A DNA stretch of 44,749 bases from Planctomycetota bacterium. GTDB lineage: Bacteria > Planctomycetota > Phycisphaerae > WQYP01. Below the pieces are notes generated by a model. It was given only the letters and a program-made list of their open reading frames with translations. It was not told the origin of the DNA and did not search any database. Both the position numbers and the translations under genes were made by a program. Of this stretch, positions 1 to 44,749 are shown in pieces. Every line of letters starts with the position of its first letter. Position 1 is the stretch's first letter. Location: NCBI GenBank assembly GCA_021805985.1, contig JAJZDN010000031.1, forward strand, positions 1 through 44,749, read 5' to 3'.

Positions 1-150
1 CTTAGATCGAGATCCATGCAAGCGGCGGAACCATCCCCCGGCATCCCGGTAACGAGCAATCCAACCGCCGGTAAAATACAGTCAATTTTAGACAAGTCAA
101 TGGCACTGGGGATAATTACACCCGATAATGCCAGGGGCAAAAGTCCATAA
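1..150 (+). CDS. possible C-terminal end of an unknown protein, cut by the left edge
   Basis: Frame 1 is open from the first base to a TAA at 148-150 (49 codons), ending ...TPDNARGKSP. I recognise no family. It would lie 41 bases upstream of coaD on the same strand, so a shared transcript is possible. The opposite strand is also open across the left edge in one frame but has no ATG there, so the coding strand is not settled. Short length makes both readings weak. Confidence 0.3.
   Translation, partial: LRSRSMQAAEPSPGIPVTSNPTAGKIQSILDKSMALGIITPDNARGKSP
88..116 (+). promoter_or_regulatory. candidate sigma-70 type promoter upstream of coaD
   Basis: TTAGAC at 88-93, a 17-base spacer and GATAAT at 111-116 match the spacing of a vegetative promoter; a second GATAAT follows at 124-129. 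The predicted transcript start is near 123, about 70 bases before the coaD ATG. It lies inside the possible upstream reading frame, which is not unusual for an internal promoter. Inference from motif and spacing only. Confidence 0.35.
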
Positions 151-191
151 AGCTCCTGCGTAAGGCACGGTATTTGGATGTGAAAGGAAAT

Positions 192-734
192 ATGATGATA
201 AAAGCCAATAAAATCGCGGTTTTTCCCGGAACGTTTGATCCGCCCACGTTGGGACACCTCGATGTGATCCGCCGGGGCCATAAACTTTTCGATCATCTAA
301 TTGTGGCCATTGGCAAGAATCCGGAGAAGTCGGAGCTCTTTCCGGTGGCCCAAAGGCTGGAATTAATTCGGGGTCTCGTGGCCGATCTCCCGACGGTCTC
401 CGTGGAGGCCTACGAAGGGCTGACCGTGGAACTGGTGCGTAAACGTGGAGCTATTGCCATACTTCGCGGCTTGCGGAACATGACGGATCTCGAGTACGAA
501 TTTCAACTGGCTTTGACCAATCGAGCCGTGGCGGATGTGGACACCGTTTTTATTATGACCAATGAACGATTCGGCTTCACATCCAGCAGCCTGATCCGCC
601 AAATTGCGTCGCTGGGGGGCAATCTGGATAATTTAAGCGCTCTATTACCGCCGGGGGTTATTACCCACCTGCGGGAATATCGTGATAAAAAGCTGGGGCT
701 ATTCCGGGAGTCGCCCGAAAACCTTACCGAATAA
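192..734 (+). CDS. coaD: phosphopantetheine adenylyltransferase
   Basis: Transfers AMP from ATP to 4'-phosphopantetheine to give dephospho-CoA, the penultimate step of coenzyme A synthesis in the cytoplasm. The N-terminus carries the nucleotidyltransferase signature PGTFDPPTLGHLDVI with the T/HxGH motif. The family's RGLRNMTDLEYE segment and FTSSSLIRQIA near the C-terminus are also present. Total length of about 180 residues is close to the usual 160-170 plus a short tail. The frame opens with TTG at 174, but AAAGGA at 183-188 sits 3 bases before ATG 192 and 6 before ATG 195, so one of these is the start. The gene converges on lepB and overlaps its end by 11 bases, leaving no room for a separate terminator. 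Confidence 0.95.
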   Translation: MMIKANKIAVFPGTFDPPTLGHLDVIRRGHKLFDHLIVAIGKNPEKSELFPVAQRLELIRGLVADLPTVSVEAYEGLTVELVRKRGAIAILRGLRNMTDLEYEFQLALTNRAVADVDTVFIMTNERFGFTSSSLIRQIASLGGNLDNLSALLPPGVITHLREYRDKKLGLFRESPENLTE

Positions 735-2547
735 ATCTCATGCGGCCGATGTTGGGAATGATAGCCCAGTTGATGGCGCGCATCGGACGGAAGCCAGCGG
801 GCCAGTAAACCATGAAGGCGCGGCCCAGAATATACCGTTGCGGCACCACGCCCATCGGCAGGTGCATTTGGCGCAGCACAGGTTCCACACGGTACCAGGC
901 GCGAGAATCTTCACTGTCATTGGAATTGTCGCCAAGCATGAAATATTGGCCCTTCTTGAGTGTGATGGGATGGCCCATCGTACCGGTACCAGGGCGTGTG
1001 CCCCCGGGATCAATGGAACTATTATTAGGAAAGCGAATCTTCATTTGCGTGTAGTAAATATCACGCATTAACAGCAGATGGCGCAGGGTGCAGCCGCCGG
1101 TTACGTCAATTTGCACTTTGGGCGTTTCTTGTGCACCAGTCATCTTACGCACGCGCGCCACAGCCAGAGCATTGGCCAATGTCCACGGTGCCGCATACTG
1201 CAGCACCAATTGCCCGTTGATCCAGAATCGCGCCTCATGCTGGGTATTGCTCATCGCCAGACGGTACGCTTGACCAGTTTGCAGGCCGGCGGGCGCATGA
1301 AACACGCTCATGCTTTTACTTGCGACGCGCCGGTAGGTGCCAAGCTGGACATCCCATTGATAAAGTTTTAACGCACCATTGTGCGCCAGGGTAATTTGAA
1401 ACCGATTGGTGGCCGGACCAAGCGTCATGCGCACTGCTGAATCAGGGCTATGCGATATCCAGACCGTCCGCATATACAGATTACCGACCAGGTGGTGTCC
1501 GTTCCAATAAGGATTAGCGTTGTAGCCCAGATCATTATAGAGATAACTGTTACGCTGAATAAATTCCAGATGTCCGACTGCGTCCAAGCGCCCGGTGGAG
1601 AAATTAATCACCGGGCCGCCGGTAAACCACTTCCCGGCGCTACTGCTTTGCGGCTCACCCACCCATGGATTACTCCAGCGATTACCGTTGATGCGTTCCT
1701 GCCCGGCGTCAGTGGGGTAAAAGTCGTTGTTGTATACGACCTGCAGCATGGATTTCTCGACGTGCACGGGCTTGTGTGCAATTTTGCCATCAATAAATAC
1801 ATCCCCATTGACGATCTCAACGGTATTGCCCGGCAGGCCCACGAGTCGCTTAATAAAGTTCTGCTTACCAAACATCGGCTCACGAAATACCACGACATTC
1901 CATCGTTTGGGAGGCGAAAGCCAATAAAGATATTTCATTACCAGAATACGATCGCCGTTGTATGTGTAAGGAAAGTGCAACGTTTCCGAGGAATTATTGC
2001 TGCTGTAAATTCGCTTGATGATGGGTTTGCCGCGCAAGTCATCGGCGGGAACTAAAAAATGGCAATTCGGGCACATGGAGTAGCCCGGTGCGGGAATGGC
2101 ATTAGGCTGTGTCAATTCACCATTATTCACGCGCACGAGGGTGGATTCAACCTGACCGGTTTCCGCATCCCGCACGGGGAGCCATTGTTGATCAACATTG
2201 GCATTGACGTTGAAATTATATCCGCACACAGGGCAAACGGCCCGGAAATGTGCACCACTAAGCGTCGGAGCCATGGAACCGGTCGGAATAACAAATGCCT
2301 CCACGCAAAAAGTGCGGAAGGTAAACGCGAGAATCAGCGCCAGAATCACCGTTTCCAGTGTTTCGCGAAACCCAGGATTAGGCTTACCGGCGGGACTGGC
2401 AGCCTTGGGCGGTACTGGAGCGGATATTGCCGCCGCGGGCGTAAGGCTGGCCGCCGTTGGCACTACGGGTCCATTGCGAACATCCGGTGCCTGCGCCGCC
2501 GGTGGCATGTTGGGGTTATTTAATAGCGGGTTATTATCTGATTCCAT
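724..2547 (-). CDS. lepB: signal peptidase I with zinc-ribbon-like and large central insertions
   Basis: Membrane serine/lysine protease that removes signal peptides from exported proteins. In 607 residues: a Pro/Ala-rich cytoplasmic leader (1-58), one membrane segment (about 65-83), the catalytic motif PTGSMAPTL with Ser91, and the general base Lys233 in FIKRLVGLPGNTV. The box GDNSNDSEDSR (539-549) closes the S26 fold. Two segments are extra. A four-cysteine unit, CPVCG (105/108) and CPNCH (159/162), could bind zinc. About 260 residues (roughly 258-520) separate the Lys box from the GDN box and read like a beta-rich LamG-type domain. Typical bacterial enzymes have 180-320 residues. A TTG at 2565 opens the frame, but AAAAAAGGG just upstream of ATG 2547 fixes the start there. 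Convergent with coaD. Confidence 0.93.
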   Translation of the reverse strand: MESDNNPLLNNPNMPPAAQAPDVRNGPVVPTAASLTPAAAISAPVPPKAASPAGKPNPGFRETLETVILALILAFTFRTFCVEAFVIPTGSMAPTLSGAHFRAVCPVCGYNFNVNANVDQQWLPVRDAETGQVESTLVRVNNGELTQPNAIPAPGYSMCPNCHFLVPADDLRGKPIIKRIYSSNNSSETLHFPYTYNGDRILVMKYLYWLSPPKRWNVVVFREPMFGKQNFIKRLVGLPGNTVEIVNGDVFIDGKIAHKPVHVEKSMLQVVYNNDFYPTDAGQERINGNRWSNPWVGEPQSSSAGKWFTGGPVINFSTGRLDAVGHLEFIQRNSYLYNDLGYNANPYWNGHHLVGNLYMRTVWISHSPDSAVRMTLGPATNRFQITLAHNGALKLYQWDVQLGTYRRVASKSMSVFHAPAGLQTGQAYRLAMSNTQHEARFWINGQLVLQYAAPWTLANALAVARVRKMTGAQETPKVQIDVTGGCTLRHLLLMRDIYYTQMKIRFPNNSSIDPGGTRPGTGTMGHPITLKKGQYFMLGDNSNDSEDSRAWYRVEPVLRQMHLPMGVVPQRYILGRAFMVYWPAGFRPMRAINWAIIPNIGRMRFIR

Positions 2548-2661
2548 GCGAATCCCTTTTTTCAACTCGTCGTAGAACTATTTTACCCGCAGTGGCAAAT
2601 CCTGATTTCCCGCAGTCGCACGGAGGCGTCATATCCCGGTCGGGCGATCTTTGCATAGGAT

Positions 2662-4083
2662 TTACATCGCGTGCGCCCCCCCCACCATAGCTGCATCCAT
2701 AACCGCTTCAGAAAGTGTTGGATGGGCATGAATGGTGGAGGCAATTTCACTGCGCGTGGCTTCCAGCCTGCGGGCCAGAACCAGTTCGGCCAGCATTTCC
2801 GTTGCTTCGGCACCCAGTAAATGCGCTCCGAGAAGTTCACCATATTTTTTGTCAAAAATTAATTTAACAAAGCCTTCCGGCTCGCCCATGGCCTGGGCTT
2901 TACCATTGGCGGCAAAATTATATTTGCCGATTTCATAATCCAGTGTTTTTTCTTTGCACTGTTTTTCAGTCAGACCCACGCTGGCCACCTGGGGGTAGCA
3001 ATAGGTGCAGCCGGGGATTGTATCGTAATCCATTTCCCGCTTATTGACCTCAAACATACGCTCCACGGCAATGGTTGCCTCCATGCTCGCTACATGCGCA
3101 AGCCAGGGCGGCCCGATCACATCGCCCGCGGCGTAGATACCATCTACGGACGTTTTGAAGCTCTTATCGACCTTAATGGCACCGCGATCCATCATGGGCG
3201 TGGCCGTGGGGGCAAAAAGGTTTTCCACGTTTCCCGTCACGCCGACTGCCAAGAGCACCAGGTCAACCGCTATTGTTTCACTCTTACCATCCCGTGACAA
3301 CGTTACCACAGCACCATCGGATTTTACTTCCACCTTTTCCGTTTTACAGTTGGTGCGGATATCCATGCCGCGCTTCTTGAAAATGGCTTCCAGGCGCGTG
3401 CTCACATCCGAATCCTCAATAGGCAGGATATTGGGCAGCATTTCCACCAGCGTCACCTGCGTGCCAAAGGCGTTGTACACATACGCAAATTCGACGCCAA
3501 TCGCCCCCGCGCCAATAATGAGCATTTTCCCCGGAATTTTGGGAAGTATCATCGCCTCCCGGCTGGTGATAATTCTTTTTCCATCCGGCTTGATGGTCGG
3601 CAAATCTCTACTGCGCGCGCCGGTACAAATCAGAATTTTATCGGTTTGCAACGTGCTGGTCACCGTGCCCTTCTCGTCGCGTACTTCCACCATTCCGGGC
3701 TTGGGAATAAAGGCTGTGCCGGAAAATTTTGAGACTTTATTTTTCTTAAACAGAAATTCAATGCCCTTGCTCATCGTGACCGCCACCGATCGGCTGCGCG
3801 CTACAATTTTATCCCACTGCATTTTTTCTGTGTTTACGGTAATGCCGTAATCATTGGCCGCACGGTGCATCTGGTGCATGACATGAGCGTCCTGAATCAG
3901 AGCTTTGGTGGGAATGCAACCCCAGTTCAGGCAAATACCGCCCAGTTCCGCACGCTCAACACACGCCACTTTTTTTCCAAGCTGCCCCGCCCGCACCGCC
4001 GCGACATAACCCGCCGGACCGGAACCGACAATAACCAGATCAAATTTTTCTTCTACCACAAATAACTCCTGCTCGGCCACCAT
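2662..4083 (-). CDS. lpdA: dihydrolipoyl dehydrogenase
   Basis: FAD enzyme (E3) that reoxidises dihydrolipoamide with NAD+ for 2-oxoacid dehydrogenase complexes and the glycine cleavage system. Visible features are the FAD-binding IVGSGPAGYVAA near residue 20, the redox disulfide GGICLNWGCIPTKAL (Cys51, Cys56), the second dinucleotide motif IIGAGAIGVEFAYVY, FAD-contacting IYAAGDV, and the C-terminal catalytic AHPTLSEAV (His-Glu dyad). Length of 473 is normal. No E1/E2 or lipoate gene is adjacent, so the partner complex cannot be named. Two starts compete: ATG 4083 with a weak AAGGG, and GTG 4059 with an excellent AGGAG six bases upstream, which would give 465 residues beginning (M)VEEKFDLVIVG. 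The GTG start is quite likely the real one. Confidence 0.97.
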   Translation of the reverse strand: MVAEQELFVVEEKFDLVIVGSGPAGYVAAVRAGQLGKKVACVERAELGGICLNWGCIPTKALIQDAHVMHQMHRAANDYGITVNTEKMQWDKIVARSRSVAVTMSKGIEFLFKKNKVSKFSGTAFIPKPGMVEVRDEKGTVTSTLQTDKILICTGARSRDLPTIKPDGKRIITSREAMILPKIPGKMLIIGAGAIGVEFAYVYNAFGTQVTLVEMLPNILPIEDSDVSTRLEAIFKKRGMDIRTNCKTEKVEVKSDGAVVTLSRDGKSETIAVDLVLLAVGVTGNVENLFAPTATPMMDRGAIKVDKSFKTSVDGIYAAGDVIGPPWLAHVASMEATIAVERMFEVNKREMDYDTIPGCTYCYPQVASVGLTEKQCKEKTLDYEIGKYNFAANGKAQAMGEPEGFVKLIFDKKYGELLGAHLLGAEATEMLAELVLARRLEATRSEIASTIHAHPTLSEAVMDAAMVGGAHAM

Positions 4084-4099
4084 CGGCCCTTATCAATAA

Positions 4100-4128
4100 A
4101 TTGTATGCGAACGCTTTCCCGCCGCCAA
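4100..4128 (-). promoter_or_regulatory. predicted promoter of lpdA
   Basis: On the minus strand TTGGCG (4128-4123), a 17-base spacer and TACAAT (4105-4100) form a well-spaced sigma-70 type promoter. Transcription should begin near 4093, about 10 bases before ATG 4083 and 34 before GTG 4059. The latter leaves room for the AGGAG site and so favours the GTG start. Confidence 0.5.
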
Positions 4129-4156
4129 TGACGTGCTATCACCGCGTGCCCGGCGC

Positions 4157-5245
4157 TTACTCGGTGACTTCCAGCTTCAAAGATTTTGCCGCCGGGCGGG
4201 TCATGTTGCGCACGCTGATCTGCCCGGCGAGATTTTCCACAATGCTGTCGAGAAAACTCTGGGACGGTGAACCGGTTTTGAAACCCGCAAAGAGTTCTCC
4301 CTTATCCCCGTGCCGTGGAATGCGGATATCCATGGGCAGTTCGCCCAGGAAAGGCAGGCCCATTTCCTGGGCCATACGTTGCGTGCCGCCGCGCCCGAAA
4401 AGGTCGTATTGTGTTCCATGATCGCAGACAAAATAACTCATATTCTCCACCACCCCCAGAATTGATACGCCCAACTGCTGGAACATTCGCACCGCCCGGC
4501 GTGCATCCATCAGCGCCACTTCCTGCGGCGTAGCCACGATCACCGCGCCGGTCAATGGAATAGATTGTGCCAAAGTCAAAGACACATCTCCGGTGCCCGG
4601 CGGTAAATCGACCACCAGATAATCCAGATCACCCCATTGCACCTGCTCAAGAAACTGCTTGATGACGCCGTGCACCATCGGGCCACGCCAGATGAGAGCT
4701 TTTTCACGCGGAACAATAAACCCAATGGACATGACTTTAATGCTCTGTCCGTGCGGCCCCACGACAAACGGGATGATTTTGTCCCCCTGCACCGCCGGTG
4801 ATTGCGCTTCCAAACCAGTCATGGTGGGAATCGATGGGCCATAGACATCGGCATCCATAAGCCCAACGGTTGCGCCGCGCAAAGCCAGTCCGGCCGCGAT
4901 AGCCACCGAAATTGTACTTTTACCTACGCCCCCTTTGCCCGCCCCCACCGCAATAATATTTTTTACGCCCGGAAGAATCGTACGCGGATCGCTTCCCGAT
5001 CGCACCCGGCTGCTAAGGGTAATATCCACTTTTGTAATGCCCGGCACACGCACCACCGCCGCCGTGACATCGGCGCGAATTCGATCCTTAAGCGGGCAGG
5101 CCGGCGTGGTAAGTTCCACATCAATTTTGGCCGTTGCACCATGCACCTCAACGGACTTCACCATGTTGAGGCTCACAATATCCTTGAACAATTCGGGATC
5201 CTGAACCGAACGCAGTGCTTCAAGTACGTCTTCCTTCGATGCCAT
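4157..5245 (-). CDS. mrp: Mrp/NBP35-type iron-sulfur carrier ATPase lacking the CxxC motif
   Basis: P-loop ATPase of the Mrp/ApbC family, which holds and delivers Fe-S clusters in the cytoplasm. Residues 1-80 form the N-terminal MIP18/DUF59 domain (SVQDPELFKDIVSLNMV). The deviant Walker A is GAGKGGVGKST (101-111), Walker B is YLVVDLPPGTGD (209-220), and VENMSYF is the family box. Most relatives have CxxC just after this box, bridging a cluster between subunits; here only one cysteine remains (Cys274 in FVCDHGTQYDLFG). Length of 362 is typical. An upstream ATG in frame (5332) adds 29 residues without a good ribosome site, whereas GGAAG lies 8 bases before ATG 5245. Downstream comes lpdA, 73 bases away and with its own promoter. 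Confidence 0.93.
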   Translation of the reverse strand: MASKEDVLEALRSVQDPELFKDIVSLNMVKSVEVHGATAKIDVELTTPACPLKDRIRADVTAAVVRVPGITKVDITLSSRVRSGSDPRTILPGVKNIIAVGAGKGGVGKSTISVAIAAGLALRGATVGLMDADVYGPSIPTMTGLEAQSPAVQGDKIIPFVVGPHGQSIKVMSIGFIVPREKALIWRGPMVHGVIKQFLEQVQWGDLDYLVVDLPPGTGDVSLTLAQSIPLTGAVIVATPQEVALMDARRAVRMFQQLGVSILGVVENMSYFVCDHGTQYDLFGRGGTQRMAQEMGLPFLGELPMDIRIPRHGDKGELFAGFKTGSPSQSFLDSIVENLAGQISVRNMTRPAAKSLKLEVTE

Positions 5246-5361
5246 ATTTTTGTCTTCCAGCCGTGCAAATACAATCATCCGCAGCCAACGCCGCACCAAC
5301 TTGACGATTGTACCCGCTAACCACCCGCGCAACTATGACGCGCAAGGCGCATACTCTCATA

Positions 5362-5432
5362 GAACGCCATGGTGATAACCCGGTAGTGGGTTGGCGGCAC
5401 TGGATCAACCACCGGATTATCATCCGGTGCTC
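5362..5432. repeat. 71-bp imperfect hairpin repeat, copy 1
   Basis: One of three copies in the window. The left arm contains GGTGATAACCCGGTAGT and the right arm is close to its reverse complement (ACCACCGGATTATCATCC), enclosing a loop of about 17-19 bases, so transcripts from either strand can fold into one long stem. It lies downstream of fucI and upstream of the mrp start. The outer left end (GAACGCC) is less conserved than in copy 3. Confidence 0.8.
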
Positions 5433-5454
5433 GGGGAAAACGCATTGTGCCACG

Positions 5455-5525
5455 GAGCATCGTGGTGATAACCCGGTGGTGGGTTGGCGGCACTGGATCA
5501 ACCACCGGATTATCATCCGGTGCTG
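5455..5525. repeat. 71-bp imperfect hairpin repeat, copy 2
   Basis: Nearly identical to copy 1 and in the same orientation, offset by 92 bases, so the pair looks like a tandem duplication of the element plus about 22 bases of spacer. The left arm GGTGATAACCCGGTGGT pairs with ACCACCGGATTATCATCC. It begins only 15 bases beyond the fucI stop codon and could cap or terminate that transcript. Confidence 0.8.
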
Positions 5526-5539
5526 GGGGAAGGCGCGGA

Positions 5540-7360
5540 TTAATATTTCCCATATAGCGGGCCGAAATTGCGGCAGGCTGCAAAATCTGCGGCTTGCGGC
5601 TCGGCAGCGCCAAAGGCGGTCCAGACGGCGGGCCGGAAAATGCGCTCCTCCGGCACATTGTGCATGTACACCGGAATACGCAACATTGCCGCCAACGTAA
5701 TAAGCTCATGGCCAATATGGCCGGAGCTTAATGCACAGTGATTAGCGCCCCAATTGTTCATCACCGTATACACGTCACGAAAGGCCCCGTGCCCTGTACA
5801 GCGCGGTGCAAACCAGGTGGTGGGCCATGTCGGGTTGGTGCGTTTGTCGAGAATATCATGAACGTTGGATGGCAAATCGACGGTCACGCCTTCTGCGATC
5901 TGCAAGGCCGGCCCCAAGCCCTTGATAAGATTCACGCGCGCCGCCGTCACCGGCATTCCGCCCCGGGTACAATAGCGCACAGAAAAACCACCCCCGCGGA
6001 AATATTCATAGATAGCCGGGCACCATTGAGCCGCGCTAATGCAAGCTGCAGCCTCCTGCGGCTTTATCTGCCACCAAGGCTTGATGGCCGGATGTGAATT
6101 CTGTGTTTGGCAACCCGTTGCATCTAATGCTGCGGAGCCACTGTTAATCAAATGCAGTATTCCACCTGCGGCGTCATCCTGAAGTTCGTGCCCGGTCGCC
6201 TGAAACACGGATTGGGGACTCCAATAGGTGCGCACATCGGCAAATACCTGGGCTGATCCAGTAAGCAAATGGCCGAAAAGCATGGTGGCCCCGTTGAGAG
6301 CGTCATTTTCTGTCGCAACAATGTATGGCTGCCGGATGCCGCTCCAATCAAATGAGGAATTCAAAATTGTTTCCAGATAATCCCCATTAGGATAATGATC
6401 CGTCCATTGCCGTTGCCCCTGAAAACCGGCGGCAATTGCGTTATATCCTAAGGCTTCTTCCCCATGACCAAGCTTTGCTAACTGCGGATTACCGACCATC
6501 AGATCGCGCACGATGATCGCCATTTTTACGCAGTGTTCCCATTCTTTGTTCTTTTCCCCTCGACTGCGCCGACTGGCGGCGCTGTTAGCATCGAGGCCCT
6601 CGGCGCAGTTGGCTTTCGTCCATTTCAAAGCTTGCGCGAATTCCTGGGGATCAAAAATATTGCGGTCAATTCTTCGCGCCAGTTCGGTCATATCGACATT
6701 CATGACCCGCATGCCCAGATACGTTTCAAAAAAACTTGCATCCACCGCGGACCCGGCGATACCCATAGATACAGAGCCAATCGAGCAATACGACCTGCCA
6801 CGCATATCCGCAACAGCCACGGCCGCACGGGCGAACTGCAGTAATTTTTGTTGCACATCTTCGGGTATTGCGGTCTGGTCGGCACTTTGAACATCCTGAC
6901 CGTAGATATTAAACGCCGGCAGCCCCTTCTGACTGTGGGCCGCTCCGATCGCCGCCAGATACACCGCCCCGGGTCGTTCGGTGCCATTAAATCCCCACAC
7001 CGCTTTAGGAATCAGCGGATCCATATCCATGGTTTCTGAACCGTAACACCAGCAGGGGCTGACTGTGATGGACGCCCCTACGCCTTGCACCGCAAATTTT
7101 CGCGCACACAATGCCGCTTCCGCCAGAGAGCCGATTGTGGTATCCGCCAGAACGCATTGCACTTTTGTGCCATCCGCGTGGCGCAGATTTGCGGTTAATA
7201 ATCGCGCCACACTCTGTGCCATGTCCATGGTCTGCTTTTCCAGCGATTCCCGCACTCCCCCGCGCCGCGCGTCAATGGTAGGACGAATACCAATTTTGGC
7301 ATTTGGTACTACCAGGCGGTTTTTCGGGGCGTTGATGACGATGTTTTCAGTGTTGCTCAT
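5540..7360 (-). CDS. fucI: L-fucose isomerase
   Basis: Converts L-fucose to L-fuculose (and D-arabinose to D-ribulose) with a divalent metal ion. The N-terminal signature [19 protein letters not shown], the central [21 protein letters not shown], the ATENDALNG loop and the C-terminal [30 protein letters not shown] follow the E. coli FucI pattern, whose metal ligands are one Glu, one Asp and one His in these blocks. The length of 606 matches the family (about 590). AAGGA seven bases before ATG 7360 supports the start. No fuculokinase, aldolase, permease or fucosidase is adjacent, so the rest of the pathway must lie elsewhere. The gene follows the NuoN-like gene on the same strand after 266 bases. 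Confidence 0.96.
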
Positions 7361-7626
7361 AATCCAGTCCTTATGATTTCATATTCATACTTTTGTTAAG
7401 CGCGGATGTTCATTTTTCCAGCGCTAAATCCCGGGCAAGTGCGACAAGTCGATAGTGAACCGGCTTGGCGAACCACCCGTTCGGGATGTGATTCAATATT
7501 ACGGCACAGCGGCCACAATGCCCAGAGATGCTTCAGTGTTTGACGGAAAACGAAGATGCCTTGACGTAAAAGCAAAGCTAGGGGCTGCCGGAGAGGCCTT
7601 CCCGGCGATCGCCGCACCCGGCGTGT

Positions 7627-9099
7627 TCACCGCGCTACCCATGAGGGAGCAAATGCGGTGGCCAGTTGCTGAATTGGATTGTACGCCAGCAACGCCAAGG
7701 CATTCAAGATCCCGGCCGCCGTCAACAGCAGCAATAGCCCGGCTGTCAAACGCCGCCTCTTTCGTCGCTTATCTGTAGCGGGTGGCGGCTCGTCGATTTC
7801 CGGCAGCCCCATAAGTGCATAAGCTCCAACACGCATCACCGCACCGCTGCCCAATAAAAGTCCCAATGCGTTGATCCCTAACACGATCAGCCCCAGTACG
7901 GTGCCACGTCCCACGGCCAGAAACAAGTCTACTCGGGCCATGCTTCCCAATGTCGGTGGAAGGCCGCCAAGCGATAATAGCGCCACGAGCAAAAGCAGCG
8001 CGTGCATAGGTTTTACGCGAGCAAATGACGGCCATTGCTGCTTTATTCCCAATGCTTTTCGGCCGAAAATCCCAACGGATGAGCCAATCGCAATCCCCAC
8101 GGTAAGGGCGTATAACAGCACACACCCCACCAGATCCGCAGGGGCCACATGAACTAGAGAAATTCCGGCGGCCAGAGTCACAAAAGTGCAGGCCATGAAT
8201 ATCCCGACGATATTTCCCAAAATATCCGGGACCGCAAACTGGACCAAAGCTTTAACCCCATACGCGACAACCGCCGCAGCCCCCAGACCAATGACCGTCA
8301 GTGTGACGACGTTGGCGGCCACGGGTGCGATGAAAATCAAATGGTGCAAAATTCGCAGATAGGCCGCGCAGGATCCAATGGCGGGTACCAGCAACAAAAA
8401 CAAAACGGTGGACGCGGGCGCATCACCGGCGGCGTTACCATACCACCAGATCAGTGGAAGTCCGCCTGCCCAGAATAAAATGGGGGTAATAAATAAAACC
8501 ACCACCATGCCGCCCCACGCTGATGCGGCGCGCGGGGCGGTAATTAGCGTGTGGCCGATCTGCAGGCCAAAACATCCATGGGCCAGGGCTGCCAGCGCCA
8601 AAAGCATTACCAGTAAGCTTCCCAGCAGCGCTACGGTTGTAAACGCCAGATCATCGCCTGTCCCAAAGATAAATGGCATGGCCAGGGGAAGCGATGCCAA
8701 GAGCATACACCCGGCCATAACCGGCAAGCTGTGCAATGCGGGCATCAAACTCCAACCTATTGTGCTAAGGGTAATCAACAGGCAAAATCGCAAATCTCCA
8801 TGCCCGCTGTGACTTCGCAGCCGCCTGGTCATCACTGCTGCAGTTGCGATAAGCAAAATGGCGCAGGTCAATATCCACCCCATGGGATCTATCACTAACC
8901 AGTGCGATATCCAGGGGGATAGATAGTCCGATGGCGCGGTGCCAAACGTTTGACGGTAAAACCGCAATTGCGTCAGCGTTGCAATAGCCATGCCTGTAAA
9001 ACAGATCATGACGCTCACCGAGCGCGAAGTGGCGGCGGGCAGCAGCGCCGTAAGTGCCAGAAGCACGGCGGTAACCAACAGCACAATCTGCGGTGCCAA
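7627..9099 (-). CDS. NuoN-like membrane subunit, degenerate antiporter-like protein
   Basis: A very hydrophobic protein of 490 residues with about 13-14 predicted membrane segments, third in an L-M-N ordered set, which identifies it as the NuoN (complex I subunit N) counterpart. Aligning FWAGGLPLIWW...GDAPASTVLFLLLVPAIGSCAAYLRIL (209-251) with the canonical FK..vPFHmW...GAPtpvtaF...pK block shows the loop but with both lysines gone (Trp210, Ala240). The glutamate of the fifth helix is also absent (MLLASLPL, 132-139). The protein is therefore unlikely to pump protons in the usual way. No ATG, GTG or TTG sits behind the strong AGGAG near 9132; the nearest in-frame codon is CTG at 9123, while TTG 9099 has no ribosome site. 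The true start is uncertain. Confidence 0.7.
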   Translation of the reverse strand: MAPQIVLLVTAVLLALTALLPAATSRSVSVMICFTGMAIATLTQLRFYRQTFGTAPSDYLSPWISHWLVIDPMGWILTCAILLIATAAVMTRRLRSHSGHGDLRFCLLITLSTIGWSLMPALHSLPVMAGCMLLASLPLAMPFIFGTGDDLAFTTVALLGSLLVMLLALAALAHGCFGLQIGHTLITAPRAASAWGGMVVVLFITPILFWAGGLPLIWWYGNAAGDAPASTVLFLLLVPAIGSCAAYLRILHHLIFIAPVAANVVTLTVIGLGAAAVVAYGVKALVQFAVPDILGNIVGIFMACTFVTLAAGISLVHVAPADLVGCVLLYALTVGIAIGSSVGIFGRKALGIKQQWPSFARVKPMHALLLLVALLSLGGLPPTLGSMARVDLFLAVGRGTVLGLIVLGINALGLLLGSGAVMRVGAYALMGLPEIDEPPPATDKRRKRRRLTAGLLLLLTAAGILNALALLAYNPIQQLATAFAPSWVAR

Positions 9100-9195
9100 G
9101 ATTGCAAGAGCGTGGTAAGTCAGGCGTGGCTCTCCTGTGCGATTATTTTAGATGAAACCATTTTTAACATTCATTTTCCCAGCCATCCCCGGCGA

Positions 9196-10773
9196 TCAAT
9201 GCAGCACGCCGCTTAGCGCCTGCACCAGGATCTTGAGCACCGGTGCAACGGGATCCAGCACCAGAACTGTGGGCAAGATCCCTCCGGCGAGCAAGGCGAT
9301 GATCAAAGGTAAAAACACCAGTCGTTCGCGCAGCGACAAGGCATGGAAATGCTGATGCTCCGGCCGCCCCGGTCCAAAAAACAGCCGCTCGATGGTCCAC
9401 AACAGCACCGCCGCCATAAGTACCATCGCAATACACATCGCCAAGGCAGCCGGCAGCAGAGCATGACCCATCAGCACGTGCTGTCTGGCGCTAATAGCTG
9501 CAGCCCGAAACATTCCCAGTATGGTTAGCAAGTCCCCGCCAAAGACCGCCAGACCCGGCAACGCCAGCGCCGACATAAAACCAATCATCGAGAAAATAAA
9601 TAAATCCGGTATTACCTGGGCCAGCCCCCCCAGGCGCGGTAAGTCGCGGTGGCTGGCCCGCACTTCAATAATATGGCTGGTCCATAGCATGGCCATGATC
9701 GTTACTGCCGTCCCCATGCTTAATAAAAGGCCGCCATTAAAGCCCGTTATATTTCCCGCGGCAACCCCCAGAAGCACAAAACCGGCCTGCCCGATTAGCC
9801 AGTAGGCAATGACGCGGCGGAAATCACTTTGCGCCAAGCCGCACAGGGCCGCATAAATCACGCCCGCAGCCCCCAGAATGGCCAGCGTATTGCGCCAGAT
9901 CACCAGTTGCATTGGAAACAACGCTACTACAAACCGATCCAACGCATAACCCGCGAGAAGAAACTGCGAACAGATAATCATCATCGCGGACGGAGCGGCG
10001 GATTCAGCCACAGCGTCCGGCAGCCAGAAATGTACCCCCGCGGTTCCCAGCCGAATGCCCAGCGCCAGCATCAGCAGCCAAAATGCCGCCGTCGCCCACG
10101 CATTGGTCGGCCCTAAAGCCATTCTTAATTGCGGATCCTGGGCGATGCGTGTAAAGCTCAAAGTTCCCTGCCCAAAGCCCCCCACACCGCGCGTTGAAAG
10201 ACTTATTAATAAACACGCCCCCAGCATTGCCGCCGAGCCGGTAATCCAGAACAATGCCATTTTCAACGCTGCGGGCCTTCGGCGTGCCCCGCCCCACACG
10301 CCAATAAGCAGGAAGCAGGGAAACAGGGAAACGGTGGTAAGCAGATAGAACAGGAACAGGTCCATGCTGGCTGCCGCCCCCACCACGCATCCTTCCAACA
10401 GGAGCATGAGCACATAATAGGCTTTCACCTGGGCATTTACGCCATAACTGGCCAGGATCGCAATCAGGCTTATGCCGCAGATCAACAACACTGTCACCAT
10501 GGACAAGCCATCCACACCGACATGATAGTGAACATTCAAATCACGAAACCACAACACATTTTGCTGTAATTGAGCTCGGCCACCAAATTGAGGCGACCAG
10601 TTAAACAGCCGGGCCGCCGCCAAAGCAATCAGCATATTGCCCGCGCTGACCGCCACGGCACTATAACGGATCAACCGCAGACGGCCGATGGGCAAAATGC
10701 CCAGAACAAATGCGCCAATTAACGGCAGGACCATCAGCCACGTCAGAATCGAACTGTAAAAAAATGGTTTCAA
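9196..10773 (-). CDS. nuoM: NuoM-like membrane subunit with channel residues replaced
   Basis: NADH-quinone oxidoreductase chain M / Mrp-antiporter family, 525 residues with about 14 membrane helices. Family landmarks are clear: VHYHVGVDGLSM (81-92), SMDLFLFY...FPCFLLIGVWGG (137-162), HFWLPDAVAES (248-258) and SDFRRVIAYWLIGQAGFVLLG. In canonical NuoM the helix-5 block reads Y-x-F-[FW]-E; here it is YLLTT, placing Thr147 at the essential glutamate. The two channel lysines align with Arg241 (GIRLG before HFWLPDA) and Leu272 (SQFLLAGYA). The subunit fold is kept but the proton path is altered. The start is TTG 10773 with AAAGG five bases upstream. It lies 57 bases after the L-like gene and 96 before the N-like gene, in one operon. 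Confidence 0.85.
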   Translation of the reverse strand: MKPFFYSSILTWLMVLPLIGAFVLGILPIGRLRLIRYSAVAVSAGNMLIALAAARLFNWSPQFGGRAQLQQNVLWFRDLNVHYHVGVDGLSMVTVLLICGISLIAILASYGVNAQVKAYYVLMLLLEGCVVGAAASMDLFLFYLLTTVSLFPCFLLIGVWGGARRRPAALKMALFWITGSAAMLGACLLISLSTRGVGGFGQGTLSFTRIAQDPQLRMALGPTNAWATAAFWLLMLALGIRLGTAGVHFWLPDAVAESAAPSAMMIICSQFLLAGYALDRFVVALFPMQLVIWRNTLAILGAAGVIYAALCGLAQSDFRRVIAYWLIGQAGFVLLGVAAGNITGFNGGLLLSMGTAVTIMAMLWTSHIIEVRASHRDLPRLGGLAQVIPDLFIFSMIGFMSALALPGLAVFGGDLLTILGMFRAAAISARQHVLMGHALLPAALAMCIAMVLMAAVLLWTIERLFFGPGRPEHQHFHALSLRERLVFLPLIIALLAGGILPTVLVLDPVAPVLKILVQALSGVLH

Positions 10774-10830
10774 GTCAACCTTTCAAACTTGCCTGTAAAT
10801 AATCGCATCCCCGATCCGCAGACGATGGCG

Positions 10831-12921
10831 TTATTTACTTACCCCTACCGCCAGTAACGCGATAACACTTAGTAGGACCAGCGCCAACAAGACGTATACG
10901 ACCGGCCTGTTGCGCTTCAACAACCTAAGTTGGCTGGCCGCCCCCCCTGCCGGACGATCCAGCCGTTCCCAGAAAGAAACATTTAATCCGGTTTCCGCCG
11001 CAGCCACAAGAATGCTGGCCAGCCGGATCACGATCGCTACTGTCACCAGCATCCATTCCACGACCCACCGGTCCAGAAACGCTACCGCCTTCCCAATCAC
11101 CTGCACGGGAAAGCCCACAAGCACAGAAAACAGATCCGCAAAATACATATCTGCCGCCAGCCACCGATATACCAGGTTAGGCCCGGTACGCCGGCGCAGC
11201 GCATCCGCCTTCTGCAACCCGCCGGCGTAGATCAATGCCACCACCGCCAACGCCGCAGGCCCCAGCCATTCCAACGGCCGCAACAACATTCCATCAAACC
11301 CTGCCGGAATGTGACGGAGATGTCGAATCCCCGACATTCCTATGACATGGGCAAATAAACCAGAAAGATCGACAAACGGCTGCCCGGCAATCATGACCCC
11401 CACCAGCAAGATCAGCAAGGGAAACGTCTGCACCGCCAATTCGCCTTCTTCCAGGGGTTGCCCTCGAGCTTTACCGCCGAAAATCAAATACCACCATCGT
11501 GTTAATGCCAGGGCCGTTACGTAGCACATGACTAGCGGCACCCAATATAAAAACTTGCCGAACTCCCCAATTTTCCAGGCGTAGGCATGAACATGCAGCA
11601 GCCCTTGCCGCATGATTTCGGTCATCCCTGACAGCCCCATACCCGCGGCTCCCAGCACCAAAACACCGCTGACGATGGCGGTGATGGGCAGACGTCGCCA
11701 CACACCGCCGAGTTGACTCATATCACGCTGGCCACCGCTGGCGCGTAAAACAGTTCCGGAGGCGAGAAACAGTCCGCAATAAATTAAGGCCGTCAACAGC
11801 CCTCCCAGCAAACCGGCCGCCTCATTACCGGAACCGAAAAATACAAAATTCAAGCCCACCTGTGCAATTAACAGCCATGCCACAGCGCGTTTAATATCTT
11901 TCTGCACCAGCGCAATACATGATCCGCAGAATTGTGTTGTGGCTCCCATCATCGCCACTGTTAACGCGGCATTCAGATTCAGCAGCCCCACGCAATGGGC
12001 CAAAAGCAAAAGGCCGCCGCCGGCGATCACCGTTCCCGCCAGCATGGCGTTGGCCTCGGACAGGCCAGGGATGGTTTCTGGCACCCATGTATGCAGGGGA
12101 AACTGTCCGGCTTTCGCCAACGCTGCCGCCACCAGGCACACCCCTCCCAGGCTCCGCCAGGTTAAACCGGGGAACCAATGGTTCAGTGAGGCAATGGGCT
12201 GTTCAATTCCCGGGACAAACCCAGCCATTCGAGTCGGGGCATGACCAAAGAGAAGCTGATGGTCCAGGGGAGTTCCATGCAACGCAAAAATGGTGATGCC
12301 CAGGACAAACAAGGCATCGGCAATTACATGCGGCAAGAGGATGCGCCGCACAATGGGCCGGTCGGGCGGTCGATTGGTCCACTGGATCATGCAGCAGGAC
12401 GTATAAATTGCCAATTCTAGCATCAGATACATCTGCACAGCATTGATGGATAGCGCCGCCATGACCAGGAAAAATGCGGTCAAATTCCCCAGGGCAAAAT
12501 AATCTGGCGGAATCGATTTGTACTTGAGCATCCCCAGCGTGTGCACCTGGACCAGAAGGACAATGAATAAAAACAACATGAAAAAAGCCAAATTCAGCGA
12601 TCCGCTGGAAATGCCCAGCGCAATCATCGGCGTGCCGCCGGTGCCCACGCCCGGCAGAGGCAACCAGTTAAATAACAGGCTATGACTCTGCGATTGTCCC
12701 GGTACGCCGGCATGTGCCAACCGGAGAATAATGGCACCCAGAGCCGCCCCCAGGGCCGCCAGCAGTGAAATAACGCTTATATAAGCTGCGGTAGAGGCCG
12801 ATCGGCGAGCCAGGCCCGCTATGATGAGAAAACCAGCCAGCAAAAAGCCGGCCGCCAGCAACAAAATAGTATTAGCGTATATCATTGACGGCAACGAACC
12901 CATCCACACCGGGGATTGCAT
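10831..12921 (-). CDS. nuoL: NuoL-like membrane subunit
   Basis: Complex I chain L / antiporter-like subunit, 696 residues with about 16 membrane helices, including a C-terminal extension with the long amphipathic stretch typical of NuoL. Unlike its two downstream partners it keeps the helix-5 glutamate (MYLMLELAIYTS, Glu169) and the lysine of AALAKAGQFPLHTWVPE (Lys270), followed by DIKRAVAWLLIAQVGLNF. The histidine usual in the PTPVSALIHAA loop is a leucine here (SEANAMLAG). It is the first gene of an L-M-N operon. The only upstream neighbour is divergent, so no nuoA-K genes stand next to it. DabB-type or Mrp-type relatives are alternatives, but no DabA or small Mrp subunits are visible. Confidence 0.87.
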   Translation of the reverse strand: MQSPVWMGSLPSMIYANTILLLAAGFLLAGFLIIAGLARRSASTAAYISVISLLAALGAALGAIILRLAHAGVPGQSQSHSLLFNWLPLPGVGTGGTPMIALGISSGSLNLAFFMLFLFIVLLVQVHTLGMLKYKSIPPDYFALGNLTAFFLVMAALSINAVQMYLMLELAIYTSCCMIQWTNRPPDRPIVRRILLPHVIADALFVLGITIFALHGTPLDHQLLFGHAPTRMAGFVPGIEQPIASLNHWFPGLTWRSLGGVCLVAAALAKAGQFPLHTWVPETIPGLSEANAMLAGTVIAGGGLLLLAHCVGLLNLNAALTVAMMGATTQFCGSCIALVQKDIKRAVAWLLIAQVGLNFVFFGSGNEAAGLLGGLLTALIYCGLFLASGTVLRASGGQRDMSQLGGVWRRLPITAIVSGVLVLGAAGMGLSGMTEIMRQGLLHVHAYAWKIGEFGKFLYWVPLVMCYVTALALTRWWYLIFGGKARGQPLEEGELAVQTFPLLILLVGVMIAGQPFVDLSGLFAHVIGMSGIRHLRHIPAGFDGMLLRPLEWLGPAALAVVALIYAGGLQKADALRRRTGPNLVYRWLAADMYFADLFSVLVGFPVQVIGKAVAFLDRWVVEWMLVTVAIVIRLASILVAAAETGLNVSFWERLDRPAGGAASQLRLLKRNRPVVYVLLALVLLSVIALLAVGVSK

Positions 12922-13354
12922 AATTTCCGAAACCCGTTCGGCATTGATTCCCCTGAACCTCGCTAAAGTCTAATCCACAGCGGCCTAACCGGCTACCCCG
13001 CGGGTGGCCCGGTGGACGACAAGGTCCAGCATTTGGGAGAGTATCGCGGCATAGAGCACCGTGGTGATCACCCGGTGGTCAGTTCGCAACACCAGATCAA
13101 CCACCGGATTAATCATCGGTGCTCTGCAGGTAGCGGCAATGATGGCGTACGCACACGCCCCATGCGGCGCCAAGACATCTTGCGGCAATGCGACTAAACT
13201 AATCGGCGGTAATAAATGATTGAAAGGCTTAAATGTATTGGGATGTTTCGGTAGCCGCAAACTTGAGCGTGTGTCAGGGCGAGGAATTTTATGGCGAAAT
13301 CAGGTCCTGCATGAAGACCGGACAGAGCTGCCAGCTGCGCAGGTGGAGTTACCG
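12922..13354. other. divergent intergenic region between the L-like gene and the acyltransferase
   Basis: These 433 bases must hold the promoters of both divergent units. I see no convincing -35/-10 pair. The only clear structure is hairpin repeat copy 3 at 13054-13124. An in-frame TTG at 13220 would extend the acyltransferase by 45 residues but has no ribosome site and encodes no recognisable domain. Confidence 0.6.
13054..13124. repeat. 71-bp hairpin repeat, copy 3, the most symmetrical
   Basis: Starts GAGCACCG and ends CGGTGCTC, with inner arms TGGTGATCACCCGGTGGT and ACCACCGGATTAATCAT, giving an almost continuous stem of about 26 base pairs around a 17-19-base loop. It is the same element as copies 1 and 2, about 7.6 kb away, but with a different loop. 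Its position between two divergent genes shows that the element is not tied to gene ends. Confidence 0.8.
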
Positions 13355-14140
13355 ATGAAAGATTTACCGCTTCCGGTCTATAGTCCGATCGTGGCGGCTA
13401 TGGCCCGATGGTACGTCCCGCACTTTGTACGCAAGGCCTTCCATGCCGTGCGCCTGGATGCCCAAAGCGTGCTCCCCCCGGCGGTTACCCCCACGGTTAT
13501 TTATTTGAATCACCCCTCCTGGTGGGACCCACTGATTGGCGCGGTGATGGCGTGCCGATTTTACCCTCGGCATAAACACTATTGCCCGATAGATGCCCAA
13601 TCCCTCACGCAATACCCGATCATGCGCAAGTTAGGCTTTTTTCCCGTGCATAAAAACACCGCGCGTGGTGCGGCTGATTTTTTGCAAGCCAGCCGAAGCG
13701 TATTGCGGCATAATAATGCCATGCTATGGGTAACGCCGCAGGGCGATTTTGTGGATTCTCTGGTTCGTCCCGTTACACTTAAGCCCGGCTTGGGACATCT
13801 GGCAAGGGATATTCGCCCCATAACTTTTGTACCCATGGCGGTAGAATATATTTTCTGGCAGGATCGCCTCCCGGAAGCTCTGATTTCCATTGGAGCACCC
13901 ATCAATCCAGATATTCATGAGGATAAAACAGCGGCCCAATGGACAAAACTTCTCGCGGCCGAGCTTGAAAATCGCCAGAATGTTTTGCGCGACAAGGCCG
14001 TCTTAAGATCCAGCGATGGTTTTACTACGCTGTTGGAGCGCCAATCCGGTGTGGGGGGAATTTATGATTTGCGCTTGCGATTCGGCGGCAAAAAGCCTCT
14101 ATCGACTCCTGCAAGTCCGGCAGAACGGGACCGTTTATGA
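13355..14140 (+). CDS. PlsC-like lysophospholipid / glycolipid acyltransferase
   Basis: A 261-residue acyltransferase of the PlsC superfamily. The catalytic HX4D motif is NHPSWWDP (His53, Asp58); TPQGDF around residue 129 stands where PlsC has FPEG, and VPMAVEY follows as in the family. It moves an acyl chain onto a hydroxyl acceptor at the inner membrane. The downstream glycosyltransferase starts inside its stop codon (ATGA), so the two proteins are made together. This pairing occurs in carotenoid glycosyl ester formation (CruD/CruC, CrtO/CrtQ), the most attractive reading, though no carotene synthesis gene is in view. Start: GGTGGAG lies six bases before ATG 13355; the longer frame from TTG 13220 lacks support. 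Confidence 0.85.
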   Translation: MKDLPLPVYSPIVAAMARWYVPHFVRKAFHAVRLDAQSVLPPAVTPTVIYLNHPSWWDPLIGAVMACRFYPRHKHYCPIDAQSLTQYPIMRKLGFFPVHKNTARGAADFLQASRSVLRHNNAMLWVTPQGDFVDSLVRPVTLKPGLGHLARDIRPITFVPMAVEYIFWQDRLPEALISIGAPINPDIHEDKTAAQWTKLLAAELENRQNVLRDKAVLRSSDGFTTLLERQSGVGGIYDLRLRFGGKKPLSTPASPAERDRL

Positions 14141-15261
14141 TGCTGCCGATTTTAGTGATGATGGCTCTGTTTCTAGCGGGTGTTCCGGCCGTACTGCTGA
14201 CGGTGAATCTTCCCTTATTCCGTGCACCTGATCCCGGAGCACCAGGCGGCCGCGTTCCTGAACTGTCAGTTCTGATCCCCTCGCGAAATGAGGCTGACCA
14301 TATCGGGGCGGCTATGCAATCGGTTCTGGCCAATCAAGATGTGACGCTTGAATTAATTGTTCTCAACGACCAATCCACCGACGCAACCGCCGACATCGTG
14401 CAAACTCTGGCCGCTGGGGATTCCCGCATTACGCTGATAAACTCGTCCGCGCTGCCGGAGAACTGGTGCGGCAAACAACACGCCTGCTGGCAGTTAGCCC
14501 AGCAAGCCCACTATGAGTTGATGGTATTTATGGATGCCGACGTTGAACTTGCACCCAATGCCTTGGCGCGCATGGCCGGATTCATGCAGACCCGGGAAAT
14601 AGCACTGGGCAGCGGATTTCCGTTGCAGAAAACCCAAAGCTTGTTTGAAAAACTCCTGATTCCCCTGATGTACTTTATTCTCCTGGGTTTTCTGCCGCTG
14701 CATCGGATGAGAAAAAGTAACGATCCGGCGTACAGTGCCGGGTGCGGGCAATTATTTATCGCCAGGAAATCTGTTTATATGGCCGTCGGGGGACATAGCG
14801 CCATCCGTGCTTCCCGCCATGACGGAATCACCCTGCCCCGCGCCTTCCGGCAGGCGGGATTTGCCACCGATATTTTTAATGCCAACAACTTAGCTTCGTG
14901 TCGGATGTATCAATCTGCGGGTGAGGTATTTCAGGGATTGGCGAAAAATGCCACGGAAGCCTTGGCGTCGCGAAAAATGATTATTCCGGCAACGATTATT
15001 CTTCTGGGCGGCCAAGTTATGCCGTTAATTTTGCTGATTATCGCAGTGCTGCTGCACGCCGCGCCGGTCATCATTGTTTTCGCGGCGATTGCTACCGGAC
15101 TAGTTTACTTGCCGCGGATGTTCCTGACGATCCGGTTTCGACAATCAACGCTCGGAGCCATCTTGCATCCGTTGGGAATTTGCCTGCTGGTGGTTATTCA
15201 GTGGTACGCTTTGCTGCGGCAACTGCTGGGCAAAAACATCGCATGGCGCGGCCGGGCGTAA
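14137..15261 (+). CDS. family 2 glycosyltransferase, CruC/CrtQ/HpnB-like
   Basis: Membrane-anchored GT2 glycosyltransferase of 374 residues. Order: an N-terminal membrane helix (about 4-25), GT-A fold start LSVLIPSRNEADHI, LIVLNDQSTDATADIV, the ALPENWCGKQHACWQL segment typical of HpnB/CrtQ-like enzymes, the metal-binding VFMDADVEL, an acceptor loop AGCGQLFIARKSVY, and at least three C-terminal helices (about 285-360). Likely donor is a nucleotide sugar and the acceptor a lipid such as a carotenoid or hopanoid. This is inferred from family and from the coupled acyltransferase, whose stop overlaps this start by four bases. It converges on the alcohol dehydrogenase gene with 29 bases between. 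Confidence 0.88.
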   Translation: MMLPILVMMALFLAGVPAVLLTVNLPLFRAPDPGAPGGRVPELSVLIPSRNEADHIGAAMQSVLANQDVTLELIVLNDQSTDATADIVQTLAAGDSRITLINSSALPENWCGKQHACWQLAQQAHYELMVFMDADVELAPNALARMAGFMQTREIALGSGFPLQKTQSLFEKLLIPLMYFILLGFLPLHRMRKSNDPAYSAGCGQLFIARKSVYMAVGGHSAIRASRHDGITLPRAFRQAGFATDIFNANNLASCRMYQSAGEVFQGLAKNATEALASRKMIIPATIILLGGQVMPLILLIIAVLLHAAPVIIVFAAIATGLVYLPRMFLTIRFRQSTLGAILHPLGICLLVVIQWYALLRQLLGKNIAWRGRA

Positions 15262-15290
15262 CGGGCGATCAACCCCGGCCACCCATTTAC

Positions 15291-16304
15291 TTACATGACC
15301 AGCACCGCGCGGAATCGCACCTTATTAGCCATCATGTGCTCATAAGCTTCGGCGGCTTTTTCAAGCGGGAATTTTTCCACCATCACCTTTATGCCCGTAA
15401 GGGCCGCAAAGTTCAAAGTATCTTGTGAATCCATCGCGGTACCGGATGGCCACCCGGAAACAGATTTACTTTCACCAATAAGTTGCAAGGGCGTTACTGG
15501 AATGGGATCCGTCCCGGCTCCAACAATGACCAGGTGCCCGGCGATACCCAGGCCGGCGATTAGCGGTGCCATGGATTTGCTGTTGGGTGCGGTCGCTAAA
15601 ATAACCCGTGCTCCGCCCCACTTTTTCAACGCCTGCGCCGGCGATTCTTTGGATGTATCTATATAGTTATGCGCCCCAAGTTTCATGGCCAGCTCACGCT
15701 TGGCATCCGAAGCGGAAATAGCTACCGTGTGAAATCCCATAGCCCGCGCAAACTGCACACCCAAATGGCCCAATCCGCCCAGGCCCTGTATGGCCACCAC
15801 ATCACCGCCTCTGGCCCCGCTGTTGCGTAGAGCGTTATACGTTGTCACGCCCGCGCACATCAGTGGCGCGGCATTGGTAGCATCCAGAGCTTCGGGCACA
15901 AGCGCCACCGACTCCTGCGGGACTACGCAATATTCGGCATAACCACCGTCATAGCTGATCCCGGCAATCTGTTCTTTGCCGCAATGAATAAAATCCCCCC
16001 GGCGGCACGGTTCACAGACAAAACAATGGCCGCCATGCCAGCCCACGCCCACCCGCTGCCCGGGCTGAAAGTTTTTTACCGCACTTCCTACAGCATCTAC
16101 GGTACCGATCATTTCATGGCCGGGGATACGTGGATAGCTGATGCCGGGAAATAATCCTTCTTTAACAAACATATCGCTGTGGCAAACGCCGCAAGCTTGA
16201 ACCTTGATTCGAATACCCGAAACCCCCGGCTCGGGAATGGGCCGTTGAACCAACTCAAAAGCCCCTTTTGCATGAGCAACCTGAACCGCACGCATCGTCG
16301 CCAT
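15291..16304 (-). CDS. zinc-dependent alcohol dehydrogenase (AdhP class)
   Basis: Medium-chain NAD(P)-dependent alcohol dehydrogenase, 337 residues. Catalytic zinc ligands lie in ACGVCHSD (Cys41) and the following PGHE (His63, Glu64). The structural zinc site is GHCFVCEPCRRGDFIHC (Cys94, 97, 100, 108). The Rossmann motif is GLGGLGHLGVQFA. WPSGTAMDSQDTLNFAA near the end resembles AdhP-type alcohol preferring enzymes. It oxidises primary alcohols or reduces aldehydes; the physiological substrate cannot be read from sequence. GGAG six bases before ATG 16304 fixes the start; the frame opens ten codons earlier without a site. It follows the CE1 esterase on the same strand, with 453 bases between, so it probably has its own promoter. 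Confidence 0.93.
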   Translation of the reverse strand: MATMRAVQVAHAKGAFELVQRPIPEPGVSGIRIKVQACGVCHSDMFVKEGLFPGISYPRIPGHEMIGTVDAVGSAVKNFQPGQRVGVGWHGGHCFVCEPCRRGDFIHCGKEQIAGISYDGGYAEYCVVPQESVALVPEALDATNAAPLMCAGVTTYNALRNSGARGGDVVAIQGLGGLGHLGVQFARAMGFHTVAISASDAKRELAMKLGAHNYIDTSKESPAQALKKWGGARVILATAPNSKSMAPLIAGLGIAGHLVIVGAGTDPIPVTPLQLIGESKSVSGWPSGTAMDSQDTLNFAALTGIKVMVEKFPLEKAAEAYEHMMANKVRFRAVLVM

Positions 16305-16757
16305 AGTCAACTCCAAAACCAGCATCCACGCCAACGAACCACTGCGAAGGCAAAATCATTTTAGGCCGGCATGCGCTAAAGGGCCAGTTTTTACCGGGCC
16401 TGCCGGGCAAATCAAAAACAAATTGCCCAGTCACCGGGTTATTTTCGCCCATCACCACGATCGATACAGCCGCCATTTATGGTAGGGGTTACAGTGAGCA
16501 ATTGGTCGGAAAATCCATCCGGGGTTATTCCCGGGACAAAATTATCATCGCCACCAAGTGTGGTATGCGATGGGATGACCCCAAAAATGAACCAGCACCC
16601 AACCGTGACGCGGCCATTAGCTCAATGCGGAAGCGTTGAGTTGATCGCGGAAATGAAATCCAATCCCACGAACCGCTCCGTCCCGTCGCGAGCAGTACGC
16701 CGTTTGCCGCCGCGGATTGCAAAGCGGTACCCGGTCTGCCCTTGCATCGCGGCACCG
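16305..16757. other. 453-base gap without a recognisable gene
   Basis: The plus-strand frame across this gap (16479-16973) is Pro/Ser/Arg-rich, has no family resemblance and runs into the esterase gene on the other strand, so it is not called. The only notable structure is the 38-bp repeat at 16617-16654. In the frame of that repeat, a minus-strand reading ends ...ISAINSTLPH and stop, echoing the end of the AMP ligase at 22129. Confidence 0.5.
16617..16654. repeat. 38-bp dispersed repeat, copy A
   Basis: Matches 32 of 38 bases with 22124-22161. The block begins TTAGCTCAATGCGG and ends GCGGAAAT. On the minus strand both copies read ...TLPH followed by TGA. Here the copy is intergenic, behind the esterase gene, while copy B forms the end of a real gene. 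Confidence 0.6.
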
Positions 16758-17951
16758 TCATGTGGCGGACTGAAACAGCAGGGGTGCGAACGTGGAAAGA
16801 TTTCCACGCCACACGCGAAAGGCATGTTGGCCGGGCGTCCATACGGGTGTGAACGCAATGCCTTTGGCGGTCATCCAGGCATCGAGATTATGATTCGCTT
16901 TGGCCACAATGGGATCCTGTTTGCCGCAGGCGATCCACAGCAATTTGATTCGGGAGTTATCGCTTTTATTTAACGTCGGGAAAACGCTGAAAAAGTCCGG
17001 GCCATTGGTATTCACGTAGGAACTCATGCCGACGATCCAAGCGAAGCGATTGAGATTATTTAGCCCCACCGTCAAAGCTTCCCCGCCGCCCATGGATAAA
17101 CCGGCAATCGCGGTCTGATCACGGTGCGTGTGAATCCGATATTGTCGGGCGATGCGGGGCATGACTTCCGCCAGCAAAGTGGCCTGGAATTTTTTCAGAT
17201 TGCTTTGATACAACTGCTTCTGATTTAACCCCGGGCCGGTGCGGGAAATAACCCGCAAATCACCATACCCCAGCGGCATGACCACAATCATTTTCCGAGC
17301 TTTTCCCTGCGCAATAAGATTATCGAGAATAAAATTGGCTCTTCCTACTTTGGTCCACGCGTCCGCCAGATCGCTGTATCCGTGCAGCAGATAAAGAACT
17401 GGATATTTTTGTGCGTTTTCACCGTCATATCCTGGCGGCGTATAGACGTAGTAATCGCGATTATCACCCACGACTTTAGAATGATAAAAATGCCGCTGCA
17501 CCACACCGTGCGGCACGTTGCAATCCTGCCAGAGGGATGGCGGATTTCCGGGAACAAGAACCATGCTGGCGGAATAAAACAGGTTCGGTTTCACCCAGGG
17601 ATTCAGCGGATCAAGCACCCGCGCACCGTCCACGGTAAACGCGTAGGTATATATTTCCGGCGCCAGCGGCCCGACGGTAACGGCCCACATGCCATGCACA
17701 TTTTTTTTCAGCGGCACGGGAGAGGTTCCGCCCAGTGCCAACATCACTGATTTGGCCTGAGCGTCCTGAAACAGAAACGTCACCCGGCGATCCGCATGGA
17801 CCAGCGGCGAAACCGGCAACTGATTCCAGGACACGGCCGCCCGGGCCAGATGGGCAGAACCGGTTGCCAAGACGCCGCCCGCCAAGGCCAACTGCACGGC
17901 AAATGTTCTACGGTTTACCTGCGGCCCGATGATTCCAGATTCTCGCTGCAT
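16758..17951 (-). CDS. secreted CE1-type esterase (feruloyl/acetyl xylan esterase family)
   Basis: Alpha/beta hydrolase of carbohydrate esterase family 1, probably exported. The N-terminus holds a twin-arginine-like leader (NRRTFAVQLALAGGVLA, with Arg14-Arg15) ending near ARAAVS. Residues about 45-130 form an N-terminal beta-sandwich like the CBM48/E-set domain common in these enzymes. The hydrolase domain has YPVLYLLHGYSD, the nucleophile GLSMGGGEAL (Ser286), acid CGKQDP (Asp346) and His376 in PGQHAFRVW. Length of 397 is typical of two-domain members. It likely removes feruloyl or acetyl groups from plant polysaccharide; substrate is inference. GAGGAG five bases before ATG 17951 is a strong ribosome site. 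Confidence 0.87.
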   Translation of the reverse strand: MQRESGIIGPQVNRRTFAVQLALAGGVLATGSAHLARAAVSWNQLPVSPLVHADRRVTFLFQDAQAKSVMLALGGTSPVPLKKNVHGMWAVTVGPLAPEIYTYAFTVDGARVLDPLNPWVKPNLFYSASMVLVPGNPPSLWQDCNVPHGVVQRHFYHSKVVGDNRDYYVYTPPGYDGENAQKYPVLYLLHGYSDLADAWTKVGRANFILDNLIAQGKARKMIVVMPLGYGDLRVISRTGPGLNQKQLYQSNLKKFQATLLAEVMPRIARQYRIHTHRDQTAIAGLSMGGGEALTVGLNNLNRFAWIVGMSSYVNTNGPDFFSVFPTLNKSDNSRIKLLWIACGKQDPIVAKANHNLDAWMTAKGIAFTPVWTPGQHAFRVWRGNLSTFAPLLFQSAT

Positions 17952-18117
17952 GGTTACTCCTCAGATATAAGATTGTCCAAAACGGTGGCGATCAGGTGGC
18001 ATTGGTTACAACACTTCCATGAACACTATGTAAATATACTATCGCAGTACAACTTTGAATAGGCGCAAATTTCCACCGTAAAATCGCGACACCGGATCAG
18101 ACGCATATCTGCCACCG

Positions 18118-18654
18118 CTACCGGCCGGGAGACCTCGCGTTACGCCGGCGTATAACAATCCATATCACGAGCACCACAGATCCCAATAATCCCCCGCAGT
18201 AAGACATCAGATGGGCGCAGAAATCTGTCATTTCCCGCCGGGCGACAAACAGTTTCGAGTCTGCCCTCCAAGCGTGATAGCCCCAAAATCCGCCCGCCAC
18301 CGCCATCAGGGCCATAACACCGAATACCACCAGCAGTGACTTAAATAAATCGCGTGCGGAAATGCGGGGGCTGTTACCGGCCTGCGCAGCAATGGCGATC
18401 ATCGTCCCCAGAACTGTAGCCAAGGGAACCGTTGCCACGATCCCCCAGGCAAACGCCAGAACCGTCGGGCTGGAACTATGAAATATTGCCGGATAGCCCA
18501 AATCCGGATGGTCAACATTGAAATACGCCGGATAAATCCGCGCAGTGATTTGATCATGAACAATGCCGTAGAGTGCCGCCATTAGCACAATGAGCCCCAG
18601 AATCCGAAACATCTCACGGCCCGGATCAGCTTGATTGCTCCCGCGTGTTTTCAT
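18118..18654 (-). CDS. conserved four-helix membrane protein of unknown function
   Basis: A 178-residue protein with membrane helices near 16-33, 63-90, 107-128 and 150-170. The segment YGIVHDQITARIYPAYFNVDHP followed by SPTVLAFAWGIVATVPLATVLGTMIAIAA belongs to a family I recall from planctomycetes and verrucomicrobia, where proteins begin YGIVHDQ-T-R and carry the SPT-L-W-GV-AT block; no function is known to me. AAGGGG lies five bases before ATG 18654. It is on the same strand as the esterase but 166 bases upstream of it, so co-transcription is possible but not shown. Confidence 0.72.
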   Translation of the reverse strand: MKTRGSNQADPGREMFRILGLIVLMAALYGIVHDQITARIYPAYFNVDHPDLGYPAIFHSSSPTVLAFAWGIVATVPLATVLGTMIAIAAQAGNSPRISARDLFKSLLVVFGVMALMAVAGGFWGYHAWRADSKLFVARREMTDFCAHLMSYCGGLLGSVVLVIWIVIRRRNARSPGR

Positions 18655-18720
18655 CGCGACCCCTTAAATTCAATGGCTTACGCTACGGCGATTATTTTAC
18701 CTACAATCACAACGAGAGAA

Positions 18721-18749
18721 AACCGCGGATTGCGCTGATAACGCGGATG
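18721..18749. repeat. CGCGGAT-type dispersed repeat, copy a
   Basis: Reads ACCGCGGATTGCGC then TGATAACGCGGAT, two CGCGGAT cores about 18 bases apart. It belongs with the copies at 19021, 19657, 25356 and 25509. Cores vary but the CGCGGAT spacing recurs. Confidence 0.5.
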
Positions 18750-19020
18750 CGAGGGAATCGGGCTGCCGCCCGATACAGCAGTGAAAGGAGAGAGTTGAAA
18801 GTAGAGCAAACTCGGCTGGCAACAAAAGAGTGGCTGTCGCGGTAACAAAAAGCCTCCTGCGGTCTACTCTCCACTTTCCATTCTCAAGCCCGACTAGAGC
18901 AGGGACACTTTGGGATCGTTGGGTATGGGAGGCAGAAAAAAGTAGTTCTGAGTGCCATGACAATTATCAAATAACGCTTCGCCCAATGCATACGGAAGTC
19001 TCGGAGCACAGCCGCCCCTG

Positions 19021-19059
19021 TTTATCCGCGTAATCCGCGTAATTCGCGGTCTTTTTTAA
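19021..19059. repeat. CGCGGAT-type dispersed repeat, copy b
   Basis: Contains TTTATCCGCGTAATCCGCG, then TAATTCGCGG and a run of six T. Apart from one extra core it is nearly the same as copy c, including the trailing T-run. The two share orientation and bracket the hicB remnant. Confidence 0.6.
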
Positions 19060-19331
19060 AGTCTAATTGGCTCTGCATCTCACTTAGCGAGGTTTAATTT
19101 ATTTTATTGCGTTTTCCAGACTCGTATTCAGGACGCGGCCCCCTCAGCACGCCAACTCCGGGGGCCTGCGGATGCCACAGTGGCGGCGCTGGCTATAGCC
19201 GCGGCAGACGAAGACGCCTGCACCACAACATTCAACTTTGCGTTCATCCCACGAGCCTGTCCCAGCAATCGCCGGGTTGCGACGCGACAGAATTACCGCA
19301 GACAGATTTACCGCAGTTTGGCAGGTGCAGT

Positions 19332-19360
19332 TTGGCAGGGCAGGCCTGACATGTTAAAAT
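19332..19360 (+). promoter_or_regulatory. predicted promoter of hicB, leaderless arrangement
   Basis: TTGGCA at 19332-19337, exactly 17 bases, then TAAAAT at 19355-19360. The hicB ATG starts at 19368, seven bases after the -10 box, where transcription itself would begin. There is no Shine-Dalgarno sequence, in keeping with a leaderless mRNA. Confidence 0.5.
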
Positions 19361-19367
19361 AATTAAT

Positions 19368-19544
19368 ATGAAATTCATGACAGTCATAGAACGCGACGAA
19401 GATGGTAAATGGGTAATCGCATGCCCTTCCATTCCCGGTTGCGTCAGTCAGGGTGATACCCGGGACCAGGCGCTGGCCAATATCCGCGAGGCGATCGCCG
19501 CATGTTTGGAAGTGCGAGCGGAGCAGGGAATGCCCTTGACTTAA
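19368..19544 (+). CDS. hicB: HicB-family antitoxin-like protein, C-terminally shortened
   Basis: A 58-residue protein starting MKFMTVIERDEDGKWVIACP and continuing with SIPGCVSQGDTRDQALANI and REAIAACLEV, the compact HicB fold that neutralises the HicA mRNA interferase. In intact family members the chain runs on for a few more strand residues after G-PL; here a TAA follows directly after GMPLT. The next codon, in the same frame, begins the tail of hicA, so the end of hicB and most of hicA have been lost together. The protein is short enough to be missed by length-filtered gene finders. Whether it is still made is unknown; the promoter in front looks intact. Confidence 0.8.
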   Translation: MKFMTVIERDEDGKWVIACPSIPGCVSQGDTRDQALANIREAIAACLEVRAEQGMPLT

Positions 19545-19613
19545 GGCACATTGCGAAGCCTTGTGCGGTCCAGCGGTATGACGCTTGAAGAATTCTTGAG
19601 TTTGTTGTCATGA
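19545..19613 (+). pseudogene. hicA toxin remnant (C-terminal 22 codons)
   Basis: Directly after the hicB stop and in the same frame the sequence reads GTLRSLVRSSGMTLEEFLSLL, then Ser and a TGA. HicA proteins end in this way (GTL-x-IL-x-x-AGLT-EEFL-LL). The N-terminal part with the catalytic histidine (G-SH motif) is absent, so no active toxin can be made. An internal deletion that removed the hicB end and the hicA start explains the arrangement. Confidence 0.65.
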
Positions 19614-19656
19614 GCCAACCGTCAGCCTTTAGGCGATGGCAAAAGAAAGCCCTTCG

Positions 19657-19690
19657 TTTATCCGCGTAATCCGCGGTCTTTTTTACAGTC
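19657..19690. repeat. CGCGGAT-type dispersed repeat, copy c
   Basis: TTTATCCGCGTAATCCGCGG followed by TC and a run of six T, then ACAGTC. It is almost identical to copy b, 636 bases away, and ends just before the stop codon of the ChlI-like gene on the opposite strand. Confidence 0.6.
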
Positions 19691-19695
19691 CACGC

Positions 19696-21117
19696 TTATT
19701 TCCTGAAAAAAGTTTTTCCCGGCATATTCACTTTGCTCAGGCGGTTATTGACATACAAGCCCTCGAGAATAAATTCGCCGGCGCTAACAAGAGATGCGGG
19801 ATCATCGGCGGGCATACCCAATTTACCGGCCATGCGTGCAGCGGCGGCCTTCAGGCCTTTGATATGCGCGTAATTTTCCAGCATGGTGGCGGTAGAAACT
19901 TCATCACCCACCTGCAACGTCAAGCCGCCTTTGAATTGTTGGCAAATGTCATCAAAAGCATCCATATCGCCATGCCGGCTGAACACCAGCTTCACCGCTT
20001 CCCCGATCAGGGAGGTCACAAGTTTATCTTCCGCAGATTCGCCTTCCGCCAGCATGAGTTCAATTTTTCCCCGGCAACTGGCATGGATAAATGGTAAATC
20101 ATCCGTTCGCGCAGTGACCGTGTTTTCCCCATGAACAATGCCGCGCCGCTCGGCAGAGCTGACAAGATTTTCCGTATTGGTAATCGAACATCGAACGCTT
20201 ACGCCGCTGGCCTGATTAATATGTGGGCTTTGGCGCGCCAGGCGGACAAATTCCTCGAGAATTTCATGCATATAAAGCGGAACCGTCACCTTAACGCCGC
20301 TGTCGCGCTCCAGCCACGCATTTTCCTGCGTGATTTTAATGGCTTCTCCAATGGTATGCGGATAATGCGTTCGCACCACCGTGCCGATGCGGTCTTTAAG
20401 CGGTGTCACAATACGACCGCGATTGGTGTAATCTTCGGGGTTGGCGGAAAACACCATGCACAGATCCAGATCCAGGCGAATGGGGTAGCCGCGAATCTGC
20501 ACGTCGCGCTCTTCCAGCACGTTAAAAAGCCCAACTTGAATTTTCGGGGCCAGATCAGGCAGTTCATTCATGGCAAATATGCCGCGATTGCAGCGCGGAA
20601 TCAAGCCAAAGTGCATCGTAGTTTCATCTGATAAATACCGCCCCTGCGCATGGCGCACCAGATCAATTTCCCCGATTAAGTCGGCGATGGTGACATCGGG
20701 CGTGGCAAGCTTTTCATGGTAACGATTGCTGCGATGCACCCATTCTATGGCCGCGTTATCGCCTTGCTCGGCAATGATTTTTTTTCCCGAAGCCAAATGC
20801 GGGTCCAGCGGATCATCCGGTATTTCACATTGTGCCAGAACGGGAATCCAGGGATCCAGTAAATCCGGCAGCATTCGCAGGAGCCGTGTTTTAGCCTGCC
20901 CGCGCAGGCCCAGAAACAGCATGTCATGCCGGCTCAAAATACCATTGACTATTTCGGGAATGACCGTTTCCCGGTAACCCACAATACCGGGAAATAACGG
21001 CTTGCCACTCCGCAGAGCAGCGATGACATTACGCCGCAACTCGTCTTTGACCGAACAGGGTTGATACGGCATTTTTTTTAATTCAGCTACGGTACGCGCG
21101 GAAGGGGCATTGGCCAT
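19696..21117 (-). CDS. ChlI/MoxR-like AAA+ ATPase (magnesium chelatase subunit I-like)
   Basis: A 473-residue AAA+ protein. Walker A is GLRGQAKT (70-77, with Ala where most have Gly). The segment GIFAMNELPDLAPKIQVGLFNVLEERDVQIRGYPIRL carries the Walker B/sensor region and ChlI-type hairpin, and VFSANPEDYTNRGRIVTPLKDRIG is the arginine-finger/sensor stretch of the BchI/MoxR group. Such ATPases work with a VWA-domain partner to insert metals or remodel proteins; no VWA gene is next to it, so the client is unknown. Chlorophyll synthesis is not implied. GAGGA five bases before ATG 21117 sets the start. A hairpin stands in the leader, 38 bases upstream. Confidence 0.85.
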   Translation of the reverse strand: MANAPSARTVAELKKMPYQPCSVKDELRRNVIAALRSGKPLFPGIVGYRETVIPEIVNGILSRHDMLFLGLRGQAKTRLLRMLPDLLDPWIPVLAQCEIPDDPLDPHLASGKKIIAEQGDNAAIEWVHRSNRYHEKLATPDVTIADLIGEIDLVRHAQGRYLSDETTMHFGLIPRCNRGIFAMNELPDLAPKIQVGLFNVLEERDVQIRGYPIRLDLDLCMVFSANPEDYTNRGRIVTPLKDRIGTVVRTHYPHTIGEAIKITQENAWLERDSGVKVTVPLYMHEILEEFVRLARQSPHINQASGVSVRCSITNTENLVSSAERRGIVHGENTVTARTDDLPFIHASCRGKIELMLAEGESAEDKLVTSLIGEAVKLVFSRHGDMDAFDDICQQFKGGLTLQVGDEVSTATMLENYAHIKGLKAAAARMAGKLGMPADDPASLVSAGEFILEGLYVNNRLSKVNMPGKTFFRK

Positions 21118-21154
21118 GTTTATCCTCATCACGTTCTACAATACGAATCTACTT

Positions 21155-21190
21155 ACTGCCACCGACCGTCCGTTACGCGTCGGCGGCAGT
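21155..21190 (-). promoter_or_regulatory. hairpin in the leader of the ChlI-like gene
   Basis: On the minus strand ACTGCCGCCGAC and GTCGGTGGCAGT form a 12-base-pair stem (one G-U pair) around a 12-base loop, 38 bases before the ATG. There is no T-run, so it is not a simple terminator; it could be a leader structure or an operator. Inference from symmetry only. Confidence 0.35.
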
Positions 21191-21315
21191 CGGTATTGGT
21201 TCATTTCTCCAATACACTCCAGATGTTAGCGCCCAGAGGCCAGAGAATCAATGGCGGAAACAGGATGTGGCTGGAATATTCAATCGGGTAGGCTGCCCCG
21301 CCAATGGGAAAGCCC

Positions 21316-21996
21316 CTAAATAATATTGATCGCCCGACCGGCAATTAACACCACGGTGCCCAGCGAAATAATGGCCTGTAACATCGTCAGGAGTTTTGCC
21401 CAGCGGGAAAGTACGGGCGTATCCGTTGGGGAGAAGGCCGTGCTGGTGGTAAAAGCGACGAATAAATAATCCAGAAATCGCGGCGACCAGGATGGATCGC
21501 CGTTTTTCATGGTCATTTGTGGAAATAAAAAACACCCCGTCTGATAGTGGCCGCGCGAAGCCCGCGCGTGCGGCCCCCCGCCATCCAGCCGCCAGTACCA
21601 GAAGGCGAAAACCAGCACGTTAATCATCCAAAGCATTCCTGCGGCCCTGAGCATCTGAACGGGCGTATCATGATGTGTTGGCAAATCCCGCACCAATGCA
21701 AATAGCGAATAGCCGGTGAATAGCGTAATTATCGCCGCGGAAATGTGACCGCAAATATGGCTGAGAAAAAAACGCTGCTGCACCCTGAAAATAATCAGTG
21801 GAATCAGCACGGCCGTAACCACAGCCAACAGCAGCCAGGGCGGACCTAGCATCATGGCCCGTGGCAACAACATGTACAATCCACACGTTGCCAATGTCGC
21901 CAGAAGCGGGACAGATAACGGTTCAATGGCCACATGGCCAGCCTCAGTTTGCGGCGTGCCTGCGGCATTATGCATGGGTGTTGTCACCTGTTTCAT
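21316..21996 (-). CDS. DUF1345-like integral membrane protein
   Basis: A 226-residue protein with about six membrane helices. The end, DYLFVAFTTSTAFSPTDTPVLSRWAKLLTMLQAIISLGTVVLIAGRAINII, matches the conserved C-terminal half of DUF1345-type membrane proteins (F-SPTD---L---AK-LM--Q), a region that looks like an ion-channel pore helix followed by an inner helix. Function is not established. The open frame begins at 22107, but the first 37 residues are not conserved. ATG 21996 has no Shine-Dalgarno sequence yet stands six bases after a perfect TATAAT, so a leaderless start is proposed; ATG 21975 with AGGTG eight bases upstream is the alternative. Confidence 0.65.
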   Translation of the reverse strand: MKQVTTPMHNAAGTPQTEAGHVAIEPLSVPLLATLATCGLYMLLPRAMMLGPPWLLLAVVTAVLIPLIIFRVQQRFFLSHICGHISAAIITLFTGYSLFALVRDLPTHHDTPVQMLRAAGMLWMINVLVFAFWYWRLDGGGPHARASRGHYQTGCFLFPQMTMKNGDPSWSPRFLDYLFVAFTTSTAFSPTDTPVLSRWAKLLTMLQAIISLGTVVLIAGRAINII

Positions 21997-22002
21997 GGCC
22001 CC

Positions 22003-22008
22003 ATTATA
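22003..22008 (-). promoter_or_regulatory. TATAAT -10 box next to the ATG of the DUF1345-like gene
   Basis: A perfect TATAAT ends six bases before ATG 21996. No good -35 hexamer is visible at 16-19 bases upstream, so the promoter assignment depends on the -10 box alone. Confidence 0.35.
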
Positions 22009-22123
22009 TCGGAAAAATGCGAACGGCGAGGGGAGTGGCGGCCAGCGATTGTGGAATCGGCATAGCCAAGCCGCGGAGCGCAACATAACCACCCTGCCAT
22101 TTCGCATCTAACTATCGGCTTTT

Positions 22124-22161
22124 TTAGCTCAATGCGGCAGCGTTGCGTTCGCAGCGGAAAT
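22124..22161. repeat. 38-bp dispersed repeat, copy B
   Basis: Shares 32 of 38 bases with 16617-16654. Here it covers the last ten codons and the stop of the AMP ligase gene (minus strand ISAANATLPH then TGA), so the repeat supplies the end of a protein. Confidence 0.6.
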
Positions 22162-23475
22162 TCGTCGATCAATAAATCGTGCAGGTTTGCGAGGGTTGGC
22201 CGTGCTTTGCAGTTCGCGGATAGCAGAGATACTGGAAAAGATAATTTTTGGCTGAACTTTTAACAGCGCCCGAACAGTTAAGGCCAAGCGATCGCGGATG
22301 GCTGAACTGTTTTTGATTAAACATACGTGCAGTTCTATGCGATCACTTAAATCATGCTCACGATGCGCGATAATGGCATAGTCGCGCACCTCGCTGATCC
22401 CGTTCAGGCAGTCGGCAATGGCAGAGGGAAACAGGCTGGACCCACGCACCTTTAGCAATTGCCGCTTCCGTCCCACGATCGGTCCGAGGCGCGGTGTGGT
22501 GCGGCCGCAGGGGCACGGATCGGTATACAGTGCGGCTATATCGCCGGTGCAGAAGCGTACCAGCGGCATACCCTCCACGCCCAGCGGTGTAACCACTACC
22601 TCACCCATGGTGCCAGCGGCGACCGGCGCGCCTTGATCATCTATTATTTCCACGACCGCTAAGGCAGGATTCAAATGCCCCCCCACACACAATGGCCCTT
22701 CGGCAAAGGTGGAGCAGGTTTCCGTACACGCATACGTGCTAAGCGCGCATACCCCCAGATTATCCTTTAATCGCAACGCCAATGCATTGGGACTCAGGGC
22801 AGCGTTGCGTAAAGGCTCTCCAATCCCGATGACGGCCTGAATTTCCGAGGCTAGCGCGCCGCGGGATGCAGCACTTCCGGCACCAGCCAGCAGCGATGGA
22901 ACGGTGATGACAAACGTCCGGGTACCGCGCTGCAGGAGAGATTGCAAAATATCGATCTGCGCAGAATACGCCGCCCCCGCCCGAATGCAGGCTGCGCCTA
23001 ATTTCTGCGCGCCCAGCCAATAAGCCAAACCTGCAACAAACATACGATCCAGTGCCAAAGCTAAAATCAGAGTGTCACCTCGGCTTAGCCCCGCGATGTT
23101 CAACGCAACCGCCTCATTTTCTGCCAGGCGATGCAGATCCTTTTCGGTAAGTGGAACGCGCAGCGGCTTGCCGGTGGTACCGGAAGTGGTAACCCATTCC
23201 CGCACATGTTGGCTTTTGCAGGCAAAGGCGGCGTCGCCGGCGGCGGCCAGTTGATCTTTATGCGTCAGGGGAAATTCAACAAGATGGTTTAGCGATTTGA
23301 TGGTGCCGGGAAGCACCCCGGTGTAATAGGGCGACTTGCCCGCGTGGGCAATATGCCGGCGCAGGGCCTCAAGCTGCAGGGCCTGCCAGCGTTTTACCGG
23401 CCAGAATAAATGCGTGCCGACCTGCAGCGTCTGTCTTTTGCCTGATCTATTACCTATTGTGCCATTGTTTTTCAC
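22129..23475 (-). CDS. PaaK-like AMP-dependent acyl/aryl ligase
   Basis: Adenylate-forming enzyme of the phenylacetate-CoA ligase group, 448 residues, activating a carboxylic acid with ATP for transfer to CoA or a carrier protein. Motifs: WVTTSGTTGKPLRVPLT (P-loop-like, 94-110), STYACTETCSTFAEGP (aromatic/Glu box), RFCTGDIAALYTDPCPCGR (TGD plus the CPCG metal-like site), IVGRKRQLLKVRGSSLFPSAI (hinge and C-domain). It is the last gene of an operon after the MMPL exporter, 15 bases from that stop. In aryl-polyene and dialkylresorcinol clusters a similar AMP ligase loads the aromatic starter; that role here is inference. Start GTG 23475. Its last ten codons coincide with a dispersed repeat. Confidence 0.88.
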   Translation of the reverse strand: MKNNGTIGNRSGKRQTLQVGTHLFWPVKRWQALQLEALRRHIAHAGKSPYYTGVLPGTIKSLNHLVEFPLTHKDQLAAAGDAAFACKSQHVREWVTTSGTTGKPLRVPLTEKDLHRLAENEAVALNIAGLSRGDTLILALALDRMFVAGLAYWLGAQKLGAACIRAGAAYSAQIDILQSLLQRGTRTFVITVPSLLAGAGSAASRGALASEIQAVIGIGEPLRNAALSPNALALRLKDNLGVCALSTYACTETCSTFAEGPLCVGGHLNPALAVVEIIDDQGAPVAAGTMGEVVVTPLGVEGMPLVRFCTGDIAALYTDPCPCGRTTPRLGPIVGRKRQLLKVRGSSLFPSAIADCLNGISEVRDYAIIAHREHDLSDRIELHVCLIKNSSAIRDRLALTVRALLKVQPKIIFSSISAIRELQSTANPRKPARFIDRRISAANATLPH

Positions 23476-23490
23476 AGGGTGTCCCGAATA

Positions 23491-26400
23491 CTATTTCGAA
23501 TCAAAGTTTATAGTCAACAGCAAACAATGGCCAGCATCCCAGATAATTACTTTTTGCGGAACATAGCCACGTTGATAGTGCAAATATTGCATTTCAAGGT
23601 TCTCACGCGAATGGCAAATACGGCAGAGGTGCAACTTTCCAGCCGACCCGGCAAACAGGTAATGGGTCTGATGAAGCGTTCCGGAAAGTACGTGCGTGCC
23701 CTTCCTGAGAGTCATCGTCTGGAGCGCCGCCATCGCAGGCAGGCGCAGCGCTAAAGCGGTATCCACCCCAATTTGCCGCGCCAGTGTTTCCGGAAGAGCT
23801 GCGGCCTTGTGCAGCACCTGACAAATGTTTGGTGTAACCCGCACGTCACAAAGCAATGTTCCAAATTCTGAAGCACACGTTACCCGCAGCGTGCCCAGCG
23901 ATTTCCCTTTTATTCTGCCGATCATGCTTACGCGATGACCATGCCAATTTACCGCCGCAAAAAATTGCCGATCCCATTGGCGTGGAAATTTTGCCAGAGC
24001 ATGGTGTGCCGCATCGCGGGTTGGCGGAGGATCTGTCGGAGGGCGATACGCCTGCGGCGGCGGCACGCTGCAACAACCTCCCAGAAGACCGACCACCAGA
24101 ATCACCAGCGCCAAAACCACAACGATTCGCCAGGCATTTAATACCGTCAAATAAATCCGTTTGTTCCTGGGGGATGCCGGTGGATTAAGAACAATCCTTA
24201 CCAGCGGCCCTACGACAAAATAACTCGCCAGATAGCCGCCCAGAATTCCCGCAGTCAGCGTCATGCCAATCCAATGCAGCACGGGGTGACCCGCCAGAAT
24301 CATTGCTGCGGTGCCCAGAATCGTCGTTGCGGCGCACAGAAATGTTGCGGAACTGCGATTTTGTAGTGTGGCGCCGCTGGGACCCAGGGACGGATCGCTG
24401 GCGGCATAAATGCCATAATCTACAGCCACCCCCATGGTAAAAAGTATCGGCACCAGACAAAGAAGGTTTAAGCCCCCGCCCCACCACTGCGCCACGCCCA
24501 GCAGCCAGATAAAGCCGATGCCCAGAGAAAGAACAGCGATAGCCGCAACGTCCAGCCGTCGAAAATAGATCCACATGGGAATCAAAATAAACAGTATCAC
24601 CCAGGGGAACAAGCGCTTGGCTTCCAACTGGGCATGATGCGATGCATTGAGATACAGCACCTGCCCGCAAATGATGGAAACGCCGGGAACGCCATGCCGT
24701 ACATCGGCAGCCCATAGCGTGGCAAGCTTTGGCGACAGAGATGTATTGAGTTCCACCGTCGAAGAAATGGAAATGTCACGCGGGAGAATAGCGATGACGC
24801 CCGGAAATAGCGTTGCCGGCGATTGCTGCAATCGATGCATCGCGGCCGCATTCTCGTGCTTGGATTCCCATGACTTGAGTGTGGAATCGAAAGCGCTTGC
24901 GCGCAAGCCATTGGCGATAGCGGCGTGCGCCAGGAGCACTCGAGCATGGGCTATTTGTTCAGGCGTAAAAAACGCCCGCCATGCGTCTAACCGCCTTTGC
25001 GCGGTAAGTGCATCGGGAAGAATGGCAGATGCTGTGGTATATCCGGCAATTAATCGCTTAGCCTGCAGCACGCCAAGCAGATGATTTAATGCGTGCAGTT
25101 GCGCCAACGCCCGATCAGCGGACGCCTGGTGAATCGTAATCACCCCCGATTGCCGCAAATGCCCCCATACGGCCGAAAATTTGGCTTCGTCATGCTTAAG
25201 TGCCATCGATGAACCATCTAAGGATTGCCCGTTGGTGGTATAGCCCACGGCGATCGCCCGGCTTCCCAGCCATAGCGTACTGACAACAAAGGCCGATGTT
25301 GCGATGAACTTCAGTAATCCGGGATGAAGCCATTGATTCAAGCGGCGCGACAAGTACCGCGGATTTCGCGGATCACGCGGATTACCAGAGGGCGCTACCC
25401 GGTTGTTCGGGCTATAATCAACCACATTCCCCCGTTCGGATTCCGGTGCGATCTCATGAGTTAAAGATGCTTTCTGCGCTTTGATCAGTTCGCCACCACC
25501 GCGAACTATTTTATCCGCGCTATTTACGTAATCCGCGGCCCGGCATACCCAAGCCCCCAGATAAGCCGGTAAAACCAGAAATGTCACCAGCCAGATACAG
25601 CCAGTGGCCCCGGCAATAAAAAGTCCCAGCGTCTGTAACCCCGGGGCGGAACTCGCGGCCAAAGCTCCGTAACCTGTCATGCTGGTACATACACTCATGG
25701 AGATGGGACCAAATAAATCCCTGGCGGCTAAAGCCGGCATATCAGTTTCGTACCGCCCGGCCTGTTTTACGCGCCTCTGCAATGCCGCAATAAGCTGAAT
25801 GCCGTAATCGGTAGTGGCCCCGCAGAGCAAACCATCAAACCCCAGGACGATCAACGGAATATGCAGGCGGAACAGACCCGCAAGGCCCAATGCGGCACCC
25901 AGCCCTACCATGGGCGGAATCATGCAGAGAACCACCGAACCAACACGGCGGAAATACCACGCGATAACCCCGGCCACCAGCAGCGATCCTAGAATTGAAA
26001 TCATTTTCAGATTGCGCTTTACCAGCCGCTGATTCTCAACAAAGTTACGATAAGGCCCCACGATCCAGACGCGTAAAGCCGGCATTTGCTTTTTCACTGA
26101 GGCAATCGCGGTGCGAATGGTGGCGAGCATTTTTTCCGACGCCGCGACATTCTCAGGTCTGAAGGGAGGCACCAGGATCATCATCGCATGGCGGCCATCG
26201 GCACTGACCAGCAGCGGGCCGGAAAAGTGTGATCCCGCCCCCGCATGAACGGATTTAAATTGCGCCCGCAGCAGTTGCCGCATGTCCAGTGGATCAGCCT
26301 GCAATTCTCCGGCCACAATTTGCCCGGCCGGTCCCGCGATTTTCTGCACCTGCCGGTGAAAATAATGATCCAGCCAAGTGAACGACAGCCGGCGGCGGAG

Positions 26401-26862
26401 ACGATCCATTTGCAACCGCGAGAGCAGAATTGGTGCGCTATTCTGTAAACCCGCTTGTGCTTTGAGTTGCTGCGATACCGGCGCGCCGTACCAGACTTTT
26501 GAAAACGCGTGAGTGTTTTTCAACGCTTGCCCCAACCAGCGCACCGCCGATTTCAAATTCCCCTTTTTCCCCGAAGCCAAATGCACATCCAGCCGCATGG
26601 CATCGGCCAAACCGTTACGGTCCTCGGACAGGCGTACATCATGAATGGAGGCGCTGTGTGCGGAAAAAAAACTCAGCAGACTGGTCTGCCACACAATGTT
26701 CCGCGATGCAGTAAACAGCAGAACGCCCAGCACCAGCAGCACCGCGGTTAAGCCAGCGCGTTGCCTCTGCAATCGCCCATACCACCAGACCATCCAACGC
26801 GTGAGTGGATCAGGCTTAGGGCCGGAATCGCCCGCAACGCTTGGGCTATCGGTTGGCCTCAT
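23491..26862 (-). CDS. MMPL/RND lipid exporter fused to a lipoprotein-like domain
   Basis: A 1123-residue protein. Residues 1 to about 910 are two repeated RND/MMPL halves, each with one leading helix, a periplasmic loop and five clustered helices. Landmarks are GFDGLLCGATTDYGIQLIAALQRR in the first half and LVPILFTMGVAVDYGIYAAS in the second, with charged residues in the paired helices for proton-driven transport. The linker between the halves (about 441-502) is partly encoded by two CGCGGAT-type repeats. After about residue 895 comes WRIVVVLALVILVVGLLGGCC, which looks exactly like a lipoprotein signal with lipobox LGGC. About 190 residues follow, resembling the DUF3261-type lipoprotein of aryl-polyene clusters. 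The start ATG overlaps the stop of the LolA-like gene (ATGA). It probably extracts a lipid-like product from the inner membrane. Confidence 0.88.
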   Translation of the reverse strand: MRPTDSPSVAGDSGPKPDPLTRWMVWWYGRLQRQRAGLTAVLLVLGVLLFTASRNIVWQTSLLSFFSAHSASIHDVRLSEDRNGLADAMRLDVHLASGKKGNLKSAVRWLGQALKNTHAFSKVWYGAPVSQQLKAQAGLQNSAPILLSRLQMDRLRRRLSFTWLDHYFHRQVQKIAGPAGQIVAGELQADPLDMRQLLRAQFKSVHAGAGSHFSGPLLVSADGRHAMMILVPPFRPENVAASEKMLATIRTAIASVKKQMPALRVWIVGPYRNFVENQRLVKRNLKMISILGSLLVAGVIAWYFRRVGSVVLCMIPPMVGLGAALGLAGLFRLHIPLIVLGFDGLLCGATTDYGIQLIAALQRRVKQAGRYETDMPALAARDLFGPISMSVCTSMTGYGALAASSAPGLQTLGLFIAGATGCIWLVTFLVLPAYLGAWVCRAADYVNSADKIVRGGGELIKAQKASLTHEIAPESERGNVVDYSPNNRVAPSGNPRDPRNPRYLSRRLNQWLHPGLLKFIATSAFVVSTLWLGSRAIAVGYTTNGQSLDGSSMALKHDEAKFSAVWGHLRQSGVITIHQASADRALAQLHALNHLLGVLQAKRLIAGYTTASAILPDALTAQRRLDAWRAFFTPEQIAHARVLLAHAAIANGLRASAFDSTLKSWESKHENAAAMHRLQQSPATLFPGVIAILPRDISISSTVELNTSLSPKLATLWAADVRHGVPGVSIICGQVLYLNASHHAQLEAKRLFPWVILFILIPMWIYFRRLDVAAIAVLSLGIGFIWLLGVAQWWGGGLNLLCLVPILFTMGVAVDYGIYAASDPSLGPSGATLQNRSSATFLCAATTILGTAAMILAGHPVLHWIGMTLTAGILGGYLASYFVVGPLVRIVLNPPASPRNKRIYLTVLNAWRIVVVLALVILVVGLLGGCCSVPPPQAYRPPTDPPPTRDAAHHALAKFPRQWDRQFFAAVNWHGHRVSMIGRIKGKSLGTLRVTCASEFGTLLCDVRVTPNICQVLHKAAALPETLARQIGVDTALALRLPAMAALQTMTLRKGTHVLSGTLHQTHYLFAGSAGKLHLCRICHSRENLEMQYLHYQRGYVPQKVIIWDAGHCLLLTINFDSK
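25356..25384. repeat. CGCGGAT-type dispersed repeat, copy d, inside the MMPL gene
   Basis: ACCGCGGATTTCGCGGAT then CACGCGGATTA: three cores in 29 bases. On the coding (minus) strand this is read as GNPRDPRNPRY in the inter-half linker of the exporter, so the repeat is translated. Confidence 0.55.
25509..25538. repeat. CGCGGAT-type dispersed repeat, copy e, inside the MMPL gene
   Basis: TTTTATCCGCGC then TATTTACGTAATCCGCGG. On the coding strand it is read as ADYVNSADKIV in the same linker as copy d, 125 bases away. Together they bracket a linker segment of about 60 residues. Confidence 0.55.
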
Positions 26863-27683
26863 GGCGGTCCCACCGGTTCAAAAAGTTTCGGCACCAGGTG
26901 CGGATTAAGCCGGGTACGGCGTAACCAGAACATACTTTGATCGCCATTTTTTGCCACAATACGGATATATAGTAATGGCTTAGCTCCGGCTTGCTGCCCC
27001 GCTGCCTCCTTGCCCGCTGACGGGGCAAAGCCAAGCTGAATCTCACGGATAGCCTCTTGGAGCACCCCGCCGCGCGGGCGCAAGGTAAACAGCTCAAGGG
27101 CTGGGCGTATTTTTTTATTCACTACGGAACCGGCTGGCGCATCTTTGGGCACCGGCCGATTGGCGCGCTGCACGCTGACCTGAAATTTCCGGCCGACTTT
27201 ACCCGTGTTACCCAAAGACCACGCCGCGAATTGCTGCAGCATAATCCCAATCGCCGGCTGCGAATCCACTGAACTGGTGCGCCAATGCGCATTGGATTCA
27301 TTACGCATGTCAATATGCCGCCCGTTAAGAATATAGCAGGAGCGATACGGCCAATTCGTTGCAAAGCGAACCCGGCTGGGTCGGGCAATGGTAATAATTC
27401 CCCTGCTGAAGAAAGGCTTCCGGAGCACCTGCAACTTCTTTTCGCATAAAAAGGCGGACTGAATTGATTTCACATTTCTCATCGCAGCGAGCGTCTTTAC
27501 CAGGTCCCCATTTGCCGCCCCCCGGGCACTTGGTCCAGCAATAAGCGTTGCCCCGCCGCGAAGCCACACGAACATCAAGACGCCAAAAAAGGCAACAGCG
27601 AATATACGCCCGCTCGTGCCCCGGCGTTTTCCCGAGCCGTACAGAACGTTGGTTATCAGATCAGACACGCCATGTATTTCCAT
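26859..27683 (-). CDS. LolA-like outer-membrane lipoprotein carrier family protein
   Basis: A 274-residue protein with one N-terminal membrane helix (about 27-41). The mature part then begins with a LolA/LppM-like beta-barrel segment: IQSAFLCEKKLQVLRKPFFSRGIITIARPSRVRFAT, where family members have F---K-L--L-rPL-S-G---F-RP--L-W. In aryl-polyene clusters a LolA-like protein of this sort stands directly before the MMPL exporter, as here (four-base overlap). It may ferry the hydrophobic product from the exporter across the periplasm. It has no lipoprotein-sorting neighbours (LolCDE), so a housekeeping LolA role is unlikely. GAGG four bases before ATG 27683. An insertion of about 25 residues with PKDAPAGSVVNKKIRPA separates strands and is unusual. 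Confidence 0.78.
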   Translation of the reverse strand: MEIHGVSDLITNVLYGSGKRRGTSGRIFAVAFFGVLMFVWLRGGATLIAGPSARGAANGDLVKTLAAMRNVKSIQSAFLCEKKLQVLRKPFFSRGIITIARPSRVRFATNWPYRSCYILNGRHIDMRNESNAHWRTSSVDSQPAIGIMLQQFAAWSLGNTGKVGRKFQVSVQRANRPVPKDAPAGSVVNKKIRPALELFTLRPRGGVLQEAIREIQLGFAPSAGKEAAGQQAGAKPLLYIRIVAKNGDQSMFWLRRTRLNPHLVPKLFEPVGPP

Positions 27684-27722
27684 ACCGCCTCACTAGCACG
27701 CCAGCTTTTTACAGTTCGCCGC

Positions 27723-30700
27723 TTAGAGCGACTGAACTATCTGCTGCCAGCACCATATCATACCGGAAAGACCACTACTTGATCTGGAAATTCGCGTCAG
27801 AATTTGGCGATAGAGGATCTTTATTTCGCGGGTTTTGCGAAACGCCGGATAGAGTTTGATGGCGGCCGCCATTTGTGCCTTCGTCCTGGAAAATGGTGTT
27901 GCAGGTTCGCGAAGCCTCAGCAGCGCGGCTTCCGTGATTGCTTTAATAAACCGGTGGTGCGGCGGACTGTTGGGCGAAAGTATGGCTTGTGACAACCACG
28001 CCTCGGCGCCGTCACATTGACTAAGAACGGCCGCATCCGCAGCCAGCCACAGGGCATGGATTGTGCGGTCCGCAGGATCGCCATCGATTTTCATGGCGAA
28101 CGTACTAACATCCCTTGCCTTAGCCCGGCTGCCCATAGCGCGGTACGTTGTAGCAAGGTTGCCCAGCATCCAGGCCTTTACGTCCTGGCGTTGGCGCCAA
28201 TCCCGCATCCAGTTGATCAACCTGCGACGACGGCCGAAGCGCTTTAACGCATAGCCAATTTTTCCCCACAACTCGGTATTTTGACGCAAGACCTTGCGGT
28301 AGCGACGAATAAGCGATCCGAGCATCGCGAAGTTATTGGTGTTGACAATCTGTTGAATAAATTCGAGCATGGCTGTGCGAAAACTCTCGGTGTGGGGATC
28401 TAAAGAAGCGATAAACGCTCGGCACAAATTCCACCGCCGATGCCGCGCCAGACAACGTACACACACTTCGCTGATCAGCGGGTTGCAATCATCTTGATTT
28501 AATGCGTCACGGACGTAATATCCGATTGAATCACCCCATTTTTTTCCTACCAGCACGTCGAAGGCTCGCTCAAACATCCAGGTTTGGGCCGAAGAGATCC
28601 GGCACAATGCCTGAAGCTCGACCATCGCCAGCCTCTTATCCTTGCGTGCGGCGGCAATCTGCAGTCGGGCCAGGGCAGCGCGTTCCGGCGCGGCGTGTTG
28701 GCCCAGTTGCTTTTCCCACTTTGCCGCATCGGAAACTTTACCGGCTGTCAAATCCATATCCAGAAGATTCTCAATGGCGTAGGTATAGGCTGCGTCCAAT
28801 TCCACAGCGCGTAGAAAACTTTTGCGCGCTTCCGGTAAGGACCCCTTTCCGCGAAGCGCATCGCCGAGATAGCCGTGCGCCACCGCATTGACGGGCCACG
28901 TGCGGACAAGAGTTTCTGCGGTGCGGAGATATTGGTTTTTATCGCCCGCGCCCTGATACCACTCCGCCAGGCGGCAGATTCCCCAAAAATAGTGAGGCGA
29001 CTCGCGGGTCAACGCAGCCATATCTTCGATGGCCTGATGATGGTTTCCACGCTGGTATTGAATCCATGCGGCGCGACCTCGCAACTGGAACGGTACATCA
29101 CCGTTGAATACTGCGGGGTGACATGCCGCCAGGGCTTCTTCCACACGACCCGCCTCGACCAATGCGGCGGCACGTTCATCGTAGGCCTCAATACAACGCG
29201 AATCAGCCGCGATGGCCCGGTTGTATGCGGCCATCCGTTCTTCCTGTTGTTCGGGCAAGTACAGCATGTGTGCCAGATTCAACCACATACGGCTTTCACC
29301 GCCGCGACTTTCCGTAAGCCGCCGGGCTAACGCCAGGGAAGCGTCCGGTGCCTTGAGTTCGCGGCTCCAATTTCTCAGTGCGTCCCATCCCCACGGGTAG
29401 TCTGGCTCGCGCTCAAGCGCATCCTGTAATTGCTGGACCGCCTTTTGCCTCGCTCCCATTCGCCAAAGCACATCGGCCAACAGGCCTTGATTTCGCACGT
29501 CGAAGGGGCTGCGGGAAATAATTTCCTCCAAAACGGTTCGGGCATTCACCAGGTCGCCACCCCGTATATGCAACGCCGCGAGTTGCCGGGCGGGGATGCT
29601 CCAGCATCGATTAATCTCCAGCGCCTGCCGTAATGCGCTGCGCTCACGGTCCGTATCGGCCATAGCCCGATATACCCCGGCCAAATCCAGCCACAGCGCG
29701 GGCAACAGGCTGAACTTTTCTGCGGCGGCACAACCGTGGCGCTGAGCTTCCTCCAGTTTTCCCATCTGCGTGAGTTGCTGCGTTACCCCGGACCAAGCTT
29801 GCCATAAATCCGGTCTCGCCTGAAGTGCCGCCTGAAGGGAGGCCAGCACCTCATCGGCACTAAGTATTTGCGCGGCCTGCTGGCGATACGCCTGGAGACA
29901 TTCCCCAAAAATCGTTTGGCGGACAATCTCGGCATGTACAAACGCCAGAGCTGCCTTCCGCTGCACGGGAGAATTTTCACTGGCCAGCAGCTCATGGATG
30001 GCCGGCGTGTAGTCGACCGAAAGGCTGATCGCCCGCTTGAACGCGGCCACCGCCTCGGACGGATTTCCCCGCCGTAAAGCCACTAATCCGGAACAGTAAT
30101 GCGCCGCGGGATTGTTAGGCTCCAGCGTCAGGGCCATTTCCGCCTCGGCGACGGCCTGGTCTGACTTCTGCAAACTCAGCAGCGCCGCCACCAGTTCCCG
30201 ACGTGACCAGCCGTCCTGCGGATGCAACTGTATTAACTGCCGAACCGAGGCTTCATAACGGTGCGGCAGTTGATCCCGGAACCAGATGACCCGCAGTTGG
30301 AGAAGAGGGTAGTGGTACGGAAAGCGGGCGCAATGGGCATCCAGATAAGACTCGGCAGCCTGGGCACCGACGCTTTGTGCCAACAGGTCAGTCACCCTCC
30401 GCAGAGCGTCCATCGCCAGGGGTTCGGCGGCCACAATTTTTTGCCACAGTCCCAACGCCTCGCGCGGTTCACCTTTGTAGAGCACCAAATCGGCTGCCAC
30501 CCGCAACCACTCACGTTCCGAACAACGCCCCTTAGCGCGTGCCATGCAGGCATCCGCCTGGGTCAATCGACCATGGCGTGCATTGCTGCTGCCGGCAAGC
30601 AGCAGCAACGAGCCATCGTCGGGGCGCAAACCAAGGGCCTCGTCCAGCAGGGCGAAAGCCTCAGTGGTGCGATCCAATGCGTCCAGCGCCCAGAACAGCA

Positions 30701-32696
30701 TTTCCGCCGGCCGCCCGGTAGTGGCACCGAATTGTTTAAATCGCTCCCTGAGCATTTCCAGCACGTCGGATTCCTGCTTAAAGTGCCGACAAGCGGCAAA
30801 ATAAGAACGTGCAAAGTTCTCATTTTTATCGTCGAGACAACATGCAAACCGATAAATCTCCAAAGCCCCCTCAAAGCGGCGCTGCTCCCAGAATACGGAG
30901 GCCAAATCCGAATAGGCAGTGGCGGCCAGCGGCATCGCCCGAATGACCCGGCGCAACATCCGGCGGGCCGCGGTGTGTTCCCGCGCGTCATGCATAAGCT
31001 CTTTGGCATACATCTCGCGAAATATCGGATGAGCTGTTGAAGGTTCGCATATTTTTCCAAGCATTTCGATGCGTTGATCCCGACGCGCCAGAGTCTTCAG
31101 GCATTGCAGCTTCGCGATCAGCAATCCAGAATCCGCCGGAAAGGGGGCAAGGAGTTTCTCATAACAACCAAGCAGCGCCACGGGATCAGCATCGTAAGCG
31201 GCAATCGCCTGTTGGGCCGTAAGCGTAATGCGGTGTTCCGGTGCCACGGCCTGCAGGTTGGCACAGGCTGCACACGCGGCATCACGATCATTTCGATGTA
31301 ATGCGGCGTTTAGCGCGTGAAGCTGATCATAAAGCGATTCATCGCACAAGCTGACTTTATCCAGAAGCTGCTTTTTTTCCTCCGGGACCAGTACAATTCC
31401 CAGCGGCCCGGTAGAGGCGTAGCGTTCCAGCGTGATGTCCGAGACAAATTCGACTACTGAACGAATGTAGGGATCTCGAATAATCAGTGTTCCGCGCAGA
31501 TCGTCGTAGCCGATAACCGCCTGCAGATGAGCGCTGCCGGGTTCCACCGTAGAGATCGCAAAGGGTACGCCCTGGTCAATAAGAGCTTTAGTGGTCTCCC
31601 ATGTCACGCAAAATTCGCGTACCAGCCAGCCGTGCTCATTGGCCCATTGCCGCAGTGCGTGATTGGGCGTGCCGTCGTAACAAATTTCTTTTGCCAAAGT
31701 CTGCTGATCCACCGGCTTCTGCCAGAATCGACCCAGGCAGGCCACCACCGCGGGTCCGCAGGTCATGTGATGTTGCCTTACAAAACCCACGGGCAACATC
31801 ACCCGCTTGCTGTTTTTATCAGCGGATTTTATTGCCACGGCAACTTTCTGATAGAAACGATTTTTAGATTTTTCCGCCAAATCGGCAGCAGCCGAATAAT
31901 CGGCGCAAAAATAGGCCGCGTCTGACCGCATTCCGTAAAGCCAGTCACGTACTTTTCTGTCCATCAGCGGGGCCAGGTCAATGGCCCGGGAATAGTTCAA
32001 CCGCGCGTCCTGATAGTGACGCATTTCGGTCTGTAATGCCGCCAGTTGCAATACCAGGGCCATACTTTGATTTTGCGCACTGGCCTGTCGCAAAAGCTCC
32101 AGCGACTGCTCTTCCTGATCCAACAATTGCATCAAATGGGCTGCGGATTGTACCGCGGGCCGGTACCATGGGCGGATCTCCAACCCGCACATGATTACCG
32201 ATCGAGCCTCATCGTAGCGATCCTCCCGCTCCAATACGCCGCTGTGCTCCACGGCCAGCCAAGCATCATCCGGGTGAAGCTCTTCGGCGGCGGCCAACAT
32301 GCGGTGTGCGCCTTTGAAGTCCCGCAAAGTTCCTAAAATGCGGGCTTTCAATGCGTACCAATGAGCCTGTAATTCAAGTGATGCACTACTGGGCATCGCA
32401 TGGTCGCGAAGAAATTGCCACGCCTCCAGCGGGCCGCGCTGACCTAAAATTACGAACGCATAATAATACCAGGCTTCTGGTTCGCCCGGATGTTCGCGAT
32501 GGGCTAAATAGTGCAAGGCTGCTCCCATCTGCCCCCCACCCAGATTTCCCGCCAGCCGGCCCGCCATTATTCGCCCCGCAACCCCTTTCCATTGTGGCAA
32601 CGGGGCCAGGTTGCATCCCTTCTCATAAGCCTGGAGGTATAGACCCGCCTCGTAAAGCTTTAACACCTCTTGGAGTTGCTCACCGTTAACTTGCAA
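27723..32696 (-). CDS. giant TPR protein with an embedded C39-type cysteine peptidase domain
   Basis: 1657 residues, almost entirely tetratricopeptide-like helical repeats (for example YDEARSVIMCGLEIRP, PSEAVAAFKRAISLSVDY, LPEARKSFLRAVELDA). Between repeats, about residues 298-430, lies a peptidase C39-like domain: VGFVRQHHMTCGPAVVACLG gives the nucleophile Cys313, then SAHLQAVIGYDD (His390) and LIIRDPY (Asp408). All three triad positions are filled. No signal peptide or membrane helix is seen, so it is probably cytoplasmic. It is first in the operon with the LolA-like protein (39 bases downstream), the MMPL exporter and the AMP ligase. Start TTG 32696 has AAGGAG seven bases upstream. Role unknown: it could process a peptide or serve as a scaffold for the pathway. 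Confidence 0.88.
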   Translation of the reverse strand: MQVNGEQLQEVLKLYEAGLYLQAYEKGCNLAPLPQWKGVAGRIMAGRLAGNLGGGQMGAALHYLAHREHPGEPEAWYYYAFVILGQRGPLEAWQFLRDHAMPSSASLELQAHWYALKARILGTLRDFKGAHRMLAAAEELHPDDAWLAVEHSGVLEREDRYDEARSVIMCGLEIRPWYRPAVQSAAHLMQLLDQEEQSLELLRQASAQNQSMALVLQLAALQTEMRHYQDARLNYSRAIDLAPLMDRKVRDWLYGMRSDAAYFCADYSAAADLAEKSKNRFYQKVAVAIKSADKNSKRVMLPVGFVRQHHMTCGPAVVACLGRFWQKPVDQQTLAKEICYDGTPNHALRQWANEHGWLVREFCVTWETTKALIDQGVPFAISTVEPGSAHLQAVIGYDDLRGTLIIRDPYIRSVVEFVSDITLERYASTGPLGIVLVPEEKKQLLDKVSLCDESLYDQLHALNAALHRNDRDAACAACANLQAVAPEHRITLTAQQAIAAYDADPVALLGCYEKLLAPFPADSGLLIAKLQCLKTLARRDQRIEMLGKICEPSTAHPIFREMYAKELMHDAREHTAARRMLRRVIRAMPLAATAYSDLASVFWEQRRFEGALEIYRFACCLDDKNENFARSYFAACRHFKQESDVLEMLRERFKQFGATTGRPAEMLFWALDALDRTTEAFALLDEALGLRPDDGSLLLLAGSSNARHGRLTQADACMARAKGRCSEREWLRVAADLVLYKGEPREALGLWQKIVAAEPLAMDALRRVTDLLAQSVGAQAAESYLDAHCARFPYHYPLLQLRVIWFRDQLPHRYEASVRQLIQLHPQDGWSRRELVAALLSLQKSDQAVAEAEMALTLEPNNPAAHYCSGLVALRRGNPSEAVAAFKRAISLSVDYTPAIHELLASENSPVQRKAALAFVHAEIVRQTIFGECLQAYRQQAAQILSADEVLASLQAALQARPDLWQAWSGVTQQLTQMGKLEEAQRHGCAAAEKFSLLPALWLDLAGVYRAMADTDRERSALRQALEINRCWSIPARQLAALHIRGGDLVNARTVLEEIISRSPFDVRNQGLLADVLWRMGARQKAVQQLQDALEREPDYPWGWDALRNWSRELKAPDASLALARRLTESRGGESRMWLNLAHMLYLPEQQEERMAAYNRAIAADSRCIEAYDERAAALVEAGRVEEALAACHPAVFNGDVPFQLRGRAAWIQYQRGNHHQAIEDMAALTRESPHYFWGICRLAEWYQGAGDKNQYLRTAETLVRTWPVNAVAHGYLGDALRGKGSLPEARKSFLRAVELDAAYTYAIENLLDMDLTAGKVSDAAKWEKQLGQHAAPERAALARLQIAAARKDKRLAMVELQALCRISSAQTWMFERAFDVLVGKKWGDSIGYYVRDALNQDDCNPLISEVCVRCLARHRRWNLCRAFIASLDPHTESFRTAMLEFIQQIVNTNNFAMLGSLIRRYRKVLRQNTELWGKIGYALKRFGRRRRLINWMRDWRQRQDVKAWMLGNLATTYRAMGSRAKARDVSTFAMKIDGDPADRTIHALWLAADAAVLSQCDGAEAWLSQAILSPNSPPHHRFIKAITEAALLRLREPATPFSRTKAQMAAAIKLYPAFRKTREIKILYRQILTRISRSSSGLSGMIWCWQQIVQSL

Positions 32697-33001
32697 TGCG
32701 TGTCTCCTTCCCCTTTACAAAGGCTCTGCGCTGTGGGGTTGATGGCTGTGGCTTTCCATACTTTTACTTTTACACGCTGGAAGCATAATCCGGGCGTCTG
32801 GAGATCGCAAATAATGGGGCGTGTTTCGCCTGCGAATTTTAAGATCCGGGGTCAGCAGCTTATCTGGCACACAGCGATTACTCGGACAGGCTCCCAGAGC
32901 AACAAATAGGATGATCATAGGGCTTTCGGTGCTTGAAGTCGGGGACGATTTGCACCGCATGGGTTATTAGACAAAACGCAGAAATTGGCCTGGGAAGCGT
33001 G
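32697..33001. other. divergent intergenic region between the TPR-C39 operon and holA
   Basis: About 305 bases that carry the ribosome site of the TPR gene at the left and lead into the holA promoter at the right. A minus-strand frame (32715-32960) could encode a small Cys-containing peptide but lacks a convincing ribosome site. Nothing else is recognised. Confidence 0.45.
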
Positions 33002-33030
33002 TTGGCATTTATGGTATCCCCACGTAACAT
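33002..33030 (+). promoter_or_regulatory. predicted holA promoter, leaderless arrangement
   Basis: TTGGCA at 33002-33007, a 17-base spacer and TAACAT at 33025-33030. The holA ATG begins at 33037, six bases after the -10 box, and no Shine-Dalgarno sequence precedes it. The -35 hexamer is the same as in the hicB promoter. Confidence 0.5.
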
Positions 33031-33036
33031 ACTCTC

Positions 33037-34122
33037 ATGGCAGCGAAGATTAATGAATCTAAAATCCAGATACATCCGGTCATGGTGCTGGCGGGAAGTG
33101 AGGCGTATTTGCGCCGCGAGTGGCTGGGGCGAATACGGCGGGCGGCTCTGGATGAGGCTTCCATGGACGCGGGATATATTCGCATGGAAACTAACGTTTC
33201 AGCCACCGCCTTGCTGGATGAATGCCGGACGTTTGGCATGTTTTCCAGCCGCAAACTGGTGGTGCTTGAGCCTGCGGATTTGTTGCTGAAGGGCCGCGGC
33301 GGCAACAACCCTGAATTACAAAATGAGCTGGATGAAGATCAAGCCGAAGAGTTGGCGGCGACTGCCGGTTCGACCGCGCGGGATCTGATTTTGCGTTACG
33401 CCCAGGCCCCCAGCGACAACGCCACGCTGGTGTTAATCTGTGATAACTGGCTGAAAACCACACGCCTGCATAAATTTCTGGACAAACAAGGGGCCGTGAT
33501 CCTCTGCCAGGCGATGAAGGAGGAAGAAGTTCCGCGCTGGCTAACCCAGCATGCGCGAAGCGAGTTTGCAAAAACCATCGATGCGCAGGCGGCTATGCGT
33601 CTGGCGGACCTGGTGGGCACCGATCTGGGGCGACTGGAAAGCGAATTGGCGAAATTGGCGCTATTCGCGGATAAACAAACTGCGATTACCACGGCGATGG
33701 TCGATGAATTGGTGGGTTTTCAACATGAACAGGTCGTATGGAGTCTTATTGACGCTCTGGCTGCAGGAAACGCCAAGGAAGCCTTAACGCGCCATACAGA
33801 ACTATGGCAGATGGATGCCCGGATCGGATTTTCTCTGGTGGGAGCCATATTTTTTTGGCTAAGCCAGGTATTGCGCGCCCGCGAAATGCTGGATCGCCGC
33901 CTGAGCGATAATCAGATTATCAAGGAACTGAAACTCTGGCCGGCACCGCGGGCCAGTGCCGTAATGGCTTCCGCCCGCCGCTGGGGAATTGAAGGCAGCC
34001 GCCGGGTCAGCGCTGCGTTGCTGGCAGCGGACATGGCGGCAAAAACCAGTCTGGGCGATCCGCAGCGCAATATGGAGCGCTTTATAATACAGGCATGTAC
34101 AAATCTCGATATAACGGTGTAA
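33037..34122 (+). CDS. holA: DNA polymerase III subunit delta
   Basis: The delta subunit opens the beta sliding clamp within the clamp-loader complex. The 361-residue chain has the domain order of HolA. Domain I starts with MVLAGSEAYLRREWLGRI (the family's L-G-E-fL) and holds FGMFSSRKLVVLEPAD. Domain II has LVLICDNWLKTTRLHKFLDKQGAVI, and the linker LTQHARSEFAKTIDAQAAMRLADLVGTDLGRLESELAKLALFA is characteristic. Domain III helices follow (QVVWSLIDALAAGNAKEALTRH). Length matches the usual 330-350. A stretch rich in Asp/Glu (about 85-112) is extra. No ribosome site precedes ATG 33037; the promoter position suggests a leaderless start. ATG 33082 is a less likely alternative. Confidence 0.9.
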   Translation: MAAKINESKIQIHPVMVLAGSEAYLRREWLGRIRRAALDEASMDAGYIRMETNVSATALLDECRTFGMFSSRKLVVLEPADLLLKGRGGNNPELQNELDEDQAEELAATAGSTARDLILRYAQAPSDNATLVLICDNWLKTTRLHKFLDKQGAVILCQAMKEEEVPRWLTQHARSEFAKTIDAQAAMRLADLVGTDLGRLESELAKLALFADKQTAITTAMVDELVGFQHEQVVWSLIDALAAGNAKEALTRHTELWQMDARIGFSLVGAIFFWLSQVLRAREMLDRRLSDNQIIKELKLWPAPRASAVMASARRWGIEGSRRVSAALLAADMAAKTSLGDPQRNMERFIIQACTNLDITV

Positions 34123-34138
34123 AGCTGTTCCGCCAGAT

Positions 34139-34609
34139 TTACAGCGGCCTGCCGAGCAGTTGCCGTTTATGCTTGAGAAATTTCATGTGATGATCAAAAT
34201 GCTGCACATACAGTTTCACCAGTTCTTCCAACGTGACACGCCCCCGCTGATTGTGTGTGCCGGCACGCAGATAGGCACTAGCGGGCAGGCGATTTAGAAT
34301 TTCACCGGTCAGGAGGCGATTTTTGGCAAAGATTTCAGTTGCCATCGCCGCATCCAAGTGGTCATAAAACAAATTAGAAGCAAAAGCGCTTTCATCAAAT
34401 CCGATCAGGGCTGGATTATCTTCTGCGATAACACGCTTCATGCGGTCAGATGCTATCAAATCACTATCCATGACGTGCAGAACAATCTGCCGAATGCTCC
34501 AGGTATGAGGAATCGGATGGGCGTTAAGTTCTGCCGCGGTCAAGCTTTTAATGGCCGCCGGGAATAGCGATGCCTGTCGCAGATACTCATCAATAATGGC
34601 CTGTTCCAT
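34139..34609 (-). CDS. DinB/YfiT-family putative metal-binding protein
   Basis: A 156-residue four-helix-bundle protein of the DinB superfamily. The three histidines of the metal site can be placed: His45 in WSIRQIVLHVMDSD after helix 2, and the pair in VQHFDHHMKFL near the C-terminus. Members include thiol S-transferases and damage-induced proteins; the substrate is not readable. The open frame extends to 34759, but the extra 50 residues (Cys-rich, not conserved) have no site, while TTTGGAG stands eight bases before ATG 34609. Convergent with holA, 16 bases apart. Confidence 0.82.
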   Translation of the reverse strand: MEQAIIDEYLRQASLFPAAIKSLTAAELNAHPIPHTWSIRQIVLHVMDSDLIASDRMKRVIAEDNPALIGFDESAFASNLFYDHLDAAMATEIFAKNRLLTGEILNRLPASAYLRAGTHNQRGRVTLEELVKLYVQHFDHHMKFLKHKRQLLGRPL

Positions 34610-34770
34610 GATCCGTTCTCCAAACAAATCCGTCTCGCATCCACTATCATCAAAACTATCACAACAAAAAGCAACCTGTGCCGTCGAGCCACACGCAAAG
34701 TTTTTATTTCTCTCATATTCCGTAAATACAGTTCCCATAACCTGCTTTTCAGAGATCACGCGATGTTGCT

Positions 34771-35367
34771 GTGATCCGATATCAGGTTAATGCCAATCCA
34801 AATCCTTATCCTGGCACAGCCACGGCGATGGGCGTCGTCTGGGGTAATGATATGGCGACCAATGCCGTGACCGGTCAAACCGCGCAGATGAATGTTTTTG
34901 ATCCCGATTCGCTGAACCTTACCCCCACGGGCAGTCTGCTTTTGTCCAACGAAAGCGGAGCACAATTAACCGAAGTTACCAATCCAGGTGCAACTCAGAA
35001 CGTTTCGGTGTTGAATCTGACGGATGCCTCGGGCAACCCGGTCAACACCGACGACACCGGTTTTGCGACCGCTGCCCGCGGAACACTTCTATTTTCCGAT
35101 GCGAAAAATAACGTGGTCTATGCTCTGACAGCCAACCACGGCTTTACGTTGAACCAAGCTTATTCCTCTGATAAGACCAATCATAGTCTGGATATGCTGA
35201 ATTTCAGCACCGGCGTACTGACACCGATTGTCACGGGTTTGGGCGCTCCGGCAGGCATCGGCTTTGTCAGTGATCCAGCGGCGGTACCGGAACCGGCGAC
35301 GCTGGCGCTGATTATGCTGGCCGCTGGCGGACTATTGCTGATGCCACGCAAGCGCGCTTCGCGATAA
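34771..35367 (+). pseudogene. PEP-CTERM protein, apparently truncated at the N-terminus
   Basis: The 198-residue frame ends with a textbook PEP-CTERM sorting signal: VPEPATLALIMLAAGGLLLM followed by PRKRASR (motif, helix, basic tail), recognised by an exosortase and held in the envelope. Upstream the sequence looks like the C-terminal part of a beta-rich extracellular protein (TGQTAQMNVFDPDSLNLTPTG; AARGTLLFSDAKNNVVYAL). There is no signal peptide, which every PEP-CTERM protein needs, no ribosome site before GTG 34771, and a stop 33 bases upstream of that GTG. It is most simply the surviving end of a longer gene. A start outside this reading cannot be excluded. A strong terminator follows. 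Confidence 0.6.
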
Positions 35368-35450
35368 TTTTAAGTATCGGCTTTAAGCCGGGAAGTATTA
35401 CGCAAAGCACAATCCGGCAGGTTACAATTTTTCGTGCAGATATAATTCCA

Positions 35451-35488
35451 AAGCCCCGCACAGCTGATGCCGTGCGGGGCTTTTTTTT
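35451..35488 (+). terminator. rho-independent terminator behind the PEP-CTERM gene
   Basis: Stem AAGCCCCGCAC / GTGCGGGGCTT of 11 base pairs around a 10-base loop (AGCTGATGCC), running directly into a run of eight T at 35481-35488. It lies 84 bases after the PEP-CTERM stop codon. This is the clearest intrinsic terminator in the window. Confidence 0.9.
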
Positions 35489-35659
35489 CACAAAAGAGTT
35501 TCGCAGAGCATTGACCAATGTTCATCAGTCATTGAGCAGAGCGCCGGTGCCGGTGCCTACCAACTTTTGGAATGTAACCGAGTAACCACTGTGTATCCGA
35601 TTGCTCCGCGCCCGCTCAGGCGGCCCCCGTCCCTGTGGAAAAAACTTTTTATTTTTTTC
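35489..35659. other. gap between the terminator and the next promoter, no gene seen
   Basis: No supported coding frame on either strand. A 162-codon minus-strand frame (35525-36013) crosses this gap but is the complement of the plus-strand membrane protein gene and has no domain. An A/T-rich tract just before 35660 may act as an UP element for the promoter that follows. Confidence 0.45.
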
Positions 35660-35689
35660 TTGACAGGGTGGTGCCCCATCGGCTATTGT
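35660..35689 (+). promoter_or_regulatory. predicted promoter for the small membrane protein gene
   Basis: Perfect TTGACA (35660-35665), an 18-base spacer and TATTGT (35684-35689), preceded by an A- and T-rich tract. Transcription should start near 35696, leaving a leader of about 100 bases before GTG 35798. Confidence 0.45.
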
Positions 35690-35797
35690 TCGCCCGTCGC
35701 CTCCATTTTTGGCGATGCGCTCGAGGCTGTGGTGGCTTGTTGTCAGCGGTTCCTGTGGGCGTAATGGGTTTTCAACAACTTGGCGGAGCGTGCGTGT

Positions 35798-36085
35798 GTG
35801 GAACAACTCGCGATACTTCTCGCCTACATTCTCTCGGCCATGGGCCTTACGATTCTGGTCGTTTGGCCGGAAGACGGCCCCGGGGCGTATGTGCGCGAAA
35901 AGTTCCTCCAGAGAATACTGCCCAAATCCGCCCACGGCGTTCTGGATTGTTACATCTGTTTTAGCTTCTGGGCGGGATTGCTTCTCTCGTTCCCCTGGTG
36001 GTCCATGTATCACCGGAACTGGATATGGTTTGGCTGCCTGATGGTGCCCGCGCTATTTTGGTTAATCATGGGAAAATGGAAATAG
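35798..36085 (+). CDS. small membrane protein, DUF1360-like
   Basis: A 95-residue protein with membrane helices near 3-20, 49-65 and 76-90. The block GPGAYVREKFLQRIL...GVLDCYICFSFWAGLL has the LLDC--C--FW signature of DUF1360-type small membrane proteins, in which two cysteines sit at a helix start; no function is assigned to these. The frame opens at TTG 35780, but GGAG lies seven bases before GTG 35798. The last 20 bases overlap the end of the convergent sugar-transfer gene. Confidence 0.62.
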   Translation: MEQLAILLAYILSAMGLTILVVWPEDGPGAYVREKFLQRILPKSAHGVLDCYICFSFWAGLLLSFPWWSMYHRNWIWFGCLMVPALFWLIMGKWK

Positions 36086-36791
36086 CTCGCCGCAGGGGGC
36101 GGCGAACGCGGGCCGGTGCGGGGTGGGGTGATTTGACGGGATGATACCAACGGTCGGCGGAGGTGTCGCGAATGACTGCAGGCGGCCACTGAATGGTCCG
36201 CAGCGCGCCCGGAATCACTGCGGGGCTGAATCCAAGGTAACGCACAAGTGTGCCGGCCCGGTGCTCGCACCAGGATCCCTGCATGCGGCGGGATTCGGCC
36301 ACGGCCTTAAGTGCGTCATGCGACCAGAGAATTGCAGCCAGCGGCCGCAATCCCATTTGGAACGGCCAAAGCTCCGCATCGACAGGCGGTCCCCATCTTC
36401 CGGGCCACCAATCCGGACGCGTCTGCATATCGACAATATCGGCGGCGGCCACATCGGCATCCCAGGCATCGCCGTAAAACCGCCGGGCGGGGCATTTCGG
36501 CAGGATGTCGTATTCGAAGAAGACGTATCGTCTGGCCCTTGGGCTGCGAGGGTTGAGGAACCAGCGGTAGTAAAGCTTGTCGCACTGTGAATACGCGTCA
36601 TCGACCGGCCATCCGAAGTCGTCCGCATCGTGGCCAATGTCCTGCGTGCCTGCGATGATCTGCGAGGGGAGGCGGAAGGCGATAGGCAGAACCGGAACAT
36701 CGGGATGAAGCGACTGCAGACGTCGAAGGTGATCGGCTGCGGCTGCTACATTCTTAGAGTAATACAGAAAGAGCATGATCAGTTCGTACAT
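36066..36791 (-). CDS. putative glycosyltransferase-like protein, second gene of the glf unit
   Basis: A 241-residue protein beginning MYELIMLFLYYSKNVAAAADHL, which looks like the first strand and helix of a Rossmann/GT-A fold, and carrying YVFFEYDILPKCP (about 88-100), where FEYD resembles a metal-binding DxD-like site in a strand end. I do not recognise the family with certainty. Its start lies inside the end of the galactopyranose mutase gene (13-base overlap), implying translation as one unit and a role in the same surface glycan. AGGAG eight bases before ATG 36791 sets the start; 20 upstream codons lack support. The C-terminal 30 residues are Arg/Pro-rich. Confidence 0.6.
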   Translation of the reverse strand: MYELIMLFLYYSKNVAAAADHLRRLQSLHPDVPVLPIAFRLPSQIIAGTQDIGHDADDFGWPVDDAYSQCDKLYYRWFLNPRSPRARRYVFFEYDILPKCPARRFYGDAWDADVAAADIVDMQTRPDWWPGRWGPPVDAELWPFQMGLRPLAAILWSHDALKAVAESRRMQGSWCEHRAGTLVRYLGFSPAVIPGALRTIQWPPAVIRDTSADRWYHPVKSPHPAPARVRRPLRRAISIFP

Positions 36792-39013
36792 CTGCCTGTC
36801 TCCTGATTGTCCGCTTTTCCGCCCGCCCCTTGCGGAGTGTGTTGGCCGCAAAAGATGCTTTCCCAGAAGAATTCGAAGAGGAATCCGATATGCAGGTTGT
36901 CGAACCGGCGTCCAGCAAGCGTTATCTCCGGCAATTGTGAAATCCCGTAGAGCTTTTGGTAGTACTCCCTGGGCCGGCGGCGGATAAGGTCACGGGTCAC
37001 CGCGAACTGCGCCCCCCAAGTGAAGCGGTATTCCGTAATGTCCCAGCGCCGCTCAAGCAGACGGAGAAACGCCGCCTTGACGCGGCCGTCGGCCGTCTGA
37101 TCAGCCCAGCCCCAGTTCGCGGCCTGCGCCATGGTCTGGCGGGAATTGGGGTCAAACTTAAATGACTCCTGCGCGGAGGCGTAGTGGCAGAAGGCCAGCG
37201 GACGGTGGAAAAATGGGTCCCCCTGCACAAAAAAGGTCCTTTCGGATAATGACTCATAGCGGCTTACGATGTGATGAAGGTAGGTACCGTACTCGCGGCC
37301 CACGTTGGGCAGCGAGATAAAGCGGCTGTCCTGCGGGTCCTTACAGTACACCGTCGTGTTATCCGGGTAACATTGCGTCCACGCCACGTCCTCCCTGTAC
37401 TTGGCTACTACGATCTCGAACTTCGAACGGTCGGAAGGCACCGGAGGCTGGGGGCGAAGCTCCGCGCAGCCCGGGCCAGCGCCCGGTGAATCGGCAACGC
37501 GCCGGCGCAGCTTCCCAGTGCGCCATCGCTGCGCCGGCAACGCGGACAGGTTTGTGGTCGTCATGTGGCCGTCAGACCAGCGCCAAATAGTTCCGCCGCA
37601 TAGTAGCGCATTCGGGACGCTCGGCAGGCGGCTCCAGCGCCGCGTTCGCAGATGGTGCATGTCGGTATAAATTCCACCATTGGCGTGCAATATCACGTTG
37701 CGCGCAAGCTCGCGGCCTTCGGGACCCAAGAGAAGGTAATTGCAGGCGACAGAGGCATCCCCGCCGGTGTGCCAATTCGCTTGAGCCTCACTTGCCATCA
37801 GATTGCCTCCGTTTGCATAGTTAGCTACCACGTGGCCGTCGCTGCTCGCTTGCGACGGTGCCGCGCAGTTGGTCACGGTGTGGAATATTCCAGCCGCGGG
37901 CCGACGATGCGCCGGGTCCGCCAGTTCATGCTCCGCCGCCGCCAAGGCTGACGCGATTACCTGATGCATGTCGTAGTAGCGGTAGCTTCCCAGCCTGCCG
38001 CCGAATATCACGTTGGGCGGCTTGAGCCTGCGGTATTCGTCCGCGATCGCATCGTTGGCGCTGCTGTTAATCGGGTAATAGGGTTCTGCCATTTGTGTCC
38101 ACGGCATCGGATATTCGTGCGTGATGGCGGTGTGTAGCGGCCGCCGCCCCTGCGGCTGGAAATGCTTGAACTCGGTGATCCGTGTGAACGGCACATCCGC
38201 GTCGCAGTAGTTCACGATGGCACCGCCCTGGAAGTCCTCGACCGCCAGGCGCTGGGTTTCAAAACGAAGCGTGCGATAGTCCAGTGGTCCGCGGCAATAA
38301 TCGAAAAAGCGATCAATTTGCCCCGTGTAGACAATTTTCTCCGCCAGCGCCTCGAGGTGCCCACGGTTTGCGAAGTAATCTGTCCCCAGACGCACATCCA
38401 CACCGCCAAGGAGTTTTTCAAATATCGCGGTATATCCACCGATGGGAATTCCCTGGAAGTTGTCATCAAAATAATCGTCGTTGAAATTGAGGCGGATGGG
38501 CAGGCGACTAAGTATGGAAGCGGGCAGATCGCGCGGGTGTTTCCCCCACTGTTTTTGGGAATAGCCACGGAAAAACAGCTCATAAATATCCCGTCCCACC
38601 TGTGAAAGGGCCCATTGTTCAAGATTGGCAGGGTTGGCAACAGGTTCGCGTACGGATTCCAGCTTCGCCCGCGCCTCTCCCGGCGTGGTGACGCCCCACA
38701 GTTGGTGCAATGTCAAAAGGTTAATGGGCAGCGAATACAGTTGGCCCCGGCAGCACGCCTTGACCTTGTGCCGGTATGGGTGGAATTCCGCGAACCGCCG
38801 GACGTAATTCCATATCCGCAAGCTGTTGGTGTGAAAAATATGCGGGCCATAGCGGTGGACGTCGATGCCGCCGAGGTTTTCCGTGAAGCAGTTGCCCCCA
38901 ATGTGGCTGCGCTTATCGACTACCAGACATTTTCGGCCTGCATCGGCCATTTGCCGCGCGAAGACCGAGCCGAACAGGCCGGCACCCACAATGAGGTAAT
39001 CGAATCTTGGCAT
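36779..39013 (-). CDS. glf: UDP-galactopyranose mutase fused to a DUF3431-like domain
   Basis: 744 residues. Positions 1 to about 370 are a UDP-galactopyranose mutase (UDP-galactopyranose to UDP-galactofuranose, FADH2-dependent): FDYLIVGAGLFGSVFARQ (4-21), HIGGNCFTE, HRYGPHIFHT, FFRGYSQKQWGK, IPIGGYTAIFEKLL and the FAD-contacting GGRLGSYRYYDM. Residues about 375-520 are an unclear segment in which RNVILHANGGIYTDM recalls the GT32 core without its full DxD. From about 530, KFEIVVAKYREDVAWTQCYP, LPNVGREYGTYLHHIVSRY and TFFVQGDPFFH match DUF3431, found in putative glycan-modifying proteins. Normal mutases end near 370-400 residues. AGGA about ten bases before ATG 39013. The next gene starts inside this one. 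The unit probably makes and transfers galactofuranose or a related sugar. Confidence 0.92.
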   Translation of the reverse strand: MPRFDYLIVGAGLFGSVFARQMADAGRKCLVVDKRSHIGGNCFTENLGGIDVHRYGPHIFHTNSLRIWNYVRRFAEFHPYRHKVKACCRGQLYSLPINLLTLHQLWGVTTPGEARAKLESVREPVANPANLEQWALSQVGRDIYELFFRGYSQKQWGKHPRDLPASILSRLPIRLNFNDDYFDDNFQGIPIGGYTAIFEKLLGGVDVRLGTDYFANRGHLEALAEKIVYTGQIDRFFDYCRGPLDYRTLRFETQRLAVEDFQGGAIVNYCDADVPFTRITEFKHFQPQGRRPLHTAITHEYPMPWTQMAEPYYPINSSANDAIADEYRRLKPPNVIFGGRLGSYRYYDMHQVIASALAAAEHELADPAHRRPAAGIFHTVTNCAAPSQASSDGHVVANYANGGNLMASEAQANWHTGGDASVACNYLLLGPEGRELARNVILHANGGIYTDMHHLRTRRWSRLPSVPNALLCGGTIWRWSDGHMTTTNLSALPAQRWRTGKLRRRVADSPGAGPGCAELRPQPPVPSDRSKFEIVVAKYREDVAWTQCYPDNTTVYCKDPQDSRFISLPNVGREYGTYLHHIVSRYESLSERTFFVQGDPFFHRPLAFCHYASAQESFKFDPNSRQTMAQAANWGWADQTADGRVKAAFLRLLERRWDITEYRFTWGAQFAVTRDLIRRRPREYYQKLYGISQLPEITLAGRRFDNLHIGFLFEFFWESIFCGQHTPQGAGGKADNQETGRCTN

Positions 39014-39061
39014 AAACCGACCGTCCTGCGTTTTCTCATCCAACTATTTTTTCCGTCGGGC

Positions 39062-39090
39062 TTGACAAGGCCACGCCCAAGGATTATAAG
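39062..39090 (+). promoter_or_regulatory. near-consensus sigma-70 promoter upstream of the RHS gene
   Basis: TTGACA at 39062-39067, exactly 17 bases, then TATAAG at 39085-39090: the best promoter match in the window. It points toward the RHS gene, whose ATG lies about 390 bases past the predicted start, so the leader would be long unless the weak 86-codon frame at 39118 is real. Confidence 0.55.
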
Positions 39091-39487
39091 CCAATTCGAT
39101 ATATCAGCAAGTTACATGTGAGGCTGAACTTAGGCATGTTAACAATACCGCAAAACCAGGTTGCCTCCATGCTGAGGGTCGGACCGGGCCGACTGGGCCT
39201 TTCCCTGCGCGCCGGTGAGGCAGCTTATTTCACGGCGGAATTTGCGCAGCACCTAGTTCGCGGAATCGCGCCAGGTAAGACTCGCAGTGAATTAAATCGG
39301 CAGCGAGAGCAGGCCGCACGACAGCAACTTTCGCACCAGCGCCGGGAATGCTGCCACGGCCGTCGGTTGCAAGGATGATGTATCGCGCCGCGCCGGGCGG
39401 GTGCGGAAAAAGGTAAAAAACAGTGACGCGAGGGCCGCGCGTAGCGGCTGCCACCGCTGCCCGGTCGGAATATCGGAGACCGATACC
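39091..39487. other. 397-base leader region before the RHS gene
   Basis: Downstream of the predicted promoter. A plus-strand frame (GTG 39118 to 39378, 86 codons) starts where transcription would begin but has no ribosome site and no family resemblance; minus-strand frames here continue into the RHS gene and are shadows. I see no riboswitch-like or repeat structure. Confidence 0.45.
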
Positions 39488-42400
39488 ATGAGCTACCAGC
39501 CAAACAATCCTTGGCATCCGACGACACCTTGCCCTTCCTGCCCGTGCCCGATGCCGTTCGGCGGTGGCCTTGGGAGCCCTGGCGGTGTGCCAACTGCAAT
39601 CCTAACTGCAGCGGCATCGGCCGTCAGCGGCGGCACGGGCACCCAGCCCGCTCCCGGCGCCGCAGCAAGACCGCTCGGCAGTGGTGCCAGCAGGCCCACC
39701 CCAACCTTGGCGGCCGGGATGCCAGGCGTTTCGCTGGGGAATGGCCAACTCACCTTCACTATTGACCTTATGGCGCTTGCCGCCTTGGGCGAAGGTGCTT
39801 GGTCACTGGATCTGAATTACCTTTCCGGAGCCGGACTGGATTCAGTGTTGGGAATCGGATTTAATTTTACGCAAGGCCCGGTCCTTAGCGCCATTCCCGG
39901 CGGGGTACAGATCGTAAGCGGTGCCAACTCATTGGAGACCTTTGCTGCATTGGGCAGCGGCCAATACTCCTCGGCGGGCAATAACACCGCCTCCACGCTT
40001 GTCCGCAATAACATTGGCCTGATTACGGAAACTTTTACACTCACCAGCGGCGCCGGCACCGTCGCCACTTATTCTGGAATAAATTCGCTGATTGCCGTGC
40101 CGGGCAGATTAGTCGCCTCCGCCGACCGTTACGGCAATACCCAGACGTTCGCCTGGGCCATGGCCGGGGCTGCTGCACAATTGACCAGCGCCACCGACAG
40201 TTATGGCCGCACTGTCGCCTACAGCTATTTCGGCCCGGAATACCAATACAAACTTCAACAGGTCACCGATTACCTTGGTCGGCAGGCGAACTTCCAATAC
40301 GATTTCGCGGGCCATCTGATCGCGGCGGTGCTGCCAGGCATCAACAAGGCCATATCCGGCAACACCTTCCCCGGCGGCACAGCATACGTGTTCCAATATG
40401 ATGTCAACAATCCACGAACCCAGCGGCAGAACGATCTGATCGCGATCTGGTATCCCAATGAGGTTCAGCCCTATCTGAACGCCACGGCCGGCAGCACCGG
40501 ATTCCGCACTGTGGACACCGCTTCGGTTTATGCCTCCGCAATCCCGCGATACCAGATCTCGTACGGCCAGGATCCCACCGACGCCGACATGTGGGGCCGG
40601 GTAAGCAGCGTCACCGCCGGAGGCGGACCCACCGGGGCAGGCGGAACAGGGAGCTATATTTACACCTCGGATCCTGCCGAGCTTCCCGCCAACATCACCA
40701 ATCCCAACGATCCCATTGTGTTTCGAGCTGTCACCACAGATCGCAATGGCAACCAATGCACCTTTGACTTCAACGCCAGTTCCATGCCGGTACGCGTCGA
40801 ACAACTGGCCACACGAAGCAAACTGACCGTCAACAACACCTCATTCCCAGCCCCAAGCTGGGTGACGTGGAACGTCTATGGCACCAACAACCTGGTTGCC
40901 GCGACCGTTTACCCCGAAGGAAACAGTGTCCAATACGCCTATGAAAACGGCACGGTGCCGAATCTGGGCACGCCAAATAATTTCTACGCCCCGCGCGTCG
41001 GCCTACTGTTGTCCGAAACCCACCTGCCGGGCAACAGCTACAATGTCCCCTCCTATCGTTCCGGCAGCGGCGGGCAGGCCATGCTCACGCGCCGGTACTT
41101 TTACGACCCGATATTCAATCAGCAATGCGCGATCATTGAAGAACGCGGCAACCCGATTGCCGTCAACGGCGGCGCAAATGTTTATTATATCCCGCAAAAT
41201 GGAACCGCCGTGCCCACGGACGCCAACCGTTCCGCCTACGCCACCATCACCTATTTTGATTACCAGAAAAATCAGACTTCCACCATTATCGACGACGCGC
41301 AACTTCAAAGCCTGCTGGGCCTGACGGCGGCGCAAATTCAAACACTGATAACCTATGTCAACAACCAGATGACCAACACCACCGGCACGGGCGGTATTCC
41401 GGCGGGCTTTCAGACCAACCTCGGCGATATCAACGGTGACGGCACGGGTAATGGCACCGGCGGCGTGGGGCCGCAGGAAGCGGTGGCTGCGCCGATGGTC
41501 GGCAGTATCGTTAAAATCCAAAATCCATCCGCCACGGTCATTGGTGCAACCAGCACCACCACGCAGAGCCGCATTGAATTATTTACCCTCAACGCGCGCG
41601 GCCAGACCACCACGTATACCGACGGCGAAGGCAACGTCACCGTCTATGTGCGTTACCCGGAAAATGATCCCAACGGCGACGGCACGATCAACCCGAATAT
41701 TTCCAGCCAACAATATGGCCAGCTGCGCGAAGTACATGTGGATGCGGATCCCAACGAGGTCATGAGCCTGGTGGGCGCTTCGGGCGACCTGCTTTCGTTC
41801 AACCAGTCCGCGTTGATAGCCCGCACCAACACGCCTGGCGTGTATCAGGATTTGATCACACGCTTCGAGGGCGACAGCCCCGCCTCCACCGGATGCGTCA
41901 CCTGTGCCTATGACGCCCTGGGAAATCCTACGGCCGTAACCGATCCGCGCGGCTTCACCGCCATCGTTGAACGTAACGAAATGGGCGGGATATACCGCAC
42001 CATCAGCCCCGCACCGTACAACTTCACGGTTGAAACATACTATGACGCCAACGGCAACGTCACCCGCGCCGATACGCAGGATATGCAGGTGCAGTACGAT
42101 TCAAGCGATCCGACCAGCCCGGACTACGGCCAGTTCACACCCACCGGCAGCGGCTTTACCGCCCATGCGCCGATGATTGCCGGACCGGGCGGCACGGTGC
42201 GGCCAGGCTGGTTTACCAATTTGTACAGCTATAACATTCTGGATTGGAAAACCCAGGATGACATCGACGCCACAGGGTCCAATCCGGCCAATTTAATAAC
42301 AGCCTACAGCTTTGATCCCAACGGTAATGTTATCCAAGTCACCAGACCCGAGGGCAATATTATTGAATACGATTACGACGAACGCAATATCCGCATCGCC

Positions 42401-44749
42401 CAGCGAATCGGCTATACCGCGACCAATCCATCCATCGCCGCAGTAACTATTTACATTTCTGATAACAGCGGCAACGCTCTGGCCGCCATCGGCCCGGCGG
42501 AACGGGGCACCGCCAATAACTCCCTCACCGCCACCATCTCTGATGCGTTCAGCGATGGAACCAGCCAGGTGCATACCGGCGACTGGATGCTGATGAACGC
42601 CATCGACGGCTTTAACCGTGTGACCCAGGCCACCGATTCTGTCGGCGGATACACGGCCAACACCTACGATCCCGACAGTCGGCCCATTGAAACTGACCGC
42701 TACGGCACGGTTGGCGGGTCCGCACCCACCGATCGCACCGGTTCGTCGAACCAACTGCTTTCCACACAGACCACGCGCTTTGATGAAGGCGGGCGAAAAT
42801 ACGAAGATCAAGTTAATGTACTGATTGCCAATACAGTTACACTACCATCAAGCCGAACCGTCACGCATACCGGCGGCGGGCTGGCCACCAATTCCACCGC
42901 CAACGATCATAATCAGACGGTCACATTGACTTCCGGCGGGCAAAGCTACGTGCTTACCCGCACGGTCTATGATCGCGCAAATAGAAGCGTGCAAAATATC
43001 GGCGACAATACCGCCGTGGGCACCACGGCATACGACGGTGCCAATCGGCCGATCCAGACCACTGACCCCCTGGGCAACACGGTTACCAATCAATATGACG
43101 GCAACTCGAATCCCACGCTGATCACCCGCACGGAATTATCCACCATTACCGCCCCGGCTACGGCAGCGGAAGTTTTTCAATCCGCAAGCTTCTATGATTG
43201 TATCAACCGGCCCATCGCCATGGCCATGCAGGGATCTGACGGCACATTCACTACCGATCTAACGCAAATATCCTACAACAACCAGGGTACGCAACCGGCC
43301 ACCATGTTCACGCTGTCCGGCTATGACAGTCGTGGCAATAAGCCTGTGACAGTGGACGCCAAGGGCAATTCGGTACTGCAAATCTTTGACGGTGCCTCGC
43401 GTATGCTTGAATCGCAGCAGCTTATGCGGCAAAATGGTTTAGGTAATCAAGGCCCCGCCGCGAACGCTACCTTCCAGTCCGCCGGGCGTGGCCTGATTCG
43501 CACGCAGATGCTTTTTGACGGTAATTCGCGGATGTTCCAGATGATTGATGATCGCGGGGCAACCACGGACTACACCTTTGACACCCTGGACCGGCAGGTG
43601 AGTATGGAATTTTCCGACGGCTCGGCAAAATTCACCCAATACGATTTGGCCTCGGATGTTACCACCTACACCGATGAGAACGGCTCGGTATTCAACAGCA
43701 CATGGGATTGCCTGGGCCGAAAGGCCCATGTCGCCATTACCCCGGCGACGGGTATCGGCGGCACCACCAGCCAGACGTTCCAGTACGATGGCTTGAACAG
43801 GCCCACACAGAATCAGGATATCAGCAGCGCCGGCACGGTGCAGGTGACAAGCTTCTATGATTCACTGGGCCGCAGTATCGAGGAAGCGCCTGTCACATTA
43901 GGTACAGGCAGTCGCTATGTGACGAATACCGCGTTTACCTCCATTCCCGGCACACAGTTTGAATATCCCAACAACCGCCTGGTCAACAGCAACTACGATG
44001 TGCTGTACCGCAGAAGGCAGATTATCGAACAAGCCACCAGCATCGTTATTGCAACTTGGCAGTTCTACGGTCCGGGCAGAATTGCCGAGGTCGCCTTGGC
44101 CAACGGCATTACTCAAACCATGCTCGACAACGCCAGAACCAATTCCGCCGTGCAAAGCCCAAATCCAGCCAATCCTGCCTGGGGTAATAACACCAGCGAC
44201 AGACTGGGTTATGACGGCGCAGGGCGGAATATCACCAAACGCTATTTATCCAGCACCCTGAATGCGCAGAACGGTTACGCCAACACCGTGGCTATTGTGG
44301 GTAACACCACCGCGTACGACCGCGCCGGCAACAAGTTCTACGAACGTGCCTTGCACGCCGAATCCAGAAGCTTCCTGTATCAACCCGTGGATAACAGTGA
44401 CAATATTGCGTCGCCGACACCGGGCTATGATTCCATCAACAGGCTCTTGCAATATCGGCGCGGCACGCTGAACAGCGCCGGAGGCTATCGGCTTGCCGGC
44501 GGCGGCGGTGTCACCACGGCGATCACTTTACCGAATACGGATCAGAGCAGGAACTACAAGCTGGACGGCTTGGGCAACTGGCGAGCCACGGGCTTTATGC
44601 CCGTGGGTGGCAGTCAGACAATCGACCAGCGCAACCACAACTACGTCAATGAAATCACCCAACAGACCGTCACAGGAAGCAGCCCGGTTGTATTCCAATA
44701 TGATGGAACCAATGGATCCAGCAATGGCAATCTGACCAACGACGGCACC
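39488..44749 (+). CDS. RHS/YD-repeat protein, 5' part, continues past the right edge
   Basis: An uninterrupted frame of 1754 codons from ATG 39488 to the window end. The N-terminus has no signal peptide but a cysteine cluster (CPSCPCPMP), then a Gly/Ala/Pro-rich linker and VSLGNGQLTFTIDL, the usual opening of RHS proteins in planctomycetes. YD repeats follow through the whole chain: SYGRTVAYSYFG, YDALGNPTAVTDPRG, FDPNGNVIQVTRPEG, YDGANRPIQTTDPLGN, YDGLNRPTQNQD, YDRAGNKFYE. Two Asp/Asn-rich loops (GDINGDGTGNG, DPNGDGT) could bind calcium. RHS barrels enclose a variable C-terminal domain, often a toxin; that part and any immunity gene are outside the window. GGAG nine bases before the ATG. Low lysine and high Asn/Thr content fit an exported or surface protein. 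Confidence 0.93.
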   Translation, partial: MSYQPNNPWHPTTPCPSCPCPMPFGGGLGSPGGVPTAILTAAASAVSGGTGTQPAPGAAARPLGSGASRPTPTLAAGMPGVSLGNGQLTFTIDLMALAALGEGAWSLDLNYLSGAGLDSVLGIGFNFTQGPVLSAIPGGVQIVSGANSLETFAALGSGQYSSAGNNTASTLVRNNIGLITETFTLTSGAGTVATYSGINSLIAVPGRLVASADRYGNTQTFAWAMAGAAAQLTSATDSYGRTVAYSYFGPEYQYKLQQVTDYLGRQANFQYDFAGHLIAAVLPGINKAISGNTFPGGTAYVFQYDVNNPRTQRQNDLIAIWYPNEVQPYLNATAGSTGFRTVDTASVYASAIPRYQISYGQDPTDADMWGRVSSVTAGGGPTGAGGTGSYIYTSDPAELPANITNPNDPIVFRAVTTDRNGNQCTFDFNASSMPVRVEQLATRSKLTVNNTSFPAPSWVTWNVYGTNNLVAATVYPEGNSVQYAYENGTVPNLGTPNNFYAPRVGLLLSETHLPGNSYNVPSYRSGSGGQAMLTRRYFYDPIFNQQCAIIEERGNPIAVNGGANVYYIPQNGTAVPTDANRSAYATITYFDYQKNQTSTIIDDAQLQSLLGLTAAQIQTLITYVNNQMTNTTGTGGIPAGFQTNLGDINGDGTGNGTGGVGPQEAVAAPMVGSIVKIQNPSATVIGATSTTTQSRIELFTLNARGQTTTYTDGEGNVTVYVRYPENDPNGDGTINPNISSQQYGQLREVHVDADPNEVMSLVGASGDLLSFNQSALIARTNTPGVYQDLITRFEGDSPASTGCVTCAYDALGNPTAVTDPRGFTAIVERNEMGGIYRTISPAPYNFTVETYYDANGNVTRADTQDMQVQYDSSDPTSPDYGQFTPTGSGFTAHAPMIAGPGGTVRPGWFTNLYSYNILDWKTQDDIDATGSNPANLITAYSFDPNGNVIQVTRPEGNIIEYDYDERNIRIAQRIGYTATNPSIAAVTIYISDNSGNALAAIGPAERGTANNSLTATISDAFSDGTSQVHTGDWMLMNAIDGFNRVTQATDSVGGYTANTYDPDSRPIETDRYGTVGGSAPTDRTGSSNQLLSTQTTRFDEGGRKYEDQVNVLIANTVTLPSSRTVTHTGGGLATNSTANDHNQTVTLTSGGQSYVLTRTVYDRANRSVQNIGDNTAVGTTAYDGANRPIQTTDPLGNTVTNQYDGNSNPTLITRTELSTITAPATAAEVFQSASFYDCINRPIAMAMQGSDGTFTTDLTQISYNNQGTQPATMFTLSGYDSRGNKPVTVDAKGNSVLQIFDGASRMLESQQLMRQNGLGNQGPAANATFQSAGRGLIRTQMLFDGNSRMFQMIDDRGATTDYTFDTLDRQVSMEFSDGSAKFTQYDLASDVTTYTDENGSVFNSTWDCLGRKAHVAITPATGIGGTTSQTFQYDGLNRPTQNQDISSAGTVQVTSFYDSLGRSIEEAPVTLGTGSRYVTNTAFTSIPGTQFEYPNNRLVNSNYDVLYRRRQIIEQATSIVIATWQFYGPGRIAEVALANGITQTMLDNARTNSAVQSPNPANPAWGNNTSDRLGYDGAGRNITKRYLSSTLNAQNGYANTVAIVGNTTAYDRAGNKFYERALHAESRSFLYQPVDNSDNIASPTPGYDSINRLLQYRRGTLNSAGGYRLAGGGGVTTAITLPNTDQSRNYKLDGLGNWRATGFMPVGGSQTIDQRNHNYVNEITQQTVTGSSPVVFQYDGTNGSSNGNLTNDGT

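Follow-up and report, generated by a model that had tools for sequence, protein, structure and literature searches.

A probable activation and export module for an aryl-polyene/flexirubin-type lipid in an uncultured Phycisphaerae family, its exporter fused in one genus to a predicted LolB-like lipoprotein domain

The aryl polyene proteins ApeL (LolA), ApeM (RND) and ApeN (LolB-like, DUF3261) of Escherichia coli have been proposed to transport lipid to the outer membrane (PMC8253772). In the flexirubin pathway, the ligase FlxY activates 4-coumarate, and the flxP-U genes include a LolA protein and an exporter (PMC3992019). For Phycisphaerae, one arylpolyene gene cluster is predicted in the isolate P. 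mikurensis (PMC8882080), and a review of planctomycete metabolites makes no mention of aryl polyenes (PMC12078418).

The window analyzed here (44,749 bp) corresponds to contig C167 in its entirety, one of the 197 contigs in a Phycisphaerae MAG of 4.68 Mb (95.5% complete, 3.6% contamination), whose nearest named records are Phycisphaerae/Phycisphaerales MAGs of the Planctomycetota. Four minus-strand ORFs (Table 1), with junctions of 39 bases, a 4-base overlap and 15 bases, match the Pfam domains TPR plus Peptidase_C39_2, LolA, MMPL and AMP-binding. The single operon described in an earlier note on this DNA is thus reproduced exactly in its positions and spacings, and its domain assignments agree with the profiles. 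The gene order is kept in genomes of the same genus and the LolA-MMPL-ligase order across the family, which argues that the arrangement is not due to chance. Inside the contig, the operon is flanked by about 22 kb on the left, where an acyltransferase and GT2 pair is found at 13220-15261, and by about 12 kb on the right.

Table 1. Features of the operon, in window coordinates
Feature	Position	Strand	Evidence
PaaK-like AMP ligase, closest NCBIfam model FlxY (flexirubin acyl-CoA ligase)	22129..23475	-	FlxY 352.8 bits
MMPL/RND exporter (ApeM-like) fused to LolB-like lipoprotein domain	23491..26862	-	MMPL Pfam; ApeM profile
Predicted LolB-fold outer-membrane receptor domain (ApeN-like)	23494..24072	-	AF2 model, fold search
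Extra hydrophobic helix and internal lipobox VGLLGGC, about residues 913-931	24073..24126	-	Hydropathy, alignment
LolA-like periplasmic carrier (ApeL-like)	26859..27683	-	PF03548, LolA2_flexi partial, ApeL profile
TPR protein with C39_2 papain-like domain	27723..32696	-	Pfam, synteny, tree
C39_2 domain, residues 303-410, conserved Q/C/H/D residues	31467..31790	-	Pfam, alignment

This operon probably supplies starter activation and export for an aryl-polyene/flexirubin-type lipid pathway, with the synthesis half placed at other chromosomal loci. The order LolA, RND exporter, LolB-like lipoprotein is the one found in the E. coli CFT073 cluster (apeA-R; ApeL-ApeM-ApeN), whereas here the LolB part is fused to the exporter, the synthase genes are on other contigs, and the ligase is at most weakly ApeH-like. 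Likeness to the flexirubin cluster of Chitinophaga pinensis (flxA-Y) includes a PaaK-like ligase closest to FlxY, the LolA2_flexi-like carrier and the exporter. In profile comparisons, the exporter matches ApeM with 97.7% probability, its two DY pairs (D352-Y353 and D815-Y816) being invariant. The LolA gene matches ApeL with 64% probability, reaches 25.5 bits against 23.6 for PF03548, and matches the LolA2_flexi model partially.

A different reading of the same genes would be that LolA, the MMPL protein and the LolB-like domain belong to the general lipoprotein-sorting or hopanoid transport machinery, the ligase being incidental. The LolA gene may have a general lipoprotein-carrier role, since it is the sole PF03548 match in the genome, and the predicted LolB fold also fits such a role. 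However, although the exporter shares the MMPL/RND superfamily with the hopanoid exporter HpnN, it scores 44.7 bits against a model cut-off of 751.85 and lies in another gene context, so that the assignment to a hopanoid transport family raised in the earlier note is rejected. Moreover, the ligase accompanies the exporter throughout the family, and G001 and G015, which lack the ketosynthase, lack the exporter as well, all of which makes this reading highly improbable.

The new element of the operon is its architecture, in which exporter and LolB-like lipoprotein are fused, with an intact internal lipobox at the join. The hydropathy of the pump is consistent with 12 transmembrane helices plus an extra 13th helix ending in VGLLGGC, and the lipobox is kept in all six of the same-genus fused proteins inspected. 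The domain that follows is predicted to have a LolB fold (AF2 pLDDT 92.2), its top PDB matches being the LolB structures 8cm1, 9tpm and 9rlg; its profile gives no significant match to E. coli ApeN, so the fold assignment comes from structure prediction instead. In other genera, the lipoprotein is a separate protein that has an ordinary signal peptide and bears the lipobox at its N-terminus. Other genera instead have a C45 Ntn-hydrolase attached to the pump, and at least one of them adds a TPR tail. In the present genus, the LolB part forms a C-terminal extension of the pump that follows the 13th helix and its intact lipobox, and so may either be cleaved off and lipidated once made or stay tethered. 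We tentatively propose, at slightly less than even chances, that one polypeptide comprises both exporter and LolB-like receptor, which would either be cut by lipoprotein signal peptidase inside a membrane protein or be left as a tethered pump-receptor handing lipid across the envelope.

Regarding synthesis, the earlier note had reported no polyketide enzymes for over 20 kb on either side of the operon. Profile searches indeed give no ketosynthase or ACP match on the contig, but because the window is the entire contig, the right flank covers only about 12 kb and the absence is bounded by the contig ends. The polyketide enzymes are not missing but unlinked to the export operon: a search of the genome retrieved seven ketosynthase matches, none on the window contig, together with ACPs, which bears out the first of the two options left by that note, a synthase elsewhere in the genome. 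On contig C52 (L011:11793-15386), a 262-aa CLF-like protein, a 371-aa ketosynthase, a PlsC-type acyltransferase, a FabZ-like dehydratase and an ACP are encoded, and an adjoining LpxL-type acyltransferase gene extends the set to 16732. A second ketosynthase pair on contig C40 (L012:8672-12153) consists of a ketosynthase and a CLF-like protein next to a halogenase-like flavoprotein (FAD). The Cys-His-His triads are intact in the ketosynthases of C52 and C40, and the Cys is absent from their CLF-like partners. A tandem ketosynthase pair on contig C109 was set aside, as another pair matches better and genomes without the module contain comparable 450-aa frames.

The C52 genes resemble those of the E. 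coli CFT073 cluster, with ApeO-type ketosynthase, ApeE-type ACP and ApeD-, ApeP- and ApeJ-type partners. The best NCBIfam model of the ketosynthase, PRK09185, is also the best model of genuine ApeO, and that of the ACP, PRK09184 (64.7 bits, cut-off 70), is the best model of genuine ApeE, with which the ACPs share a GLGLDS motif. Profile matches were obtained for the acyltransferases to ApeD (98.8%) and the C-terminal acyltransferase of ApeJ (99.5%), for the ACP to ApeE (97.6%) and for the dehydratase to ApeP (91.5% probability). On the other hand, the CLF-like partner gives no significant profile alignment with ApeC, and no pathway-specific, ApeQ-type ketoreductase was identified among the loci examined in this genome, where the only ketoreductase seen is a FabG-like gene (41% identical) at a fatty-acid locus on contig C175. 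Evidence against contamination comes from the genus, in which the C52 synteny is kept in three genomes (G002, G006 and G007) and the C40 gene order in two (G002 and G006).

The two halves occur together in relatives. Over 61 genomes, the exporter and orthologues of the C52-type ketosynthase are both present in 24 and both absent in 34, with three discordant cases (24/1/2/34), giving a Fisher value of 1e-13 with relatedness ignored and of 0.02 within the family alone. In the discordant genomes, the gene for the exporter is cut short by the end of its contig (G016), the assembly is 69% complete (G021) or the exporter match is weaker (G028). The genes do not form a single contiguous cluster here, being on three separate contigs, whereas they are contiguous or partly so in three relatives. 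LolA-MMPL-ligase adjoins ketosynthase, CLF, ACP and LpxL genes in G013; lipoprotein-ligase adjoins ketosynthase, CLF, ACP and PlsC genes in G016; and in G028, of another family, ketosynthase genes, two ACPs, DH, KR-like, LpxL, ligase, MMPL and LolA lie within about 24 kb. A looser version of this linkage, with lower identities, is found in G050. Also, a deacetylase-like sequence adjoins the ketosynthase in G013 and G016, a further likeness to the C. pinensis flexirubin cluster. Together with the Ape and Flx profile matches and the predicted LolB fold, the co-occurrence with the ketosynthase upholds the proposal that LolA, MMPL, lipoprotein and ligase form an activation and export module of the aryl-polyene/flexirubin type.

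The ligase is retained alongside the exporter across the family. Its score against FlxY (Table 1) lies below the NCBIfam cut-off of 520; its structure matches are the phenylacetate-CoA ligases 2y4o and 4r1l, and its match to ApeH is weak (71 columns, 50% probability in profile comparison), the protein being FlxY/PaaK-like instead. As sources of an aromatic starter, an ammonia-lyase and a chorismate lyase were sought but not found: there is no match to PF00221 in the genome or in the 17 family relatives searched, in difference to C. pinensis with its tyrosine ammonia-lyase FlxA, and no match to UbiC in the genome, in difference to the E. coli cluster. The starter is therefore only putatively aryl, and the same type II enzymes could make a non-aryl acyl lipid for export (a plain polyene, an unusual fatty acid or a ladderane-like lipid), the ligase activating an alkyl or other acid. 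The linked cluster of G028 agrees with this, as it carries a ladderane-associated radical SAM protein scoring above the TIGR04072 cut-off. Nonetheless, among the loci examined this protein was found in G028 only, and not near the family's ketosynthase or exporter loci; aryl acids can have other sources, such as XanB2-type chorismatases; and the closest model of the ligase is that of an enzyme reported to act on 4-coumarate in C. pinensis (PMC3992019). A non-aryl product thus appears rather unlikely.

The TPR-C39 gene, which the earlier note suggested as a new component of the module, is not supported in that role. If it were a true functional component, for example a papain-like enzyme or a scaffold acting on the pathway, its conserved catalytic residues would fit, as would its position 38-39 bases upstream of lolA in six of six genus members having the gene at the site. 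However, in one genome of the genus (G007) it is absent from the whole genome while the operon with exporter and ligase is kept, lolA directly adjoining a DNA polymerase III delta-like gene with matching upstream sequence; as this genome is nested among TPR-C39 carriers in both trees, the absence represents a clean loss. Moreover, the gene is absent from 18 of the 25 exporter-bearing genomes, its presence among module-bearing genomes being limited to one genus and one unlinked fragment. A homologue occurs in 14 of 397 genomes of the class, and no exporter or ligase was found near the homologues at six loci of other families and in G060. Profile, synteny and tree reject TPR-C39 as a core part, and a functional role in the pathway is very unlikely; the gene is best regarded as a dispensable neighbor, the member of a separate family that stands in this operon in most of one genus. 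It shares TPR and C39_2 domains with the PA2778-family cysteine peptidases, but its 48.4 bits fall short of the cut-off of 150 for that family, and the best-matching stretch is confined to the TPR part. A structure model of residues 1-432, built on five sequences, has a pLDDT of 52, too low for use.

In the aryl-polyene/flexirubin-type pathway that we favor, the FlxY-like ligase would adenylate a carboxylic acid starter, probably aryl, and the unlinked C52 synthase (ApeO-type ketosynthase, CLF-like partner, ApeE-type ACP and dehydratase) would extend it to a polyene, assisted by the flavoprotein and second ketosynthase pair of C40. Once joined to a lipid anchor by the PlsC- and LpxL-type acyltransferases, the polyene would be extracted from the inner membrane by the MMPL pump (ApeM), ferried through the periplasm by LolA (ApeL) and taken over at the outer membrane by the LolB-fold domain (ApeN). 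This scheme builds on the gene content, order and homology, on the predicted LolB fold, and on linkage and co-occurrence among relatives; its substrate, product, cleavage and individual biochemical steps are inferred. Counting against this pathway are a draft assembly in which the export, C52 and C40 loci each lie on a contig of their own, a ligase below the FlxY cut-off that is only weakly ApeH-like, and CLF-like proteins and a LolB domain that lack profile matches to ApeC and ApeN.

Finally, these results would extend pathways of the aryl-polyene/flexirubin type to an entire uncultured family of Phycisphaerae. With its genes divided among several loci, such a pathway would tend to escape cluster finders that look at single loci. 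If pump and receptor do form a single polypeptide, the architecture would be new among RND lipid exporters, and the fusion of an exporter to its own outer-membrane receptor could be tested here.

The large proteins that join tetratricopeptide repeats to a C39_2 papain-like domain (TPR-C39), found at six loci and about 1,500 to 1,840 aa in size, constitute one family that is scattered over the Phycisphaerae. On the side of the ketosynthases, the DAHP synthase-like gene is conserved at 95–99%, being limited to the genus. In the second tandem ketosynthase pair the first member lacks the active cysteine, and frames similar to this pair turn up across the class, unaccompanied by the export module. 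Also, in G028, a relative from another family, the cluster around the ladderane-type radical SAM protein is otherwise aryl-polyene-like.

Within the window, the acyltransferase and GT2 pair has no homologue among the related loci compared, and it could have a role in carotenoid or glycolipid synthesis.

Finally, the gene for the MMPL exporter reaches about 1,400 codons in several genera. For loci L061 and L062, the extension is an AAT domain of the C45 autoproteolytic Ntn-hydrolase type; the L062 exporter also bears a TPR tail. This C45 extension may provide a thioesterase or acyltransferase step.

Positions of the features discussed (L-numbers denote genomic loci)
Feature	Position	Strand	Remark
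Large TPR-C39 proteins	L090:8755, L144:6209, L145:2168, L146:5735, L147:9787, L148:6074		
B12 radical SAM protein, ladderane-type	L100:13623-14975		G028; TIGR04072, above cut-off
Long MMPL exporter gene	L061:7238-11446		
Long MMPL exporter gene	L062:3757-8028		
Long MMPL exporter gene	L055:1305-5585		
Acyltransferase and GT2 genes	window 13220-15261	+	4-base overlap
ORF with RHS repeat	window 39401-44749		at least 1,783 aa; continues past contig end
DAHP synthase-like gene	L011:10747-11769		adjoins C52 ketosynthase; likeness judged by eye from gene start
Second tandem ketosynthase pair	L010:7880-10585		contig C109
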